Assembly (NCBI GenBank): GCA_963669155.1
Contig: OZ022576.1
Span: forward strand, 6,487,667-6,551,666
Origin: Arbacia lixula
Lineage: Eukaryota; Echinodermata; Echinoidea; Arbacioida; Arbaciidae
Direction: 5' to 3'
Length of the DNA: 64,000 bases
In this document: positions 1 through 64,000 of the stretch, piece by piece
Numbering within the stretch: position 1 is the first letter of the stretch
Layout of the letters: every line of letters begins with the position of its first letter
The notes under the pieces: generated by a model
The model's database searches: none
What the model was told of the DNA's origin: nothing
What the model saw: only the letters and a program-made list of their open reading frames with translations
Position numbers and translations under genes: made by a program

Positions 1-17
1 AAATCTGAGTAATATAC

Positions 18-257
18 CATTTGCTCTTGGTTGTACTGTGTAGCGTTGGTGTTGTAGGTCCACTCTTTCTCGATGTAGTACGTGTTCATTTCCATGGCTG
101 CCTCGTTATACTCCTCCAAGAAAACCTGGCAGTGCGTCTCGTTGCTGTTACTCCCTGGTATGGGTGTGTCTTCTGACGTCACATATGGCAAGAGAACGCC
201 CATCAGTACCACAAACATTGCGATGATCATACTTCCGACGAGCCTCTTACGGGCCAT
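18..257 (-). CDS. ACE: ACE-like paralog (left), exon 1, partial gene
   Basis: First coding exon of a third angiotensin-converting enzyme-like gene, transcribed leftwards off the window. The ATG at 257 opens 80 codons: a short basic start (MARKR), a hydrophobic signal segment (about residues 6-25), an N-glycosylation sequon (SNSNET), then the family's first helix ending YNTNATQYNQEQM. The frame is phase 0 and the donor is GTATAT. The same layout (sequon, VFLEEYNEAA-type helix, NTN-T-YNQ end, phase-0 donor) starts the two other ACE genes here. It resembles the plus-strand paralog (shared PGSN-NET) more than the neighbouring minus-strand gene. Only this exon is visible, so activity cannot be judged. 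Confidence 0.85.
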
Positions 258-1426
258 TATTAGAGGGCGATGTATCACGATGCGAGTGTCGGCTAGCTAG
301 CTGTGCAACGGTCGACATGGAGCCCGATTATGATAGATCAGTGGGTGAATCGAAGAGACCCAATAAATTTTTGGCGCAGAAATTGAATTTGTTGAGGGGG
401 GGGGGGGGGGTATATAGATCACCCTCTCCTAAACAAAATAAATTCGTACGTTTGTTCCATTGTGTTTGCTCGCGTGTGAGACAATATTTCTATTGGTATT
501 ACAGCTGTTTGTATGCTTGAACTTAATGTAGTGCGAGAATCTCCCGGGAAACCTTATGCATCGTCAGGAAGGCCACTTGGTCAAGGTGTGGTAGTTACAG
601 TGGCATTGACTCTTCGGGGCACAGCTTGCGTATTCCGCGCGCTGATCCATACTATGCACGCATGACAGCAAACAAGTTGGGTATGCAAATGGATGAGTAG
701 GGGGGGGGGCAGGGGGAGGGGTAGGGAGAGGGGTGAGGGAGAGGAGGAAGGGGGGGGGGGAGGAGGGTCATCGTACCCACAATTTCGCCATCAAGAACCG
801 TACAACATGGAAGGCTTATGTTTGATATTAGCACCGTAGACTATGGGCACCACCCCTCCAACAATCGTACTCAGAAGCACTCAGAAGAACACCAGAAATT
901 AAAAATCATGACATCTGTCACAATGTAGAAAGGAAACAAACCACTACTAAGCACAACACTCCTACATAGCCGCGACCTCCTTATATATCCGCCATATGCG
1001 CGCCATGCGCCTCTTGTCTGCACTAACGCTACCTTCTAGCAGGGACATGAGAGAGATCTGCTTCTAGTGAGCTCTCAAGCAGATGTTTTCGACCTCACCA
1101 TAACAGAAGGCCGAGAGCTGTGACCACACATACACCGTGGACATGTGGACGACTTTTGATTGATTCTTACAAGAGATTGAATTATGTGACGGCGGCTATG
1201 AATAGATGCTTAGTCGGTATATGATATTTAACCGGTATATAATGGGTTACGACTTTTCCTGTCACTGCTGTTTATTTCGGATTGATGTTGATTTTTCTTA
1301 AATGATGTGCAGGAGTTATCGATGTTTCAAATTTTAAGTCAGGACGTTCATCTTCCAAACAATATGCCCCATCAACTAATATTTGCATGGATGGCATGGC
1401 CTATCCTTGGTTGCGGTTAAACAACA

Positions 1427-1545
1427 CGCACACACACATATACACATGCACACACACACACACAGACAGACACACACACATACACACCAACAAACGCACA
1501 TACACACCCACATACATGAAAGACGCACATACATACACACAAATG
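1427..1545. repeat. CA-rich microsatellite, imperfect
   Basis: Interrupted (CA)n with AT, GC and AAA breaks. Open frames across it are low-complexity artefacts. Confidence 0.9.
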
Positions 1546-1653
1546 AAGTGAAAGGTGGGCCCAGGCCTTATTGTTCAAAGAAGCTCCTGTGTCATGGTTA
1601 TAGTTTTAGATATTCATAAACACATAAAGAGATTTAACAGAAAAACAAACAAA

Positions 1654-1706
1654 AGAGAGAGAGAGATTACTAAAAAGGGAAAAGGGAACACACATATACA
1701 GTGAGC

Positions 1707-1787
<81 letters not shown>

Positions 1788-1810
1788 GAGTGAGAGAAAG
1801 AGAGAAAGAG
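1654..1810. repeat. (GA)n microsatellite
   Basis: An almost uninterrupted GA tract at about 1712-1785 lies inside a longer purine-rich stretch. The opposite-strand poly-Leu/Ser frames are artefacts. Confidence 0.95.
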
Positions 1811-3628
1811 GTTGAAATACACGCGGGAGAGTTTGCCACACTTTTCTATTTGCGTTGATCTGCAGTTGCCGATGATCCGCCAATCGCGAGAGTTTATCGG
1901 AAAAAGTGAGAGGGAGAGCGAGAGAGAGCCTTATAAAAATGCCCATGTCATCTATCCACATAAGCAATCACAGGTGGAACATGTTAATCAATAATTGCTT
2001 CCAGGTTAAATCAAACTTTCATGTTTCTCCTTCTTGTCATATATAGATTGAAACATGATTGATATTGTGATTTTCAAACCCAAAATGTAAACTGAGCAAT
2101 AACATAAAAGAGTTTAGGATTGAAATTATAGTCTTTACTTGACGCGTTACAATGATAGTTTGGTATCAAGCTAGAGGTTAACTTGGCTTCCTACCATTTA
2201 ACAGTGAAACCGAGCAAAGCCAGCTTACTTATTTGTACACTTGCTACTTACATCAAAAGCGTCCGATATGTGAATTGTTTAATTCATTGTTATGTATTTA
2301 CCACTTGCCCCAAGGTATATTCCTGTATATTCCCATTTTCCAAGAATTAAAAGAGAAACCAGTTTACGAAATAGATTACTTTAGGTATAGAATCATTAAC
2401 TTTAATTATACGCATGATCATTCATGTTTACATCGTATATGCACCTACTATCATACATAAAACGCACATGATAAAGACGTACTATATCAACTATATCAAA
2501 TGTACGTTTGTAAGCTATGAAAACTGTATGTTTAATTTCGCTACGCCCTGTATAATATTTAAAGACTCTCATCCAACACATACATCTGTGTTGTCGAGAG
2601 GTAGTTAAAGTGATATTAAAGAGGATATCCTTCATCAAAATATTATTCTCGATGATCGAGGTAATATTCATCTTCTTTATACTAGTAGCTTTACAACTAT
2701 GTTACTAATTTTTAACAAAACAAATATTGCATTTTAAACATTATTTATTGCATTGATTAAAAAAATATAGGTCAAATTCTAATCAGCGTTTTGGGGGAAT
2801 AAAGTGATTCATTGTACAGTTTTTATACAATGAAGATTAAGAATACTTTATGATATGATAATAGGAATATGACATTGATATTACGTAGAACATCATAATA
2901 AACACACCAATACAGTTTCAAAGACAAATAACAGCTTGTTGCTTGTTGTATCTTTATGTTTATGTATTCTAAATCACAAACATGCATACATTGTTGTCTG
3001 ATAGACCTGAGTTATGTAACGTGACAGTGATGGGGAATTCTTACAATTACTCTATAGTTGGGATATGTTGTATAATAATGCCTGCATGGCACTTGTCATA
3101 CTTTAAATGTTCGTTACAAATGTTATTACAGTAACGATCATGAATACAGAAGAAAAAAAAAAGATTGTTACTGAAATACCCAAAACACAGTAAACAGATG
3201 TTCAACGTCGTTATCTTCAGTACTCGAATTACAGACGAGGTTAAAGAGGGGATGGGGGGGGGGGTGGTGGGGGTAAAGACTTTGGCGCTTGCTCCTCGGC
3301 GTTGTAGTTCCTCTGGTTATACATTTAATTAACCACTGAAAACACATTTCTCTGTCGAAAGACATGAGTACAAGAGCTTTGAATATATCTGTTAGATTTC
3401 TACAACATTAAGGTTTATGTGATAAAATAATAAAGTAAACCATGACATTTGCTAACGTTTTAATTATTCTGCGTAAGAAAAAGGAGCCTTATATCGACTA
3501 GTAATTAGTTGTTGAGGTATGTTTCATGTCAAAATCAGATAATCTGATAGCAATTGCAACTGACTGTAGAATCGCCAAGGCATGCCACAGCCCTAAGAGT
3601 GATGGGATTCTTTCGGCGACCGTTTGGT

Positions 3629-3714
3629 TTAGAAGAATCTTCTCACGACCAGCAGGAGGGACAGGAAGATGGCTGCTTGTGACGGCTGCAAGCTCACTGC
3701 CGCAGAGTCGGGAT
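3629..3714 (-). CDS. ACE: ACE exon 13: hydrophobic C-terminal tail and stop
   Basis: Terminal exon too short to stand out as an ORF. A pyrimidine-rich acceptor (CTTCCCTTGGTAG) precedes it. It completes the split codon from exon 12 (G + AT = Asp) and encodes [12 protein letters not shown], then a hydrophobic run [11 protein letters not shown], then RRFF and TAA. The phase match and the likeness to the end of vertebrate ACE (a Pro-Asp-Ser / Val-Ser stretch, then a membrane anchor and basic residues) support it. The hydrophobic run is only about 12-14 residues, so a short membrane anchor or a GPI-type signal are both possible. A sense-strand ORF covering the same bases is its shadow. Confidence 0.7.
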
Positions 3715-6700
3715 CTACCAAGGGAAGCAGACGAGACGGATTCAATCTACAAGTTCAACGTAGCACTTGATGAATGACAAAGCTAGTAGTGACACCAGTT
3801 GGACATGATCTACACAAATCCAATCATTTTGTTGTGGACTACTATCATGTGTAGTATCCTAATTGGCTCGTTCATACATTTCATAATTATTGACTTGACC
3901 AGATATATATTTTATAAGATACCATATTTTTACAGGACGTAGCCACCATAAACATGTTAGTAAGACATTGCAATTAGGAAATTATGTTTCCAGTTGGGTG
4001 ATTTTTCAATCCCACGTTTTATTAGTGTTCCCATAATTGTTGTACCCTACGGTACGTATAGTGCACTAAACTTCTCAATGGCTTATTAGCATAGATAGAC
4101 GCACAGTTACCGTCACGTTGACTGACATTTTTCTCCTTATGTTAAAGATGGCGTATAAATGAGCGTATATGTTGTTCCCCTTGTTTCTTGCCGTGCTATG
4201 AATTTCACTGTTGTACAGGATAAATGTGTATTGCGGGCCAATTCATCAATGTATATAGGGTTAACGCCAGCCATGTCGGCCCTACCTGCCGGGGTGTAGG
4301 ATTCAGGCCAGCCGAGGACGTCGCCGTTCTTCTGATTCTCTTCCTCGAGGTACTCGATCAGGGGTTGGAAGTAAGCAACGAGGGCCGATGCGTTCATGGT
4401 TCGAGTCCCCGTGATGGCCTCCATCGCCTCGGGCCACGGCCTGCTGGAACCCATCTTCAGCATGTTCCTGTTCACAGTAACAAAACAGAAAAATACGGGG
4501 AGAAAAAGTCTCACAATAATGCATTAGCAATAGGGGTCGGGTAGGAGCGAGGTGGGGTAGGTTGGGAGCGTGGTAGGGGTAGGTTGGGAGCGTGGTAGGC
4601 TTAGGTTGGGAGCGTGGTGGGGGTAGGTTGGGAGCGTGGTAGGGGTAGGTTGGGAGCGTGGTGGGGATAGGTTGGGAGCGTGGTGGGGGAAGGTTGGGAG
4701 CGTGGTGGGGGTAGGTTGGGAGCGTGGTAGGGGTAGGTTGGGAGTGTGGTGGGGATAGGTTGGGAGCGTGGTGGGGGTAAGTTGGGAGCGTGGTGGGGGT
4801 AAGTTGGGAGCGTGGTGGGGGTAGGTTGGGAGCGTGGTGGGGGTAGGTTGGGAGCGTGGTGGGGGTAGGTTGGGAGCGTGGTGGGGGTAGGTTGGGAGCG
4901 TGGTAGGGGTAGGTTGGGAGCGTGGTGGGGGTAGGTTGGGAGCGTGGTAGGGGTAGGTTGGGAGTGTGGTGGGGATAGGTTGGGAGCGTGGTAGGGGTAG
5001 GTTGGGAGCGTGGTAGGGGCAGGGTAGGGAAGGGTGTAAACAGGGTGTGGTATGAGGCCGTTCAAAAGACCACAGAATGCCTCGGCAGCAATATGGCATG
5101 CACCACACATTTACGAAATCACATCAAAGGGCCTCTCCGGGAAGCTGACGGGCAAGTCCAACATGGTTTTATCAGTTGCTTTAAATGGGTGATGCTCGTT
5201 ACTGGAAGATTCGTTATTCAGACGATTCGTTATTACAAGAGCTCTTTATTCCAAAGGTTTGTTTGTCTGAAAATAAACTACGGTTCGATATACTGAAGAT
5301 TCGGTAACTCTGAGAATCACATGGGTCGAAGACGAACGTAAAATAGAATGGTCTCACCAAAACTGTCTCAAGTTAAATTGCAGTAAGACAGAGTTCCTTC
5401 ATGTTTCATCCCGTTTCAGAAATGCGACTCCAGTAATTCACTTGGATCTAGCCGGAAAGCAAATTAAAGCTACCAAAACATGTAGAAATCTTGGGGTAAT
5501 TTTCGACAATAAGCTTACATTTGACAATTTCATCACACAAAAATGCCGTTCAGCTTCGTTTGCACTCTACAAAATTGGTAAAATCCGTGATTTTATTGAT
5601 AGAAGTACAACTGAACGTTTGGTTCACGCATTTGTTATGTGTCATTTTGACTTCTGCAATAGTCTCCTTTTTCAATTACCACTTCGCCAAATTCAAAGAC
5701 TACAAACTATACAAAATTCAGCAGCGCGACTTGTTACACGTACGAGGAAACATGCTTCAATATCCCCTGTCTTACGTAATTTACATTGGTTACCAGTCCA
5801 GTCTCGCATTAAGTTCAAGATATTGTTATTAGCCTATGAATGTTTTCATGGATTAGCTCCTGCTTATCTAAATGACTTACTCACTGTATACAAACCAACA
5901 CGAAATCTTCGATCATGTAAAAAGAATTTGTTTATTGTTCCTCCTATAATTACACGAACATATGGTGAACGCTCATTTGCCCATGCTGCTCCAGTTTTAT
6001 GGAATAGCCTCCCTGACAGTCTTAGGAATATTAACACCCTAGATAGGTTTAAGTCTGCTCTTAAAACACACTTATTTCAAATGGCAAAATGATTTAAGGA
6101 ACTCAGTAACCTCATTTCTCTTTTTCTTTGCTCCTTGAAGCGCATAGAGACTTTCTTATGTATATGTGTTATGCGCTATATAAACATGGTTTATTATTAT
6201 TATTATTATTAATAGGGTTTTCTTATCCGATGTTGAAAAAACGGTTGGTTAACTCGAAAATTAAATCGGGCATGTTAATCCGAAACTGAAATCGGATTTG
6301 GTAATCAGAAATTTAAAAAGTGTTCGTTAATCCGAAATTGAAGAAAAGGTTGTTTATCCTAAAAAAACCCGGATACTTTACACCAAATATGGAATGAATT
6401 TCTTTTAAAAAATCTAAGGTGTAGTAATGGTCTTGAAGCAGGGTAGGAAATAGCGGGGGATTGGGCGATTTGATGCATTGGATTGTATAGCGGGTGAACT
6501 CACGCAAGAAGTGTGCCCGCTTCCGTTGATCGGTAGATGTCACATTTATGGAGAGGGCCGGTTTGTCCAGCCGCCTTACACAGTGACTCATGGAACTGGA
6601 ACTGAATCACGAAACTGATGAAATACCTGTTGTTCAGGTGCATAAAAAAACACAAATTGATATGATAGGATAAGGAAACCTTTTTCACTCATACTTGAAT

Positions 6701-9700
6701 ACATATGAATCATATGAATAAATAAGCGTAATTTTAGAATATCAATATAAAGCAGCTTATCCACATATTTCTTAATATCCAATAAATCGAGGAATTTCAT
6801 CATTACCCTCATTACTATGCAATATGTAATATAATAATCATTCCCAATAATATTATCATTTGATCATTATTGCCATTAGTATCATCATATAAGAAAATTT
6901 GTTTAAATCATCAATGTCATTGTTATCGACATGGTAACATGATCATGATCAAAAATTTCTTCTTTTGAATAATACTGTGTTTTAGGACCAACCCCAGATG
7001 TGAGGCTCATTAGATAGAATGTGAAATTGTATCAATTGTCAGACACATTAGATATAATGTGATATTTTACCTAATATAAGGCACGTCGGATGGAATGTGG
7101 TATTTTGCAGCAGGGTCGAAGTCGTCTTCCGTGCGTTCAACGGGAGGGATGATGCCTTGATACTGCAATCTGTAACAACAAAATATACACGGATATATAT
7201 TTAATTTATTTATCTACTATCAAATAAGTCGATACTTATCTAAATTAATCTATGCATTGATTAATTTAACAGTAACCATCTATAAGATTTCACACATTCT
7301 GAACTTTCATATCCTTCTTACAATGATAACTACACCCACTCTGACCCGACCAAACCAATTCCCATCCTGCCATCAGCCACACTCTTCCAACCATACCTCA
7401 CTCTCACCCTTCCTCATCCACTCCCAAACAGACAAACTCACTCCCACCTGACCACCATCTCGCACTAAACCATACGCACTCCTATCCCACCATAATCCAT
7501 TCCTACTCTTTATACCGACCACACCCATTTACAGCCAGGCGGCTATCAACCTTACTCGCACCTGACCACACTCACCCGACAGACCACGCCCCACTCCCAC
7601 TTGAACACACCAACACACATCCGACAACACCCAACACCAACTGACCATGCCCCACTCCAACTGACCTCGCCCCACTCCCATCTGACCACACCCACACACG
7701 TCCAACAACACCCACCTCCAACTGACCACGCCCTCCTCCCACTGACCACGCCCCACTTCCACTGACCACACCCTTATAGCGCTTACCTGAGTGCCCACCA
7801 GTCTGCGTTATACTTTTCGGGCGGGGTCGTCCCATCGAAGACTCTCCACCTCCACTGGTCCATCAGGTAGCCGAAGGGCAAGAAGGCAATCTTATCTAGA
7901 GCCATGCTCATCAAGAAATTCAGATCAGCCTCTGCAAGAAAGCCGACAAGACGTGTATATGAACTCCTTAAAAGCAAGACGAAATACTCGTCTAGATTAT
8001 TATGATTCGTTTGTTTACGAGAATGCTTGCACGTTATGCAATTTTAAACCTCAGTCCAGTGTGCAATGACGCATTACTTTTGTATTTATGTTATCGATTT
8101 TTTTTTTGTATTCGTGGTCCATTCATGGTCCAAAATTTACGTATCGAGTTTGAACGTGTCAGACCGAGGTCTAGCTGTCGGGATTTTGTTATCATGGCGG
8201 TAAAAAAATACGGCATCAGTGACAAATAATGAAGTACATTCTTTGGAAATTGTTACATTCTAATGTGGAATGTCCGTTTTAAAATAGTCTTGTAATTGTC
8301 GATCTTAAGATACTATGAAATTAATTCTTACTTGATTGACACTTAAAGATGTCCCGATGCTATTGTAATATCATCGTCATGCATCGCTTGATTTGTATGA
8401 GCAATTTGTAACAAATTATGGTTTGCGGAAGCTTAATGACAACATAATGACTAGTTAATAAAATTGACCAAGGTGAGCAACAAGTGAATAAAATGCCCAT
8501 TACAGCCCTTCCTCTTTCCCTCTCATTCTCATCACTATCACGGGATCAACAAATGTTCATAATGAGGAAAAATGACACCATGCAGAGGAAACAAAGAATA
8601 TGAAAAGCCACACATGTGCCCGCTAACTTGACATTAACATAAACGTATAAGTAATCATTCAGGCATATGAGATGGTATATCATTGTCACTGCAAAAAATG
8701 TGATTGACGGGAGTGCAAAATGGGTTCTCTACTATACCAACAATTGTCAAAGAAATAACGGCCCAAAAAAAGCAGACGTAGGAAATAATAATAACAACTG
8801 TGCAACTTCGGATAATTCACATAAATCGGCCATGCACATTGGTCTTTTAAAACAAATATTGACATGATTGAAAGGACTATCCTTCATACGTTTTTCGTAT
8901 CAAGAGACATATCAAATTTTAAATATCGAGTATTTCGTAAATTGGCAACTTTCAATTGCTAAAGACAAGAAAATACCTTTTGTGTAATAATCATGCATTA
9001 TACATTTCCATGGTCAAAGGTTAATCACACCATCTCAACCACTCTTAAGATGAAATTGAAATGAGCGATGTTTTCGATTGAGTAAAGAATTCTAAAGTCA
9101 CAAAATTAAATTAAATTTCCCTTCTAATCTGACAATACCAATACTGTTCGTGCATTGGAGGGAGGGGGCAGGGGATAGGGAAATCCTCTCTTAACTCCAA
9201 CTCACTACTAACACCCTTATCAGTCTCATCTTTCCGAAAAAAAAAACTCATGCATTTATACCGCGGTCATCCACGACTTCGTCCAGGAGCCCGACGGCGT
9301 AGAGATGAGCCGGTGTCGACACGGAGAGGGCTAGGACGTCGCCCACGGCCTCGTGGAAGCCCGGGTTGGCCCCTCGGCGGTACTTGACCGGGAGCTCTTT
9401 GTACTGGAGGTAGTACTCGATGTGGCCCATCTCATGGTGAATCGTAATGAAGTCGTCCATCGTGATGTCCGTGCATTGCTTAATTCTGGGCCGTGTTTAC
9501 ATACAGAGGACAGATTTACTAGAAATATGTATCGCTAAGCAATGTACAAAACTTACCTTCCTGATGCAACAACAGCGGGACATTTATGTTGTGTCATATT
9601 TCCATCTTGTTTTTATGAAATGGGGCGCTGTGATGCAGGTATTTTCGCACAACTACACCCGTTTGTTTTATTCCTACAAATGCGACCCATCTGGAACCCC

Positions 9701-12700
9701 CAAACACGCAAATGTCTTTTTACGAAAAGAGCAAAGTTGACACTTAATAAAATCCTGCTGTTATTGCATCAGTTTGAAGCTTTGAATATGCCGAACTGCA
9801 CGTACTATTTCTTAAGTGCAACTTAAATTTAATTGGGACTATAATGGAAACCTGCCAAGCTGATTTGGAAATGTCAGACGTTTCCATGGTAGTCGCAATC
9901 AAGTATTGTCAGTCGCAAATACTTTGGCCTTTTCTGTCTGAAGGTGAGTATATGGTTAGGGCTAATGTATTTGAAGGGATATTGAATGTCGCAAATGTTT
10001 GAATGAGTCATTGACAGAATGAGGAAGCGAAAGCTGAAATCTGGCTCGACGTGTTTGGATGTCGATCGGTGAGGTAAAGAAAGCTGTTTTCTTGTTTTTG
10101 ATATGTTTTTCTTGATATTTACATCCCATTTTCAATTGATAATATATCTTAAAGTTATACTCAATTAATCGATAATTGACTTTTCTCGGGAGTTGATATA
10201 GGCCTTTTACATAATGATTTTGTCATATATCCTACAAATTTCCTTTTTTTTTTTTCTCCCCCCCCCCTTTTTTTTTTTTTTTGGGGGGGGGGGGGGAGCG
10301 GTTGGGGATGAGGGCGAAATGCAACATCGCGATTTCAATTGATTTTGTGTCTTTTTATGCGTTAGAAAACAGCTTTCCGCGTTATGCATGAAGGATGTAG
10401 ATTGTTCATGGTGATGGCTGATTTGCGTGATGGGAAAGGCGGAGAAAAGCCTGCTAGATATTGTTAATACCGGGGTCGTCGACGTATTCATCTAGGAGAC
10501 CGACGGCTTCGAGGTGAGCCGGGGTGGAGACCGAGAGGGCCAGCACGTCCCCGACCGCTTCGTGGAAGCCCGGGTTGGCCCCTTCACGGTATTGCACGGG
10601 TAGGTCCTTGTATTGCAAGAAGTACTCCACGTGGCCCATTTCATGGTGGATCGTTATGAAGTCGTCCATCGTGATGTCCGTGCATTGCTTGATCCTGCGA
10701 TGGCACGTGACCGGTGGGGCGCGGTGTGAAATTAGTATAGGCAGGTACAGTAGGCATGCAGGAATATTAGTACATGCAAGGGGTTAGAAAAGAACGGGTA
10801 ATTGAGGATAAGTGACATGGAGGGGTGGATGTGATAGGCCTTGATTGGAGAAGACCAGGGGAGGAAGGGGTCGTAGAAACACAATGATCTCACCACGGAA
10901 CATGGGGTGTTAACGTTCATGAAGATTATATGTTACAGGAGATTAGAGGGAGACTTTCCCAATACTTTTCAAACCACGACAACAAGAAGGAACATAGGTG
11001 ATACTGCAAATCAATCAATGACACGTCTCCTATATAGGTACAACGAGTCACGTTCATTTCAAGCACCCCTAAGTATCAATATATTCGTGTGTTCTGCCTC
11101 ATGGCATAGTTAAATCCCCCGGTAACCATGGCAACCTACGATCTCCTTCTTATTTAAAGGAGATGCATAATGCTGAACAACCAACAATAACATCACGATC
11201 ACACACTTCCTTGATATAAAAATCAGGCTATTGTAGATATAAGCGACAAATACAAACTTCAAATATGAAACCATAAACACTAACTGTGCAAAATGTATAT
11301 ACGAAGGCATCAAAGCAGACAGACATATAGACCGACAGAAAAGGAAGCAGTGGCAGCAATTCAGTTGGCATAATATGTAAGTACAGAGAACCAACGTCGA
11401 CAATCTCAACTCTAAAATTTGACATTTCAACTATATAAATCAGCGTGCGTTTGAGTAAAGAAGCGAAACCACAACACCAATGACTTCCAATTTTCATGAG
11501 AAAAGTAAAGTAATATGTATTTTACAAACAAGTTTAAGACACAAAATCATAACAATAAGTCAGATAAATATGAAGACTACTACTCATAAAAACAACAATA
11601 GTTCATGGTTTCGACAAGCACCTGGCAGCCATGGCAAACTGACATGAGACCATGAAGACGACGAGATTACAAGCGACAAACACCGCCATGGGTCAAATGC
11701 ACAACTATATACAACACACAAAAACGGCTGTTAATGACAACAGTAAACACCACAAGGAGCATGACCACGACTACCACAACCCACACATGACGCCTGTACC
11801 TCGATCATCCACCACCTCGGGCAGGAGCTCGATCGAGTGGAGATGGCGAGGTGTGGATACGGACAGAGACAGCGCGTCCCCCACGGCTTCGTGGAAGCCC
11901 GGGTTGGCGCCGGTGCGGTAGATGAACGGCTGTCCCTTGAACTGCATGAAGTACTGGATGTGGCCCATCTCGTGATGGATGGTGATAAAGTCCTCCATGT
12001 TAACCCGCGAGCACTGGGTGATCCTTTGGGATGGGGTAGTGTGGGTGGGTGAGTTCGTGGGTGGGTGGGTTGGGTTAGGATGGAACGAGTGGGCAAATGG
12101 ACCAGGGCGCTGAGTTACATGTATAGCAGCGAGAATGAATGATCTAAATGAGGTAATTGTCCTTCTTCGTAATGTATTCACAACTTTCCTCCTTACTGCG
12201 AAATAACGCGTTATGACAGTGGCATGTGATTCAGTTTCAATTGGTGGAATGAACTCTGAATCTGTTAGTTGTTGCTATTCGAGTAAACCTCCGACAAGCT
12301 TGTGGTTGGAATCAGTAACGCATTGTTTGAAAGACCATGCACAGATTTGCATACATAACGAAAGTAGTCTATTCAACGAACGTTCCCCAAAATTGCCGCA
12401 GTCGCCGTTCCCCTTCCTTGACTTTTACTAGCCTCTCACATTTTAGAGTCTTCACAGTTCAACTGCAGTGCGTGCTTGTTCGCGAGGGTGGAGGGTGCCC
12501 TTTTGATCTGCAATGTAATTCCAGTAATGCTTAAAGATGGCCCGTCCCTTTTAAGAACATCTGCAAACTTCATGAAAGTTTGCACATATTCAGCACATAT
12601 CTTTGGGATACCAATTGTGAACTTTTAAGGTCAGACATAATATAACTCTCGTAGAATAAATAAAAATCAAACTGATTTTCACTGAGATTTGACTATTTTT

Positions 12701-15700
12701 GTGGTACGAAAAAAGAAAGCTCGATCAATCATCGAAGATGATTTCCTCAAAACCGAATATTACGCTTTGTCGATTCCAGGAAAGTTTGATGACAAAGTCA
12801 GGGAACTTTCAGAATTAGGTCTGCAAAAGAGGAGGGCTACCTTTAAAGGACTCTATAATCATACCGATATGCAATAATTCTTGAGACTGGTGGAAGTTGT
12901 TTGCGGATTGCCATACCGTAAGCAACATATTGCATTTCTGTATAAAAGGGCTCACTAAGGATTTTATACTTCAGTTTACACGTGCCGGTCATCACAGAAT
13001 GAGGATGCATTATTTTAACTCCTTTTGTGTCAGGTGCACATTATGCGCAAGTGGCATGAGCGTGTAGGCCTCTTACTAGATCAGAATTGCGACAGTGGTA
13101 TCCAATGGGTTAAATGTTAATAGTGATATGTGCCCAATGTCCCGCAACGCCCCTCTTTATACTATGCGTTAGTAAAATGAATATCTCCATGTAAGCATGT
13201 GCACTCATGTAGTAATAAGTAGTCATGAAAATAGACTTTCGCAAATGAAGGCCGCAGCACATACACAAATAGATAACAAACGTACATGTTATACAAATAA
13301 TGAATGGTTATGAGTGCAATGGACAAAATATTTCATGAGGTGAAAGATGAAAAGATCCAATCAACGATTTCAACGATGCGTAGCAGAGTTGAATGGATCA
13401 TTCATTTCATCTTTCATCGAATGAAATATTATGTCCATTGCATTCATTATTTGTTTTATATGACAAATTAGGTTATAGGTAGGTCGCGGTTCGCTTACAC
13501 AAGAAACGCGAGTACCAGTGGTCTCGGCGAGCGTGCAATGGACAATATCGTATGGATCCAAAATTGCACGATGAATGGATCTAAAATTGCACGGTTGATG
13601 ACGCCATTGTAAATAAACTGAATGATCGATATCAAACAACCAATCAAATGACAGGGATCTATCTAGGTGTCATATAAATACAAATATCGAGCAAGGACAA
13701 TAGAGGAAGGCATTTTAGATAATTGATTGTTAACACCTTGATTACACATACCTCCTAAAACGTACTTTGGTGGGAGCAGATGATCGTAACTGGGCTGAAA
13801 ATGTACTTCTTGTTTTAGAGCAGTCGCTACCATTTATTGCACTACTTAAACTTTAAAAGGATACTATATGACCTGACCTTCGTGTACTGTTGAAGTGAAG
13901 AGGTCATACTTATTTTCGATTCTTAAGCGTCTAGGACAGCTAGGTAATCATTAGGGATATCAATCTCCAGCCTTCTATTCGGTTCGATGAAAATGTTTTT
14001 AAACACCACTTCTTATGCCAATTTATTCTATTTATTTGTATTTTTATTTTCAACACTGATGGAATATTCCAATCATTACTTTGATTTCTGTAAAATCTAT
14101 AATTACAACAAAAAGCATATACCTACGTGAAACCACGTACCCGGACAATGTGTTGAATGGCGTCAATCAATTATTTAGCATTTATAAATATCAACTAAAT
14201 CTATGCTTTTGCCAGAAAACACGTTTCATTTGCGTCTTTACAGATTGTTGAGAGGCACTCACACGGAAAATCTCTGCCACAGCCGTTTATTTCACGCGTC
14301 TCCGCTACAATACAACAATGACTCCCTTGGCCCAACGGCATTTACACGCTTAAAGGTCCCCTGTCATCAAAATATATGTCGACTTATATTGATGCAACAT
14401 AATATGTACATAACAAAATCACTAACTGTTCAATGGAAATATGTATCCTATCTTTCAAAATGAATTTTTTTAATTTTTTCTCAGCACTGATAAGCCCCGC
14501 CTCCAAAATATCCCCCAACTCAAGATTCCTCCTGTGACATCATGAAAGGTAGAAATTAGCAGGATAATAAGCAGAATTTATGCACAAATTAAACATTGCA
14601 ATGACTACCTCCACCTGCCCACAAGAGCATCACATGTCTTCACACAATACAATATAACAACCTTTCATGTGGGCATAATCGTTTCCTTATGTCAGAAATG
14701 TGCTAGCTAGGTGATGCTATTATAAGCACTTGCAGATAGTCATTGCAATGTTTAGTTTGTGCATAAATTATGTTCATTGTCCTTCTAATTTATGCCTTTG
14801 ATGATGTCACAGGGTGAATCTTGAGTTGGAGGATATTTTGGAGGCGGGGCTTATCAGTGCTGAGAAAAAATAAAGAAAAATTATTTTAAAATATAGGAAA
14901 CATATTTCCATGGAACAGTAAGTGATTTTGTTATGTACATATTATGTTGTATCAACAGAAGTCAACATACATTTTGATGACAGGGGACCTTTAAGGTTAG
15001 GAGAAGTAATGGTTCATTATTACTGGACCAGTATCGATAAAGTGCCATTGAGCAATGTCCATGGGTCCCATTCTTGTTTGATTTCGTAATTTCAGGATAG
15101 CAGGAGATTACATAAAAATTCTGCCGTGATTACGGCCAATAATTATTAACATATCTATCCGTGGCTTTTAGGGAGGATCAATTGCCTTGCTTTGCCATGG
15201 TGCAGTCACATTGTCGTCAAACCGTAGGCAAGCCGTTTCCGTATGAGTGCATCGATGCCAAACTGCGGGGTTCACGTTTTAAGGTTACATCTACTTTGCG
15301 GACACCCCTCACCCCTTTCTCCCCCTCTTTCATATCCGTACCTGAAGTCGATCGTGTTGTAGAAGTCCCAGGCCGAGGCGTGGCAGACGACGTCGCGTCC
15401 GTCGTCGGGCCGCTCCAGCATGGACTCGTTCCAGAACTCGACCGGCATTTCGATCAGACCGAGGGAGGAGAAGAATTCGTCGGAGACCTCGAACATTTGC
15501 TTCGGCGTGTAACCCTGTGTGGTGGGGTTTGGAAAAAAAAAATCACGTGCCACCCATATTAAAAGGAAGGGCATGCGAACACTTTTGGGCTAGACAGTTT
15601 TCCATATTAGGGCATTCTAAAGTGCTTTCATGTATTAAATTAACACATGGAGAAATCTCCTCAAAATTATAATTTTATCTCAATCATATACATTGTATGC

Positions 15701-16760
15701 ATACGATCGAACAAAATGATGAGAACGATTGACTAGAGACATACTGTTTCCATCTTTGTAATATCAAACCCTTTATGCGTCTTTGATGCATATTTAGCAC
15801 CAGTTATACACGAAAATCTCATCAAACAACATTTTATTCGACAAACAAAGCTTATGCAGTAGGTAAAAAATGACGAATTATATGGAATGCTCCATCATTA
15901 ATTCCCGTTTTGAAAAGGAAGCTGAGCCTCAGAGGCAAACCAGAGAAATCAATGCAGTATGTTCTTACTTGCCGTATTTGGATAACTATTATATTTTATA
16001 ACCTAAATATACCTCTAAATTTATGATTACGGGAAAACTATTTGCCATTCCATAGGTTCCATCTTATCTGGCTGCAGTAGTTTATCAATGCTCGTGCAAT
16101 ATTGCAACAGGTGCACGTGATGAGTTATAAAGAGGTATCAGAAGAGACTGTTTTAATAAAAATCTTGCAATTATTAAGAACTATGGCGTCAAGTTTTCCA
16201 TATGAAATCCTGAAGAAGTCGATCTTTATTTGTTATATTCGTCGATTTTATTTACATCACTGAACGGACGGGAAGATTAAGACCATTTCTTTTCTGCAAA
16301 GCGAACCAATGCTTTGGATGGAAAGGGAGATAAAGGTGGATGTGAAATTTGACTGATTACCCCCATCAATAAACCTGCCAGCCTTTAACTCTCCCTATGA
16401 CAAACGGCTGCTTTTCTATGATACGTGTATACATAAGTTGTGAAATAATACTCATATGGCCAGTAAATTCATACGAACAGGTGGCGATGGAGTCTACGCA
16501 TATAGCGCATCTTGTAATATTTGAGGCGGTGTGTCGTCATTGGAAACGCGGTCATGGTGGTCTGGGGGGATAGTCTAGGTTCTAGACGTATTTTATCAGC
16601 CCGCATTCGTATAAACAGCGCGCGACGAAACCCAGCGCAACGATATCGCGCGATCACTCGATATCGTTGCGCTCGCTTTCGTCGCTCGCTGTGTATACGA
16701 ATGCGGGCTGATAAAATACGTCTAGAACCAAGACTATCTGGGGGCCGGCGTGCATATGTG

Positions 16761-16839
<79 letters not shown>

Positions 16840-19810
16840 GGTGGTGGTGGTGGGGGGGGGGGGGTGGAGGGGGGCGGGGAGGGGGGGGGGGGACGACAAG
16901 TTATGGCAAAAAGCAGAACAGGTGAACTGGGTTTGCCTCATTGTATGCTGCTATAGAGCACCGAATTGGTGTCGTCATATGAACATGTTGTCAAGACAAT
17001 TGGCTCTTAACAAACTCACTCCAGTGAGAGGTTCAGCTGTCCGATATTGTCTATCGGGCAAGTGTCCGGCATTCCAAATTACAGTCCCCGTTGTGATCAT
17101 CGCTGCTTGCTCTACCCGTGTTGTTTAGAACCAGTTGTCTAGACAATAATGCTCAAACGACGTCACACTTCGGTACTCTATTGTAAAAACAGTTTTGAGC
17201 TTACCTTTTCTACTAAGACTGGAGTTATATCCACGCTCGGGCTGTCAGGGAACGGCTCACACAAGTTGTACAGCTGCAGCCAAGACTGAGCCCACATGTT
17301 ACCTATATAGCAGGGATGAAAACAAAGTGGTTCGCGAACCACGAGTCTCGCCTGATTTCGCAATCGATACAAAAATATATATTTTTTCATAAAATTTAAA
17401 ATGGGGCCGAGATTACCTTTGACCTCATCATCCTCTTCAACACACGTGGTATTACCCAAGGATAAATTGATGCAGAAATAACAAAAAATGAGAGGAAGTT
17501 AAACCAAAACTGTAAGAACAAGCCCCTGCAAATCTGAGCCAAGTTTGATCTGACCTGAAATAAAGAAAAAAACTTAAAAACTGATGGACATGGCCTCATA
17601 TCATTTGACCCTTTGACCCCATCATTTTCATGAAGACACATGTGGTATTACCCAATGGTCATTTGTACCAAGTTTGATCATAATTGATGCAGAAATAAAG
17701 AAATGAGAGCAAGTCAAACGAAAACTTTGAGAAAATTGATCCACATGACCTCATATTATTTGACCTTTTGACTTCTAGATGACCTTTGACCCGATCATCT
17801 TCATGACGACACATGTGGTATTACCCAAGGATCATTTGTACCAAGTTTGATCACAGCTGATGCACAAATAAAGACATGAGAGCAAGTTAAACAAAAACAG
17901 ACCAACAGACTAACATACTAACAGACCAATAGGAAAAGTGATTACTTGGTCTCTGCCGAACTTTGTTCTGGCGAGACAAAAAAAAAAACATGCAACTGGT
18001 TATTGATGGCACACATTTTCGGGATTGGGGATTAAAACAGTTGACCAAAACTCGAGCAATGCACGAATGTCTTTAATCAGACACAAGGTGGCGCCAAACC
18101 CCATTAGCGCTTTTTGTACTAGACCAAGTGCTACTTAATGCTACTTCTGTCTCTTTTTAGCGCACAATGCAATAATGGCGCATAACGAGTTAATGTCATA
18201 TGCAATGGTTCAGAACCTGCAAATCATTTGTGACATTTTTCGCTCTATTAGCATGATACACAACAATAAGCCACTTCGTAATTACAATTTGCGCATGAGC
18301 AGATTATTGCTGGTAGAAAATGGCCTCAGGTCAATTTCACTACTCATAGAGCAAAATGTGAATTCATTAGATAGTCGACCACATTTCAATCTATTATCAT
18401 GTAAATATGGCAACAACTATTCAGCTCTGCGTAGGTAGTTAAAGAAAATTCCACCATGCGCATCTTTTTCTACTGTTGTTCCGGGCACACTGTACAATGT
18501 ATTTACATCAATCATCCAACACAGCTTCATAAAAAAAAAACCCAGACAGCAGTCTTATAGTATTTATTCAGTGGATTGTCCGACCATGGTGCAATTACGA
18601 ACTGGTCCATTGCAATGAATTGATATGTCAGTAAGTATGGAAGCAAGGCTAGTTAATTGATATCATCATTGTTTGTTTCACGCGTGATTTCAAAGGTGAG
18701 TCAAGGTTGCTTCATTGGTTATCACGAGGCTTCAGTTTAATAATATGGACTTTATATCTGTATATGGCAGGATTCGTAGATAAACAGATAAAGGTGGATT
18801 CCGCAATTGCGCCACAAATCTATAATTGTCTCACTGATATGTATGTGGCGCTGCATGATAAAAATGATAAAATGTTTTCACTTATTGTTAGTATTCCTTT
18901 TTCATTTATTCATAGCCATGTGATAAAGGTTCACCTTTAAACTGTTATATTTGTCATCTCTATGCGATTCTAGTGTCATAATGACAATTTGACTGCTAAG
19001 AAATCTCTTTATGTGGCGTATGTAATGATAAGAGAGCGAAAATATGGTTTGATGCAAATTCGAGGAATATGATAGTAGTGATCCAAAGTATGAAATCTGC
19101 ATGTGTCAAATGTCGTCTCACCTTTTGTTGTTTTCATTGAACCGTTGAATACTGACGCGGATATCAACTATCAAACTTTAAGCTTTGATATTGTTTTATG
19201 AGGGTTCGTCAGCAGCGAATTGGAGAAACGCCTAGCAGCATGCTACTTATCTCATCTATCGCAAACAAGCTCTCGGCGCCCCGGCTGGAAGGTAAACATA
19301 GTAATGCAGATAATAAAACACTTCTGCGCGCCTTTTTACCAGATAGGTATTTAGATTTGGCTCTCGCGCAATTAATTTCATGTATGGACATGTCTAATGG
19401 TTGATGCTCTCAGTTTGTGTCACAACAACATATAAATACATTAGTATCGTGTCTTGAATGAGCAACTTTTTACTGCGGCAAAATGGTGCACTCATACATT
19501 TTCCCTTGTGCGGAAGAGTGACGTTATGTGTTCATAAAATGGCGTAGACAAGAGTAAAAGAATGTGGGATTGTCGAATGAGGACGGGGGAGTCAAAACTT
19601 TCAGACATGTGGACTGCACCAAAACGCACACACGCACACACACACACACGCACGCACACACACGCGCGCACGCATACAAACACATACGCACACACATGCA
19701 CACACACAGACACACACACACACGCGCATACACACACACACACACACACACGCATACACAGACACACACGCATACACAGACACACACGCATACACACACA
19801 CACACACACG

Positions 19811-19845
<35 letters not shown>

Positions 19846-22800
19846 AACTCCTCCGTTCAGTGAGTTATTTCATTGTGTAATCATTCATTATACTTCAGTA
19901 TTGTCAGGCATAGTACTATAAGAGGGTGTAGAATATAAATAATTTTTGATTTAACGCATCACTTTTTGCAGCAGTAAGGTGCCGAATGCTATGTTGTACA
20001 AAAGAAATACATATTTAAAAAAAAAATCGTACACATAATGTATGTGAATAATAACTTACGCCCCTAATAAAAAAAAGTAAAAATAAACAGATGAATAAAA
20101 CTAACGATGTGTAATCATTCATTATGCTTTTAATGATATGGTACTAACAGGGTTAAGAATAGGAATGTGTATACGCATCACCGTTTGCAGCAGTAAGATA
20201 CCGAATGCTATCTTCTAAAAAAGAAATTTTAACAATTCGTATACTTAATGATGTGAATGGTGACTTTCGACCCCCCCCCCCACAAAAAAAAGAGACTAGA
20301 AAAAAAAAAGATTTTAAAGAATATTGTGTATCTTTGATCTTCACCGACGTAGATAAGCACAGTATGTTCAGTGTATTTGAGTCGGTGTGATTAAAAAATC
20401 ACAGACGGACTCGGGTGGGAATAGAATCCACAACCTCCTGATTACTAGATAAACCTGTATGGTAATCAGGAGGTCGTGGATTCGATTCCCACCCGAGTCC
20501 GTCTGTGATTTCTTAATCACAGTGACCCACGTGCTCTGAACATACGGTGCTTATCTACGTCGGTGGAGGGCAAAAATTAAAAAAAAAAAATATTTAAAAT
20601 GATACATCCCGGCGCAAAACAAAAACAACCTTTATATAAAAAAAAAGAGATTACCACCACATATCTGGAGGTCGACCTACCCAAGATGTGCGCCGGGATG
20701 GGTCCCCTCAGGTTGATAAATCTCTCTCCGTAGACGTTGTATAGCTTCCTCCGGACATAGGCGTGCAGGTTGTTGTAGAGAGGCGACAGCTGATCGTACA
20801 GCTCCTCCACCATCTCCTCCAGGTTATCTACCTCGTACCATGACCGCCAGTAAGCACCGTTGTCTGGCTGGTCTGCACACAAAGAACAACCAAGATTCGA
20901 ATTCGATTTGATTTGATTTTTTTTTTTAATTCATGTCATTTTGATGTGATATGATTCTATTCGATCTCAATTTTATTTCTTTCGATGTGATTAGATTTGA
21001 TTCAATATAACTTTTTGTTTTATTCATATTTGATTATTTTGTTGAAATGACTTAATTTGAGTTAGTAAGTTCCTGCATTTCACATGTATGTATGTATCGA
21101 CAAGTTCACGAGCATAATTTTAACATACATGCAATCGTAACACTATCGCAGTATCTCTTTGATATTTATATGATTATGGATGCAAAGACATTTGAGTTAT
21201 GTAAGTTAGCCGAAATTAATCTTGGTGCATAGTACAAGAACCTTGATCAAAGATATTAGTACTAAACCTTCATAACAATGGATATACGACTTTTATTACA
21301 TGATACTTGTATCACTAGTTGATGACACATCCCTATATCAACAGTGCATGTGCTATTCCTGTATTGTCCCTTAGTTATTTAAGGAAACAAGCCGTGCTCT
21401 GTCTCTCTTCTGGTATGATAATTGATATCTCAGAACTTAACTGTTGTTTTTTGTGATGAAAGTAATGAAGTGATTAGTTAAACAGTCTTTTAAACGGTCA
21501 CGTGACCGACTCCGACCGTATCAGTTACTCAAAGCTAGAACAAAAGTCACGAGGTGAAATCGATAAACAAATGATCAAATATAGGTCATGGCGCCCAACA
21601 CCTCGTATTATCCCTTACAACCAAGGCGTCTGTATCTTCAAAACAAATACTATTTATCAACAATGGCTCCTACAAATGGCACTTCCAAATACGGCTTATG
21701 TGTGAACTCTGATCTCCTAATGACCGCCTGGTGCTGTTTAGTGCTGTCTTTGAGTTTGCCAGCTTGAAGTCATAAGAGTCATGGTCATCTGCGCCTCTGT
21801 GTCCCGTGGCTTTGACGTCACTTCTATATTTAGGTCAACGTAAAGATATCTGTAACAAAGCCTTTTTTTTTTTATTCCGTATTAAATAAACTGTAATTTT
21901 TTAACAGTTCCTTCTTACCCTTTACCTTTTGGGCAGGTAATGAATAGCAACATTATACGATCTTGTATGGATTCTTCGGAAACATAAACACACAACCAGG
22001 GTATCTAAAATAGAGGAAACCTCATCAAAATTGTCGCTTTCCGAATTGCGCGATGACTAGTTGATCTTCTTTTTTAATCTTTACTTTTGCATTTCCTTAT
22101 CATCGCATTATTCGATCAATTTTGCTCTATGCATATAAAAAAAAAACCCGCAAAAGATCAAATGACGTACTAATAGCATAGGTACTTGTACAGAACACGA
22201 TAACGAATTACGGAATCTATATCGCATCATTCACTTTGCTACATTTTCGGGCGGATATTTTTTTCTTCAGAAAATGGTGTACATTCACACACTGTTGGTA
22301 CTTCATATATGAAATGAACCGGTATAGGCTAGAAAACAGCAGATTTTAGACTAACAGAACCATGTCGTACACCTGGCATGTTGAGCATAATGTTTGTTCC
22401 CCATCATGCAATCAGACTGATGGTGCTTTGTATGCCACCAATATTGTTAACAAGCAGTAGAATAGTTGATCTTTATTTGAAAGTGTAATATAGTTCTAAA
22501 TATGTTACTATAATAACATGTTACTATGTTAGTATAATGTTACTGTAATATAGTTGACACACGTCGTACTCCGAACATGCCGAAGATCGGCATATTAACT
22601 CATTCTGCACCACCGAAAATCCTGCTTGATATCACACACCTCGCGATACCTTAATAGACTTTCATACGGGAGCTGAGTCAACGGGCTGCATTGCCGCAAG
22701 CTACGGACATGGCACCCTAAACCTCTGTATTAAGCCATTCTGCGCTTCACGAAATGTTGCTCCGTGTATTACGGGCATAAGAATTGCGACATAAGCATAT

Positions 22801-25589
22801 AAAGAGTTAACCATTTCTCACCATGACGAATGTAAAAATATCCGTTCACGTGCATACGTGTATTGGGTTTTTGGAGCGACTCGCTATTAAAGGCTTTGAA
22901 GTAATACTTGAACCATTGTCCACGAGTACTAGCCGAGACACGCTAAGTATGCTTGACTGCGTGAAGTGTTGTTGGATTCAACAAATCTCGAGGCGTCGTG
23001 ACCCGCTAATGGTTCGAGTCTTGAAGTATGAAGTTCGTTATTCATACCAGCCATGTCGATTCATTTGGGCTTAATGTCCAACAGCAAAGTGATTCGAAAG
23101 GGGAGCAGATTGGCGCAAGTTAAGGACACGATGATGACGAAGAAATTTGATTAGAAGCAGAAGACTAACGAATATAATGATTTAGAATGGGAGGAAGAAG
23201 AAATAGAAGGAGAAGAAGGAAGAGAAGAAGAGAAAGAAGAAGAAGAAGAAGAAGAAGAAGAAGAAGAAGAAGAAGAAGAACAAAGAAGAAGAAGAAGAAG
23301 AAGAAGAAGAAGAAGAAGAAGAAGAAGAAAAGTAGAAAAAGAAGAAGAACAAAGAAGGAGAAAAGAAGAAGAAAAAGAAGAAGAAGAAGAAGAAGAAGAA
23401 GAAGAAGAAGAAGAAGAAGAAGAAGAAGAAGAAGAAGAAGAAAAAGAAGAAGAAGAAGAAGAAGAAGAAGAATGATTATGTGAAGAACATAAAGCGGAAT
23501 GCTCACCCCCAAAAGGGAAGAGGAGTCCATTGTCTAAGAGGAACAAAACCGAGACTGTGAAAAAAATATCCCCACAAATATAAAAATCCGTTCAACAAAT
23601 TACCATTGGCTTGAGCAGCGATGTTCTTGAGCTCCACGTATCTAGTGTAATCTTCACGGGCTGGTGCCCCGACAGTATCACGCCATGAATCCCATGCCCA
23701 GTACAGCTCGCTGTAATCCCGCGACTCTGCCATGATGCGCGTCAGATCTAGGCAACGTGGATGAAGGAGGAACCACATTTCAGTGATGACACAAATGATA
23801 GTAGTGATGATAACGATGATGATGATATAGTTTGAAATGTATAGACGAACGAATGGGGAAAATAATAAATAATAATAAATAGTTAACATACTATCATTAT
23901 AGTTTCATCAGCATTATCATCATCATCATCATCATTACATATCAACATCATCAACATCATCAGTCATCCTCATTATCTTAACATCTAATCTTTTCTTATC
24001 TAAACATGATCGGCACCATTATAGTCAATTCATCACACATCATTAAAATGATTACCATCATTATAATCATCATCATCATCACACATCAAGAATACAGTAT
24101 GAATGATCACCATCATAATCAGCACAATCATCAAAACATCGAAAACCATCGAAAACATAATTGAAATAACTAGTGCTACTCTACCATGTCTACCTCTGCA
24201 TGCATTTGCATTCCTACACGCAGAATCTTGTGCAAGGGAGCAGGGGAGGGGGTGGGGGGGGGGTTGGACCCGCCTCCTCTTTTCCATCCATTAGTCCCAG
24301 TTAGCATGTACATGTTCAGTGTTTAATGTTCAGTGTTTTATTTTCTGGCACCCTGTCAAAGGGTATTGACGAAAAGCAAATATAACACAGTAGGGCCTAC
24401 ATACATAAATACATACACATTTATACGAAACATATACCACAGCATGGATGTACAATATAAGGAAAATAATAGATAATATGAATAAATAGGAATTACATTC
24501 ATCACAAATTTCAAATCGATTAGAAATATTAACTTTTGAAAAAAAAAAGAAATACATTGAAATGATTACAGTATTATAATCGGTCGTGTCAACTTAATGT
24601 TCATACCTAAACACAACAACAACAAAAGTAATCCCCCCCCCCCCTCCCCTAAGCAAAATAGTATAACTTTTGATAGAAAAGGTCTTGAGAAATATAATTT
24701 GGCAGGAATGTTTTTGTAACGTATTGACTAACTTCCGTGTGAAAATCGCATTAATCCACACAGTCACGCATTACTGAGCACACATTAAAGGCAAAATTGG
24801 CATTTTTCACAAGGGTAATTTTGAGATTCTGTCATCGAAATGTTTAATTAATTCCATTTCTGGTGCATAATTTATGTCCTTCCATTGTTTTTTTTCATCC
24901 ATCTCTGGATGCACTAATATCTATCCCAACACTTAATCCCTTGTGCTGGTTTAGTGAGCACAATTTAACAAATACCCATTCCTCTTGAGTTTGAAATTTT
25001 TAAAAACCCTTTATTTTTGTGAAATATGAAACTCTAGATATTTTGACAAAGATGTAACATGACCTATTATTTGAACATAAGAAGTCATTTTCGTGTCATA
25101 GTTAAGTGAATACACTTTAAAAATTGTACAAGAGACGCCAAGAGTTAAGAAACAAAAACTGTTAAAACGGCAGTAACAATCACCCTTGTGACTTTTGGAA
25201 AATGACAATTTTGCACTTAATATGTGCTCACTCAAGCATGACTAATTGGATTAATGTGATTTTCACACGGAAGTCAGTCAATAAATTAAGAAACAATCCT
25301 GCCAAATTATTTTGCTCAAAACCTTTTCGATCAAAAGTTATGCTATTAGGGGGGAACTTATTTTTTTGTTGTGTTTATATTAAACCTGAACTAAAATCTG
25401 ATACAGTATTATATAAGAAGTAAAACTGCTATAAAAGTCCGAATAAATTATGTAAATGAGGAGGTGGCCATATAGAAACCCGGCCTGGTGGACCCTATGG
25501 AGATAATGACCTAGGGTAATGCTATCATTGCACGTATTGTTCCGTACACTGAACATAGGTTTGACACATACAGTGTTCTAAACCAGCAT

Positions 25590-25624
<35 letters not shown>

Positions 25625-28600
25625 GGGGGGGGGGGGCAATAAAACAACATGAACCATTGTTATTGACTCAATATGATGCAGTTTGTCCTTGTCCGGTGAT
25701 GAATATCAATGACTCTGTGACAGCATCAGATTTTGTGCCCCATATAGTTAGTCTAGGTCTAGTACACCGTTGTGAATTAAATTTCAACCACCGCTACTGA
25801 TAAGACCATCACCATCACTATTACTCCCCAACACCATCATCACCACACTGTCATCACCAAAGCTACCATCACCACCACAAACACCGTCACCACTACGAGC
25901 ACCGCCATCGCCCACATAATCATATCTAAAGTATATCCACTATCACCACCAGCATCATCACCGCTATGACCACCACCAACAACATCACTGTCACTACCAC
26001 CACCATCACCGCCACAATCATCGTTACTATCACCATGACTACCGCCACCATCTCCACGATGACCATCATCACTAATATCATGATAACCACCGCCACCGAC
26101 ACCACCATTATCACTACTACAATCACTGGCACCACCGCTACCATCACCACCATTATCACTACTACAATCACTGGCACCACCGCCACCATCACCACCATTA
26201 TCACTACTACAATCACTGCCACCACCGCCACCATCACCACCATTATCACTACTACAATCACTGGCACCACCGCTACCATCACCACCATTATCACTACTGC
26301 AATCACTGCCACCACCGCCACCATCACCACCATTATCACTACTACAATCACTGGCACCACCGCCACCATCACCACCATTATCACTACTACAATCATTGCC
26401 ACCACCGCCACCATCACCACCATTATCACTACTATAATCACTGCCACCACCGCCACCATCACCACCATTATCACTACTATAATCACTGCCACCACCACCA
26501 CCACCAACATCGCTACCACCACCACCACAATAAGCACCACTGTTATCATCCTCCTAGGCATTAGTCTTCACCTGGTTCCAGGGAGTAGCAGACGCCGTCC
26601 TTGCAGGGCTTTCCAGTTGAATAACGTGTCTCCATATTAGCTAGAAGATTCGTTAGCTGCAGGAGTAGATTCAGGAAGAAAGAAAGTGGGCAATTACGTC
26701 ATCATTCGATTTTGAGTTTGTAATATATCGTTTACTCAGTCACTTGAATGCTAACGCTCCAATTAGAATAATATTAATAAATAACAATAATTAGAAGGGA
26801 ATTATATAATGATAAATCAATCAATCAGTAGGATTAGAATTAAATTGAAATAAATTACAAAACTAACAAACAAACAAAACAAAAACAAAAGTAAAAACAC
26901 TTTATAGGTCTGTATCATCAGCCCTTTAAAGAGTGGTAACGTAGAAATCGAAAACGGCTAATTGTATTGACATTCGTAATACCACCACATCACATAAAAT
27001 GTACCAGTATACACTGTACTTGCTACTGGCTATGCATGAATATACAGGGGGGAAATGTTTATAAAGTCTACCCCAAACATGTAAAGGGAAACCGAAACAG
27101 TCGTGTTCTTCGACAAGCGACTTTATATATTTGTATATAGACGGTGGAAATTACATTTCAACTACTCTGAAGGGATTCAAGACCAAGTCGTGCAAGTCGA
27201 TTAGTCTATAAAAAAGTTACTTTATAGATAATTGTCTTTGTAGACAAGTTTGTCTGTGTTATCAAAATCGCGTATTACCTCGTCCAAGTCGGCTGGGTCT
27301 TCCATCGCGGCATCACCGACGTAGACGAGTTTGTCGAGTTGTCGTTTGGTATCTTCGGAGAACCCGGTCTGATTAAAAGCCCTTGCCTGCTCCATCATAT
27401 CCTTCTCAAAGGCAGCTACAGCTATGCTTGCTGCCACCTAGAGAATTAACATATATTCAAATCTTAATATACCTTATAATATTCCACGTTTGTAATGTGC
27501 GTAGACGTATACGACATATCGGCTGGCACCATTTATATTAATTTCAATTCTAATGATTAAAGTGTCATGATTGTCTATGTTTAATGTTCAATGTACCCAG
27601 GGCCTCCGGGGAGAACAGTGCTTTGCTTACTGATGGGGATACCCTGGGAAAAGAATACGGAATGAATGAATAACTTAACGAGACAACTAAAATAGATTTG
27701 AGCAATAAATGAAGAAATGATGTAATCGCTTTGTCATTATAAAAGCAGGTGCGTGAGTTCGCCTCTGCATGATTGAGATATGAAGAAAGACGATACAGTC
27801 ACAGGGTTACTGCATGCATTCACGCTAGTATATTGCACAGTATGTAAGTCTTGAAGGCTGGTGTCAATTTGTTTAAGACAGTGTTACATATCCTCCTGAG
27901 CAGCTACGTACATGTATATAGCGACACACGGAATCGTGATATGTTAGAACAGTTTATTATGACATGTAGACGTTTTACATGCAAACAGCTGTCATCTTAA
28001 ATCCCACAAAAATAACAATGACTGCGGGCGGGATGTCACGAGTTTTGAGTTTCAATATTTTTTTCGTTTGAACACAAAAATGACGCGTTTAACTACAAGA
28101 GCAGCAAAGCAAAATAAACATAGCAAACATAACAACTGACAAGAGATATACAGATCCAACTCAAGGAGCAATTATTAATTCATCTGTTTGTTTGTTCGCT
28201 TTTTTTTTCTCTCTCTCTTTTTTTCTTTTCATTCCCTCTATAATAAAAAGGGGGAAGGGGTGGTTGAAGTTGACTTGTGTTGAAGTATTCTGGAAGCGCT
28301 CAGGCCAGGAAAGGAACTCTTACTTTTCTTCAATAAGGGAACCCTAGTTTTTCTTCACAATGTCGTATAATAATTGGCGTTTGCCCTCTCCCCTCACCTC
28401 CCCATCCCAGTTCCTCCCCCTTCGTGTCACTAACTATCACGATCATAATAGTTTCATGTCAAAAGTATGATGTTTTGAAAGATGGCATGATCAAGAGTAA
28501 AGAGGGCAATTATCCCCTGACCTCCTTTGTAATTGCAATAATCGCTCTTACAACTTCGCTCTTCTGCAAACGTGATCACGTATAGTACTAGTATTATTCA

Positions 28601-31600
28601 ATAATCCTCCCATCGCAAGCCCTCGTGAACTGAAAATGTAAACATTTCTGCATGTTTTTTTATTAATAAATTATGTTTTCTTATATCTATGCGTATGTAT
28701 ATATAAATATGGAACATGTACATTACTCAGCAATTCATCCATATCATGCCCTCGTGATTGGAGAATATAAACATTTCTGCAATTGTTCTGCTAATAACTT
28801 TTATTTATATCTATGCGTGTGGTATATATTTATAGAAATATATACATATGATATAAGCCCATATCATATTGACAAAGCCTGTGTCCACAGAGCTTAGAGT
28901 AGTACGTCGAAACACTCTTCATCTATTTACATTGGGGGAGCAAGATCAAGCAGTAACTGATAATGAATATTTGTTCGAGCCTAACTAAATCACATGATGA
29001 TGATCTCGTGTAAATATTAGATAGTGAAAAGTAGGCCTAATACTGATATTGTTATTTGATATGAAATCGTACTTTAGTCTCTCTTACCTGCGATGTACAA
29101 TACAATATGAGGCAGTATAGAGACCATTTCTACTAGTCCTTTATACAGTGCGCCTTTCTCATATGTTTAACTGAAGTCTTCTGGTTTCTTCTATCATCAT
29201 GATCATGTCTACGTTTAAAATGTTGGCCAATCATTCACGTTTTATGTAGTGGAGACGTAAGGGGGAGTTTCTTCTAACTGGCTGTTATTTAGTTCCGCTT
29301 TTTCATCTGTTATATCAATTCATAACCGTTGGGTGCAACTGCCTCATGACAAGAACTAAAGGGTAGCCAAGACAGGATGATGCAATATTTATTTGATTCA
29401 TTCAGATCCTCTATCACATCATGCCGTTTGACGACGTTCTTCATGCACCTTTCCCATAACAATAACAAGAATAGAGGTCTAAAATTAACCCTTGGATGCA
29501 GTATCACACTGCAATAATCATTAGGCGCATTCTCATTGCACTTAAGAAATCGCGAAGTTAGAAAAATCGAGAAGTTAGGGTGAAAGTTGCCTAGCAACCG
29601 TGCCAACAGCCGTCCGAAACTTCGCATGAAACTTCGCAAGTCAGAGTGCGATTTTTCTAACTTCGCGTTACTTCGCGTAACTTCGCGTAACTTCGCGATT
29701 TGTTGGTGTAATGTGAACACGATTGTAAAATTTTGAGATTTTTAACTTCGCGATTTTTTGTAATGAGAATAGCCCTATTGACTGAAACTGAAATGAGACA
29801 ATAGCCATTCAGTGCATTAATTCAGTATGATTCAGTACTCATTGAGTTCACCTGGTTATTCAAAAGACGCGAGCCGTTGATTGCAGTATCTCATTTTGAG
29901 ACAATAATCAATGACAGAAACTGACAATGAGACAAGCATCTTCTGTCATGTCTGTACAGCGTTTCGTTGTGAGAAAATAATCGTTGGGCAACTAAGGTGT
30001 ATTAGTGTGTTCGTGATATTCCAAATCTTGGGAACACGATCGAACATAGCAAAAATATACTGAAAAAAAACTTGATCTCCGGTCGTGAAAATGTTTTTGT
30101 TCATATTGCATGTCTTTACGATGTCGACGAAATAACCACCACTACCACCTTCACCAAACAGCAATTGTTGCTGATACAAAAATGCTCTCCGATGCAAAAT
30201 TACACGTGAAACAATGTAGTGAGTTTATGTTATAGGCCTCACTGCAAATGGACTTTACAGAAGTGCAGGTAACCTGAAGGTATCCATACTTCGGAGATTA
30301 TCGACCGGCTCATAAATAATGCAGCCTATGCAAAACAGAATATGCAATCCGTTATTTCACGGTAGATTTACCCTCACATTTTCTTCAGGTACACAACTGG
30401 GAAGGAAGTTGGGAAATATTGTGCTTGAATAATTGATGTACCTCGACCAATCCACCCAAAGGTGAAGAATGTGTGGTGCAATGTGTATGTTGTATGGGAG
30501 TGTGGATTGGCGATGGTTCAATGTGTTATCTCATGATTGCACTACAAAAAGTCGGTATTCAAAATTCAAGATTCGACATACTTTATTGTCATATTAACAT
30601 TTTATCAGTGCAAATTTTGTCAGTGCAAACAACCTGCAAATAACCAATAAATATATAATTACAGATATGTGCAGGGTGTAACTTATCAGCATAACACTAA
30701 CAACTAGCAAGGTTCAATAACAGGAATAAAATATACATGAGTATTGTATGGAAAAAGAATAAATTGAATACATCACACATTTCTATAAAAAATATAAAAA
30801 AAGAGCTGAACACATGGTAAAAAAATGATGAAATTTGTGCATCATGTGTACACATATTGGAGTTTCCACTTAAAAAATCCCCTGGCAGAGTAGCCTGAAT
30901 TTGACCTTACCCATGAAATATTACTATGATAGTTTAATAACTGTTTTCCTGCCCGATGTTTCAATTTGGCATTGTTGTAGTTTTCATGAAACTTCTCGAA
31001 AAAAAAAGTCAAAGAACACATAAAATGCAGTCTTTCATGATATTTATCATTTATACTTTGTGTGATTGAATGCTCACACAGTATGAAGCAGGCACCTCAA
31101 ACACAGTCTTTTACAAAAAATACGAGTTTCCATTGTTACATGTTAACATAACGCATAAATATTTAGCAGTAAAGTACATAATCCTACATGAGGACATTTT
31201 GAGTGATACTTGCAGGCTCTCGCAAAAATCGTCTTGATGATATTAGAAAAAAATGAGGAGGGACAACTACATGTATATATAAAACAGGGAAGCAAAACCA
31301 TGAAGAAGAAGAACAAAATAGGGGGAAAAGCAGAACAAGTGGAATACAGGACAAAAGGTAGTGAATAGTGAAAGTAAATGATGGGGGAGGAGAAGAAGGA
31401 TAAGCAGGAGAACGGCGATAAGGAGAAACACAAGAAGAAGGAAGAGAATAAGAAGGATAAGCAGAGGAAAGGGAAGGAGGAGAGGAGATAAAGGAGGTGG
31501 AGAACTAAACAACAATTCATATGTAAGACGATAGAGCCATTCGCAATCATGTGACAATGTACTCGAGAACATAGGCTTCACTGCGCTGCCAACATGAACC

Positions 31601-32700
31601 GTAATATCAGTTCAACACAAAATAAATCCGCGTAAAATGTGGATGGATGAGAGATGGTAGACACGTCTAAGGGAACATGGGGGTCTTCCGAGAGCATTTG
31701 ACATGATATGGGTGGACGAGAAAGGGCAGACAAAACGAAATGCTAAGGAAGGGGTGACGATTAAGTTATAGAGACTACCGTGGAAATTGGTTGAGAGAAG
31801 AGAGTGGTTTGCAGCGAAAGGGACGGGCTGAAATACAGAATTACGTTGGAGGAAGAAAAGGGAAATGAGATGATGCGAAGAAGATGTGAAGAACGATAAA
31901 ATAAAAAAATATTAGAAGGAATTTGTGCACCTTGAACATGAAAATACTGGGGTTGTACTTTTAGCATCGTCATGAAAAGAGTTCCTTGCAGACTGATGTA
32001 AAAATGAGTGGGAAGCAGGAGATCGGGGTAGTTCTGAACAGAGCTGTTGTTCGACGTTTCAAACAGGTTGATTGCTCGTTGCCAGAATAGTGTTTAGAAG
32101 TTTGGCAGTCGGCGTATGCCTAATCCAATGCAATTGAGAAATACGTCTATAATTACCAATCAACAATAACAATAACGTTTGAGGCCAAATTAAGCATGGT
32201 CACCAAGGGAATAAAGAGCGAGTAAGCAACAGTAGAAAATCGACTTCATATGCAAGAATAGGCAATGATGAGATCAATATTTCCCCTAATGTAATATATC
32301 GTGCAGCTTACAGCGTACCTCTTTCAGAGGTTTGTATAATCGTGCAAATCCAATTTTGCCGAATTAGGAGGCTTTGAGCGCAATTAGAAAAGATCCACGG
32401 ACTGACGGAGTAGCTAAGCAGATGATGGAAGGCCTATTAGAATCCTATCACATGTGGTATATGAAGTATGTTTCTGCTTACACCTGCTTAGACGAGCAGG
32501 TGTGTTTAAAGGATATGTTACCCAAGATATCAAGTATTTGATGTTTGTTTAATGTTGAACATGAACTAGTAAAGTTGAAAATGTTGCGTACTTCAATGAT
32601 ATTGCTTAGATAACTAAATTGCTGATTGCCCACTCATTTCATGCTCCAAAGTGCTAAGCTTTACAGCTTATTAAAAAACTTCTCATCTTAACCCCCCCCC

Positions 32701-32743
<43 letters not shown>

Positions 32744-35342
32744 TCCTCTCCATTGGATATATTCTAGGAAGCGTTTCGTCCTCCTCTCCTCATCCTTGAA
32801 AATGAAACAAAAGACACTCTCGTTTATACATGTATTATTCATAAATCACCGTGAGGCAAGAATTCAATTGTCCCCACCCATTGCTACCTGATGTATTGAG
32901 CCTGACTTGGTGTTCCCCAAACACAATTGATGCGTCCAACGTTGGAATAAACGCCCCTCCCCCCCCCCCTCCCCCGCCCAGTAGCATTTATCAAGAAATT
33001 AATAAAAACAACGTTCCACCCCCCATCCCACACGGAGTAAACCCCACAAACCCAGCTTATTTTCTATATATTATATATTTCCACACAGCTGAACTAATTT
33101 CGCTGACTCGAGTTTTAGGCCGATACATAGTTAACCTCATTGTAAATGTACCTTATCTGTTTCTCTTCAAGTTTAGGTGTTCAGCAAGCGAGGTGCGATT
33201 GGTACTGTTATATTGAGCTATATACGCGTCTTCCCCTCTGTAGCTTAGTGAATGATAAGGAGAGAGTAGTGAACTTGTAGCAATTTCCGTAATTTGCCGT
33301 GGCGAAAAAAAAAACACACGTAGGTGACAAGCTACAGGTTGCGAGCGGCAAACATATATTTTTAATATGGAAACACGTTCCCATTGTTGCTTGTATTACA
33401 GAACAATCCTGTTGGATTCTTTCGCACTAAAATCACTACAGTATAAAGACCATTGCTTTCCCGCGGCTGCGGATCACTAGAAGTGAATGAAGGACGGCGT
33501 CTCAAAGAGCTCCGTGTGAACGCAACTCAAAAATTCTTGCACATAGAATTAGTCCACCTTTTTGTTGCTTAGAATACTTCCAATTATGCATAGCCCCTTT
33601 ACTCCAGCGTATCGGTTATCCCCTCAATTCCTAAAGGAAAATGAAACCCTGGTAGTAACTTTAATTAATGCAACACATATCTGAAAACAGAATCCCCCCC
33701 CCCAAAAAAAAAAAAAAAATGCAATCGCTCGCCCAATGATCTTGCTCTGTTAATCAAACATGTTAATGCACGGTTCACAAGAACGATGAAAATGTCGAAC
33801 GGTACGTCTTTGTGGAGCAATTAAGGATCACATTCTAGTGTTAGCATGTTTTTCAATTGTTCGCAGCTTCGTAACTTACCTTTATAGATATGCCTAATCG
33901 TTTCTCAAATTTTTACTAATCTATTTTTCACATGTACGACTTGTCTGCCTTGACCACAATTCAACTTTTCTTTAATAGTATTTCATTCTCCTTTTAAGAA
34001 TCGCTAACTTGGCTTGATATGAATCTCGACGGGAAATCAGGAAATCACTTTAGTGTGAACGTATTCGTCTGATATTATACGCGACATGATGAGTCCCTGT
34101 ATGAACTTATCATCGCTAATTAGATCCTGTCTAGCGCTGTATGGTGACCCTGCAATCCGGACAACCAGGAATCTGGCGAGGGTATTCGGATTAAAATCAT
34201 ACACGATTGGATTGATATGACGAGTGGTCTAGCGGATTACATACAGTAGTGCAAGCGGACAGATGGGTGCTGATTTTATGTTCCTGTATCCTGGTATAAG
34301 GCCAAGAGGGGGAGCATGAGAAAATACTTTCCACCTTATAATGGAGAGATAACGAGCAAATCTTGCAAAAGCACATTCAATCGAAGCTTATGACTCATTA
34401 TACGATTGATGTGTAGAATCTTGCGTTTCTGGATCAATGACATAGTTATGTAGCGTTGCGGGCTAACACATATAAGCCACGTACTTTCAATGAAAGCGTG
34501 GTTGTCTTGAAGTAGTACCTTTATCTATAGTTTATGATCAAGGAATAGGTTCAATTATATGGGGACACGTGATAATTGGAATCTTCATTCGAGCCCCCTT
34601 TTATCAAAGCTCCAACGGGTTGGACATATCGTAATTTTCGCATACTTGTTTGTCCGTTTGCGTACGCTGTTTGGTTTAAAGGACAGTTCTTGTGACGTGA
34701 TATCGAAAACGGTCAACGCATTCAACAGCCATTGGCTGCGACGATGATGACGCAGGCAGTAATCTCGAGTGCTGAATTTCTTCGGCTGGTGACGGTATTA
34801 TATCTTGCAAGACTATTTTAAGATGGTATAGTATCTGGAAGATCTGTCGTGGTTTGTACTTGGATTAAGATGGTGTGTTATTATGTCAGTGCTAAAAGCT
34901 GTGTTGGCGAGCCCTGTTTCATTATACTGGAATGATTAATGATATCCTCCTGGCATTAAAACTCTTTAATGAAATCTCATGAACAGATCCGATATCAATC
35001 TAAAGATGAGTAGTTGACTGCTGAAAGGGATTTGAAGCGACCCTCTCCTATCTTTCACTCTCTCTCTTTCTCTCTCTCTCTCTGATTCTCTCTCCTTTCT
35101 TTCTCTCCTCCTACCTGAAAAATATACCTTATCATACTAGGCTCATGTGAACTCCGAGAGAAAAGCCTGGAATGCAATTGTGGAAAACTGGACTCAACGT
35201 GCTTAATGTATAGCTTACGCGTGATTGCGAGGATGGCTTATATCTTGTAGCTAATAGGATGACTGGCAGCTCTCCGGACTAATTATCTTTCGAATAATTC
35301 ACGTTCACGACAAAAGTTCTAAACCTTCCCTCCCAAATCGCC

Positions 35343-35409
<67 letters not shown>

Positions 35410-36174
35410 GTCTGTCTGTAAGCTATTATGGTGAAGCATTGAGCATATGTTCCGTAAGGTAAGATGCTGTACCGTAGGGGAAATGGGGTTGTGTGAACGC
35501 GCTTCAGGAGCACGCTCTCTGAGGCGGTAGTTGCCCTCAAATAATCATATCTAATATGGTAGTTTGTCCGCTTCAACAAGGAAAGTGCTTCTTGGAAGAG
35601 TATCATGATTCTGATCTCTCTAGCGGTAGGCCGCAACAACTGTGACAAGCTCAGCATGATGTTAGATCACAAGGTCAAGTACAAAGTCTACCTGCTACAC
35701 GAATCAGCGTTCGAATCATGGGGGAAACACAAGGGGTCGACCCTCCCCCTTTTGAACTATATTCAAGGTAGGCGTTCCTAGGTTAGAACTTTATAACGCG
35801 CAAGGGGTACATGCATGACAAGGCAGCCAAACCTGACACGCGATTTTGCACTGTGTCACTCGACATGTTTGACGAACAATCAACGTATTAGTTAATATGT
35901 ACTTCAGGTATATCGATATTTCTTTTAAATCATCTTTTTATCTACCTATTGATTGATTTAAAGACCTTTATATTTATCCATCTCTTATTCACTGTACCTC
36001 AATCCCCCCCCCCCCCTCTCTCTCTCTCTCTCTCTGTCTCTATCTCTCTGTCTCTCTGTCTCTCTCTCCCTTTCTCTATTTACAATTTATCCAACAACTA
36101 TTGATCCGGTCTCGATATCTGCTCCCCCCCCTCCACCACCGCCCTCCCCCCCCCCCCCACACCCCTCATCATCC

Positions 36175-36217
<43 letters not shown>

Positions 36218-39200
36218 TCTTCTCTCTTTCTCTGCCCCTTTCTCCCCCATTACTCTCACCGCCCTCTCGTCATGATACATGGGAAAATAGATCAATTTTA
36301 TTTGAAGTACTTGTAGTTCGTCCTCGTTTATCATATTCTCCCCTTCAAAAGAGATTTAAGATGTAAACTAAATGTTATGTGCACAATTGACACACTTCAA
36401 AATCGTCTTAATCTAATTATGTTATAACATGCATCATATAGAAAATGATTCATGGAAACTAAAAAATGCTCTCCTTGATACAAGACTAGTGTATTCAGCG
36501 CTTCACCATGGCTAGCCTGATATCAACACTCTTTGGGTATTCTTTTGCAAAAGTGGCTCATTTATCATACGCAGTAGATTAGTTACCCATCGTGTAGAGT
36601 AAAATACATATTCAAAGTACTTGTAGATAATTTCATAGCACTTGAAAGGTGGGTTCATCAACGATCTATTTATCACATTTATGAGTCATTTGACAATTTT
36701 TATTTTCATATTCAGAGGTAGGCCTATTTGTATATTAAATATGATTAAATGCTAGATACATAGAGTGCACCCGTGGTACTATCAGTAAAAAAAAATATAC
36801 GTTTATAAATATTTAGGTTAGTTATAGTAATCTTTTATTTCAAAGAGGATGTCACTAACTGGGTTTATCATCATTCACCAATGCGTGTCTTTTGAAAAGA
36901 TGGTAGCTACTGATTCATGTCAAAATGAATGCACAATTGTATGAAATAACACGGTTTCCCCTAAAACACAAGCTACACGTTTTTCACTGTTCAAACAAGA
37001 CCTAAAGCTGGCTACGGCAAGGATGTCATGTTTATGACTACTGACAAGAGTAGGAGAGAAAAGCGTGGGGGGAAATGATTCACCCCTCTCTTCCTGTTTG
37101 TTGCTGAAACCCCTCAAACCTATTTGATCCTTAATCCCACCTCTCCATTCTTATTTTTGAATACGAAATGCAGCCTACACCCACCCGTATCATCCCGCGT
37201 TCAGCTCCCTGGCTTATCTTCAGGTGTTGAGGTGTTGAGGTATTAATCGAAGTTGTCTTTTCTACTTTACAATTCCGTGGTGCGTATACCACTTTATCTA
37301 ATAGGCTTGCAAATGGGATACACTGTTAGAATAAAATGTGTAAAAATGGCCCGAGTTCAGGTAATGCCGATTTTAAGTCCTTACAGATCCATGTATTAAA
37401 CGCGTGGGTAATATTACGTGGTAACCTGGTTTATCCACGAATACTCGCTTCATATATCCTTGGTTTATCACTGCAGTCGTGTTTTGGCCTGGATCCTCGT
37501 GACTCTCCGTAAAGTGCGATGTACTAGCATCTTCATGGATTAGATAACGCCTAAATAACAAGATTTATTTTGCATTTATAAAATCATGACAGTATTATAC
37601 CAATTATCACCTACATTATAGGTTATTAGCCTTAGTACGAGACTGCGTAAATTGTTCTCACCTCAATTAAATCTAGGTCACACGCCCCATTCAAGTCATA
37701 CAGGCAAGACTGATATGACAGCGATGTGTGGATTTCGATAAGTACAGATTTAGGCTTGATGCAACGTTTCTAAGCTCGGGAACGCTTTACAAAGTTTATG
37801 GAGTTTGTCCACACTTTTTGTGATTTCAGTGGTGCCCAAAAAAAAGAGAGAAAGAGAGAGAAAAGTCAACAACCTCGATCCGAGGCTATCTGCATTGGAC
37901 GGATTATCACATCATTAGAGCCTACTTGCATGTGGATTTCTCCATCTCACAGCCTAAGCCACACCTACAACCGACAGAAATCAACGGGACATGATAGGCC
38001 TACACGGATTATTTGATTTACTGAGTCGCAAGTCTCATAGAATGTATGATCTCCACGTGTTTACCATCAACCGATTACTAGTATTTCACCTGCAATATAT
38101 CCAAACGAAAACAAGCCAAAGAAATTAAGCTGAAAGGCACTTTCAACTCAAATGATAAATGGGTATGGCACGGTACGGAATACTGGGTAAGCTTTTTAAC
38201 ACCATTCCACATTATATCAACGAAGTGGCAAAACGAAAGATATCTATACCCCGCGCTTCTCCGTCATGAATATACGTCCGATTAGCAATTATTAGGACTT
38301 AATGGGTAAGTTATCTACTTTCTATGGCATACAAATATCGTAATTGTTGCGGATATTACTCATGATTGGCAGAAGAAACTTTGGCTCAACATGTTACCTA
38401 CATCGACATGTTGGTGACAATTATATATCAAAATATTACATTGTAGACGTTGTTGGCACGAAGGGCTGGGGACATTACTCATAATTCACAGAAAGATTGT
38501 TCGAAAGGTTACATATATGGTTGATAATATTGAATCAAAACATCACATTGTATACATCATTTGCCTGCTTGGCGCCAATTATGTGAATCATGTCTTTTTC
38601 TTTTTGTTTTACATTAGCAAAGTTATTATGTGAATGAGGAGTAGGTAGATATAGGCCCACGCGTGGCATCGTCGATTTAAGGTAAGTCTCTTTGGATTTA
38701 TACTCAAGCTATGAACACGAAATACAAATGTCATCTAGCTTTGACTTGTCACACTCATCCTTACGTTCACACACAAAACCGATAATTGAATCATATAAAT
38801 AGATATGTGCTTATTTCTATATATACCGCACATACTCATAGTTACTCAAAATTTCGTTTATATATTTTTCGTTTCTATACCGTATATATATATATATATA
38901 TATATATATTGATTTCAAGCGTGTACATTACGTTACATTCCGAATACACGCAGAAGAACAAGATTAATAATGGATGTAATGTCACGAAACCCGCTTCTAA
39001 AAAAAATTGCATTTCTTGACTTTATGATGTTCAAATTTCAGCTTGACTCGAGTTGACACTTTTTAGAAATAATTCTATTTTGTTTAAGTGTCAAACGTTT
39101 CCTTTGGTACCAAGCACAAATGTGTGTGTACGTGTGTTGCTAGATGGAAGTGCAAAGTAGTAATTAACCTGACATAAGTGTGTACCTACATAGTAACAAC

Positions 39201-42200
39201 GGTTGACCTTATGACGTTAGGCTTTTGAATGTTCATAAATGATCTGCATTTTTCGTGACATGAAGTGTGGTGACATGACTTCTCTTTCGTAAATCACCTT
39301 CAACCAGAACTGTTCACCTTTAGTGTGTAACAGAGTATTCCGTCAAAAGAACAACTTTATTTGGAGAGAAGTTGAAACTCTAATTGCGTGCATCAAGAAA
39401 TATTTGTTTTCATCACTTTCCACCTGCACCGACCTACTCATGTGTTTCATGTTCATATTCGTTAATCCTCATCAATTTGTTTGGCGGATGTTGAATGAAG
39501 GAGTCATAGCTTCTAAAAGGGCATCGTTATGGGTATTAAGGCCATCACGACAATATACTTCATCTTCTTCATGTTCCATTACATTCACATTTCTTGAACA
39601 GCTGCCAGCTCGCTGTATGTTCATCCGCGCTCACAGCTTGGGTCTTCGCTCGCTGATAAAACGGGGAAAGGGCGGGGGGTTAACGACCATTCAAGTCTTG
39701 TGATTGACAGTGACACCCCGTCCTCTCTGCTCGTTGTCTGTTCATTCCTGGTAGGTCAGTACGGGGGTGGTAAACGAGCGGCCTACTAAATCCTCATTGA
39801 TTTACCAGTGTCGAGACAAACTCATATTTGGTGACTGCATGAATATGAATGACAACGTTCATTTGCCAACATCATTATCATCATCATCATCAGGCATTGT
39901 TCAACCATTGTTGGATGAAGCCCTCCTCAATCAGTTTCCATTTGCTTCTATTTGCTGTCATTCTGTTCCATGTTGCTGTGTTTGTGTATGATGATATTTC
40001 GTCTCTCCACCTTCGCTTTTGTCGACCCCTTCTTCGCTTGCCTGTTTTTGGTTGCCATTCTGTGAGTTTCTTGGTCCATCTGTTGTCTTATGTTCTATAT
40101 AAGTGTCCTGCCCATCTCCATTTAATCTCTTTAATTTTTACTATAATATCTTTGACCTCCGTTTTCTGCCACATGTCAGTGTTCTTCACGTTATCAAGTA
40201 ATGTTAAATTGAGCATTCTTCTTTCAATAGCTTTTTTGTTGTTCTCAACTTATCAACTTATGTTCCATTTCTTTGGTTGTAGACCAGGTTTCTGCTCCAC
40301 ACGTCAATGTCTTTAAAATGCACTGGTCAAATATCCTTCTCCTCATTGCAAGTGGTATTTTCATGCCAGTTTAAAGTTCTCTGTACATATTAAAATTGAT
40401 TTGTCAACAAGTTCTATTCTATTTCGTTTCATCGGTGTTTGACGCATACGTCTGCGTGTTTTATGATTTTTGTTTATGACCCAGCCCATTTGTGTTTGAG
40501 CAGTTAACTACCCGATCCACGTAATCCATACTATACTGTTCTGTTACACACATAAATATGGAGAAGTTTTCAAGGATTTATTTTCACGGATTCAAGGATT
40601 TCAAGGATTATTTCACTTTTAATTTACTTGATTGTCGACGAATGATATTACAACCACTGCTAATCGTCTTCGTGCCCTTTTCTTATTGTCTATGAATAAT
40701 GGTTTCTTTATATTCAGTTGAATATATCACGTCGCTTGATATGTGAGCATGTAAAACATAGGGGAATCTAAATATCTAAAGGGCGTATATTTGATATTCT
40801 AAAATTTGTTTGTATTTAGGTCCAATTCTAAACGGCTCTTTTCTGCTGGTTTGATGAGTAAATATTTATACGACACTATCAAGGCACCGAAGAAGATTAC
40901 TTATTTGTTACATTCTATCGATCCTATTTAAATTGGCTATCTATTGTGTTGAGTCTTAAGCTTTACCACCTCTGATGTACATTAGGGTCAGATATCACAA
41001 ATAAACAATGGGGTTATTGGGATAAGTTGGGTGAGATCAATGTACAAAGAGTCAAAGCGTTTGTATGCGTGTGCGTATGGTTATACAAAATACATCATCC
41101 TCGCATGGTACTAGCAGTTGATACATTTGAGATGTCCTTGTCTTCTGTTTCATTTTCTTTTTGTTCACTATTCTTCGTTTCCTTCTCTCTTCCTATCCCC
41201 TCCTCTTCTTCTTGTTCTTGTTCTTTGTTGTTCTTCTTCTTCTCCTTCTTCTTCTTCTTCTTCTTCTTCTTCTTCTTCTTCTCCTTCTTCTACTTCTCCT
41301 TCTTCTTCTTCTTTTTCATCTTCTCCTTCTTCTTCTTCTTTTTCTTCTTCTTTTTTTTCTTCTTCTTTTTCATCTTCTCCTTCTTCTTCTTCTTTTTCTT
41401 CTTCTTCTTCTTTTTCTTCTTCTTCTTCTTCTTCTTTTTCTTCTTCTTCTTCTTCTTCTTCTTCTTCTTCTTCTTCTTCTTTTTCTTCTTCTTCTTCTTC
41501 TTCTTCTTCTTCTTCTTCTTCTTCTTCTTCTTCTTCTTCTTCTTCTTCTTCTTCTTTTCCTTTTTTTCCTTCTTTTCTGGGTTCTTCTTCTGCTTCTCCT
41601 GCCTCTTCCCACTTCTGTTATCATTGTCATCATGCTCACTACATACATTCCGCTGGACGGGCTTTTGACATTTCAGCAGATGATCATCCCTCATTTACCA
41701 CATACTTTCATGAATATTAGAGCGGTTTGTATCCCCTCGATCGGTGGCACTACACACTCTGCTCCACCGAAGAGAAACCGTCACAATTCAGTGCCGAAAT
41801 TGCTTGGCATTCTGATTGTGCGAGGGAGAGAGGGCTCTTTCTATACCATGTATACCTCCCCTTTCATACTGTACATCAGTCACTTTGCAAGTTTAATTGT
41901 GACGACTGTGCAAAGTTTTTGAAAGCACATATTGAAATCACAGTTTGCAAGTTCAAAAGTGACGACTATGCAACGTTTCGAAAGCACAGTTTGCGGATTA
42001 ATAACCGTGACAACAGTGCAAAAGTTTTGAAAGCACATACAGCAGCTTAAACACGCACTTCGCAGGTATAACTGTGACGACTGTGCAAAGTTTTGAAAAT
42101 GCAGTTTGAACGTACACTTTGCAAGTTCAACCCTAACAGTTAGGCAGGTTTGAAAGCTTGGTTTGCGGGTTTATAACCGTGACGAGTGTGCAAAATTTTG

Positions 42201-44198
42201 AAAACACAGTTTTAACGAACACTTGACAAGTTTAACAGTGACGACTGTGAATAGTTTTTAAAGATTATTCTAAAAGTACACTATGCAGGTTTAAATGTGA
42301 CGACTGTGCAAAGTTTTGAAAGCACAGTTTGAAAACATTCTTTGCCAGTTTAACCCTGACGGCAAGGCAGATTTGAAAGCTAGGTTTGCAGGTTTATAAC
42401 CTTGACGATTGTGCAAAGTTTTCATACCACAGAATATAACATTTGCCCATTTAACTTATGATTTGACAAAATTTGTTATCAAAACAATAACATGAATAAG
42501 GAGTAAATTCCTCTCAGCAAGAAGGGCTTTTCTTGGCCTTTCAAATGAGGGGACCTCTACTGACTCGAATATTAAGTGTCTGGACTTGAGAGGATTTCTC
42601 CCATTCTTTATTACTTTTTTTTTCATTTAGAGGTTAAAAAGAATGGTCATTAAAGGGGCAGTCCACCCTTAATCTAAATTAGTTTGAAGGAAAGCAGAAC
42701 CACAAAAGAAAACCTGTAAGTAAAGGCTTGGTGAAAATCCGTCAAAGGATAAGAAAATTACGAATGTTTATGTGATTTTGTTACGTCGCGTTTTAACATT
42801 ATCCGAAGAGGATATGCATCATTTTACCTGTGCATTTGAAACATAATTAGAAACACAATTTTACACACATTTATGAAGAAAACATATTCCTCCATCAAAA
42901 ACAGAGAGCTATTTTTGGAATCATACAGCACACATTATGAGGGAGCACCTCGTACGTGATGTCACAAAATCAACATTTTAAAAAATCATTACTGTCTTAT
43001 CCTTTGACGGATTTTCGTCAAACCTTCGCTAATATCTTTCTTCCATGTTCCTACTTTAATTTCAGGGTGAACTATTAGGTAAATTGCCAAGGTAAGTGGA
43101 TGAGCACCCCCCTTATCTGTTTAAACGGATACAAAAATATGATTTCATTTAAGTGATATGTCTTCATAGTTTGTCGTCACAAGGTACATTTTTGTTGGCG
43201 CAACGGTAATGTTATTAGAAGAAGGCACAATTTGTCGGCAGAAGAGAGAGTATTGTTTGAATTGTTCATTGTGCGGGAAAAAATGTACCTCCCCCACCCC
43301 TTCTATCTACGCTAATGGTTGGACAAAGAACACTAGTCTTTATCACTCTAAAGCTGTGAAAATTGTGCAAAGTTTCGAAAGCACTACATAACAGTTATTT
43401 ATCTATGAAGATAGAGCAAAGTTTAAAGCAGGCTTTACAGGTTTTAATACCTATTATGCACTATGCAGAAATACCTTGTGGCTGCCAAATATACTTAAAG
43501 GGCTGGTCCACCCTGAAATTTACTTGGTTTTGATAAAAGTAGAATCATGAACGAAACATATTAGGGAAGGTTTGACGAAAATCCGCCAAAGGAAAGAAAA
43601 GTCACGTTTGTTTAAAGTGTTCATTTTGTGACGTCACGTGCGAGATGCTCTCTCATATGTTGTGTACTTTTTTTTTTTTTAAATGTCGATTCACTTAAAA
43701 TGATGTCCATCGTTTTACCAGCGCATTTGATGCATCATTAGAAACACGCTTTTTCACCTCTATGGAAAAAGTATATTATTTCATCAAAAAAGAAAAAGAA
43801 AACAATCTATAGAATCATACAGCACACAACTTATGGGAGAGCACCCCAAAATAAAACACTTAAAAAAGGATTTTCTTCAAACCTTCTTTAATATGTTTCT
43901 TAAGTGTTTTTGCTTTTGTTGAAACCAACTTAATTTCAGGGTCAACTATCCCTTTAATTATTGCGTAGCTCCCTCCCGCGCGCCTTACCGATTGCTCCTG
44001 GTTGTACTCCGTGATGTTGGTGTTGTAATCCCACGAGGCGGAGACCGACTTGAAGTACTCCACCATTGCCTGTTCGTTGAACTCCGCCAAGAACTGCCTG
44101 GCAGCCGTCTCGTTGTTATTACCCCACGCCGACTGCACGACCACGGCCGCCATCGTGACCGCCAGCATCCAAAGCGATGACCTCTTCAAACCCGACAT
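3629..44198 (-). CDS. ACE: ACE-like peptidase M2, complete gene with three alternative catalytic exons
   Basis: Zinc dipeptidyl carboxypeptidase of the angiotensin-converting enzyme family, predicted extracellular. The coding parts are 44198-43989, 27437-27279, 26656-26572, 23747-23604, 20872-20681, 17302-17205, 15514-15342, one of 12023-11800 / 10694-10471 / 9485-9262, 7931-7787, 7169-7071, 6626-6504, 4467-4286 and 3714-3629. With one exon 8 the sum is 1920 nt, giving 639 aa with no internal stop. Domains: signal peptide (1-26), M2 domain (about 30-610), hydrophobic tail (about 620-635). By a gap-free offset of 12 from human testis ACE numbering, all key residues are present: Gln269, His341, HEMGH 371-375, Glu399, Lys499, His501, Tyr508, Arg510 and Tyr511, plus the cysteine pairs 340/358 and 526/538. 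It is a one-domain ACE, unlike the two-domain vertebrate somatic form. Splice sites were read by eye. Confidence 0.92.
3715..4285 (-). other. ACE: ACE intron 12, with possible readthrough C-terminus
   Basis: If the exon 12 donor (GTAGGG at 4285) is not used, the frame continues about 49 codons to a stop at 4137-4139, giving a hydrophilic tail with no anchor. The rest is AT-rich and I see no element in it. Confidence 0.4.
4286..4467 (-). CDS. ACE: ACE exon 12
   Basis: Residues about 551-612. The acceptor GTGAACAG precedes GAACATG. It encodes the family's C-terminal helical end: [18 protein letters not shown], then [13 protein letters not shown] and [13 protein letters not shown]. The GSSRPW, YF-PL and LGWP signatures are typical of ACE C-termini. 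The donor is GTAGGG, phase 1, joining exon 13. Confidence 0.9.
4544..5027. repeat. 22-bp G-rich minisatellite, about 22 copies
   Basis: Head-to-tail units of TAGGTTGGGAGCGTGGTGGGG type (22 bp; variants TAGGGG, AAGTTGGG, GAGTGTGG) inside ACE intron 11. Each unit holds three or four G runs on the plus strand, which is the template strand for the ACE gene. The proline-rich minus-strand ORFs here are artefacts of the repeat. Confidence 0.95.
5185..5308. repeat. Degenerate TTCGTTATTC-type repeat, left part
   Basis: Short degenerate units (GATTCGTTATTCAGA, GATTCGTTATTACA, GATTCGGTAACTCTGA) of the same style as the block at 6217-6365 on the other side of the LINE fragment. This suggests the LINE landed in an older array. 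Confidence 0.5.
5319..6215 (+). mobile_element. 5'-truncated LINE (CR1/L2-like), end of reverse transcriptase ORF and 3' tail
   Basis: An uninterrupted coding remnant (5319-6092) matches the thumb and C-terminal part of a non-LTR retrotransposon ORF2: [12 protein letters not shown], then [46 protein letters not shown] and a final [12 protein letters not shown] block, stop at 6090-6092. A 3' UTR follows with GCGCTATATAAAC and a (TTA)n tail (about 6191-6213), as in CR1/L2-group elements. The catalytic RT core is missing, so it is a dead 5'-truncated insert, in sense opposite to the ACE gene, within intron 11. The intact frame implies it is fairly young. Confidence 0.88.
6217..6365. repeat. Degenerate GTTAATCCGAAATTGAAA tandem units, right part
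   Basis: Four or five degenerate units of about 30 bp carrying GTTAATCCGAAA or GTTAACTCGAAA follow directly after the LINE tail. Confidence 0.55.
6504..6626 (-). CDS. ACE: ACE exon 11
   Basis: Residues about 510-551, 123 nt, acceptor CAACAG, donor GTGAGT. It encodes [20 protein letters not shown], then [19 protein letters not shown]. It contains Tyr511 (human Tyr523, transition-state stabilisation) and the Cys526/Cys538 pair. Its length equals that of the plus-strand paralog's exon 11. Confidence 0.95.
7007..7115. repeat. 38-bp tandem triplication covering the exon 10 donor
   Basis: On the minus strand, three 38-nt-spaced units begin AATACCACATTCCATC (coding, in exon 10), AATATCACATTATATC and AATTTCACATTCTATC (intronic). 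The end of exon 10 plus its donor thus looks like the source of degenerate tandem copies. Confidence 0.55.
7071..7169 (-). CDS. ACE: ACE exon 10: carboxylate-binding Lys and Tyr
   Basis: Residues about 477-510, 99 nt, acceptor TTGTTACAG, donor GTAAAA. It encodes [19 protein letters not shown], then [14 protein letters not shown]. Lys499, His501 and Tyr508 correspond to human Lys511, His513 and Tyr520, which hold the substrate C-terminus; Arg510 matches the chloride ligand Arg522. Confidence 0.95.
7330..7775. repeat. C-rich degenerate minisatellite (CCCACTCC / ACTGACCACGCC units)
   Basis: Degenerate repeats of about 20-25 bp combining CCCACTCC with AACTGACCACGCC fill most of ACE intron 9, ending just before exon 9's donor at 7786. 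Confidence 0.75.
7787..7931 (-). CDS. ACE: ACE exon 9
   Basis: Residues about 429-477, 145 nt, acceptor TTCTTGCAG, donor GTAAGC. It encodes [20 protein letters not shown], then [16 protein letters not shown] and YNADWWALR. The KIAFLPF and DQWRWRVF blocks are strongly conserved in ACE. It joins any of the three exon 8 copies in phase 1. Confidence 0.95.
7932..9261 (-). other. ACE intron between exon 8c and exon 9
   Basis: AT-rich unique sequence. I see no transposon or fourth copy of the catalytic exon in it. Confidence 0.6.
9262..9485 (-). CDS. ACE: ACE exon 8c: catalytic exon, N-domain-like S2 pocket
   Basis: Third and most 3' of three tandem copies. 224 nt, acceptor GGCCCAG with a poor pyrimidine tract, donor GTATAA. 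It encodes [50 protein letters not shown], then [20 protein letters not shown]. The HEMGH zinc motif and the third ligand Glu (GFHEAVGD) are intact. Counting from HEMGH, the residues at human positions 391 and 403 are Tyr and Arg, as in the human ACE N-domain (Tyr369/Arg381). It differs from 8b at 8 of 75 residues, mostly around the pocket. Which copy is used in a transcript cannot be seen from DNA. Confidence 0.93.
9486..10470 (-). other. ACE intron between exons 8b and 8c
   Basis: 985 nt, AT-rich apart from the homopolymer hairpin at 10241-10297. It shows no visible similarity to the 8a-8b intron, so only the exons are recognisably duplicated. Confidence 0.6.
10241..10297. repeat. Homopolymer block T-C-T-G able to fold
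   Basis: Runs of T, about 10 C, about 14 T and about 14 G follow each other. In the ACE transcript sense this is C-run, A-run, G-run, so the C and G runs can pair as a hairpin, 170-230 nt after the exon 8b donor. Confidence 0.85.
10471..10694 (-). CDS. ACE: ACE exon 8b: catalytic exon, C-domain-like S2 pocket
   Basis: Middle of the three copies. 224 nt, acceptor CCATCGCAG, donor GTATTA. It encodes [50 protein letters not shown], then [25 protein letters not shown] and GFHEAVGD are intact. The residues at human positions 391 and 403 are Phe and Glu, as in the human C-domain (testis ACE). Apart from 35 identical nucleotides at its 5' end, it differs from 8c by about 26 synonymous and 8 replacement codons in 62, so both are old and under protein-level constraint. 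Confidence 0.93.
10695..11799 (-). other. ACE intron between exons 8a and 8b
   Basis: 1105 nt of unique sequence with no mobile element recognised. Confidence 0.6.
11800..12023 (-). CDS. ACE: ACE exon 8a: catalytic exon, divergent pocket
   Basis: First of the three copies after exon 7. 224 nt, acceptor CATCCCAAAG, donor GTACAG. It encodes [50 protein letters not shown], then [25 protein letters not shown] and GFHEAVGD are intact. It differs from 8c at about 23 of 75 residues. Human positions 391/403 are Phe and Thr. The IQYFMQ and QP words match the plus-strand paralog's exon 8, suggesting 8a is closest to the ancestral exon and that 8b/8c are a later pair. Confidence 0.93.
12531..12555 (+). 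repeat. Solo end of a TTAA-flanked MITE
   Basis: TTAA followed by AGATGGCCCGTCCCTTTT is the terminus of the element at 47528-47805. The matching second end was not found nearby. Confidence 0.45.
13291..13460. repeat. Foldback (inverted repeat) about 170 bp
   Basis: Arms at about 13291-13356 and 13396-13460 are near-complementary (ATAATGAATG...GCAATGGACA...TGAAAGATGA and its reverse complement) around a 40-bp loop. It is MITE-like and lies in ACE intron 7. Confidence 0.85.
14354..14990. mobile_element. TTAA-flanked palindromic MITE (piggyBac-type)
   Basis: Terminal inverted repeats AGGTCCCCTGTCATCAAAAT, flanked on both sides by TTAA (14350-14353, 14991-14994), with internal arms complementary over most of about 640 bp. 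Examples are AGCACTGATAAGCCCCGCC at 14483 and GGCGGGGCTTATCAGTGCT near 14840. TTAA duplication is the hallmark of piggyBac transposition. There is no coding capacity. It lies in ACE intron 7. Confidence 0.85.
15342..15514 (-). CDS. ACE: ACE exon 7
   Basis: Residues about 297-354, 173 nt, acceptor CACACAG, donor GTACGG. It encodes [20 protein letters not shown], then [20 protein letters not shown] and [10 protein letters not shown]. His341 matches human His353 and Cys340 pairs with Cys358 of exon 8. It ends in phase 2 (AG|A or AG|G = Arg), so it can join 8a, 8b or 8c alike. Confidence 0.95.
16563..16744. repeat. Near-perfect palindrome, about 85-bp arms
   Basis: Arms share GTTCTAGACGTATTTTATCA, GCCCGCATTCGTATA and GCGCAACGATATCG with few mismatches around an 8-bp loop (CGCGATCA). 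It is a foldback or MITE in ACE intron 6, next to a large TTG/GGT tract. Confidence 0.92.
16760..16892. repeat. (TTG)n (GGT)n and poly-G tract
   Basis: About 21 TTG units, then about 10 GGT units, then G runs with few interruptions. The Leu/Val/Gly and poly-Asn frames are artefacts. G-quadruplex formation is plausible. Confidence 0.95.
17205..17302 (-). CDS. ACE: ACE exon 6
   Basis: Residues about 264-296, 98 nt, acceptor GCTATATAG, donor GTAAGC. It encodes [20 protein letters not shown], then [13 protein letters not shown]. Gln269 (in MWAQSW) matches human Gln281, which binds the substrate C-terminal carboxylate. Confidence 0.94.
17392..17960. repeat. Degenerate tandem repeat with TGACCTTTGACC motifs
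   Basis: Three diverged copies (about 17395, 17600, 17770) share ATCATCTTCATGA-GACACATG, GGTATTACCCAAGGATC, AAGTTTGATCA and AATGAGAGCAAGTTAAAC, ending in a GACCAACAGACTAACATAC tail. A perfect direct repeat of nuclear-receptor half-sites spaced by 1 (TGACCTTTGACC, 17780-17791) is inside. It is in ACE intron 5. Confidence 0.75.
19622..19842. repeat. (CA)n microsatellite, interrupted
   Basis: About 220 bp of CA repeats with CG and TA breaks, in ACE intron 5. Confidence 0.97.
19873..20290. repeat. Direct duplication, about 235 bp period
   Basis: Copies from about 19874 and 20109 share GTGTAATCATTCATTAT, GCAGCAGTAAG, CCGAATGCTAT and an A-rich end. Confidence 0.7.
20342..20565. repeat. Palindromic foldback with tRNA-like T-arm
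   Basis: Arms of about 104 bp (20342-20445, 20462-20565) are nearly perfectly complementary around a 16-bp loop. Both carry a sequence like the 3' half of a tRNA (GTGGATTCGATTCCCACCC, with a GATTCGATTCC B-box-like core) preceded by AATCAGGAGGTC. It is probably a SINE-derived inverted pair or MITE, 115 bp beyond the exon 5 donor. It is not a complete tRNA gene. Confidence 0.88.
20681..20872 (-). CDS. ACE: ACE exon 5
   Basis: Residues about 200-263, 192 nt, acceptor TTTGTGTGCAG, donor GTAGGT. It encodes [20 protein letters not shown], then [20 protein letters not shown] and [26 protein letters not shown] and NLRGPIPAH are family signatures. Confidence 0.95.
23181..23474. repeat. (GAA)n tract, about 290 bp
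   Basis: Long GAA/AGA repeat with a few interruptions in ACE intron 4; the ACE transcript carries the UUC strand. All frames across it (poly-Arg/Lys, poly-Ser/Leu) are artefacts. The small gap to 23600 holds unique sequence before exon 4. Confidence 0.97.
23604..23747 (-). CDS. ACE: ACE exon 4
   Basis: Residues about 152-200, 144 nt, acceptor GTTGCCTAG, donor GTAATT. It encodes [20 protein letters not shown], then [20 protein letters not shown]. The SRDY-ELYWAW-WRD-AG pattern is typical of ACE. Confidence 0.95.
24595..25388. mobile_element. Large foldback MITE, about 790 bp
   Basis: The left arm (about 24595-24840) and right arm (about 25165-25388) are reverse complements with about 80-85% identity: AACTTTTGATAGAAAAGG, AATTTGGCAGGA, CTTCCGTGTGAAAATC and others. 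The centre is unique AT-rich sequence. It lies in ACE intron 3, with no ORF. Confidence 0.85.
25590..25637. repeat. Poly-T / poly-G run
   Basis: About 34 T followed by about 12 G. Confidence 0.9.
25800..26100. repeat. CAC/ATC-rich trinucleotide region
   Basis: Degenerate ACC/ATC trinucleotides lead into the 45-bp minisatellite. Confidence 0.8.
26101..26498. repeat. 45-bp minisatellite, about 9 copies
   Basis: Units of 45 bp starting ACCACCATTATCACTACTAC with alternating GGCACC / TGCCACC variants. Each unit is a multiple of 3, hence long false ORFs on both strands. The array ends about 75 bp from the exon 3 donor. Confidence 0.95.
26572..26656 (-). CDS. ACE: ACE exon 3
   Basis: Residues about 124-152, 85 nt, acceptor CTCCTGCAG, donor GTGAAG. 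It encodes [20 protein letters not shown], then GVCYSLEP. The M-T-YST-K-C...C pattern and the cysteine pair match the ACE region around human Cys152/Cys158. Too short to show as an independent ORF. Confidence 0.92.
27279..27437 (-). CDS. ACE: ACE exon 2
   Basis: Residues 71-123, 159 nt, phase 0 at both ends, acceptor TTCTCTAG, donor GTAATA. It encodes [20 protein letters not shown], then [20 protein letters not shown]. It has an Asn-Gln-Thr sequon. Length and phases equal those of the plus-strand paralog's exon 2. Confidence 0.93.
28621..28852. repeat. Direct duplication, about 130 bp period
   Basis: Two copies share CTCGTGA, A-TATAAACATTTCTGCA and TTATATCTATGCGTRTG. Confidence 0.7.
29522..29777. 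repeat. MITE-like element with AACTTCGCG repeats
   Basis: Imperfect terminal inverted repeats (ATTCTCATTGCA...AAATCGCGAAGTTA and complement) enclose several TTACTTCGCG units. Confidence 0.6.
30560..30900 (-). repeat. Probable LINE/SINE 3' end (minus strand)
   Basis: Starts AAAATTCAAGATTCGACATACTTTATTGTCAT, the reverse of the common retroelement tail style ATGACAATAAAG...CTTGAAT, followed by AT-rich sequence. No coding remnant is seen. Confidence 0.35.
32704..32746. repeat. (CT)n microsatellite
   Basis: Pure CT tract preceded by a C run. Confidence 0.95.
35341..35420. repeat. (CT)n/(CTGT)n microsatellite
   Basis: About 30 CT units ending in CTGT units. Confidence 0.95.
36004..36240. repeat. 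C runs and (CT)n microsatellites
   Basis: Two CT tracts and several poly-C runs. Confidence 0.95.
38884..38910. repeat. (AT)n microsatellite
   Basis: About 13 AT units. Confidence 0.9.
39866..40500 (-). mobile_element. LINE fragment (RTE-like), end of reverse transcriptase ORF, decayed
   Basis: Read on the minus strand with frameshifts, it gives [16 protein letters not shown], then [40 protein letters not shown] and AGHL, and an ending like [10 protein letters not shown], followed by a (TGA)n tail at 39869-39892. The YGAETW, RRMLN and KWRWAGH words are typical of the C-terminal region of RTE/BovB-like ORF2. Stops and frameshifts mark it as dead. It lies in ACE intron 1 in the same orientation as the gene. 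The plus-strand ORF here is its shadow. Confidence 0.75.
41228..41573. repeat. (TTC)n tract, about 345 bp
   Basis: Long TTC repeat with TTT and TCC interruptions in ACE intron 1; the ACE transcript carries GAA. Overlapping ORFs on both strands are artefacts. Confidence 0.97.
41880..42435. repeat. Tandem array, about 60-bp unit, degenerate
   Basis: The word GTGACGACTGTGCAAAGTTT followed by GAAAGCACA recurs at about 41899, 41960, 42007, 42074, 42179, 42239, 42298 and 42401. Related words reappear at 43355-43420, between two MITE insertions. Confidence 0.85.
42654..43084. mobile_element. TTAA MITE family A, copy 1
   Basis: Begins after TTAA (42650) with AGGGGCAGTCCACCCTTAA and ends in the inverted form TTTCAGGGTGAACTATTAGG. 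The inner arms GAAAATCCGTCAAAGGATAAG are also inverted. Non-coding. Confidence 0.8.
43499..43953. mobile_element. TTAA MITE family A, copy 2, next to ACE exon 1
   Basis: Flanked by TTAA at 43495-43498 and 43954-43957. Ends are AGGGCTGGTCCACCCTGAAATT and, inverted, AATTTCAGGGTCAACTATCCCT. It contains TGTGACGTCACGTGCGAG (CRE plus E-box words). It lies 32 bp beyond the exon 1 donor, in intron 1. Confidence 0.88.
43989..44198 (-). CDS. ACE: ACE exon 1: signal peptide
   Basis: Residues 1-70, 210 nt, donor GTAAGG, phase 0. The ATG at 44198 starts [10 protein letters not shown], then a hydrophobic core ([11 protein letters not shown]) and AWG before the sequon NNNET. The rest, ending [13 protein letters not shown], matches the start of the M2 domain. 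An upstream in-frame ATG at 44261 would put 21 hydrophilic residues before the signal core, so the inner ATG is preferred. Confidence 0.9.
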
Positions 44199-44463
44199 CG
44201 CGGAAGATTTAAACAACTCTTCGGTACTCGTTGATCCTGTATATGTTAAGACACGATTCACAAATAAACAGAAAAAGTGTAAATAGAGGCGTTATATTTA
44301 ACGGTTGTGTTCTTCAGTCGGACTGTTCTTCACAAAAGACGCAGAGAGGAAGCGGCATGATGAAATCGAAAGTTTCAGAACAAAATGTGAAAAACAGGTT
44401 GAAGAGACTCACCCTCTGACCTACTTCTACACCAGGTTGTCAACACAGATAAGGAATACTGTG

Positions 44464-44470
44464 TTTTATA
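44464..44470 (-). promoter_or_regulatory. Candidate TATA box of the minus-strand ACE gene
   Basis: TATAAAA in AGTTATAAAACAC on the minus strand, 266 nt before the ATG. A start site near 44435 would give a 5' UTR of about 240 nt. Motif only, no other support. Confidence 0.3.
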
Positions 44471-44831
44471 ACTGGAGAATAGTAGCGCGCGTGACGTTTG
44501 CGTAAGCTCGTCCCGCTGCGAGTCCGTCGGGAGAAGCGAGTGAGGGAGTGAGAGAGCGACGCGAAGACCAAGGTTACGAATGGGCTTCCGATCCAGGAAA
44601 GCCTGCCCGCCTGCCTGCCTGCCTGCCTACCTTGCCTTTCTGACTGACCGACTAACGAGCGGTATCTCCCCAACTACGCGATAAGGAAGAGGGGGCGTTG
44701 TCTCAAATGGGGGAGTGAGAAGACAATTTAGTTGTTTGGCTAAGCAGTAAAATTGAGCGTGTAGCAGCGACGCAAATTCGCGATGGCTTATAACAAAAAG
44801 GAGCAACAGAAGAAGGTGATCACGGAGGAGG

Positions 44832-45155
44832 AAAAAAACAGAAGAAAAAAGAAGAAGAAGAAGAAGAAGAAAGAAGAAAAAACAGAAGAAGAAGAAGGAG
44901 GAGAAGAAGAAGAAGAAAAAGAAGAAGAAGACGACGAAGAAGAAAAAGAAGAAGAATAAGAAGGAGGAGAAGAAGAAGGAATAGAAGAAGAAGAAGAAGA
45001 AGAAGAAGAAGAAGAAGAAGGAGGAGAAGAAGAAGGAATAGAAGAAGAAGAAGAAGAAGAAGAAGAAGAAGAAGAAGAAGAAGAAGAAAAAGAAGAAGAA
45101 GAAGAAGGAGAAGAACGAGAACAACAAGAACAAGAAGAAGAACAACAACAAGAAG
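44832..45155. repeat. (GAA)n tract, interrupted
   Basis: GAA repeat with GGA, AAC and TAG breaks, upstream of the minus-strand ACE gene. Confidence 0.96.
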
Positions 45156-46045
45156 AATATAGATATCAATATACCTATTGGCGTAAACCGGACTTGGTTA
45201 TCGATCATTAAGTTGTTTTTTTCTGAAGGGGTAAGGAGCAGGATGGGACATTCGCGGAAATGAGCATTCCAGACACGTTTTTCTGGCTGTGTTAACAAGC
45301 ATTTATACATGTTTATGTACTTCTATAACATTGTAGGTATACAGCTGATTCTTTTGCATTCTCAAAACATTTCTTCTCATTGACGAAATTCGTTGAAATT
45401 CAATTTGTTGTTGAAAGTCAAAACTTTCCTTTACAGCATTACTATCTCGGTCTCTAGACCTTAGTATATGAGTAAAATCGCGTTCTGATTAGGACAAATG
45501 TGTGACGGCAAATCAATCATCATTACAGTGATACGTCTACGGATTAGGGATTAGCTATCCTGGAGTGATCCATTAGCAACTACTGACAGTATACACCCAG
45601 TCGGCAGGCAGCAGAAAACACGCTTATTTTATTTTCAGCTCGGTAGTCGTGATCTTCACTAGACCTCTCGAACCGCGGATAAAAGTCTCCTTTTCAAACT
45701 GCGATATCTCCATGAATAACCATATTTTCGTACGCTTTCTTTTGCAACTGTATGTTGGACGTCGAAATTTACCAAGTGTGAAAAAAAAATCAATTAAAAC
45801 AAGCAGAAAAAATAGTGCAAATTCGAGATAAACATGTGGTTCTAATTGAAAAAAGGAAAGGAAATAAAGTCTATATTTCAATGTCAGTCGCTTATGAGCC
45901 CCCAACACTTATAGATCATCTGAAGCGGAATCTATTGCATACTTTGAAAATACAAAATTGTTTTTCAACCTCTCCTTGTAGAAGGGTCAGGATCCAGCAA
46001 AATATCAACCATGTTCAAATAAAAAATGCGTGAGACATGATGAAG

Positions 46046-46148
46046 TTGTGAACGATCCTAATCAGCCAATCATAGTCCGCGATAATGACTTCATGTTACC
46101 GGCGATTCGACGGTCGCGGAGTATGATTGGCTGGTTAGGATAGTTCAC
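46046..46148. repeat. Short foldback, 35-bp arms
   Basis: GTGAACGATCCTAATCAGCC...AATCATAGTCCGCGA and its near-complement at 46114-46148. The word TAGAAGGGTCAGGATCCAGC occurs on both sides (45978, 46300) as a direct repeat. Confidence 0.8.
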
Positions 46149-46539
46149 GGTTGCCAAGTCTGTGTGATTTTTGAAAATTCGCGTCACCTTGAAGATGAAT
46201 AGCCCAATTGTTTTATTTTTGAGCCCATACAAAACTGGAATTAAAATCTCCGCTGGATTACTGGCTTTCCAAAGCTGCAGCTGGTGTTGCCGTCCAATTT
46301 GTAGAAGGGTCAGGATCCAGCAAAGTCTGAGAGCTTACATGTTAAAAAAATCAAGGCCTGTTTTTGACAGCAAATAATATAAAAACTCCTTTTTTTCGAA
46401 AAAAATTGTAATCAGTATGCTTACAGAAGACACCAGTAAATGGTCTCGCGAGCATGTCGAATTCATTCATAATCTCGTGCAGCAAAATCTGCACGTGAGA
46501 TTTCGCGAGACGAAAAAAAAAACGCTCACGTTTTCTACA

Positions 46540-46860
46540 CACTAAGAAATTAGGGTTCAAAATTGAACATCCAGGTGTGACACAATAGCAGCACCCCAAT
46601 GGAGTTCAAAATTTGCACCCTAGTCAAGGGTGCAATTTTTAACCCTCTAATGGGATTCATTTTTTGCACCATGCAGGTTCAAAACTGCACCTCAAATGTT
46701 CAATTTAAAAGTAGTCGGGTTCAATTCAACATCCATACCGTTCAAAATTTGCACACCTAAATGTATATTTTTGCACCTTTGGGGGTTCATTTTCCACCAA
46801 TTCCACCCCTACAGGTTGCATAATTGAACCTTTCAGGGTTTATTTCTTAACCTCATATCC
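46540..46860. repeat. TTCAAAATTTGCACC-type degenerate repeats
   Basis: Many short units GTTCAAAATTGAAC, TTCAAAATTTGCACC and GGTTCAATT; similar units recur at 47890-47930. Confidence 0.65.
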
Positions 46861-47527
46861 AAGTAACAAAAAGCGTTTTGATAAACGTTTTACAACGTAG
46901 GTTTTTGGACATTTGTGAAAACGTTTTATGGACGTCAGAATGTGGAAAATAATCACAAACTTTTGGAAACTCAATATCATCTATTTGATATGATCTCACA
47001 TGATTAAACATACGTGGATAAACGCACACATAACCATAACCCTACCTGACCACCCTAACGCTATATTAATCCTATCCTGTCTTATCTTACCCTACTCCTA
47101 TCGTGTTCACACGCTCACTTTCATATTTATAGCACTACTGTAATGTGCTCCAAAAAAATTGGTTAGTATAGCTAAAGATAAGTATGTTGTTGTAATTATT
47201 GTTGTCTGCACTCAATTAGGTGGCGTTTATTATTTTAATGTCTTAATTTCTAAATGTTTGTAGGAATGTCAAAAGGCCCAATGCATGCATGAATATTCAT
47301 TAGCATCTGAGTACGAAGTACCTATTTAATGCTTTGTCTCCGCTTGCATGATTGGTTGATCAACACCGGCTAGCCTCTTAGTTTATATACGATTACTTTT
47401 TTTACGGAGAATTATAACTTTTATGTTTCGTTTGCGTGGATATACGTGGCAAATTAATTAATATTGATCATTTAGTAATTTAACTTCATTTTCTTCCCAT
47501 AATCTTTGAATCAACTTAGTTTTTTAA

Positions 47528-47805
47528 AGATTGTCCGTCCCTTTTGCAAGCTTAAAATTTGAATTTTTTTTCATAATGCGTTTTATAATTTAATAAACAG
47601 ATTAATCAATAAAGTAGATATTTCAACACAAACTACTAAGAGCCTGAGGTAAAGACTATTAATCAGACGTTGTTTACGTGCATTATTTGAATTTTACACT
47701 ACGTATCAGTTTCAAATTATGAATATACAGCTTGCTAACACTTCTCTATATGTTTTACCAATGTTTCGATGGTTTTGTGGTGATCTGAAAAGGGACGGGC
47801 TGTCT
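47528..47805. mobile_element. TTAA MITE family B
   Basis: Inverted ends AGATTGTCCGTCCCTTTT and AGACAGCCCGTCCCTTTT, flanked by TTAA at 47524-47527 and 47806-47809; interior AT-rich. Confidence 0.75.
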
Positions 47806-49704
47806 TTAAGAGAAACTGGCTGTAACATGTGAATAATATAATAATCGCTTTTCTGTAGGTTTCTGTACAAGACTAATAATCCATCCAAAAAGGTTCAAAA
47901 TTGAACTTTCCTGGAAATTGAACCCTGGTTCGTACGAAGTAAGCCCACAGAGGAGGAATATTCAACCCTTGTCGAGATTGGGGTGCTAAACGCCTAGTGT
48001 ACGTGTACAGAACGAGCGAGCGCTGCCAATCGACTGTATTTCGAGCCGCATGACGCGAGCCGCTGTGGTCGCACGGTGCGGGGAACCTGTGAAAATTACT
48101 AGCGTAGAGGGCGCAGACATGTTTCATAGATCCGGCGATGATTAGGTGAATGTTATCGCCCTTCGTTACCTCCTTCTGCGTAACTCCATTTTGAGGGTAA
48201 TTACTAGTGCTTTGACAGAAAGTAAATCGACGAGCGGTTACGAGTGTGGCCCTACGTTGGTCGAAACGTGATATTAAGCGGACAGTGAAACAGAAACTCC
48301 CGTAAAAATGTACCTATGTATTCCTCTATTATATCAGCGGGATGTCCATTCCTTACCGTGCTGTATAACCACATTGACATTTCCACTTAACCTTAGTCAT
48401 GTTAGTTCTACTCTTAAAAGCAGACCGCTTGGTCGTGATAGTGGCACCTCGCACTTTGACGTCGATTATATGTATTGGTTTGGCCGTGATCACTTGACCT
48501 AAGGTCTTCTCTAGGCCACTGAATATAAGTAATTTATTATGTTTTACATAATATTTCATATGTACAACCTTTGCAAAGCTTTTCGTAGAAATTGGTCCGT
48601 TACAGTAGAATTACTTAATTATATCGAAGACATATTTTTGCTTTGTTTCAATCTCTTTTTCTTACGCATCTCCACCCCTATCTACGCCTATCTCAAAATG
48701 TATTTGAGCAAAACCCGCACTTAAAGCGTTGAGGTATAAATTGCAGCATACCCATTGATACAGATACGCGCTCACATTATTGAATGACTGCTCGTATATC
48801 GGTCTGCACATGGTGCTACGTCGGTCTAAGCACGATGCAGGCCACGCCCACTGAAAAAGAGCCGTGTGCACACACTCGTTTCGGCTTGCTTGCCACCCCC
48901 ACTTCAATAGAGACACGCACATTATCATTTGATAACCATCAACAGTCGGATCATAATACTTGCCACGCCTACTGAATAGGACAATGCCTCCTCGGCAATG
49001 TGTGTTACTGTTTCAAATCGAACGTACCAATGGAAAGTACTTTTCTATTTATCTCATAATAGTAACCATGGTCCATGGGCACCCATAGCCAATTGCACTA
49101 AAGCCCCACCCCCTTCCACGAAATGTCTTTGCACCGATGTACCATTTATTTCATTAACCTCTTCATAACTCACATAATCACATTATACATTACTTCCATT
49201 ACTTAACAAGGCCGATCCTTTCTTAGAAGTGTGGGTGTCAGGTGTTCACACTCTTCAATTACTCGTCCATGTACGAATTCAACGGAGTCCTCGTCTAGTG
49301 TACCCGTCCTATATACTAAGAACAATGGTAATGACTTCTGCAGGCTGCTTTTCCGCCGTTTCAGCCCGATATATTATGCCAGGGCCGATTGACCGCGCAC
49401 TGTTCAAGGATTCACGCGGTGTCTGTTTTCTTCTTGGCAGCCGCTATGCTACCAGATACAGCGTTAGAGCTAGCTAGAGCTAACAGATTGAGAGTGAAAG
49501 TATGATTGGTGAAAATATAGGCCAGTAGAAACCGTTTTGGGGGTTCAAGACGCAACGGGGAAGAGATTGTGTGGGGTCTTTGTTGCATGTTGAGGGTCTT
49601 GTAATGGTTCTATTTCGGCACTGAAGAAGATTTTGATTTTTACAAAGTGGAACTCTTTATCAGATCGCGGACAATCGCCTGACGAACGTGAAGTCTACGT
49701 AAAA

Positions 49705-49974
49705 ATGGCAAGTTCTGAAAAGAAACCCTTCATTTTGCTCACCGTCGCAATCACTATCACACTTGGAACGACGCGATGCGGTGCCACATCATCTTCCTCA
49801 TCATCGACGTCGGTCGATTCGGAGGACGGGGTCCCTGGAAGTAACTTCAATGAAACAAGTTTCGAAGTATTCTTACAGAAATACAACGATGAGGCGACTG
49901 CCGTGTACTCGCGATCGATGGTAACAAATTGGAACTTTAATACAAACATAACGGAATATAACCAACAACAAGTG
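49705..49974 (+). CDS. ACE: ACE paralog (+) exon 1: signal peptide
   Basis: 90 codons, donor GTAAGC, phase 0. MASSEKKP, then a hydrophobic [12 protein letters not shown] core, a Ser-rich stretch ([14 protein letters not shown]), the sequon NFNET, and a final [14 protein letters not shown]. The ATG at 49705 puts the signal core directly at the N-terminus; an upstream in-frame ATG (49633) adds 24 charged residues and is less likely. Confidence 0.9.
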
Positions 49975-50083
49975 GTAAGCATTTAGCAATTGCAATTATC
50001 AACCTACTGTCATGACTGTTTATTCCTCACTCCCCTTTCTCTCTCTCTTTCTCTTTCTCTCTTCCCTCTCTCTCTTTCTTTCT

Positions 50084-50129
<46 letters not shown>

Positions 50130-52285
50130 TCTCTTATTCTCTATCTGTCTCTCTCCCTCTCGTGTTCTGTACAACTAGGCAAGTAGTACAAATGCCACGA
50201 CCTTTATTAACTACAGCATATCATTGTCGTTGATAACAGCTTCAAATAACAACGGATTTTCTTTATTTAACTATATGCACGTCTACTTTGGCAATATGAA
50301 CATCTTACATTTGTTTAATTGTAGGTTGCATTGCATCTCTAAAATACCACTTATTTGCTGGTCTTTAGAAAATGCATTTCAAGCTCCACCAATTGATAAA
50401 TGGGGGAGGTCCTAAAGCGCTCTTATGAAAAAAAAAATAATTGTATTTCAATGAAGAAGGAAACAAGTTCTTGTGGTATCCCGAAAAACCAAGTTAGGAT
50501 TAAAAATTAAAAAGTGCGTTTTAGCGTCATGTGTCATTTGTATACATCTTTTTTTTTCTGACGCTCAGTAGCATATTAATATATGATGTCTAGCTCATTT
50601 GAATAAAAGTTTAATCCTTATCTTAGCTCATGATCTTGACTTGATGGAATACCAACATTTTTCCGTACTCCGTGAGTTACAATAAAAAAGATAATAAGAT
50701 CGTTCTCGGAATATCCCCGTAGGGCGTTTTGTTAGCACAGAGGTTACAGCCCAAATACCACGACCTTTACTCTAGGATTCTCTTAGCCAAAGGGGATTGA
50801 TTTCATACTAACTGTTTGTGTCAGCTTTCAATATTTTTTCCCCTCTTTTTTCGATGTGAGTTGATGCATGCCATTAATCTCTTTCAATTGTCTGCAATTT
50901 ACCAATGTTGTTATGTTAACGGGAGCTATACTGCCTCTATCCTTGTGCTTTTAATGCCGATTCTGATATGTTGTAATTCTTTACATAATAATCATAAATC
51001 TTTTTAAGAATACATAATGCAAATTCTCATTGCTTTAATCAGGTTTGTTGCTTTCCTTTATTCATTTCACTCAGAATAACAAGAACCTCCTCCCCGACCT
51101 TTATCCGTATAACACAAAAAGTAGCATCACTTCCACTTTTACCCTACACATTTACCCTCTTGTTTCACATTGAAGGTGCAGGGAGGACTCGCACTATCGA
51201 ATTTTAGCAAGATTATCCGTGAACAAGCCTTGGTTTATAACGCAACGAACTTTACTGCGGCGAACAAGAGGCTGCATAAATGGTTAACGTACATCGGGTC
51301 AGCTGCGCTGGGAGATGAGGAAGCGGTCGAAGGAGTGAGTCATACTTGCAACTCAGTTCAATCACTGGTTTTCAAATGATGCATAGTAGTTTTTACATTA
51401 TGTACATTATACAAAAAGTATTTATCATATAAATCATGAACATCTCGCATCCAGGATGCTTAGACGGCGCGCGGAAACCTGAATACATGTACAGGAGAAA
51501 AAAAGACAATGTTGTTTGTTAGCAAAAGTTGTTCCATGGGCCTCATACAATTACTGTTTTGATTGTAATAATTAGAGGGCGTTTCATTAACATTTTTCGT
51601 CTGACAACCTGTCTTCCTCCGACAGTTACCATAGTAACAGTCAGAGGCTAGTGCCCCTCGGCCAATCAAAACCGAGAATTTCACTGAAGTTGTCAGCACT
51701 GACCATTTAGTCAGTGCTGACCTCTATGTAAAAATAACATTCCTTTATCAAAAACAGAAAAATATTTAGATAATCATACAGCACACAATATGGAAGAACA
51801 CCCCGCACGTGACGTCACAAAATAAAACATTTTCTTCAAACCTTCATTAAATGTTTCTTTTATATTTCTGCTTTCATTGAAACCAAATTAATTTCAGGGT
51901 GAAAGATTCCTTTAAATGTCCCGAAAGTCTACATTGCCGCCGATGTGGAGAAGGCAGGTGAGAGGCCAAATGGAATTGCATTAGGATGGCAAGCAGCAGG
52001 GACAAGTCGGTTCCGTGTGAACGTTCTTTTCTAACCCTGTTTTCAGTACACTAGGCTGCTCGTGGGCATGAGGCAGCGGTATTCTACGGCGGAGGCGTGC
52101 AGAGAAGATGGCACATGTCTCCCATTGTCTCCAGGTACACTTTCACTTCTTGGCTGAGCAATCCCATGGAATCATTCTGAAGTATGGAATAAACATGATA
52201 AACTAGACTTGAGTTAACACGTCACGTGCCGATCAGTCAAATATGTTCAAAAGGATGGGAGATTTTGGAATGCAGTGAATAAAGG

Positions 52286-52333
<48 letters not shown>

Positions 52334-55300
52334 TGTGTGTGTGTGTATGTGTGTGAGGGTGTCGGGAGGGTGTCGGGAGGGGGAGGGGAAGGGGAGGGGG
52401 AGGGCGTCGCCTTTTATATATGGTGGGGTTGGTGTTAGGGGATGGCTGTCCAGATGGGGGTTAGGAATGGTTAGGACTAATTTTAGGGGTGTATTATAGG
52501 TTGGGGGATTAGTGGACTTGTTTATTTAAAACTTGATTCCGGAAGCTATTCGTTCAGTTTATTTGATTAAACATCGTTACATGATTATAACAATTGAGTA
52601 ATTATATTTAATATTTTCAGCTATTTTATTGTAATTAATTTGTACTTACAAATGCATATATATTTAAGTTGCATGATGGTTTTGTTTAATTTGTGTTAAT
52701 ATATTTGAACTGATTATATGAATTTAATTTGTATTATTAAGGAATCAGAATAAAGATCATTAAAAAAAAAAAAAAAAAAAGTGTGTGTGGGTGGGTGTTG
52801 GGGAATGGGGGGGGGGGGGGATTTGTTATCTTTCAAATTCAACTCTGATATCCATGTTGGCGAATGTAATCGTATGCTCTTATGTGTTTTTATGGTAGGA
52901 TATGGAAAGTGTTTCTCTCCTCATTTGTCTTAATCAACTCCTCCTTTTTCACAAAACAGTTAATAAACCACATTTTACCACTAAACAAATTGGTGGTTGT
53001 TCTTTTCTGTGAGTGATGTCAAGTGATGTCAAGTTGTAAGAAATGATATCTCGTCCGTATCAGAACAAAGATGTGGTGTTTTTGTTAAACAGACCTCGAG
53101 GCAATCATGTCCGGTTCCAGGGACTATGGGGAGCTGTATTGGGCGTGGAAGACGTGGAGAGATATGGCCGGCGCCCCAGCCCGTCAAGATTACGTCAAAT
53201 ATGTAGAGCTGAAAAACAAGATGGCCAGGGCTAACGGTAAGTTTCACTTTACCAGGCTCATTGGCTTAGCTCGGTTAAGCTCGGTTTAACCAGGCGGTTC
53301 AGCTCCTTTTGAACAAGCCAGTGTGCTTGAAATGGGGGACGGTGGGGATCAGCCTTTGAACATGTTCACAGTTTGTGGTAATTATTTCTCACAATAAAAC
53401 GTACGTCTATCACTTGCCCACGTTTGACGCCCAGTCAGTCCAGTCCAAAGACCTTAGAGCGTTGCGAAGCAGCACAGGACTCATTACTCGCGCGTATTTA
53501 CACACAACAAAGTGTAGTACGCCATGGGGCGAAACCGCCGCCATTTTAGGATGCGGATCATCGCGCTGGCCCCATGGCTGCATGCACTGCGCGTATAATT
53601 TTTTTTAGAGAGAATAACAAAAAAAGATGGGTGAAGCCAAGAATATTTCTAAAAATGTATGTTACCATGTACAAACTGATCCCCCTCCCCACCTCTCATT
53701 TTCCCCCTTTTGCTCTCACATCCAGGCCCATACCTATTTACACCTGCGATCTAACAGAAACAAACGACGTAGCTATGATGATGTTCACGTTGCAATTTGC
53801 TTGCATCCGGGAACTTGCTCCGTAAAATGGCGCCCATGTCGCACTACAGCTTTTTCCGGAGAGTAATCCGTCTTGCGCTAAGGTATTTGGTCACTGGGAC
53901 TCATGAAATCAGTATATTTAACAGCCCCACCCCCCCCCCACCACTCGCTCTGTCCTTATTACTCCCCATCTTCTTCGATTCTTCTTTCACTCTTGCACTC
54001 TCTCTTCCCCCTCTTTTCCTCCCTTTCTCCCCCCCCCCCCCCCCCCCCCCGTGTTTTGATTTCTTCAAGTACTCTTAAACAATCGGTTTCATTTTCTGAT
54101 GGAATCTTCCATACGTAATCATGAGCAATATTTCATGACCTGAACATGCAGAATGAAACAAATGACGGAAAGCTGCCTTTCCTCCCTGTGTTATGTCCGG
54201 ACACACCGTGGTAATGTCTACCATGTACGCGTTAAACTTAACAGTTTTTGTATATACAGGTGGTTCACGTCAAAAGACTGATATGCTGGCATATCTCAAA
54301 GACGTCAAACAAGAATGCCATTGTTCAAGTCCAGAGAACAATTGCTATTAGTTTTCAGTCAATAACAAAGCTAGCCTTGCCTCCAAGCCATTTAACAGCT
54401 ACAACCCAACTTATCACAATACAATACATATACTATTAGGTGTTGTTTTTTAAATCAATTTTGAAAATAATCAAAAATAAGTTTAACTCAATCAAGCTGA
54501 AATCAAAACACCATAAAGTCGAACGATGTCAATTTTTTTAAAGCAAGTTTTGTGACATTTTCTTTTTTTCTTGTAATAAACCTGTAAATACGTCATGAGA
54601 TTTGCTTACTTTTAGACAAATTTGGATCTAAAAAAGTTTGTATCACTTAATTAATTCAGAACACAACAATGGTCATTGTGCATCACACAAGACAACCCAC
54701 AACTTCCTTTTTTCCAGGAAGTTACTAGTGAATTGACAGGTGTAATATACAATTTTCTTTGTTGTATTTGGAATTAATTATCTGACTCCAAATTAGTCCA
54801 AAAGTGAAAGTCTCATAAGATGTATCAAGGATTATTACTAGAAAAGTCACGTACGAACCTGCTTCGAACAAACTTGACATCCTTTGACTTTATGATGTGT
54901 CATTTCCAGCTTGATCCGAGTCGTACGGGTTTTTTTTTCAAATGTATCAAGTTTTCTTTAACACCTAGTGCATTCGAGTCTATTATGACATGTCTTATAT
55001 TCTCCTGATCTATCTTCTTGCGACCTGTGGAAAAATAAGAGTTATAAGTCTACTGTAACCATCTTTATTCGTTGTACAATCATAAAGGGATAGTTCACCC
55101 TGATTTCTTTTTTTTTCAATAAAAGCACACACATAAAAGGAACATAAAACTGAAGTTTTGACGAAAATCCGTCAAAGAATAAGGAAATTACGATTTTTTT
55201 TAATGTTTTGACGTCACGTGCGAGGTGTTCTCCAATATGTTGTGTACAGTATAATTACATAAATTGCTCTTTTTCTGTTTTTAACAACGGAATGTTTTTT

Positions 55301-58300
55301 CATACATTTTTTGATGATGTATGAAATGAACAAATAAAAGGATGCACTTTTTTCGAAAATGGACATCGAAAGAAAATTGTACACAACGTATGGAAAAGCA
55401 TCTCGCACGTGACGTCACAAAATCAAAAGTTGCAACAAGAGAATTTGCCGATTTGATGATCGTAGGGCCGAATATGGCGAGTATTAATGATTAAATACTG
55501 CTCATGATATTGTTTATACACGTAATGGGTAAATCTGTCAGTGTTTAAATCATTTGTATTATAGTCCATTGGATACACTTATTTCCAGTATCTCTTCCCA
55601 TGCACAAAATAAACATTGATCTTTAAAATTTAACCCCTTTAAGAATCTATCTCCTGTCAGATGTAAGATATGGTATTACATTTTTTTTGTGTGTGTGTTA
55701 TTTTGCTGTGGATGTGATGTTTATTGCCATCTGTCCGTCACAGGTGGAGCGGACTGTGGCGCGGAGTGGCGAAGTTCGTACGAGGTGGAAGACCTTGCCG
55801 GGGATGTGGAGGAGCTGTACCAACAGATCAAGCCCCTCTATGAGAACCTGCACGCATATGTGAGGAGGAAGCTGTATGGTATCTACGGTCCGGACTACAT
55901 CAATCTCAGAGGGCCACTCCCAGCTCATATTTCCGGTAAAGTAGGGTTGGTTCAATCAGATGCAATAACAACCATATGTTTATGTGATGAGAATAAACGG
56001 ATGTGTCATGCACTCTAGGATAACTCCGCCCTCTCAACCTTTCGGTAGGGCGTCAAATGACCCAAATATTTTTTTTTTCATAATCAACAGCAACAGTACA
56101 TAACGTGTGTATGATAATAAATCATTTTGTTCTTCAATGTATGGCATACGCCTTACTAATAACATGCAAATCTTCATGTATAAACACCCAATAACCATAT
56201 TATTAATCAACCATCATGACCATTATGTAGTAAATCCAAGAGACCCACCGTTCCCCACCCCATGTTATTTGTTCGCTACTTTATAAATCCGTAGGGAATA
56301 TGTGGTTTCAGACCTGGCAGTACCTGAACGATATCTGCGAGCCGTTCCCGAATGTTTCGCACGTGGATGTAACCAGGAGTATGGTAGAGCAAGTAGGTTC
56401 TTTCAGTTTCTTGCAAACATGATAATATAGTAGTATTGTTGAGGATCGCCTGGACCAACATATCATGTTTGACACCATAACGAATAGAAAAGACAACATC
56501 ACGACTGCGTACTCGAGACAAATAAAAATCAGAGTGCTCGTAGCACAACGTGAAGGCAGCAGAGGTCACGAATGGCCATCAATAAAATGATGAACAGAAA
56601 GAAACGGACAGACCCTCAACTACAAGAGGCCAGGGTGTTGCAGGCATGAAGGGTGTGTGTGGGTGTGGGGGGGGGGGCATCACTATCATGTTAGAGATGT
56701 TATTGAGTAGGAAGAGGAGGAGGAGGAGGAGGAGGAGGAGGAGGAGGAGGATTTTGCTTGCGGTTTTTTTTATGGTTTATATCATAGTACGTTGTTATTG
56801 CGAGCAGGCTCTGTTCAAATTCGTGGTTGTGATGTATGCTCCAACGTTATGTTCATATTTATAAAGTGTTTCTTTAAGTGTTCCCATTAGGTAGTATTAG
56901 AGCTAAACACATGAACAAGTGGTTCACATCGCCCTCACTCCCACCTTACTTATAGGAACTGAACGAGAAATAATATTATGGTTATTAATTATTATGCAGA
57001 TTGAAAACCTTATAAGGACACTTTCAAGTTAATAATTTTCGAAGAAATTAAAGAATAATATATCATCAGAATAACATACTTCGTGTCCTACATCTATAAC
57101 CTTTGCATCTAACACACTTTTCCTGTATTCAATAGATCCGGCAGAAATATCAAATATTGTTACACTATCAAAACCGTCAAAACTCCAGGCTTCGATAATA
57201 TCAACAACACATTACGGAAAAGAATTCTACCCGACATACCAATCCCACAAAATCATATCCTTAATGTATTTTGACAGCTGGTATATTTCCAAATCAAATG
57301 AAAATTGCAAAATTTGTACCTATATTCAAAACACAGCCTTTCTTGCCAACTGTCGTCCAATCTCGCTTCTAGCAACTTTCCAATGATCCTAGAAAAATCA
57401 TTTATAAACAACTTGACTACTTTGTAAAACAAAACAATGTACATAATGACAAACAGTTTGGCTTTCGTGAAAACCACAACACATCACATGCCCTACTTAC
57501 CCTTACGCACAAAATGGTTAAATCCCTGGACGACAGGCTTCATGTTATTGGTGTATTCCTGAACTTCTCCAAGGCCTTTTACACAGTTTATCTATGGACC
57601 TATCATGGATAGACTTTCCTTAATCTATCATGACCGCCGCCTCATATGAATTCAATACATTCAAGTGTTTCAAGCAATAATGAGGCAGTTCCTTCCTCTT
57701 AATAACAAAAGAAAATATGTTTTGAGAAATATGTCAACTGTTCAGCCTTCGCTGGGAGTTCATAGCTGATCTTGATAGACACATTGTGAATTGATTTCGG
57801 AGTGAGCGAAGGGAAATTTTGATAAAATTGTAGAAAGAATTTGGTCCGTAACTTTATCGGACACCTGTGGACACGAAATTGATGTTATTGTCATGGAACG
57901 TGATAAACTCAATCAACGATTTACAAGATATATGTCATGTTTATAAGGAAATATAATTGACCAATGTGCGATATTACCATATTTTCCATTTATTACAAAA
58001 ACGGAACAACAATAAGAATCTGAAATTCACAGAATCGTATCACTATAAGATGTACTACTGCTGCACATGCACTTCACTACATGAAGTGGTTCTCCAATCT
58101 TCTGCGCATACAAAATGCTTCCAAAATTTGTCTTGCATATTTGGCGGCAGTCGTCACAAATATTCTTTTGTGACGACTGTTAGGTACATTGTTAGGTACA
58201 TATTGATGGAATAGCTCGTTACTAGGCCCCGAGGCAAGAAATATCCATAAATGTGACTACATTAGTCAACCGGTCTATTTTAGCTGGATATGATTTGAAA

Positions 58301-61300
58301 CTGATTTGAAATCATTTTTCGAAAGTGCCAAAAGTGTTTTTGAACACCCAGTACAAGCGCAGATTAAAGCACACCCTGCTCAATGCACATCGTACAATTC
58401 CTGCTGACGCATGGATATCGTTTATTTTCTCTCCCATATGCTCATTATCTTTTATTTCTATGACTCTATCACATTATCTCCTGTAGCTGTCTTTCTTCTT
58501 CTGATTCCCCCAACACAACATTTTTCTTGTAATTCCAGAAATGTGTTAATTTTAATATTTCACAGAATCATATAAGTTAATGTTTTGTATTTTATAACCC
58601 CACAAGCTTCGTTTTTGTTATAGGCTCCCCCACATTGTGTATTGTGTTATTAATGCTCTATAATTAAAATGCACAATCAATCTTTGGAACTTAACTTTCA
58701 GATACTGCATTATTTTTATTTTCTTAATGCCTGTTCATATTTATTCATCTGTACATGAATGCAAACGTATATTGTTTTTATGTTATTGGATATTGTTATA
58801 TTTACATGTGGAAAGCAAATAGATTCAATTCAATGCGGTACCTCATATTATCACACGCGTGTGTTGTGTGTAGAACTATACGGTGACCAAAATGGTGGAG
58901 GTGGCGGAGGAGTTCTTCACTTCTCTGGGGCTCCTGCCCCTGCCAGACGCCTTCTGGAACCGTTCCATGTTCGTCAAGCCCACGGACGGAAGGAAGGTAG
59001 CGTGCCACCCCTCTGCCTGGGACTTCCATACTGGCGCGGATTTCAGGTATTTAATTTATTTCATGATATATTGTCCGCCTCCAAAAAAGACATTGCAGAT
59101 TGGCATACGATAACAACACTTCAAATTTATACAAATTATATACAAAGAATACACTCGTATATGTTTACATTTAACAATGCACTGTACCATGAGTGGTACT
59201 GGGGAGAGGACTGTTTGGCTTATTTTTTTTGTAGCTTTAAAAATTTAATTGTGAAATAATCAAGATCTCTTTCGTGTTGAAAGAACATCATATCTGAGGC
59301 AACATAGAATGTAAGACAACATCAAATTAACGCCATGACATAAGACTCCATATGTTGAAATGAATGTGTTCTTGTTTATGTTTCAATCCTGTCGTTGCAT
59401 GCGTTACTTTAAGATCAGAATGAACAGAAAACTCCTCAGATCACCTTTGTTGATTATCATTTATGTGGCACACACGATGCCTAATCTCTTAGGCACGGAC
59501 CTGCGTTAACATTTCTATGGACCTATATCAGTGTTTGATATTGAGAGGATTGCTTTCCTTCACACGTGACAGGCTCAAGATGTGCACCCAGGTGAACATG
59601 CGTCACCTGATCGTGGTCCATCACGAGTTGGGCCACATCCAGTACTTCATGCAGTACCGGGACCAGCCCGTGTACTACCACGCCGGCGCCAACTCGGCCT
59701 TCCACGAGGCTATCGGTGACGTCATGGCCCTCTCTGTCTCCACGCCGAGCCATCTGCACACCATCGGGCTACTAGATACGCTCGAAGAAAACGAAGGTAC
59801 GCCATCACGACCTTCTAGAATGTAAATCGCTAATATTCAGTACGGTAATCTGATTTTTTTTTAATTTCACATAAAACAAAACATACATACAAACATCAAT
59901 TGCAATGACAATAATATGCGAGGGCTAACCGAGAAGGTGCAAGCACCTGTAAGAGCCGGTTAGCCCGTTAAACATGTAACATGCTATATACAAAGAGGAG
60001 AAGAAAACAAAACAAAAACAATTAAACATGAGGATTACATGTGCACTTGATGATTGCATAATAGAGATAACGTGATTATGATAAATAATAGTTGTGTACT
60101 TTAATCATTAACGAAACACAAATAATGTGAAACGTAATAATCTTAGTTCATGTTTGTATTGATTAAGCTGCCTTTAACTGAGTGTTAGACTGAATAATAA
60201 AATGACAGAGCTGTAATGTGTGTTGGAATGGAATTCCATACTTTTGGACCATGGTAAATAATAGATAATGATTCAAGCGAGCTTGAGACCCCCCATAAAT
60301 GATATTTATTAGCATTATGGGTATTATATTTGTGTATCTGTGAATTTAATTGGAATAAGTTATCAAAACATTGGGGTGACCACGGATGACCATTGGCAAG
60401 AATGCCAATAGCTAGAATGCTTAGTGTTTTATTTTCAATGTAGTGTTGGTTTGATGTGATTTGATTTGAAACGTGTATGTTCCTTGAAACATTGAATCAT
60501 ACACTAGATACATACCCGAAAAAATTGAACTCACACAATTGTCACATTTATTAGAAATATTTGAATTAAATCACAGAATATAACTTTATATGAATTCATA
60601 CCTTTTGAAATAAAACATTACTATTAATTAAAGTATGAAGTAAGGTTATGCCAAACGAGGCCTCGTTTAAAGATGTATAAGCATTGAAACTTACCACTGG
60701 AGTAACTAGTTGTAAGTATAATATACATTTCGAAGTATCCGATGTGCTATCAGTCATCTTTTCTTTTACAAATGTAGAGTAAATATTCGGTATTGTTTCG
60801 CTCATCTGGGCACCCATGACAGTTATACTTACTGAGGTTAATTTATTTTATACTTAATGAACATATGTAGCCCGATTGTGATATTATGATATGGCATGCA
60901 TATGTTGAAAAGGCTTTGCAAATCAATCAATGAAAACATATCGGATACACTCGTCATCATAACGATAATAAACAGGATGATCATGCCGTCTGCTGCCTTT
61001 CCCCAGAGGCCGACTTGAACTACCTGATGTCCAAAGCCTTGGAGAAGATCGCTTTCTTGCCGTTCGCTTATCTGGTGGATGCGTGGCGCTGGGGCGTGTT
61101 CAATGGAACGACACCCGAGTCCAAGTACAACGAGGCCTGGTGGAAGTTAAGGTAGCACACTGGCACACACCCTGCTAATAGTAGGACTCTATCTCGCATC
61201 GCCATGATCGTGTTTTATAGATGTTATCAATTTTATTAGTATCTTTTTTTCAGATATAGTTGTTGGTCAAGTGCAGTGCTCTTAACCAGTCCAAGAGCAG

Positions 61301-63587
61301 GATTATTTTCATGGTGGGTGTGATGTTACTTCCGCGGGGTGCAATATAAAATAAAAGTGCAATAGAAAATGGATTTATTATATCAACAATTTCAGGTAAA
61401 TACAGCGAAAGTGCATGGCGTGTCTGCAGTGTACAGCATAAGCGGAGATAGAGGGTGCGATTTCGTCCGAATTAAAAAATGTGATATTTTATGCTCTTTG
61501 GAGTACTCGCCTGATTAATTAAAGCTGTTAATTCATTATGACCAAAGTTGCATCCAAACACGATGCACCAATCAATTGGGTAGATCATTCAAGGAACGTT
61601 TGACAGTTCTACTAGCTGCTGTTCGCATAGACCTACTACTTAATTGGGTATGGGGCCTGAATGTTGGCATGTTGGTGGAAATGATACCTATGACTGAACA
61701 ACACTAGGAGCTAGTTTCTTTGACACATTTTCTTGGGAACGATATTGCCAATGCGAGCGTGCAGAATGAGAGAGCGGGGAAGAGAGATTTGTAAAATACT
61801 TTGCCAGTGTACCACGTGAAACGTCTCTTGTGGCTCGTTCCTTGGATTTGGTTGACACAAATACAAAGACATGTTTCCTCATGAGAATAGGAAGTGAACT
61901 CCAAACAGTTCGTTGACAACGTGCACTGTAATTTCTTTTCCACCAGGCTCACGTATCAAGGAATAATTCCGCCGACGCCCAGAACAGAAGAGGACTTTGA
62001 CCCAGGAGCCAAGTACCACGTCGCTGGAAGTGTGGCCTATATCAGGTACCATCGATCATGCCCTGTGTGTTAACACAAACCCATTATCGGATGGCTTTCC
62101 CGAAACGGTAGTCCTATAGCATGTATAGCCAGTCATACTGAAACGATAAAGCTTCATGATAGAATGTGCGGGGTTGTTCGTAAACGGTATATACGGCGTA
62201 CGCAGAAATGCCGCATAACCAAACTAGGGTCGGGGCATCGTTTCGAACTTGATAAAGAATCAAGTCTGTTTTGTGTGAGGACGGACATTTGGTAGAACGA
62301 GAAACCGTTACCATGGAATACAGCTTGTTTAAATAAAAAATTACCACGGCACTTTCCGCAACGATAACGTTAAAGATATTAAATCAATCAGAATTATGTT
62401 TTAGGGTATGAGACTATAACCTATCACTTACATCTTGCAAAAAAAAAAACTTTCGATTTTCTTCAATGGTTATAGAGAATGGGTATCTTTTGTCAAACAC
62501 AACATTTCAAACATCTTTCAAATCTGACACTTTGACATGTTGGATGCTCTTGGCACCGAAATGAATGAAAACTGTCAGGGCAACTAACAAAGGAATTCAC
62601 ATTCTGTGCATACTTTATAGAAACATTATTTTCTTTTACTTCATTTAGTTCATTGTGTATGTCGTCAGATTGAAATAAAAAGAAACATACACACAAGTAA
62701 CAAGAACACATTGAAACAATTCCGATCATAATGCGTGAACGCAATGGACAACACGTCTCCTTACTAAACCTGGAGAGAAGGGAAATCGGACATGATTGAC
62801 AAAAGATCCCGATTCTCCATGACCACTGAAGCCAATCTATTATGGTTTTTGCACGATGAATGTAATAAGTTGTAGTTTCATACCCTAAAATATAATCCTA
62901 ATCAATATAATATCCTTAAGGTTATCGTTGCGGAAAGTGCCGTTGTAATTTTTGTTGGGACAAGCTGAACATGATCGGGGCTCAACGTGTCTTGTGTACG
63001 ACTTTACTCAAATTAGCGCCCCGTCACCGAAAATAGAAGAGAGAAAAATACGAAGTTTTGTTTGCTGTAGAGTTTCAGGATAAAACATAAATTGTCGTGA
63101 TTGTGTGAGTGCTCTGTTCTCTATATGATATTTCTTTGATCGATCATTACTGGTGGCGCCCGTGGAACACACATTATGATAAATATGAGAAATGTATTAA
63201 TAAATACGATTCAGAACAGAGTAAATCATACGGTAAAACCTTATGCTTGCATTCTTTCGGGATAATGACCCGTTATATGAAGTGAATGAATGAAAAAAAA
63301 AGAGTGAAAAGAGGAGAGATGGATCATCATTATTATTGTGTTGTTTATCTATACTTTTCTTCCATAATCGTATGTAAACAATTACATTATTTGTTTTCCG
63401 GGAGTGGTCTTTATATTTAGGTTTTACTGTAGTTGATTTGCTGTATGTATTTTGTGTCATACAGGTACTTCCTCAGTTACGTCATTCAGTTCCAGATCCA
63501 CGAAGCCCTGTGTAAGGAGGCTGGTCACGTGGGCCCGCTGTATAAATGTGACATCTACGGATCGAAGGAGGCTGGGACTCTTCTCGC
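49705..63587 (+). CDS. ACE: ACE-like peptidase M2 paralog, 3' end outside window
   Basis: Plus-strand ACE gene. Coding parts: 49705-49974, 51176-51334, 52047-52134, 53093-53236, 55744-55935, 56295-56392, 58874-59046, 59573-59796, 61007-61151, 61947-62045 and 63465-63587, giving 571 complete codons with the final codon split, no stop. The last one or two exons (GSSRPW region, C-terminal tail) must lie beyond 64000. Signal peptide (about 1-27), a Ser-rich linker, then the M2 domain. HELGH is at 392-396 and the third ligand Glu at 420. The Gln, His, Lys and Tyr substrate-binding residues are kept, so it is probably active. There is one exon 8 only. Pocket changes are notable: Arg-His instead of Glu-Asp before the HEXXH helix, Ala at human position 403, ANSAFHE instead of ANPGFHE, and DAW instead of DQW. 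Confidence 0.92.
50038..50165. repeat. (CT)n microsatellite
   Basis: CT/TTCT tract in intron 1 of the plus-strand gene. The remaining intron is AT-rich with nothing recognised. Confidence 0.95.
51176..51334 (+). CDS. ACE: ACE paralog (+) exon 2
   Basis: Residues 91-143, 159 nt, donor [26 protein letters not shown], then [20 protein letters not shown]. Of two possible acceptors, the one giving VQG is chosen because it aligns with VAA of the other gene and keeps the 159-nt length. Confidence 0.88.
51735..51911. mobile_element. TTAA MITE family A, copy 3, right half
   Basis: Matches the right arm of copies 1-2 (CATACAGCACACAATATG, GCACGTGACGTCACAAAAT, AATTTCAGGGTGAAAGATTCCT) and ends at TTAA (51912-51915); the left half is missing. 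Confidence 0.75.
52047..52134 (+). CDS. ACE: ACE paralog (+) exon 3
   Basis: 88 nt, acceptor CTGTTTTCAG, donor GTACAC, phase 0 to 1. [20 protein letters not shown], then DGTCLPLSP. One codon longer than the minus-strand exon 3. Too short to show as an ORF. Confidence 0.88.
52290..52400. repeat. (TG)n microsatellite and G-rich tail
   Basis: About 20 TG units with GA breaks, then GGGAGG runs. Confidence 0.95.
52763..52821. repeat. Poly-A, TG and poly-G run
   Basis: An A run of about 18, then GTGTGTGG and G runs; it may be a retroposon tail, unproven. Confidence 0.6.
53093..53236 (+). CDS. ACE: ACE paralog (+) exon 4
   Basis: 144 nt, acceptor TTGTTAAACAG, donor [26 protein letters not shown], then [20 protein letters not shown]. 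Same length and phase as the minus-strand exon 4. Confidence 0.94.
54031..54050. repeat. Poly-C run
   Basis: About 20 C in a pyrimidine-rich region (53925-54055) of intron 4. Confidence 0.9.
55084..55430. mobile_element. TTAA MITE family A, copy 4
   Basis: Starts AAAGGGATAGTTCACCCTGA. It contains CGAAAATCCGTCAAAGAATAAG and two inverted TGACGTCACGTGCGAG words; the right terminus is missing. It lies in intron 4 of the plus-strand gene. Confidence 0.8.
55744..55935 (+). CDS. ACE: ACE paralog (+) exon 5
   Basis: 192 nt, acceptor CCGTCACAG, donor [26 protein letters not shown], then [20 protein letters not shown] and [13 protein letters not shown]. Confidence 0.95.
56295..56392 (+). CDS. ACE: ACE paralog (+) exon 6
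   Basis: 98 nt, acceptor AATCCGTAG, donor [26 protein letters not shown], then [13 protein letters not shown]. The carboxylate-binding Gln (MWFQTW) is kept. A minus-strand ORF over the same bases is a shadow. Confidence 0.93.
56717..56750. repeat. (GGA)n microsatellite
   Basis: About 12 AGG units. Confidence 0.9.
57130..58240 (+). mobile_element. Decayed non-LTR reverse transcriptase fragment
   Basis: Sense-strand pieces in shifting frames resemble a LINE RT core: [18 protein letters not shown], then [22 protein letters not shown] words, [19 protein letters not shown] and [13 protein letters not shown]. Many stops and frameshifts. It lies in intron 6 of the plus-strand gene; the borders are approximate. 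Confidence 0.6.
58874..59046 (+). CDS. ACE: ACE paralog (+) exon 7
   Basis: 173 nt, acceptor GTGTGTAG, donor [26 protein letters not shown], then [20 protein letters not shown] and [14 protein letters not shown]. The usual CHASAW is CHPSAW here. Confidence 0.94.
59573..59796 (+). CDS. ACE: ACE paralog (+) exon 8: catalytic exon, single copy
   Basis: 224 nt, acceptor CACGTGACAG, donor [26 protein letters not shown], then [40 protein letters not shown]. Zinc ligands and catalytic Glu are intact. Human positions 391/403 are Phe and Ala. No second copy is seen within introns 7 and 8. Confidence 0.95.
59870..60470. repeat. Repeat-like AT-rich sequence with a CGGTTAGCCC stem
   Basis: GGGCTAACCG...GCAAGCACCTG...CGGTTAGCCC forms a short stem near 59922-59970 at the start of an AT-rich stretch in intron 8; it may be an old retroelement 3' region. 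No protein is recognised. Confidence 0.3.
61007..61151 (+). CDS. ACE: ACE paralog (+) exon 9
   Basis: 145 nt, acceptor CTTTCCCCAG, donor [26 protein letters not shown], then [16 protein letters not shown] and YNEAWWKLR. Confidence 0.94.
61947..62045 (+). CDS. ACE: ACE paralog (+) exon 10
   Basis: 99 nt, acceptor TTCCACCAG, donor [26 protein letters not shown], then [13 protein letters not shown]. The Lys, His and Tyr that hold the substrate are kept. Confidence 0.94.
62335..62957. repeat. Foldback element, 93-bp arms
   Basis: Arms at about 62335-62427 and 62865-62957 share GGCACTTTCCGCAACGATAA and TTTTAGGGTATGA in inverted form around a 440-bp centre; in intron 10. Confidence 0.85.
63465..63587 (+). 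CDS. ACE: ACE paralog (+) exon 11
   Basis: 123 nt, acceptor TCATACAG, donor [26 protein letters not shown], then [19 protein letters not shown]. Phase 2; exon 12 must follow beyond the window, since no match is seen in 63588-64000. Confidence 0.95.
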
Positions 63588-64000
63588 GTGAGTTTTCTCA
63601 ATGCAGGACGGTACACCTTTCTGCTCAATGTTTGCCTTGGTCATGTTGGTCGAAACTGGTCGTTCGTGTTTGTGCACGTGCGCGTCTGCAGTTTGCATCG
63701 GGCAAGAGGGCCAACTCCTCCGTCCTCCTGCAAATCCCTGTTTTCGACTTATCTGAATACTGAATGAGTTATACATCATCCTTTTATATTGGCTGTTGCA
63801 AAGATAATCCACCAACACGACAGTGTTTTAAAAGTAAATAATTGCATAATTTTGCTACAAAGGTGTATGCTCAAGAAGACCATAAGGTGTCCACCAAAAC
63901 CTTGCAGTCGACACACAAAGGACGTGCACATTCTTGCAATGGACGTACGTATTATCTCCGTCCATAAAAAATGTGGCTAAAAGCAAGAACCATTTTTGGA

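Follow-up and report, generated by a model that had tools for sequence, protein, structure and literature searches.

In Manduca serpin-1, a case of alternative reactive-centre exons, splicing picks the specificity-setting part of the protein on a fixed scaffold; unc-32 of C. elegans, another gene in which one exon replaces another, encodes a subunit of a proton pump. Alternative reactive-centre exons are described for insect serpin-1 genes in the available part of PMC10513286, and the available part of PMC6071210 treats the mutually exclusive exon clusters of Dscam, srp and other genes, in which one of several tandem exons alike in length and sequence enters the mRNA. In C. elegans, RBFOX controls the mutually exclusive exons of both egl-15 and unc-32, the egl-15 exon being repressed by UGCAUG in the upstream intron and the unc-32 choice being steered by UGCAUG in intron 7b (PMC3585155, available part).

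In ACE, the S2 pocket holds Tyr369/Arg381 in the human N-domain (nACE), Phe391/Glu403 in the human C-domain (cACE) and Phe375/Thr387 in Drosophila AnCE (PMC12025037, Table 3); the human residues are treated likewise in the accessible portion of PMC3875237. When only these two residues were swapped in human nACE, 33RE selectivity fell from 1006-fold to 4-fold (PMC7148434).

Here we describe a single-domain ACE gene of the sea urchin Arbacia lixula, located in the window (the whole stretch of 64,000 nucleotides that was analysed), in which duplication of the catalytic exon has very probably given rise to three mutually exclusive exons, 8a, 8b and 8c, that would swap the ACE active site; we infer the use of each copy in transcripts from the anatomy of the locus and from selection. 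The array resembles clusters of the Dscam/srp type, but the swap would concern a peptidase's zinc active site, and where serpin-1 exchanges an inhibitor loop, this gene would exchange a catalytic zinc site. As in human somatic ACE, N- and C-type S2 residues occur at two active sites (8c and 8b); however, the human enzyme holds both sites in one chain by virtue of a domain duplication, whereas in the single-domain sea urchin gene the alternatives are exons. Drosophila AnCE is likewise a single-domain ACE, with the S2 pair of exon 8a, and is not known to have an alternative catalytic exon. A search of listed titles and abstract openings, with most subscription papers lying outside it, turned up no ACE gene whose catalytic exon has alternatives.

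Gene model and the triplicated exon

The gene model spans exons 1-12 on the minus strand (4286-44198) with an open frame of 611 residues (Table 1). Pfam Peptidase_M2 (PF01401) is recognized above the curated cut-off in 8a, 8b and 8c and in exons 4, 5, 7, 9, 11 and 12, a list from which exons 1, 2, 3, 6 and 10 are absent; at Rfam gathering scores the window yields no match. In the PDB, two-domain ACE chains, presumably human, match the model best; both domains of ACE chain 9clx are matched, at 739.7 and 761.1 bits. Judged by such similarity, the gene product is a member of peptidase family M2/ACE with predicted peptidyl-dipeptidase activity.

Table 1. Exons and candidate regulatory elements of the ACE gene, in window coordinates
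Feature	Position	Strand	Remarks
Exon 1	43989..44198	-	start codon and N-terminus
Exon 2	27279..27437	-	gene model
Exon 3	26572..26656	-	gene model
Exon 4	23604..23747	-	gene model
Exon 5	20681..20872	-	gene model
Exon 6	17205..17302	-	gene model
Exon 7	15342..15514	-	single copy; ends in phase 2
G-rich stretch	15304..15325	-	weak candidate docking site; starts 17 nt into intron 7; C-rich stretches close to the copies are possible partners
Exon 8a	11800..12023	-	224 nt zinc-site exon; S2 Phe/Thr (AnCE type); acceptor CCAAAG|, donor |GTACAG
Two TGCATG	10755..10778	-	candidate RBFOX repressor sites; first bases 84 and 66 nt upstream of 8b
Exon 8b	10471..10694	-	224 nt zinc-site exon; S2 Phe/Glu (human C-domain type); acceptor TCGCAG|, donor |GTATTA
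Exon 8c	9262..9485	-	224 nt zinc-site exon; S2 Tyr/Arg (human N-domain type); acceptor GCCCAG|, donor |GTATAA
TGCATG	9249..9254	-	candidate RBFOX activator site; starts 8 nt downstream of 8c
Four further TGCATG	8992-8997, 8831-8836, 8579-8584, 8378-8383	-	intron 8c-9
Exon 9	7787..7931	-	single copy within the gene
Exon 10	7071..7169	-	holds active-site motif jointly with exon 11
Exon 11	6504..6626	-	gene model
Exon 12	4286..4467	-	last exon placeable; possible further C-terminal exon beyond

The sequence-only reading had placed three copies of exon 8 between a single exon 7 and a single exon 9, all of the same length, running from phase 2 to phase 1 and bounded by an AG acceptor and a GT donor. 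This anatomy was borne out, coordinates included: tblastn with the gene's own protein finds exon 8 three times and the other 11 exons once each within the gene and, as had also been claimed, a single exon 8 in the plus-strand paralog. Another exon-1-like hit, at 6-152, marks the beginning of the next ACE gene; further hits on the minus strand reach no better than E 4.5. A repeat search returned one three-copy family of 234 nt (9255-9488, 10464-10697 and 11793-12026), corresponding to the exons plus a few bases. Each copy does encode the zinc site, His361, Glu362, His365 and Glu389 (the HExxH motif and the downstream Glu ligand) being common to all three, and their best matches to PDB ACE chains lie far beyond chance (E-values of 4e-58 for 8a, 4e-65 for 8b and 1e-65 for 8c). 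Genome-wide, exon 8 has 14 significant matches (the 15th is at E 3.4) and exon 7 has 12; the two surplus matches are those of the present gene, and exon 8 alone is multiplied, in one of the 12 ACE genes of the genome.

Since the exon length of 224 nt does not divide by 3, inclusion of any number of copies other than one would break the reading frame. Stop codons are met in each of the joins 7-9, 7-8a-8b-9, 7-8b-8c-9 and 7-8a-8b-8c-9, and 7-8a-8c-9 would be out of frame by reason of the exon length. These are tandem homologous exons of equal length and phase between one constitutive pair, as in a mutually exclusive cluster. The earlier suggestion that the copies are probably mutually exclusive fits the shared flanking exons, the equal lengths and phases, the frame, the purifying selection described below and the unduplicated neighbours. 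Exon 7 would then be spliced to 8a, 8b or 8c, and the chosen copy to exon 9.

Constraint on the copies and alternative explanations

The copies are under purifying selection, with strongly diverged synonymous sites and a conserved protein. Exons 8b and 8c share 182/224 nucleotides and 66/74 amino acids (NG86 dN 0.076, dS 1.07, dN/dS 0.07), 8a and 8c share 162/224 and 51/74, and 8a and 8b share 151/224 and 49/74. With gene A as outgroup, most branch changes fall at third positions (15/21 for 8b and 8/10 for 8c), and differences private to 8a affect 10 of 25 third-position sites as against 15 of 128 first- and second-position sites; synonymous sites of 8a are saturated, and constraint on this copy is less well measured. 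The flanking 60 nt of the copies are alike about as expected by chance (12 to 21 of 60).

These patterns bear directly on the possibility that only one or two copies are used and the others are relics that still look intact, which we regard as unlikely though not negligible. Such an account could draw on the donors, which are weak in all three copies (5, 5 and 4 of 9 consensus matches versus 5 to 8 in the 11 other exons, a test that, like the motif test below, was picked after inspection), and on the AAG acceptor of 8a, the sole exon of the gene without CAG or TAG at that site. Yet all copies are open, with zinc motifs and splice sites intact despite the high synonymous divergence, and a third-position bias is present on each branch. 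Nor would relics be expected to retain their protein identities at such nucleotide distances: in neutral simulations, the 66/74 of 8b-8c was reached in 0/20,000 runs and the 51/74 of 8a-8c in a fraction of 0.0002.

A further proposal, which we consider improbable, is that inclusion of two exons 8, or of none, yields a frameshifted and degraded mRNA, which would make the array no less an on/off switch than a switch of specificity. The stops met by every zero-, two- and three-copy join tried are consistent with this proposal, and weak donors would permit skipping, but it leaves unexplained why the proteins encoded by the copies have diverged under constraint, with changes at S2 residues.

Two other origins of the array have very little probability. 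Assembly errors are usual in tandem arrays, but duplication of haplotypes or through read errors is rejected here by the divergence of exons and introns: the copies differ by 19 to 33% in DNA, the intervening introns are unrelated, and the array sits within a contig of 55.6 Mb, none of the matches placing it anywhere else. The assembly error for which a check had been advised is made very unlikely by this divergence. That the additional exons are parts of other ACE genes, now partly deleted, might be suggested by the clustering of the family (nine of the 12 genes on the same contig, seven of these within about 135 kb), but tblastn finds no other ACE exon between exons 7 and 9, the genome-wide counts of exons 7 and 8 speak against it, and truncated separate genes are rejected, no other exon being duplicated.

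S2 pocket residues and the history of the array

Zinc ligands and the catalytic Glu are common to the copies, but the two S2-pocket residues by which the human N-domain, the human C-domain and fly AnCE are told apart vary among them, each copy carrying the pair of one of these types (Table 1), a match recognized post hoc. These differences did not figure in the sequence-only reading. Among the best 60 of 179 PDB sequences, the best single-domain match of 8c is wild-type nACE (120.4 bits, versus 114.8 for 6TT1), that of 8a is AnCE (107.1 bits, versus 101.0 for the C-domain), and that of 8b is the engineered S2_S' nACE mutant 6TT1 (116.8 bits), by a margin of 1.8 bits over the wild type (115.0). 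When 68 positions are ranked by variability across the genome's 13 exon-8 sequences with HExxH, 381 comes second and 369 comes 18th; paralog D also has Phe/Glu, gene A has F/R and gene B has F/G. Enrichment of 8b/8c differences at the subsite gives P 0.010 with 2 positions and P 0.087 with 5 subsite positions.

Every isoform would retain the shared active-site residues contributed by exons 7, 10 and 11, together with HExxH and the third ligand Glu, and the isoforms would differ in the S2 pocket, with Phe/Thr, Phe/Glu or Tyr/Arg at 369/381 (human N-domain numbering). Exon choice probably tunes S2 specificity, such that splicing would select substrate or inhibitor selectivity within a fixed enzyme frame.

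In the exon-8 tree, genes A and B form a group with 8b and 8c (75/86 support) that excludes 8a, although the AU test does not reject a clade of 8a, 8b and 8c (p 0.133). The tree built from the remaining exons rejects neither a union of the gene with A and B (p 0.065) nor one with C and the plus-strand paralog (p 0.067); both trees exclude C9. With gene A as outgroup, 8b and 8c would each have changed one S2 residue since their split, the earlier state of 381 being uncertain.

Splice signals and candidate regulators

Within 100 nt, three TGCATG motifs surround the copies versus none in 22 flanks of the other 11 exons; this placement has P 0.0026 against first-order Markov sequences, for a motif chosen after inspection. 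Over the whole window the motif is mildly enriched (56 occurrences versus 41 expected, with 2/100 shuffles as high). RBFOX acting at the candidate sites would be expected to repress 8b and to promote 8c. It is enticing, if speculative, to suppose that a tissue-specific factor of the RBFOX type toggles between the N-domain-like site of 8c and the C-domain-like site of 8b, with the AnCE-like 8a as a third, so that splicing would yield both selectivities of the fused vertebrate domains; we consider this possible but doubtful. The parallel with egl-15 has its limits, as egl-15 encodes a growth-factor receptor and the TGCATG of the ACE gene is a sequence match only.

Other causes of exclusion were also considered. 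U12-type donors are rejected, as GTACAG, GTATTA and GTATAA do not fit the U12 consensus, and steric exclusion by a short intron is rejected for introns of 1105 nt (8a-8b) and 985 nt (8b-8c). A scan for RNA docking-selector pairing, with 12 and 5 shuffle controls and a background test, found none that was convincing: docking in intron 8c-9 was beaten by 1/12 block shuffles, and none of 5 shuffles beat docking within the initial 1330 nt of intron 7-8a. The G-rich candidate, a site picked from the scan, pairs with three introns at -30.6 kcal/mol or stronger and beats 5/5 block shuffles, and of 148 background stretches, each about 1 kb long, 10% do equally well or better; of 11 paralogs, one (C14, with a single exon 8) likewise has a G-rich stretch after its exon 7.

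ACE is a major drug target, and the division of substrates between the two human sites is still studied by mutating the S2 residues that vary among 8a, 8b and 8c. If three mutually exclusive exons do swap the active site of this sea urchin enzyme, a natural, splice-swapped zinc site in an otherwise constant protein would provide a ready-made test of the residues that govern ACE selectivity, and exon duplication and domain duplication would have solved the same problem.

The exon-8 array and its host gene

The array lies in a single-domain ACE gene in which 12 exon positions, joined at AG/GT sites, give an open reading frame of 611 residues that scores 739.7 and 761.1 bits against the N- and C-terminal halves of 9clx, a two-domain human ACE chain. 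Exon 7 carries CHASAWDF and a 14-residue motif spans exons 10 and 11, both of them ACE active-site motifs outside exon 8; HEMGH and GFHEAVGD are both encoded by exon 8. The sequence-only reading had proposed three copies of this exon with matching lengths, splice sites and phases, and the coordinates and joins reproduce it exactly (see the table); its statement that no other exon of the gene is repeated also held, each of the remaining 11 having one match within the gene. Exon 12 is the last exon placed in the model. A short reading frame that closes with a 15-residue hydrophobic tail is a candidate terminal exon, which would supply a membrane or GPI anchor, and an inverted repeat in the intron between exons 7 and 8a is perhaps a foldback transposon remnant.

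Features of the ACE locus (window positions)
Feature	Position	Strand	Description
Array gene	44198 to at least 4286	minus	single-domain ACE
Exon 8a	11800-12023	minus	224 nt, AG acceptor, GT donor, phase 2 to 1
Exon 8b	10471-10694	minus	224 nt, AG acceptor, GT donor, phase 2 to 1
Exon 8c	9262-9485	minus	224 nt, AG acceptor, GT donor, phase 2 to 1
Candidate last exon	3632-3740	minus	short reading frame, hydrophobic tail at end
Minisatellite	4533-5023		intron 11, 22 copies of a 22-nt unit
Inverted repeat	14349-14995		intron 7-8a, arms 285 nt, 88% complementary, spacing 77 nt
Next ACE gene, start	1-296	minus	runs to C1:6.473 Mb, one exon-8 match

Stop codons are reached when all copies are skipped and when 8a and 8b, 8b and 8c, or all three are joined; among the joins tried, only those with one copy yield the ACE protein. 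With copies that are also under selection, the mutually exclusive use suggested earlier is the best interpretation of the array, and the use of each copy in transcripts is predicted from this anatomy and from selection.

A search of the 607 Mb genome, of which the window is 64 kb, returned at least 12 matches to exon 7 and at least 14 significant matches to exon 8, plus one at E 3.4, all counts being lower bounds. From the 12 exon-7 and 14 significant exon-8 matches it follows that 12 ACE genes have an exon 7 as well as an exon 8; a single exon 8 is present in 11 of them, and the array gene alone carries three. The family of about 12 genes occupies C1:6.47-6.61 Mb (seven genes clustered around the window), C1:1.04-1.08 Mb, and contigs C9, C14 and C22; a partial locus at C9:11.45 Mb had neither an exon-7 nor an exon-8 match in this search. 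In exon 8 of one paralog (L036, C9:4901691-4901894) NNLLGH replaces HHEMGH; with the catalytic Glu and one zinc ligand gone, this is likely an inactive homologue. Paralog F (L032, C1:6594599-6594820) has Gly at position 388, adjoining the third zinc ligand, where the other HExxH exon-8 sequences have His.

Divergence, selection and origin of the copies

An assembly artefact is made very unlikely by the divergence of the exons, which differ by 19 to 33% in DNA, and by their 60-base flanks, in which 12 to 21 positions are identical, about the chance level. Between 8b and 8c, dN is 0.076 and dS 1.07 (NG86). Gene A, the nearest paralog, served as outgroup for assigning changes to branches: third positions account for 15 of the 21 assigned to 8b and for 8 of the 10 assigned to 8c, 10 further differences not being placeable. 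At sites where 8b, 8c and gene A agree, differences private to 8a affect 10 of 25 third codon positions versus 15 of 128 at the first two positions, although the raw counts by codon position (7, 8 and 10) show no skew taken alone. When neutral drift was simulated from 8c out to the observed distances, the protein identity seen for 8b was never reached in 20,000 runs; for 8a the fraction of runs reaching it was 0.0002. By these substitution patterns, selection maintains all three copies.

The exon-8 tree pairs 8b with 8c (93/92), groups the pair with genes A and B (75/86) and leaves 8a outside. In a tree built from the remaining exons, the array gene splits off ahead of genes A, B and C and the plus-strand paralog (88/86). 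At face value, these two topologies would place the split of 8a from 8b and 8c before the splits among those genes; a single clade of the three copies (p 0.133) and other placements of the array gene (p 0.065 and 0.067) are not rejected. Genes A and B (C1:1.05 and 1.07 Mb) are recent copies, with an exon-8 dS of 0.115.

How one copy may be chosen

Two structural causes of exclusion were rejected: comparison with the U12 donor consensus found no U12-type donors at the copies, and the array holds no very short introns that could act sterically. The introns measure 3318 nt (7-8a), 1105 nt (8a-8b) and 985 nt (8b-8c), the exon 7-8 intron of four measured ACE paralogs being 316 to 527 nt. All three copies have weak donors, as regulated exons often do, with matches at 5, 5 and 4 of 9 consensus positions, versus 5 to 8 in the 11 other exons. 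When the introns were scanned for a docking site that could pair with selectors, a G-rich candidate emerged downstream of exon 7 but did not rise above background.

The RBFOX motif TGCATG, selected for testing after inspection, has eight transcribed-strand occurrences in the array's four introns, against 2.4 expected at the rate between exons 7 and 1 and 2.8 under a Markov model (P 0.003 and 0.010), and twice on the opposite strand of 7932-15341, once within exon 8a. Three sites lie within 100 nt of the copies (-84 and -66 before 8b, +8 after 8c), and the motif is absent from the 22 100-nt flanks of the other 11 exons. It is one of 54 hexamers occurring at least eight times in the array introns, and one of 3 of these that also reach three near the copies; across the whole window enrichment is mild (56 versus 41 expected, with 2 of 100 shuffles as high). 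By the position rule described in PMC5840707, RBFOX sites upstream promote skipping and those downstream inclusion, and egl-15 is a worked case of RBFOX-type repression from an upstream site (PMC3585155). Because TGCATG lies upstream of 8b and downstream of 8c, this rule leads to the hypothesis that an RBFOX-type regulator would turn 8b off and 8c on.

What the choice of exon would change

All three copies retain the HExxH ligands, the Glu ligand and the S1' residues Ile357/Thr358 (human N-domain, nACE, numbering); position 354 is Glu in 8a and Asp in 8b and 8c. Of the 74 residues, 8 differ between 8b and 8c, including the S2-pocket positions 369 and 381, at which the two human domains are distinguished. 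These are Phe/Thr in 8a, Phe/Glu in 8b and Tyr/Arg in 8c, and match, in Table 3 of PMC12025037, the S2 residues of fly AnCE (Phe/Thr), human C-domain cACE (Phe/Glu) and nACE (Tyr/Arg), respectively. The best single-domain PDB chains, among 60 of 179 matched sequences, are AnCE for 8a, the engineered S2_S' nACE mutant 6TT1 for 8b (1.8 bits above wild type) and wild-type nACE for 8c. As reported in PMC7148434, the double change Y369F/R381E alone raises the Ki of 33RE for nACE from 11 to 2794 nM.

The match to three ACE types is post hoc, with P = 0.010 for both S2 sites falling among the 8 differences and P = 0.087 for at least two of five tabulated in-exon subsite positions doing so. The coincidence is weakened because position 381 varies widely across the family: it ranks 2nd in variability over 68 positions in this genome (369 ranks 18th), and the 369/381 pairs in HExxH paralogs are F/R, F/G, Q/A, F/A, F/E, Y/T, Y/T, Y/G, F/D and Q/D. 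Residue 381 can also be read as a dial turned by gene copies and exon copies alike. Judged from sequence, the array is best read as a member of the known class of mutually exclusive exon clusters, in which the choice of exon would exchange the zinc-binding active site of ACE and probably S2 specificity with it.
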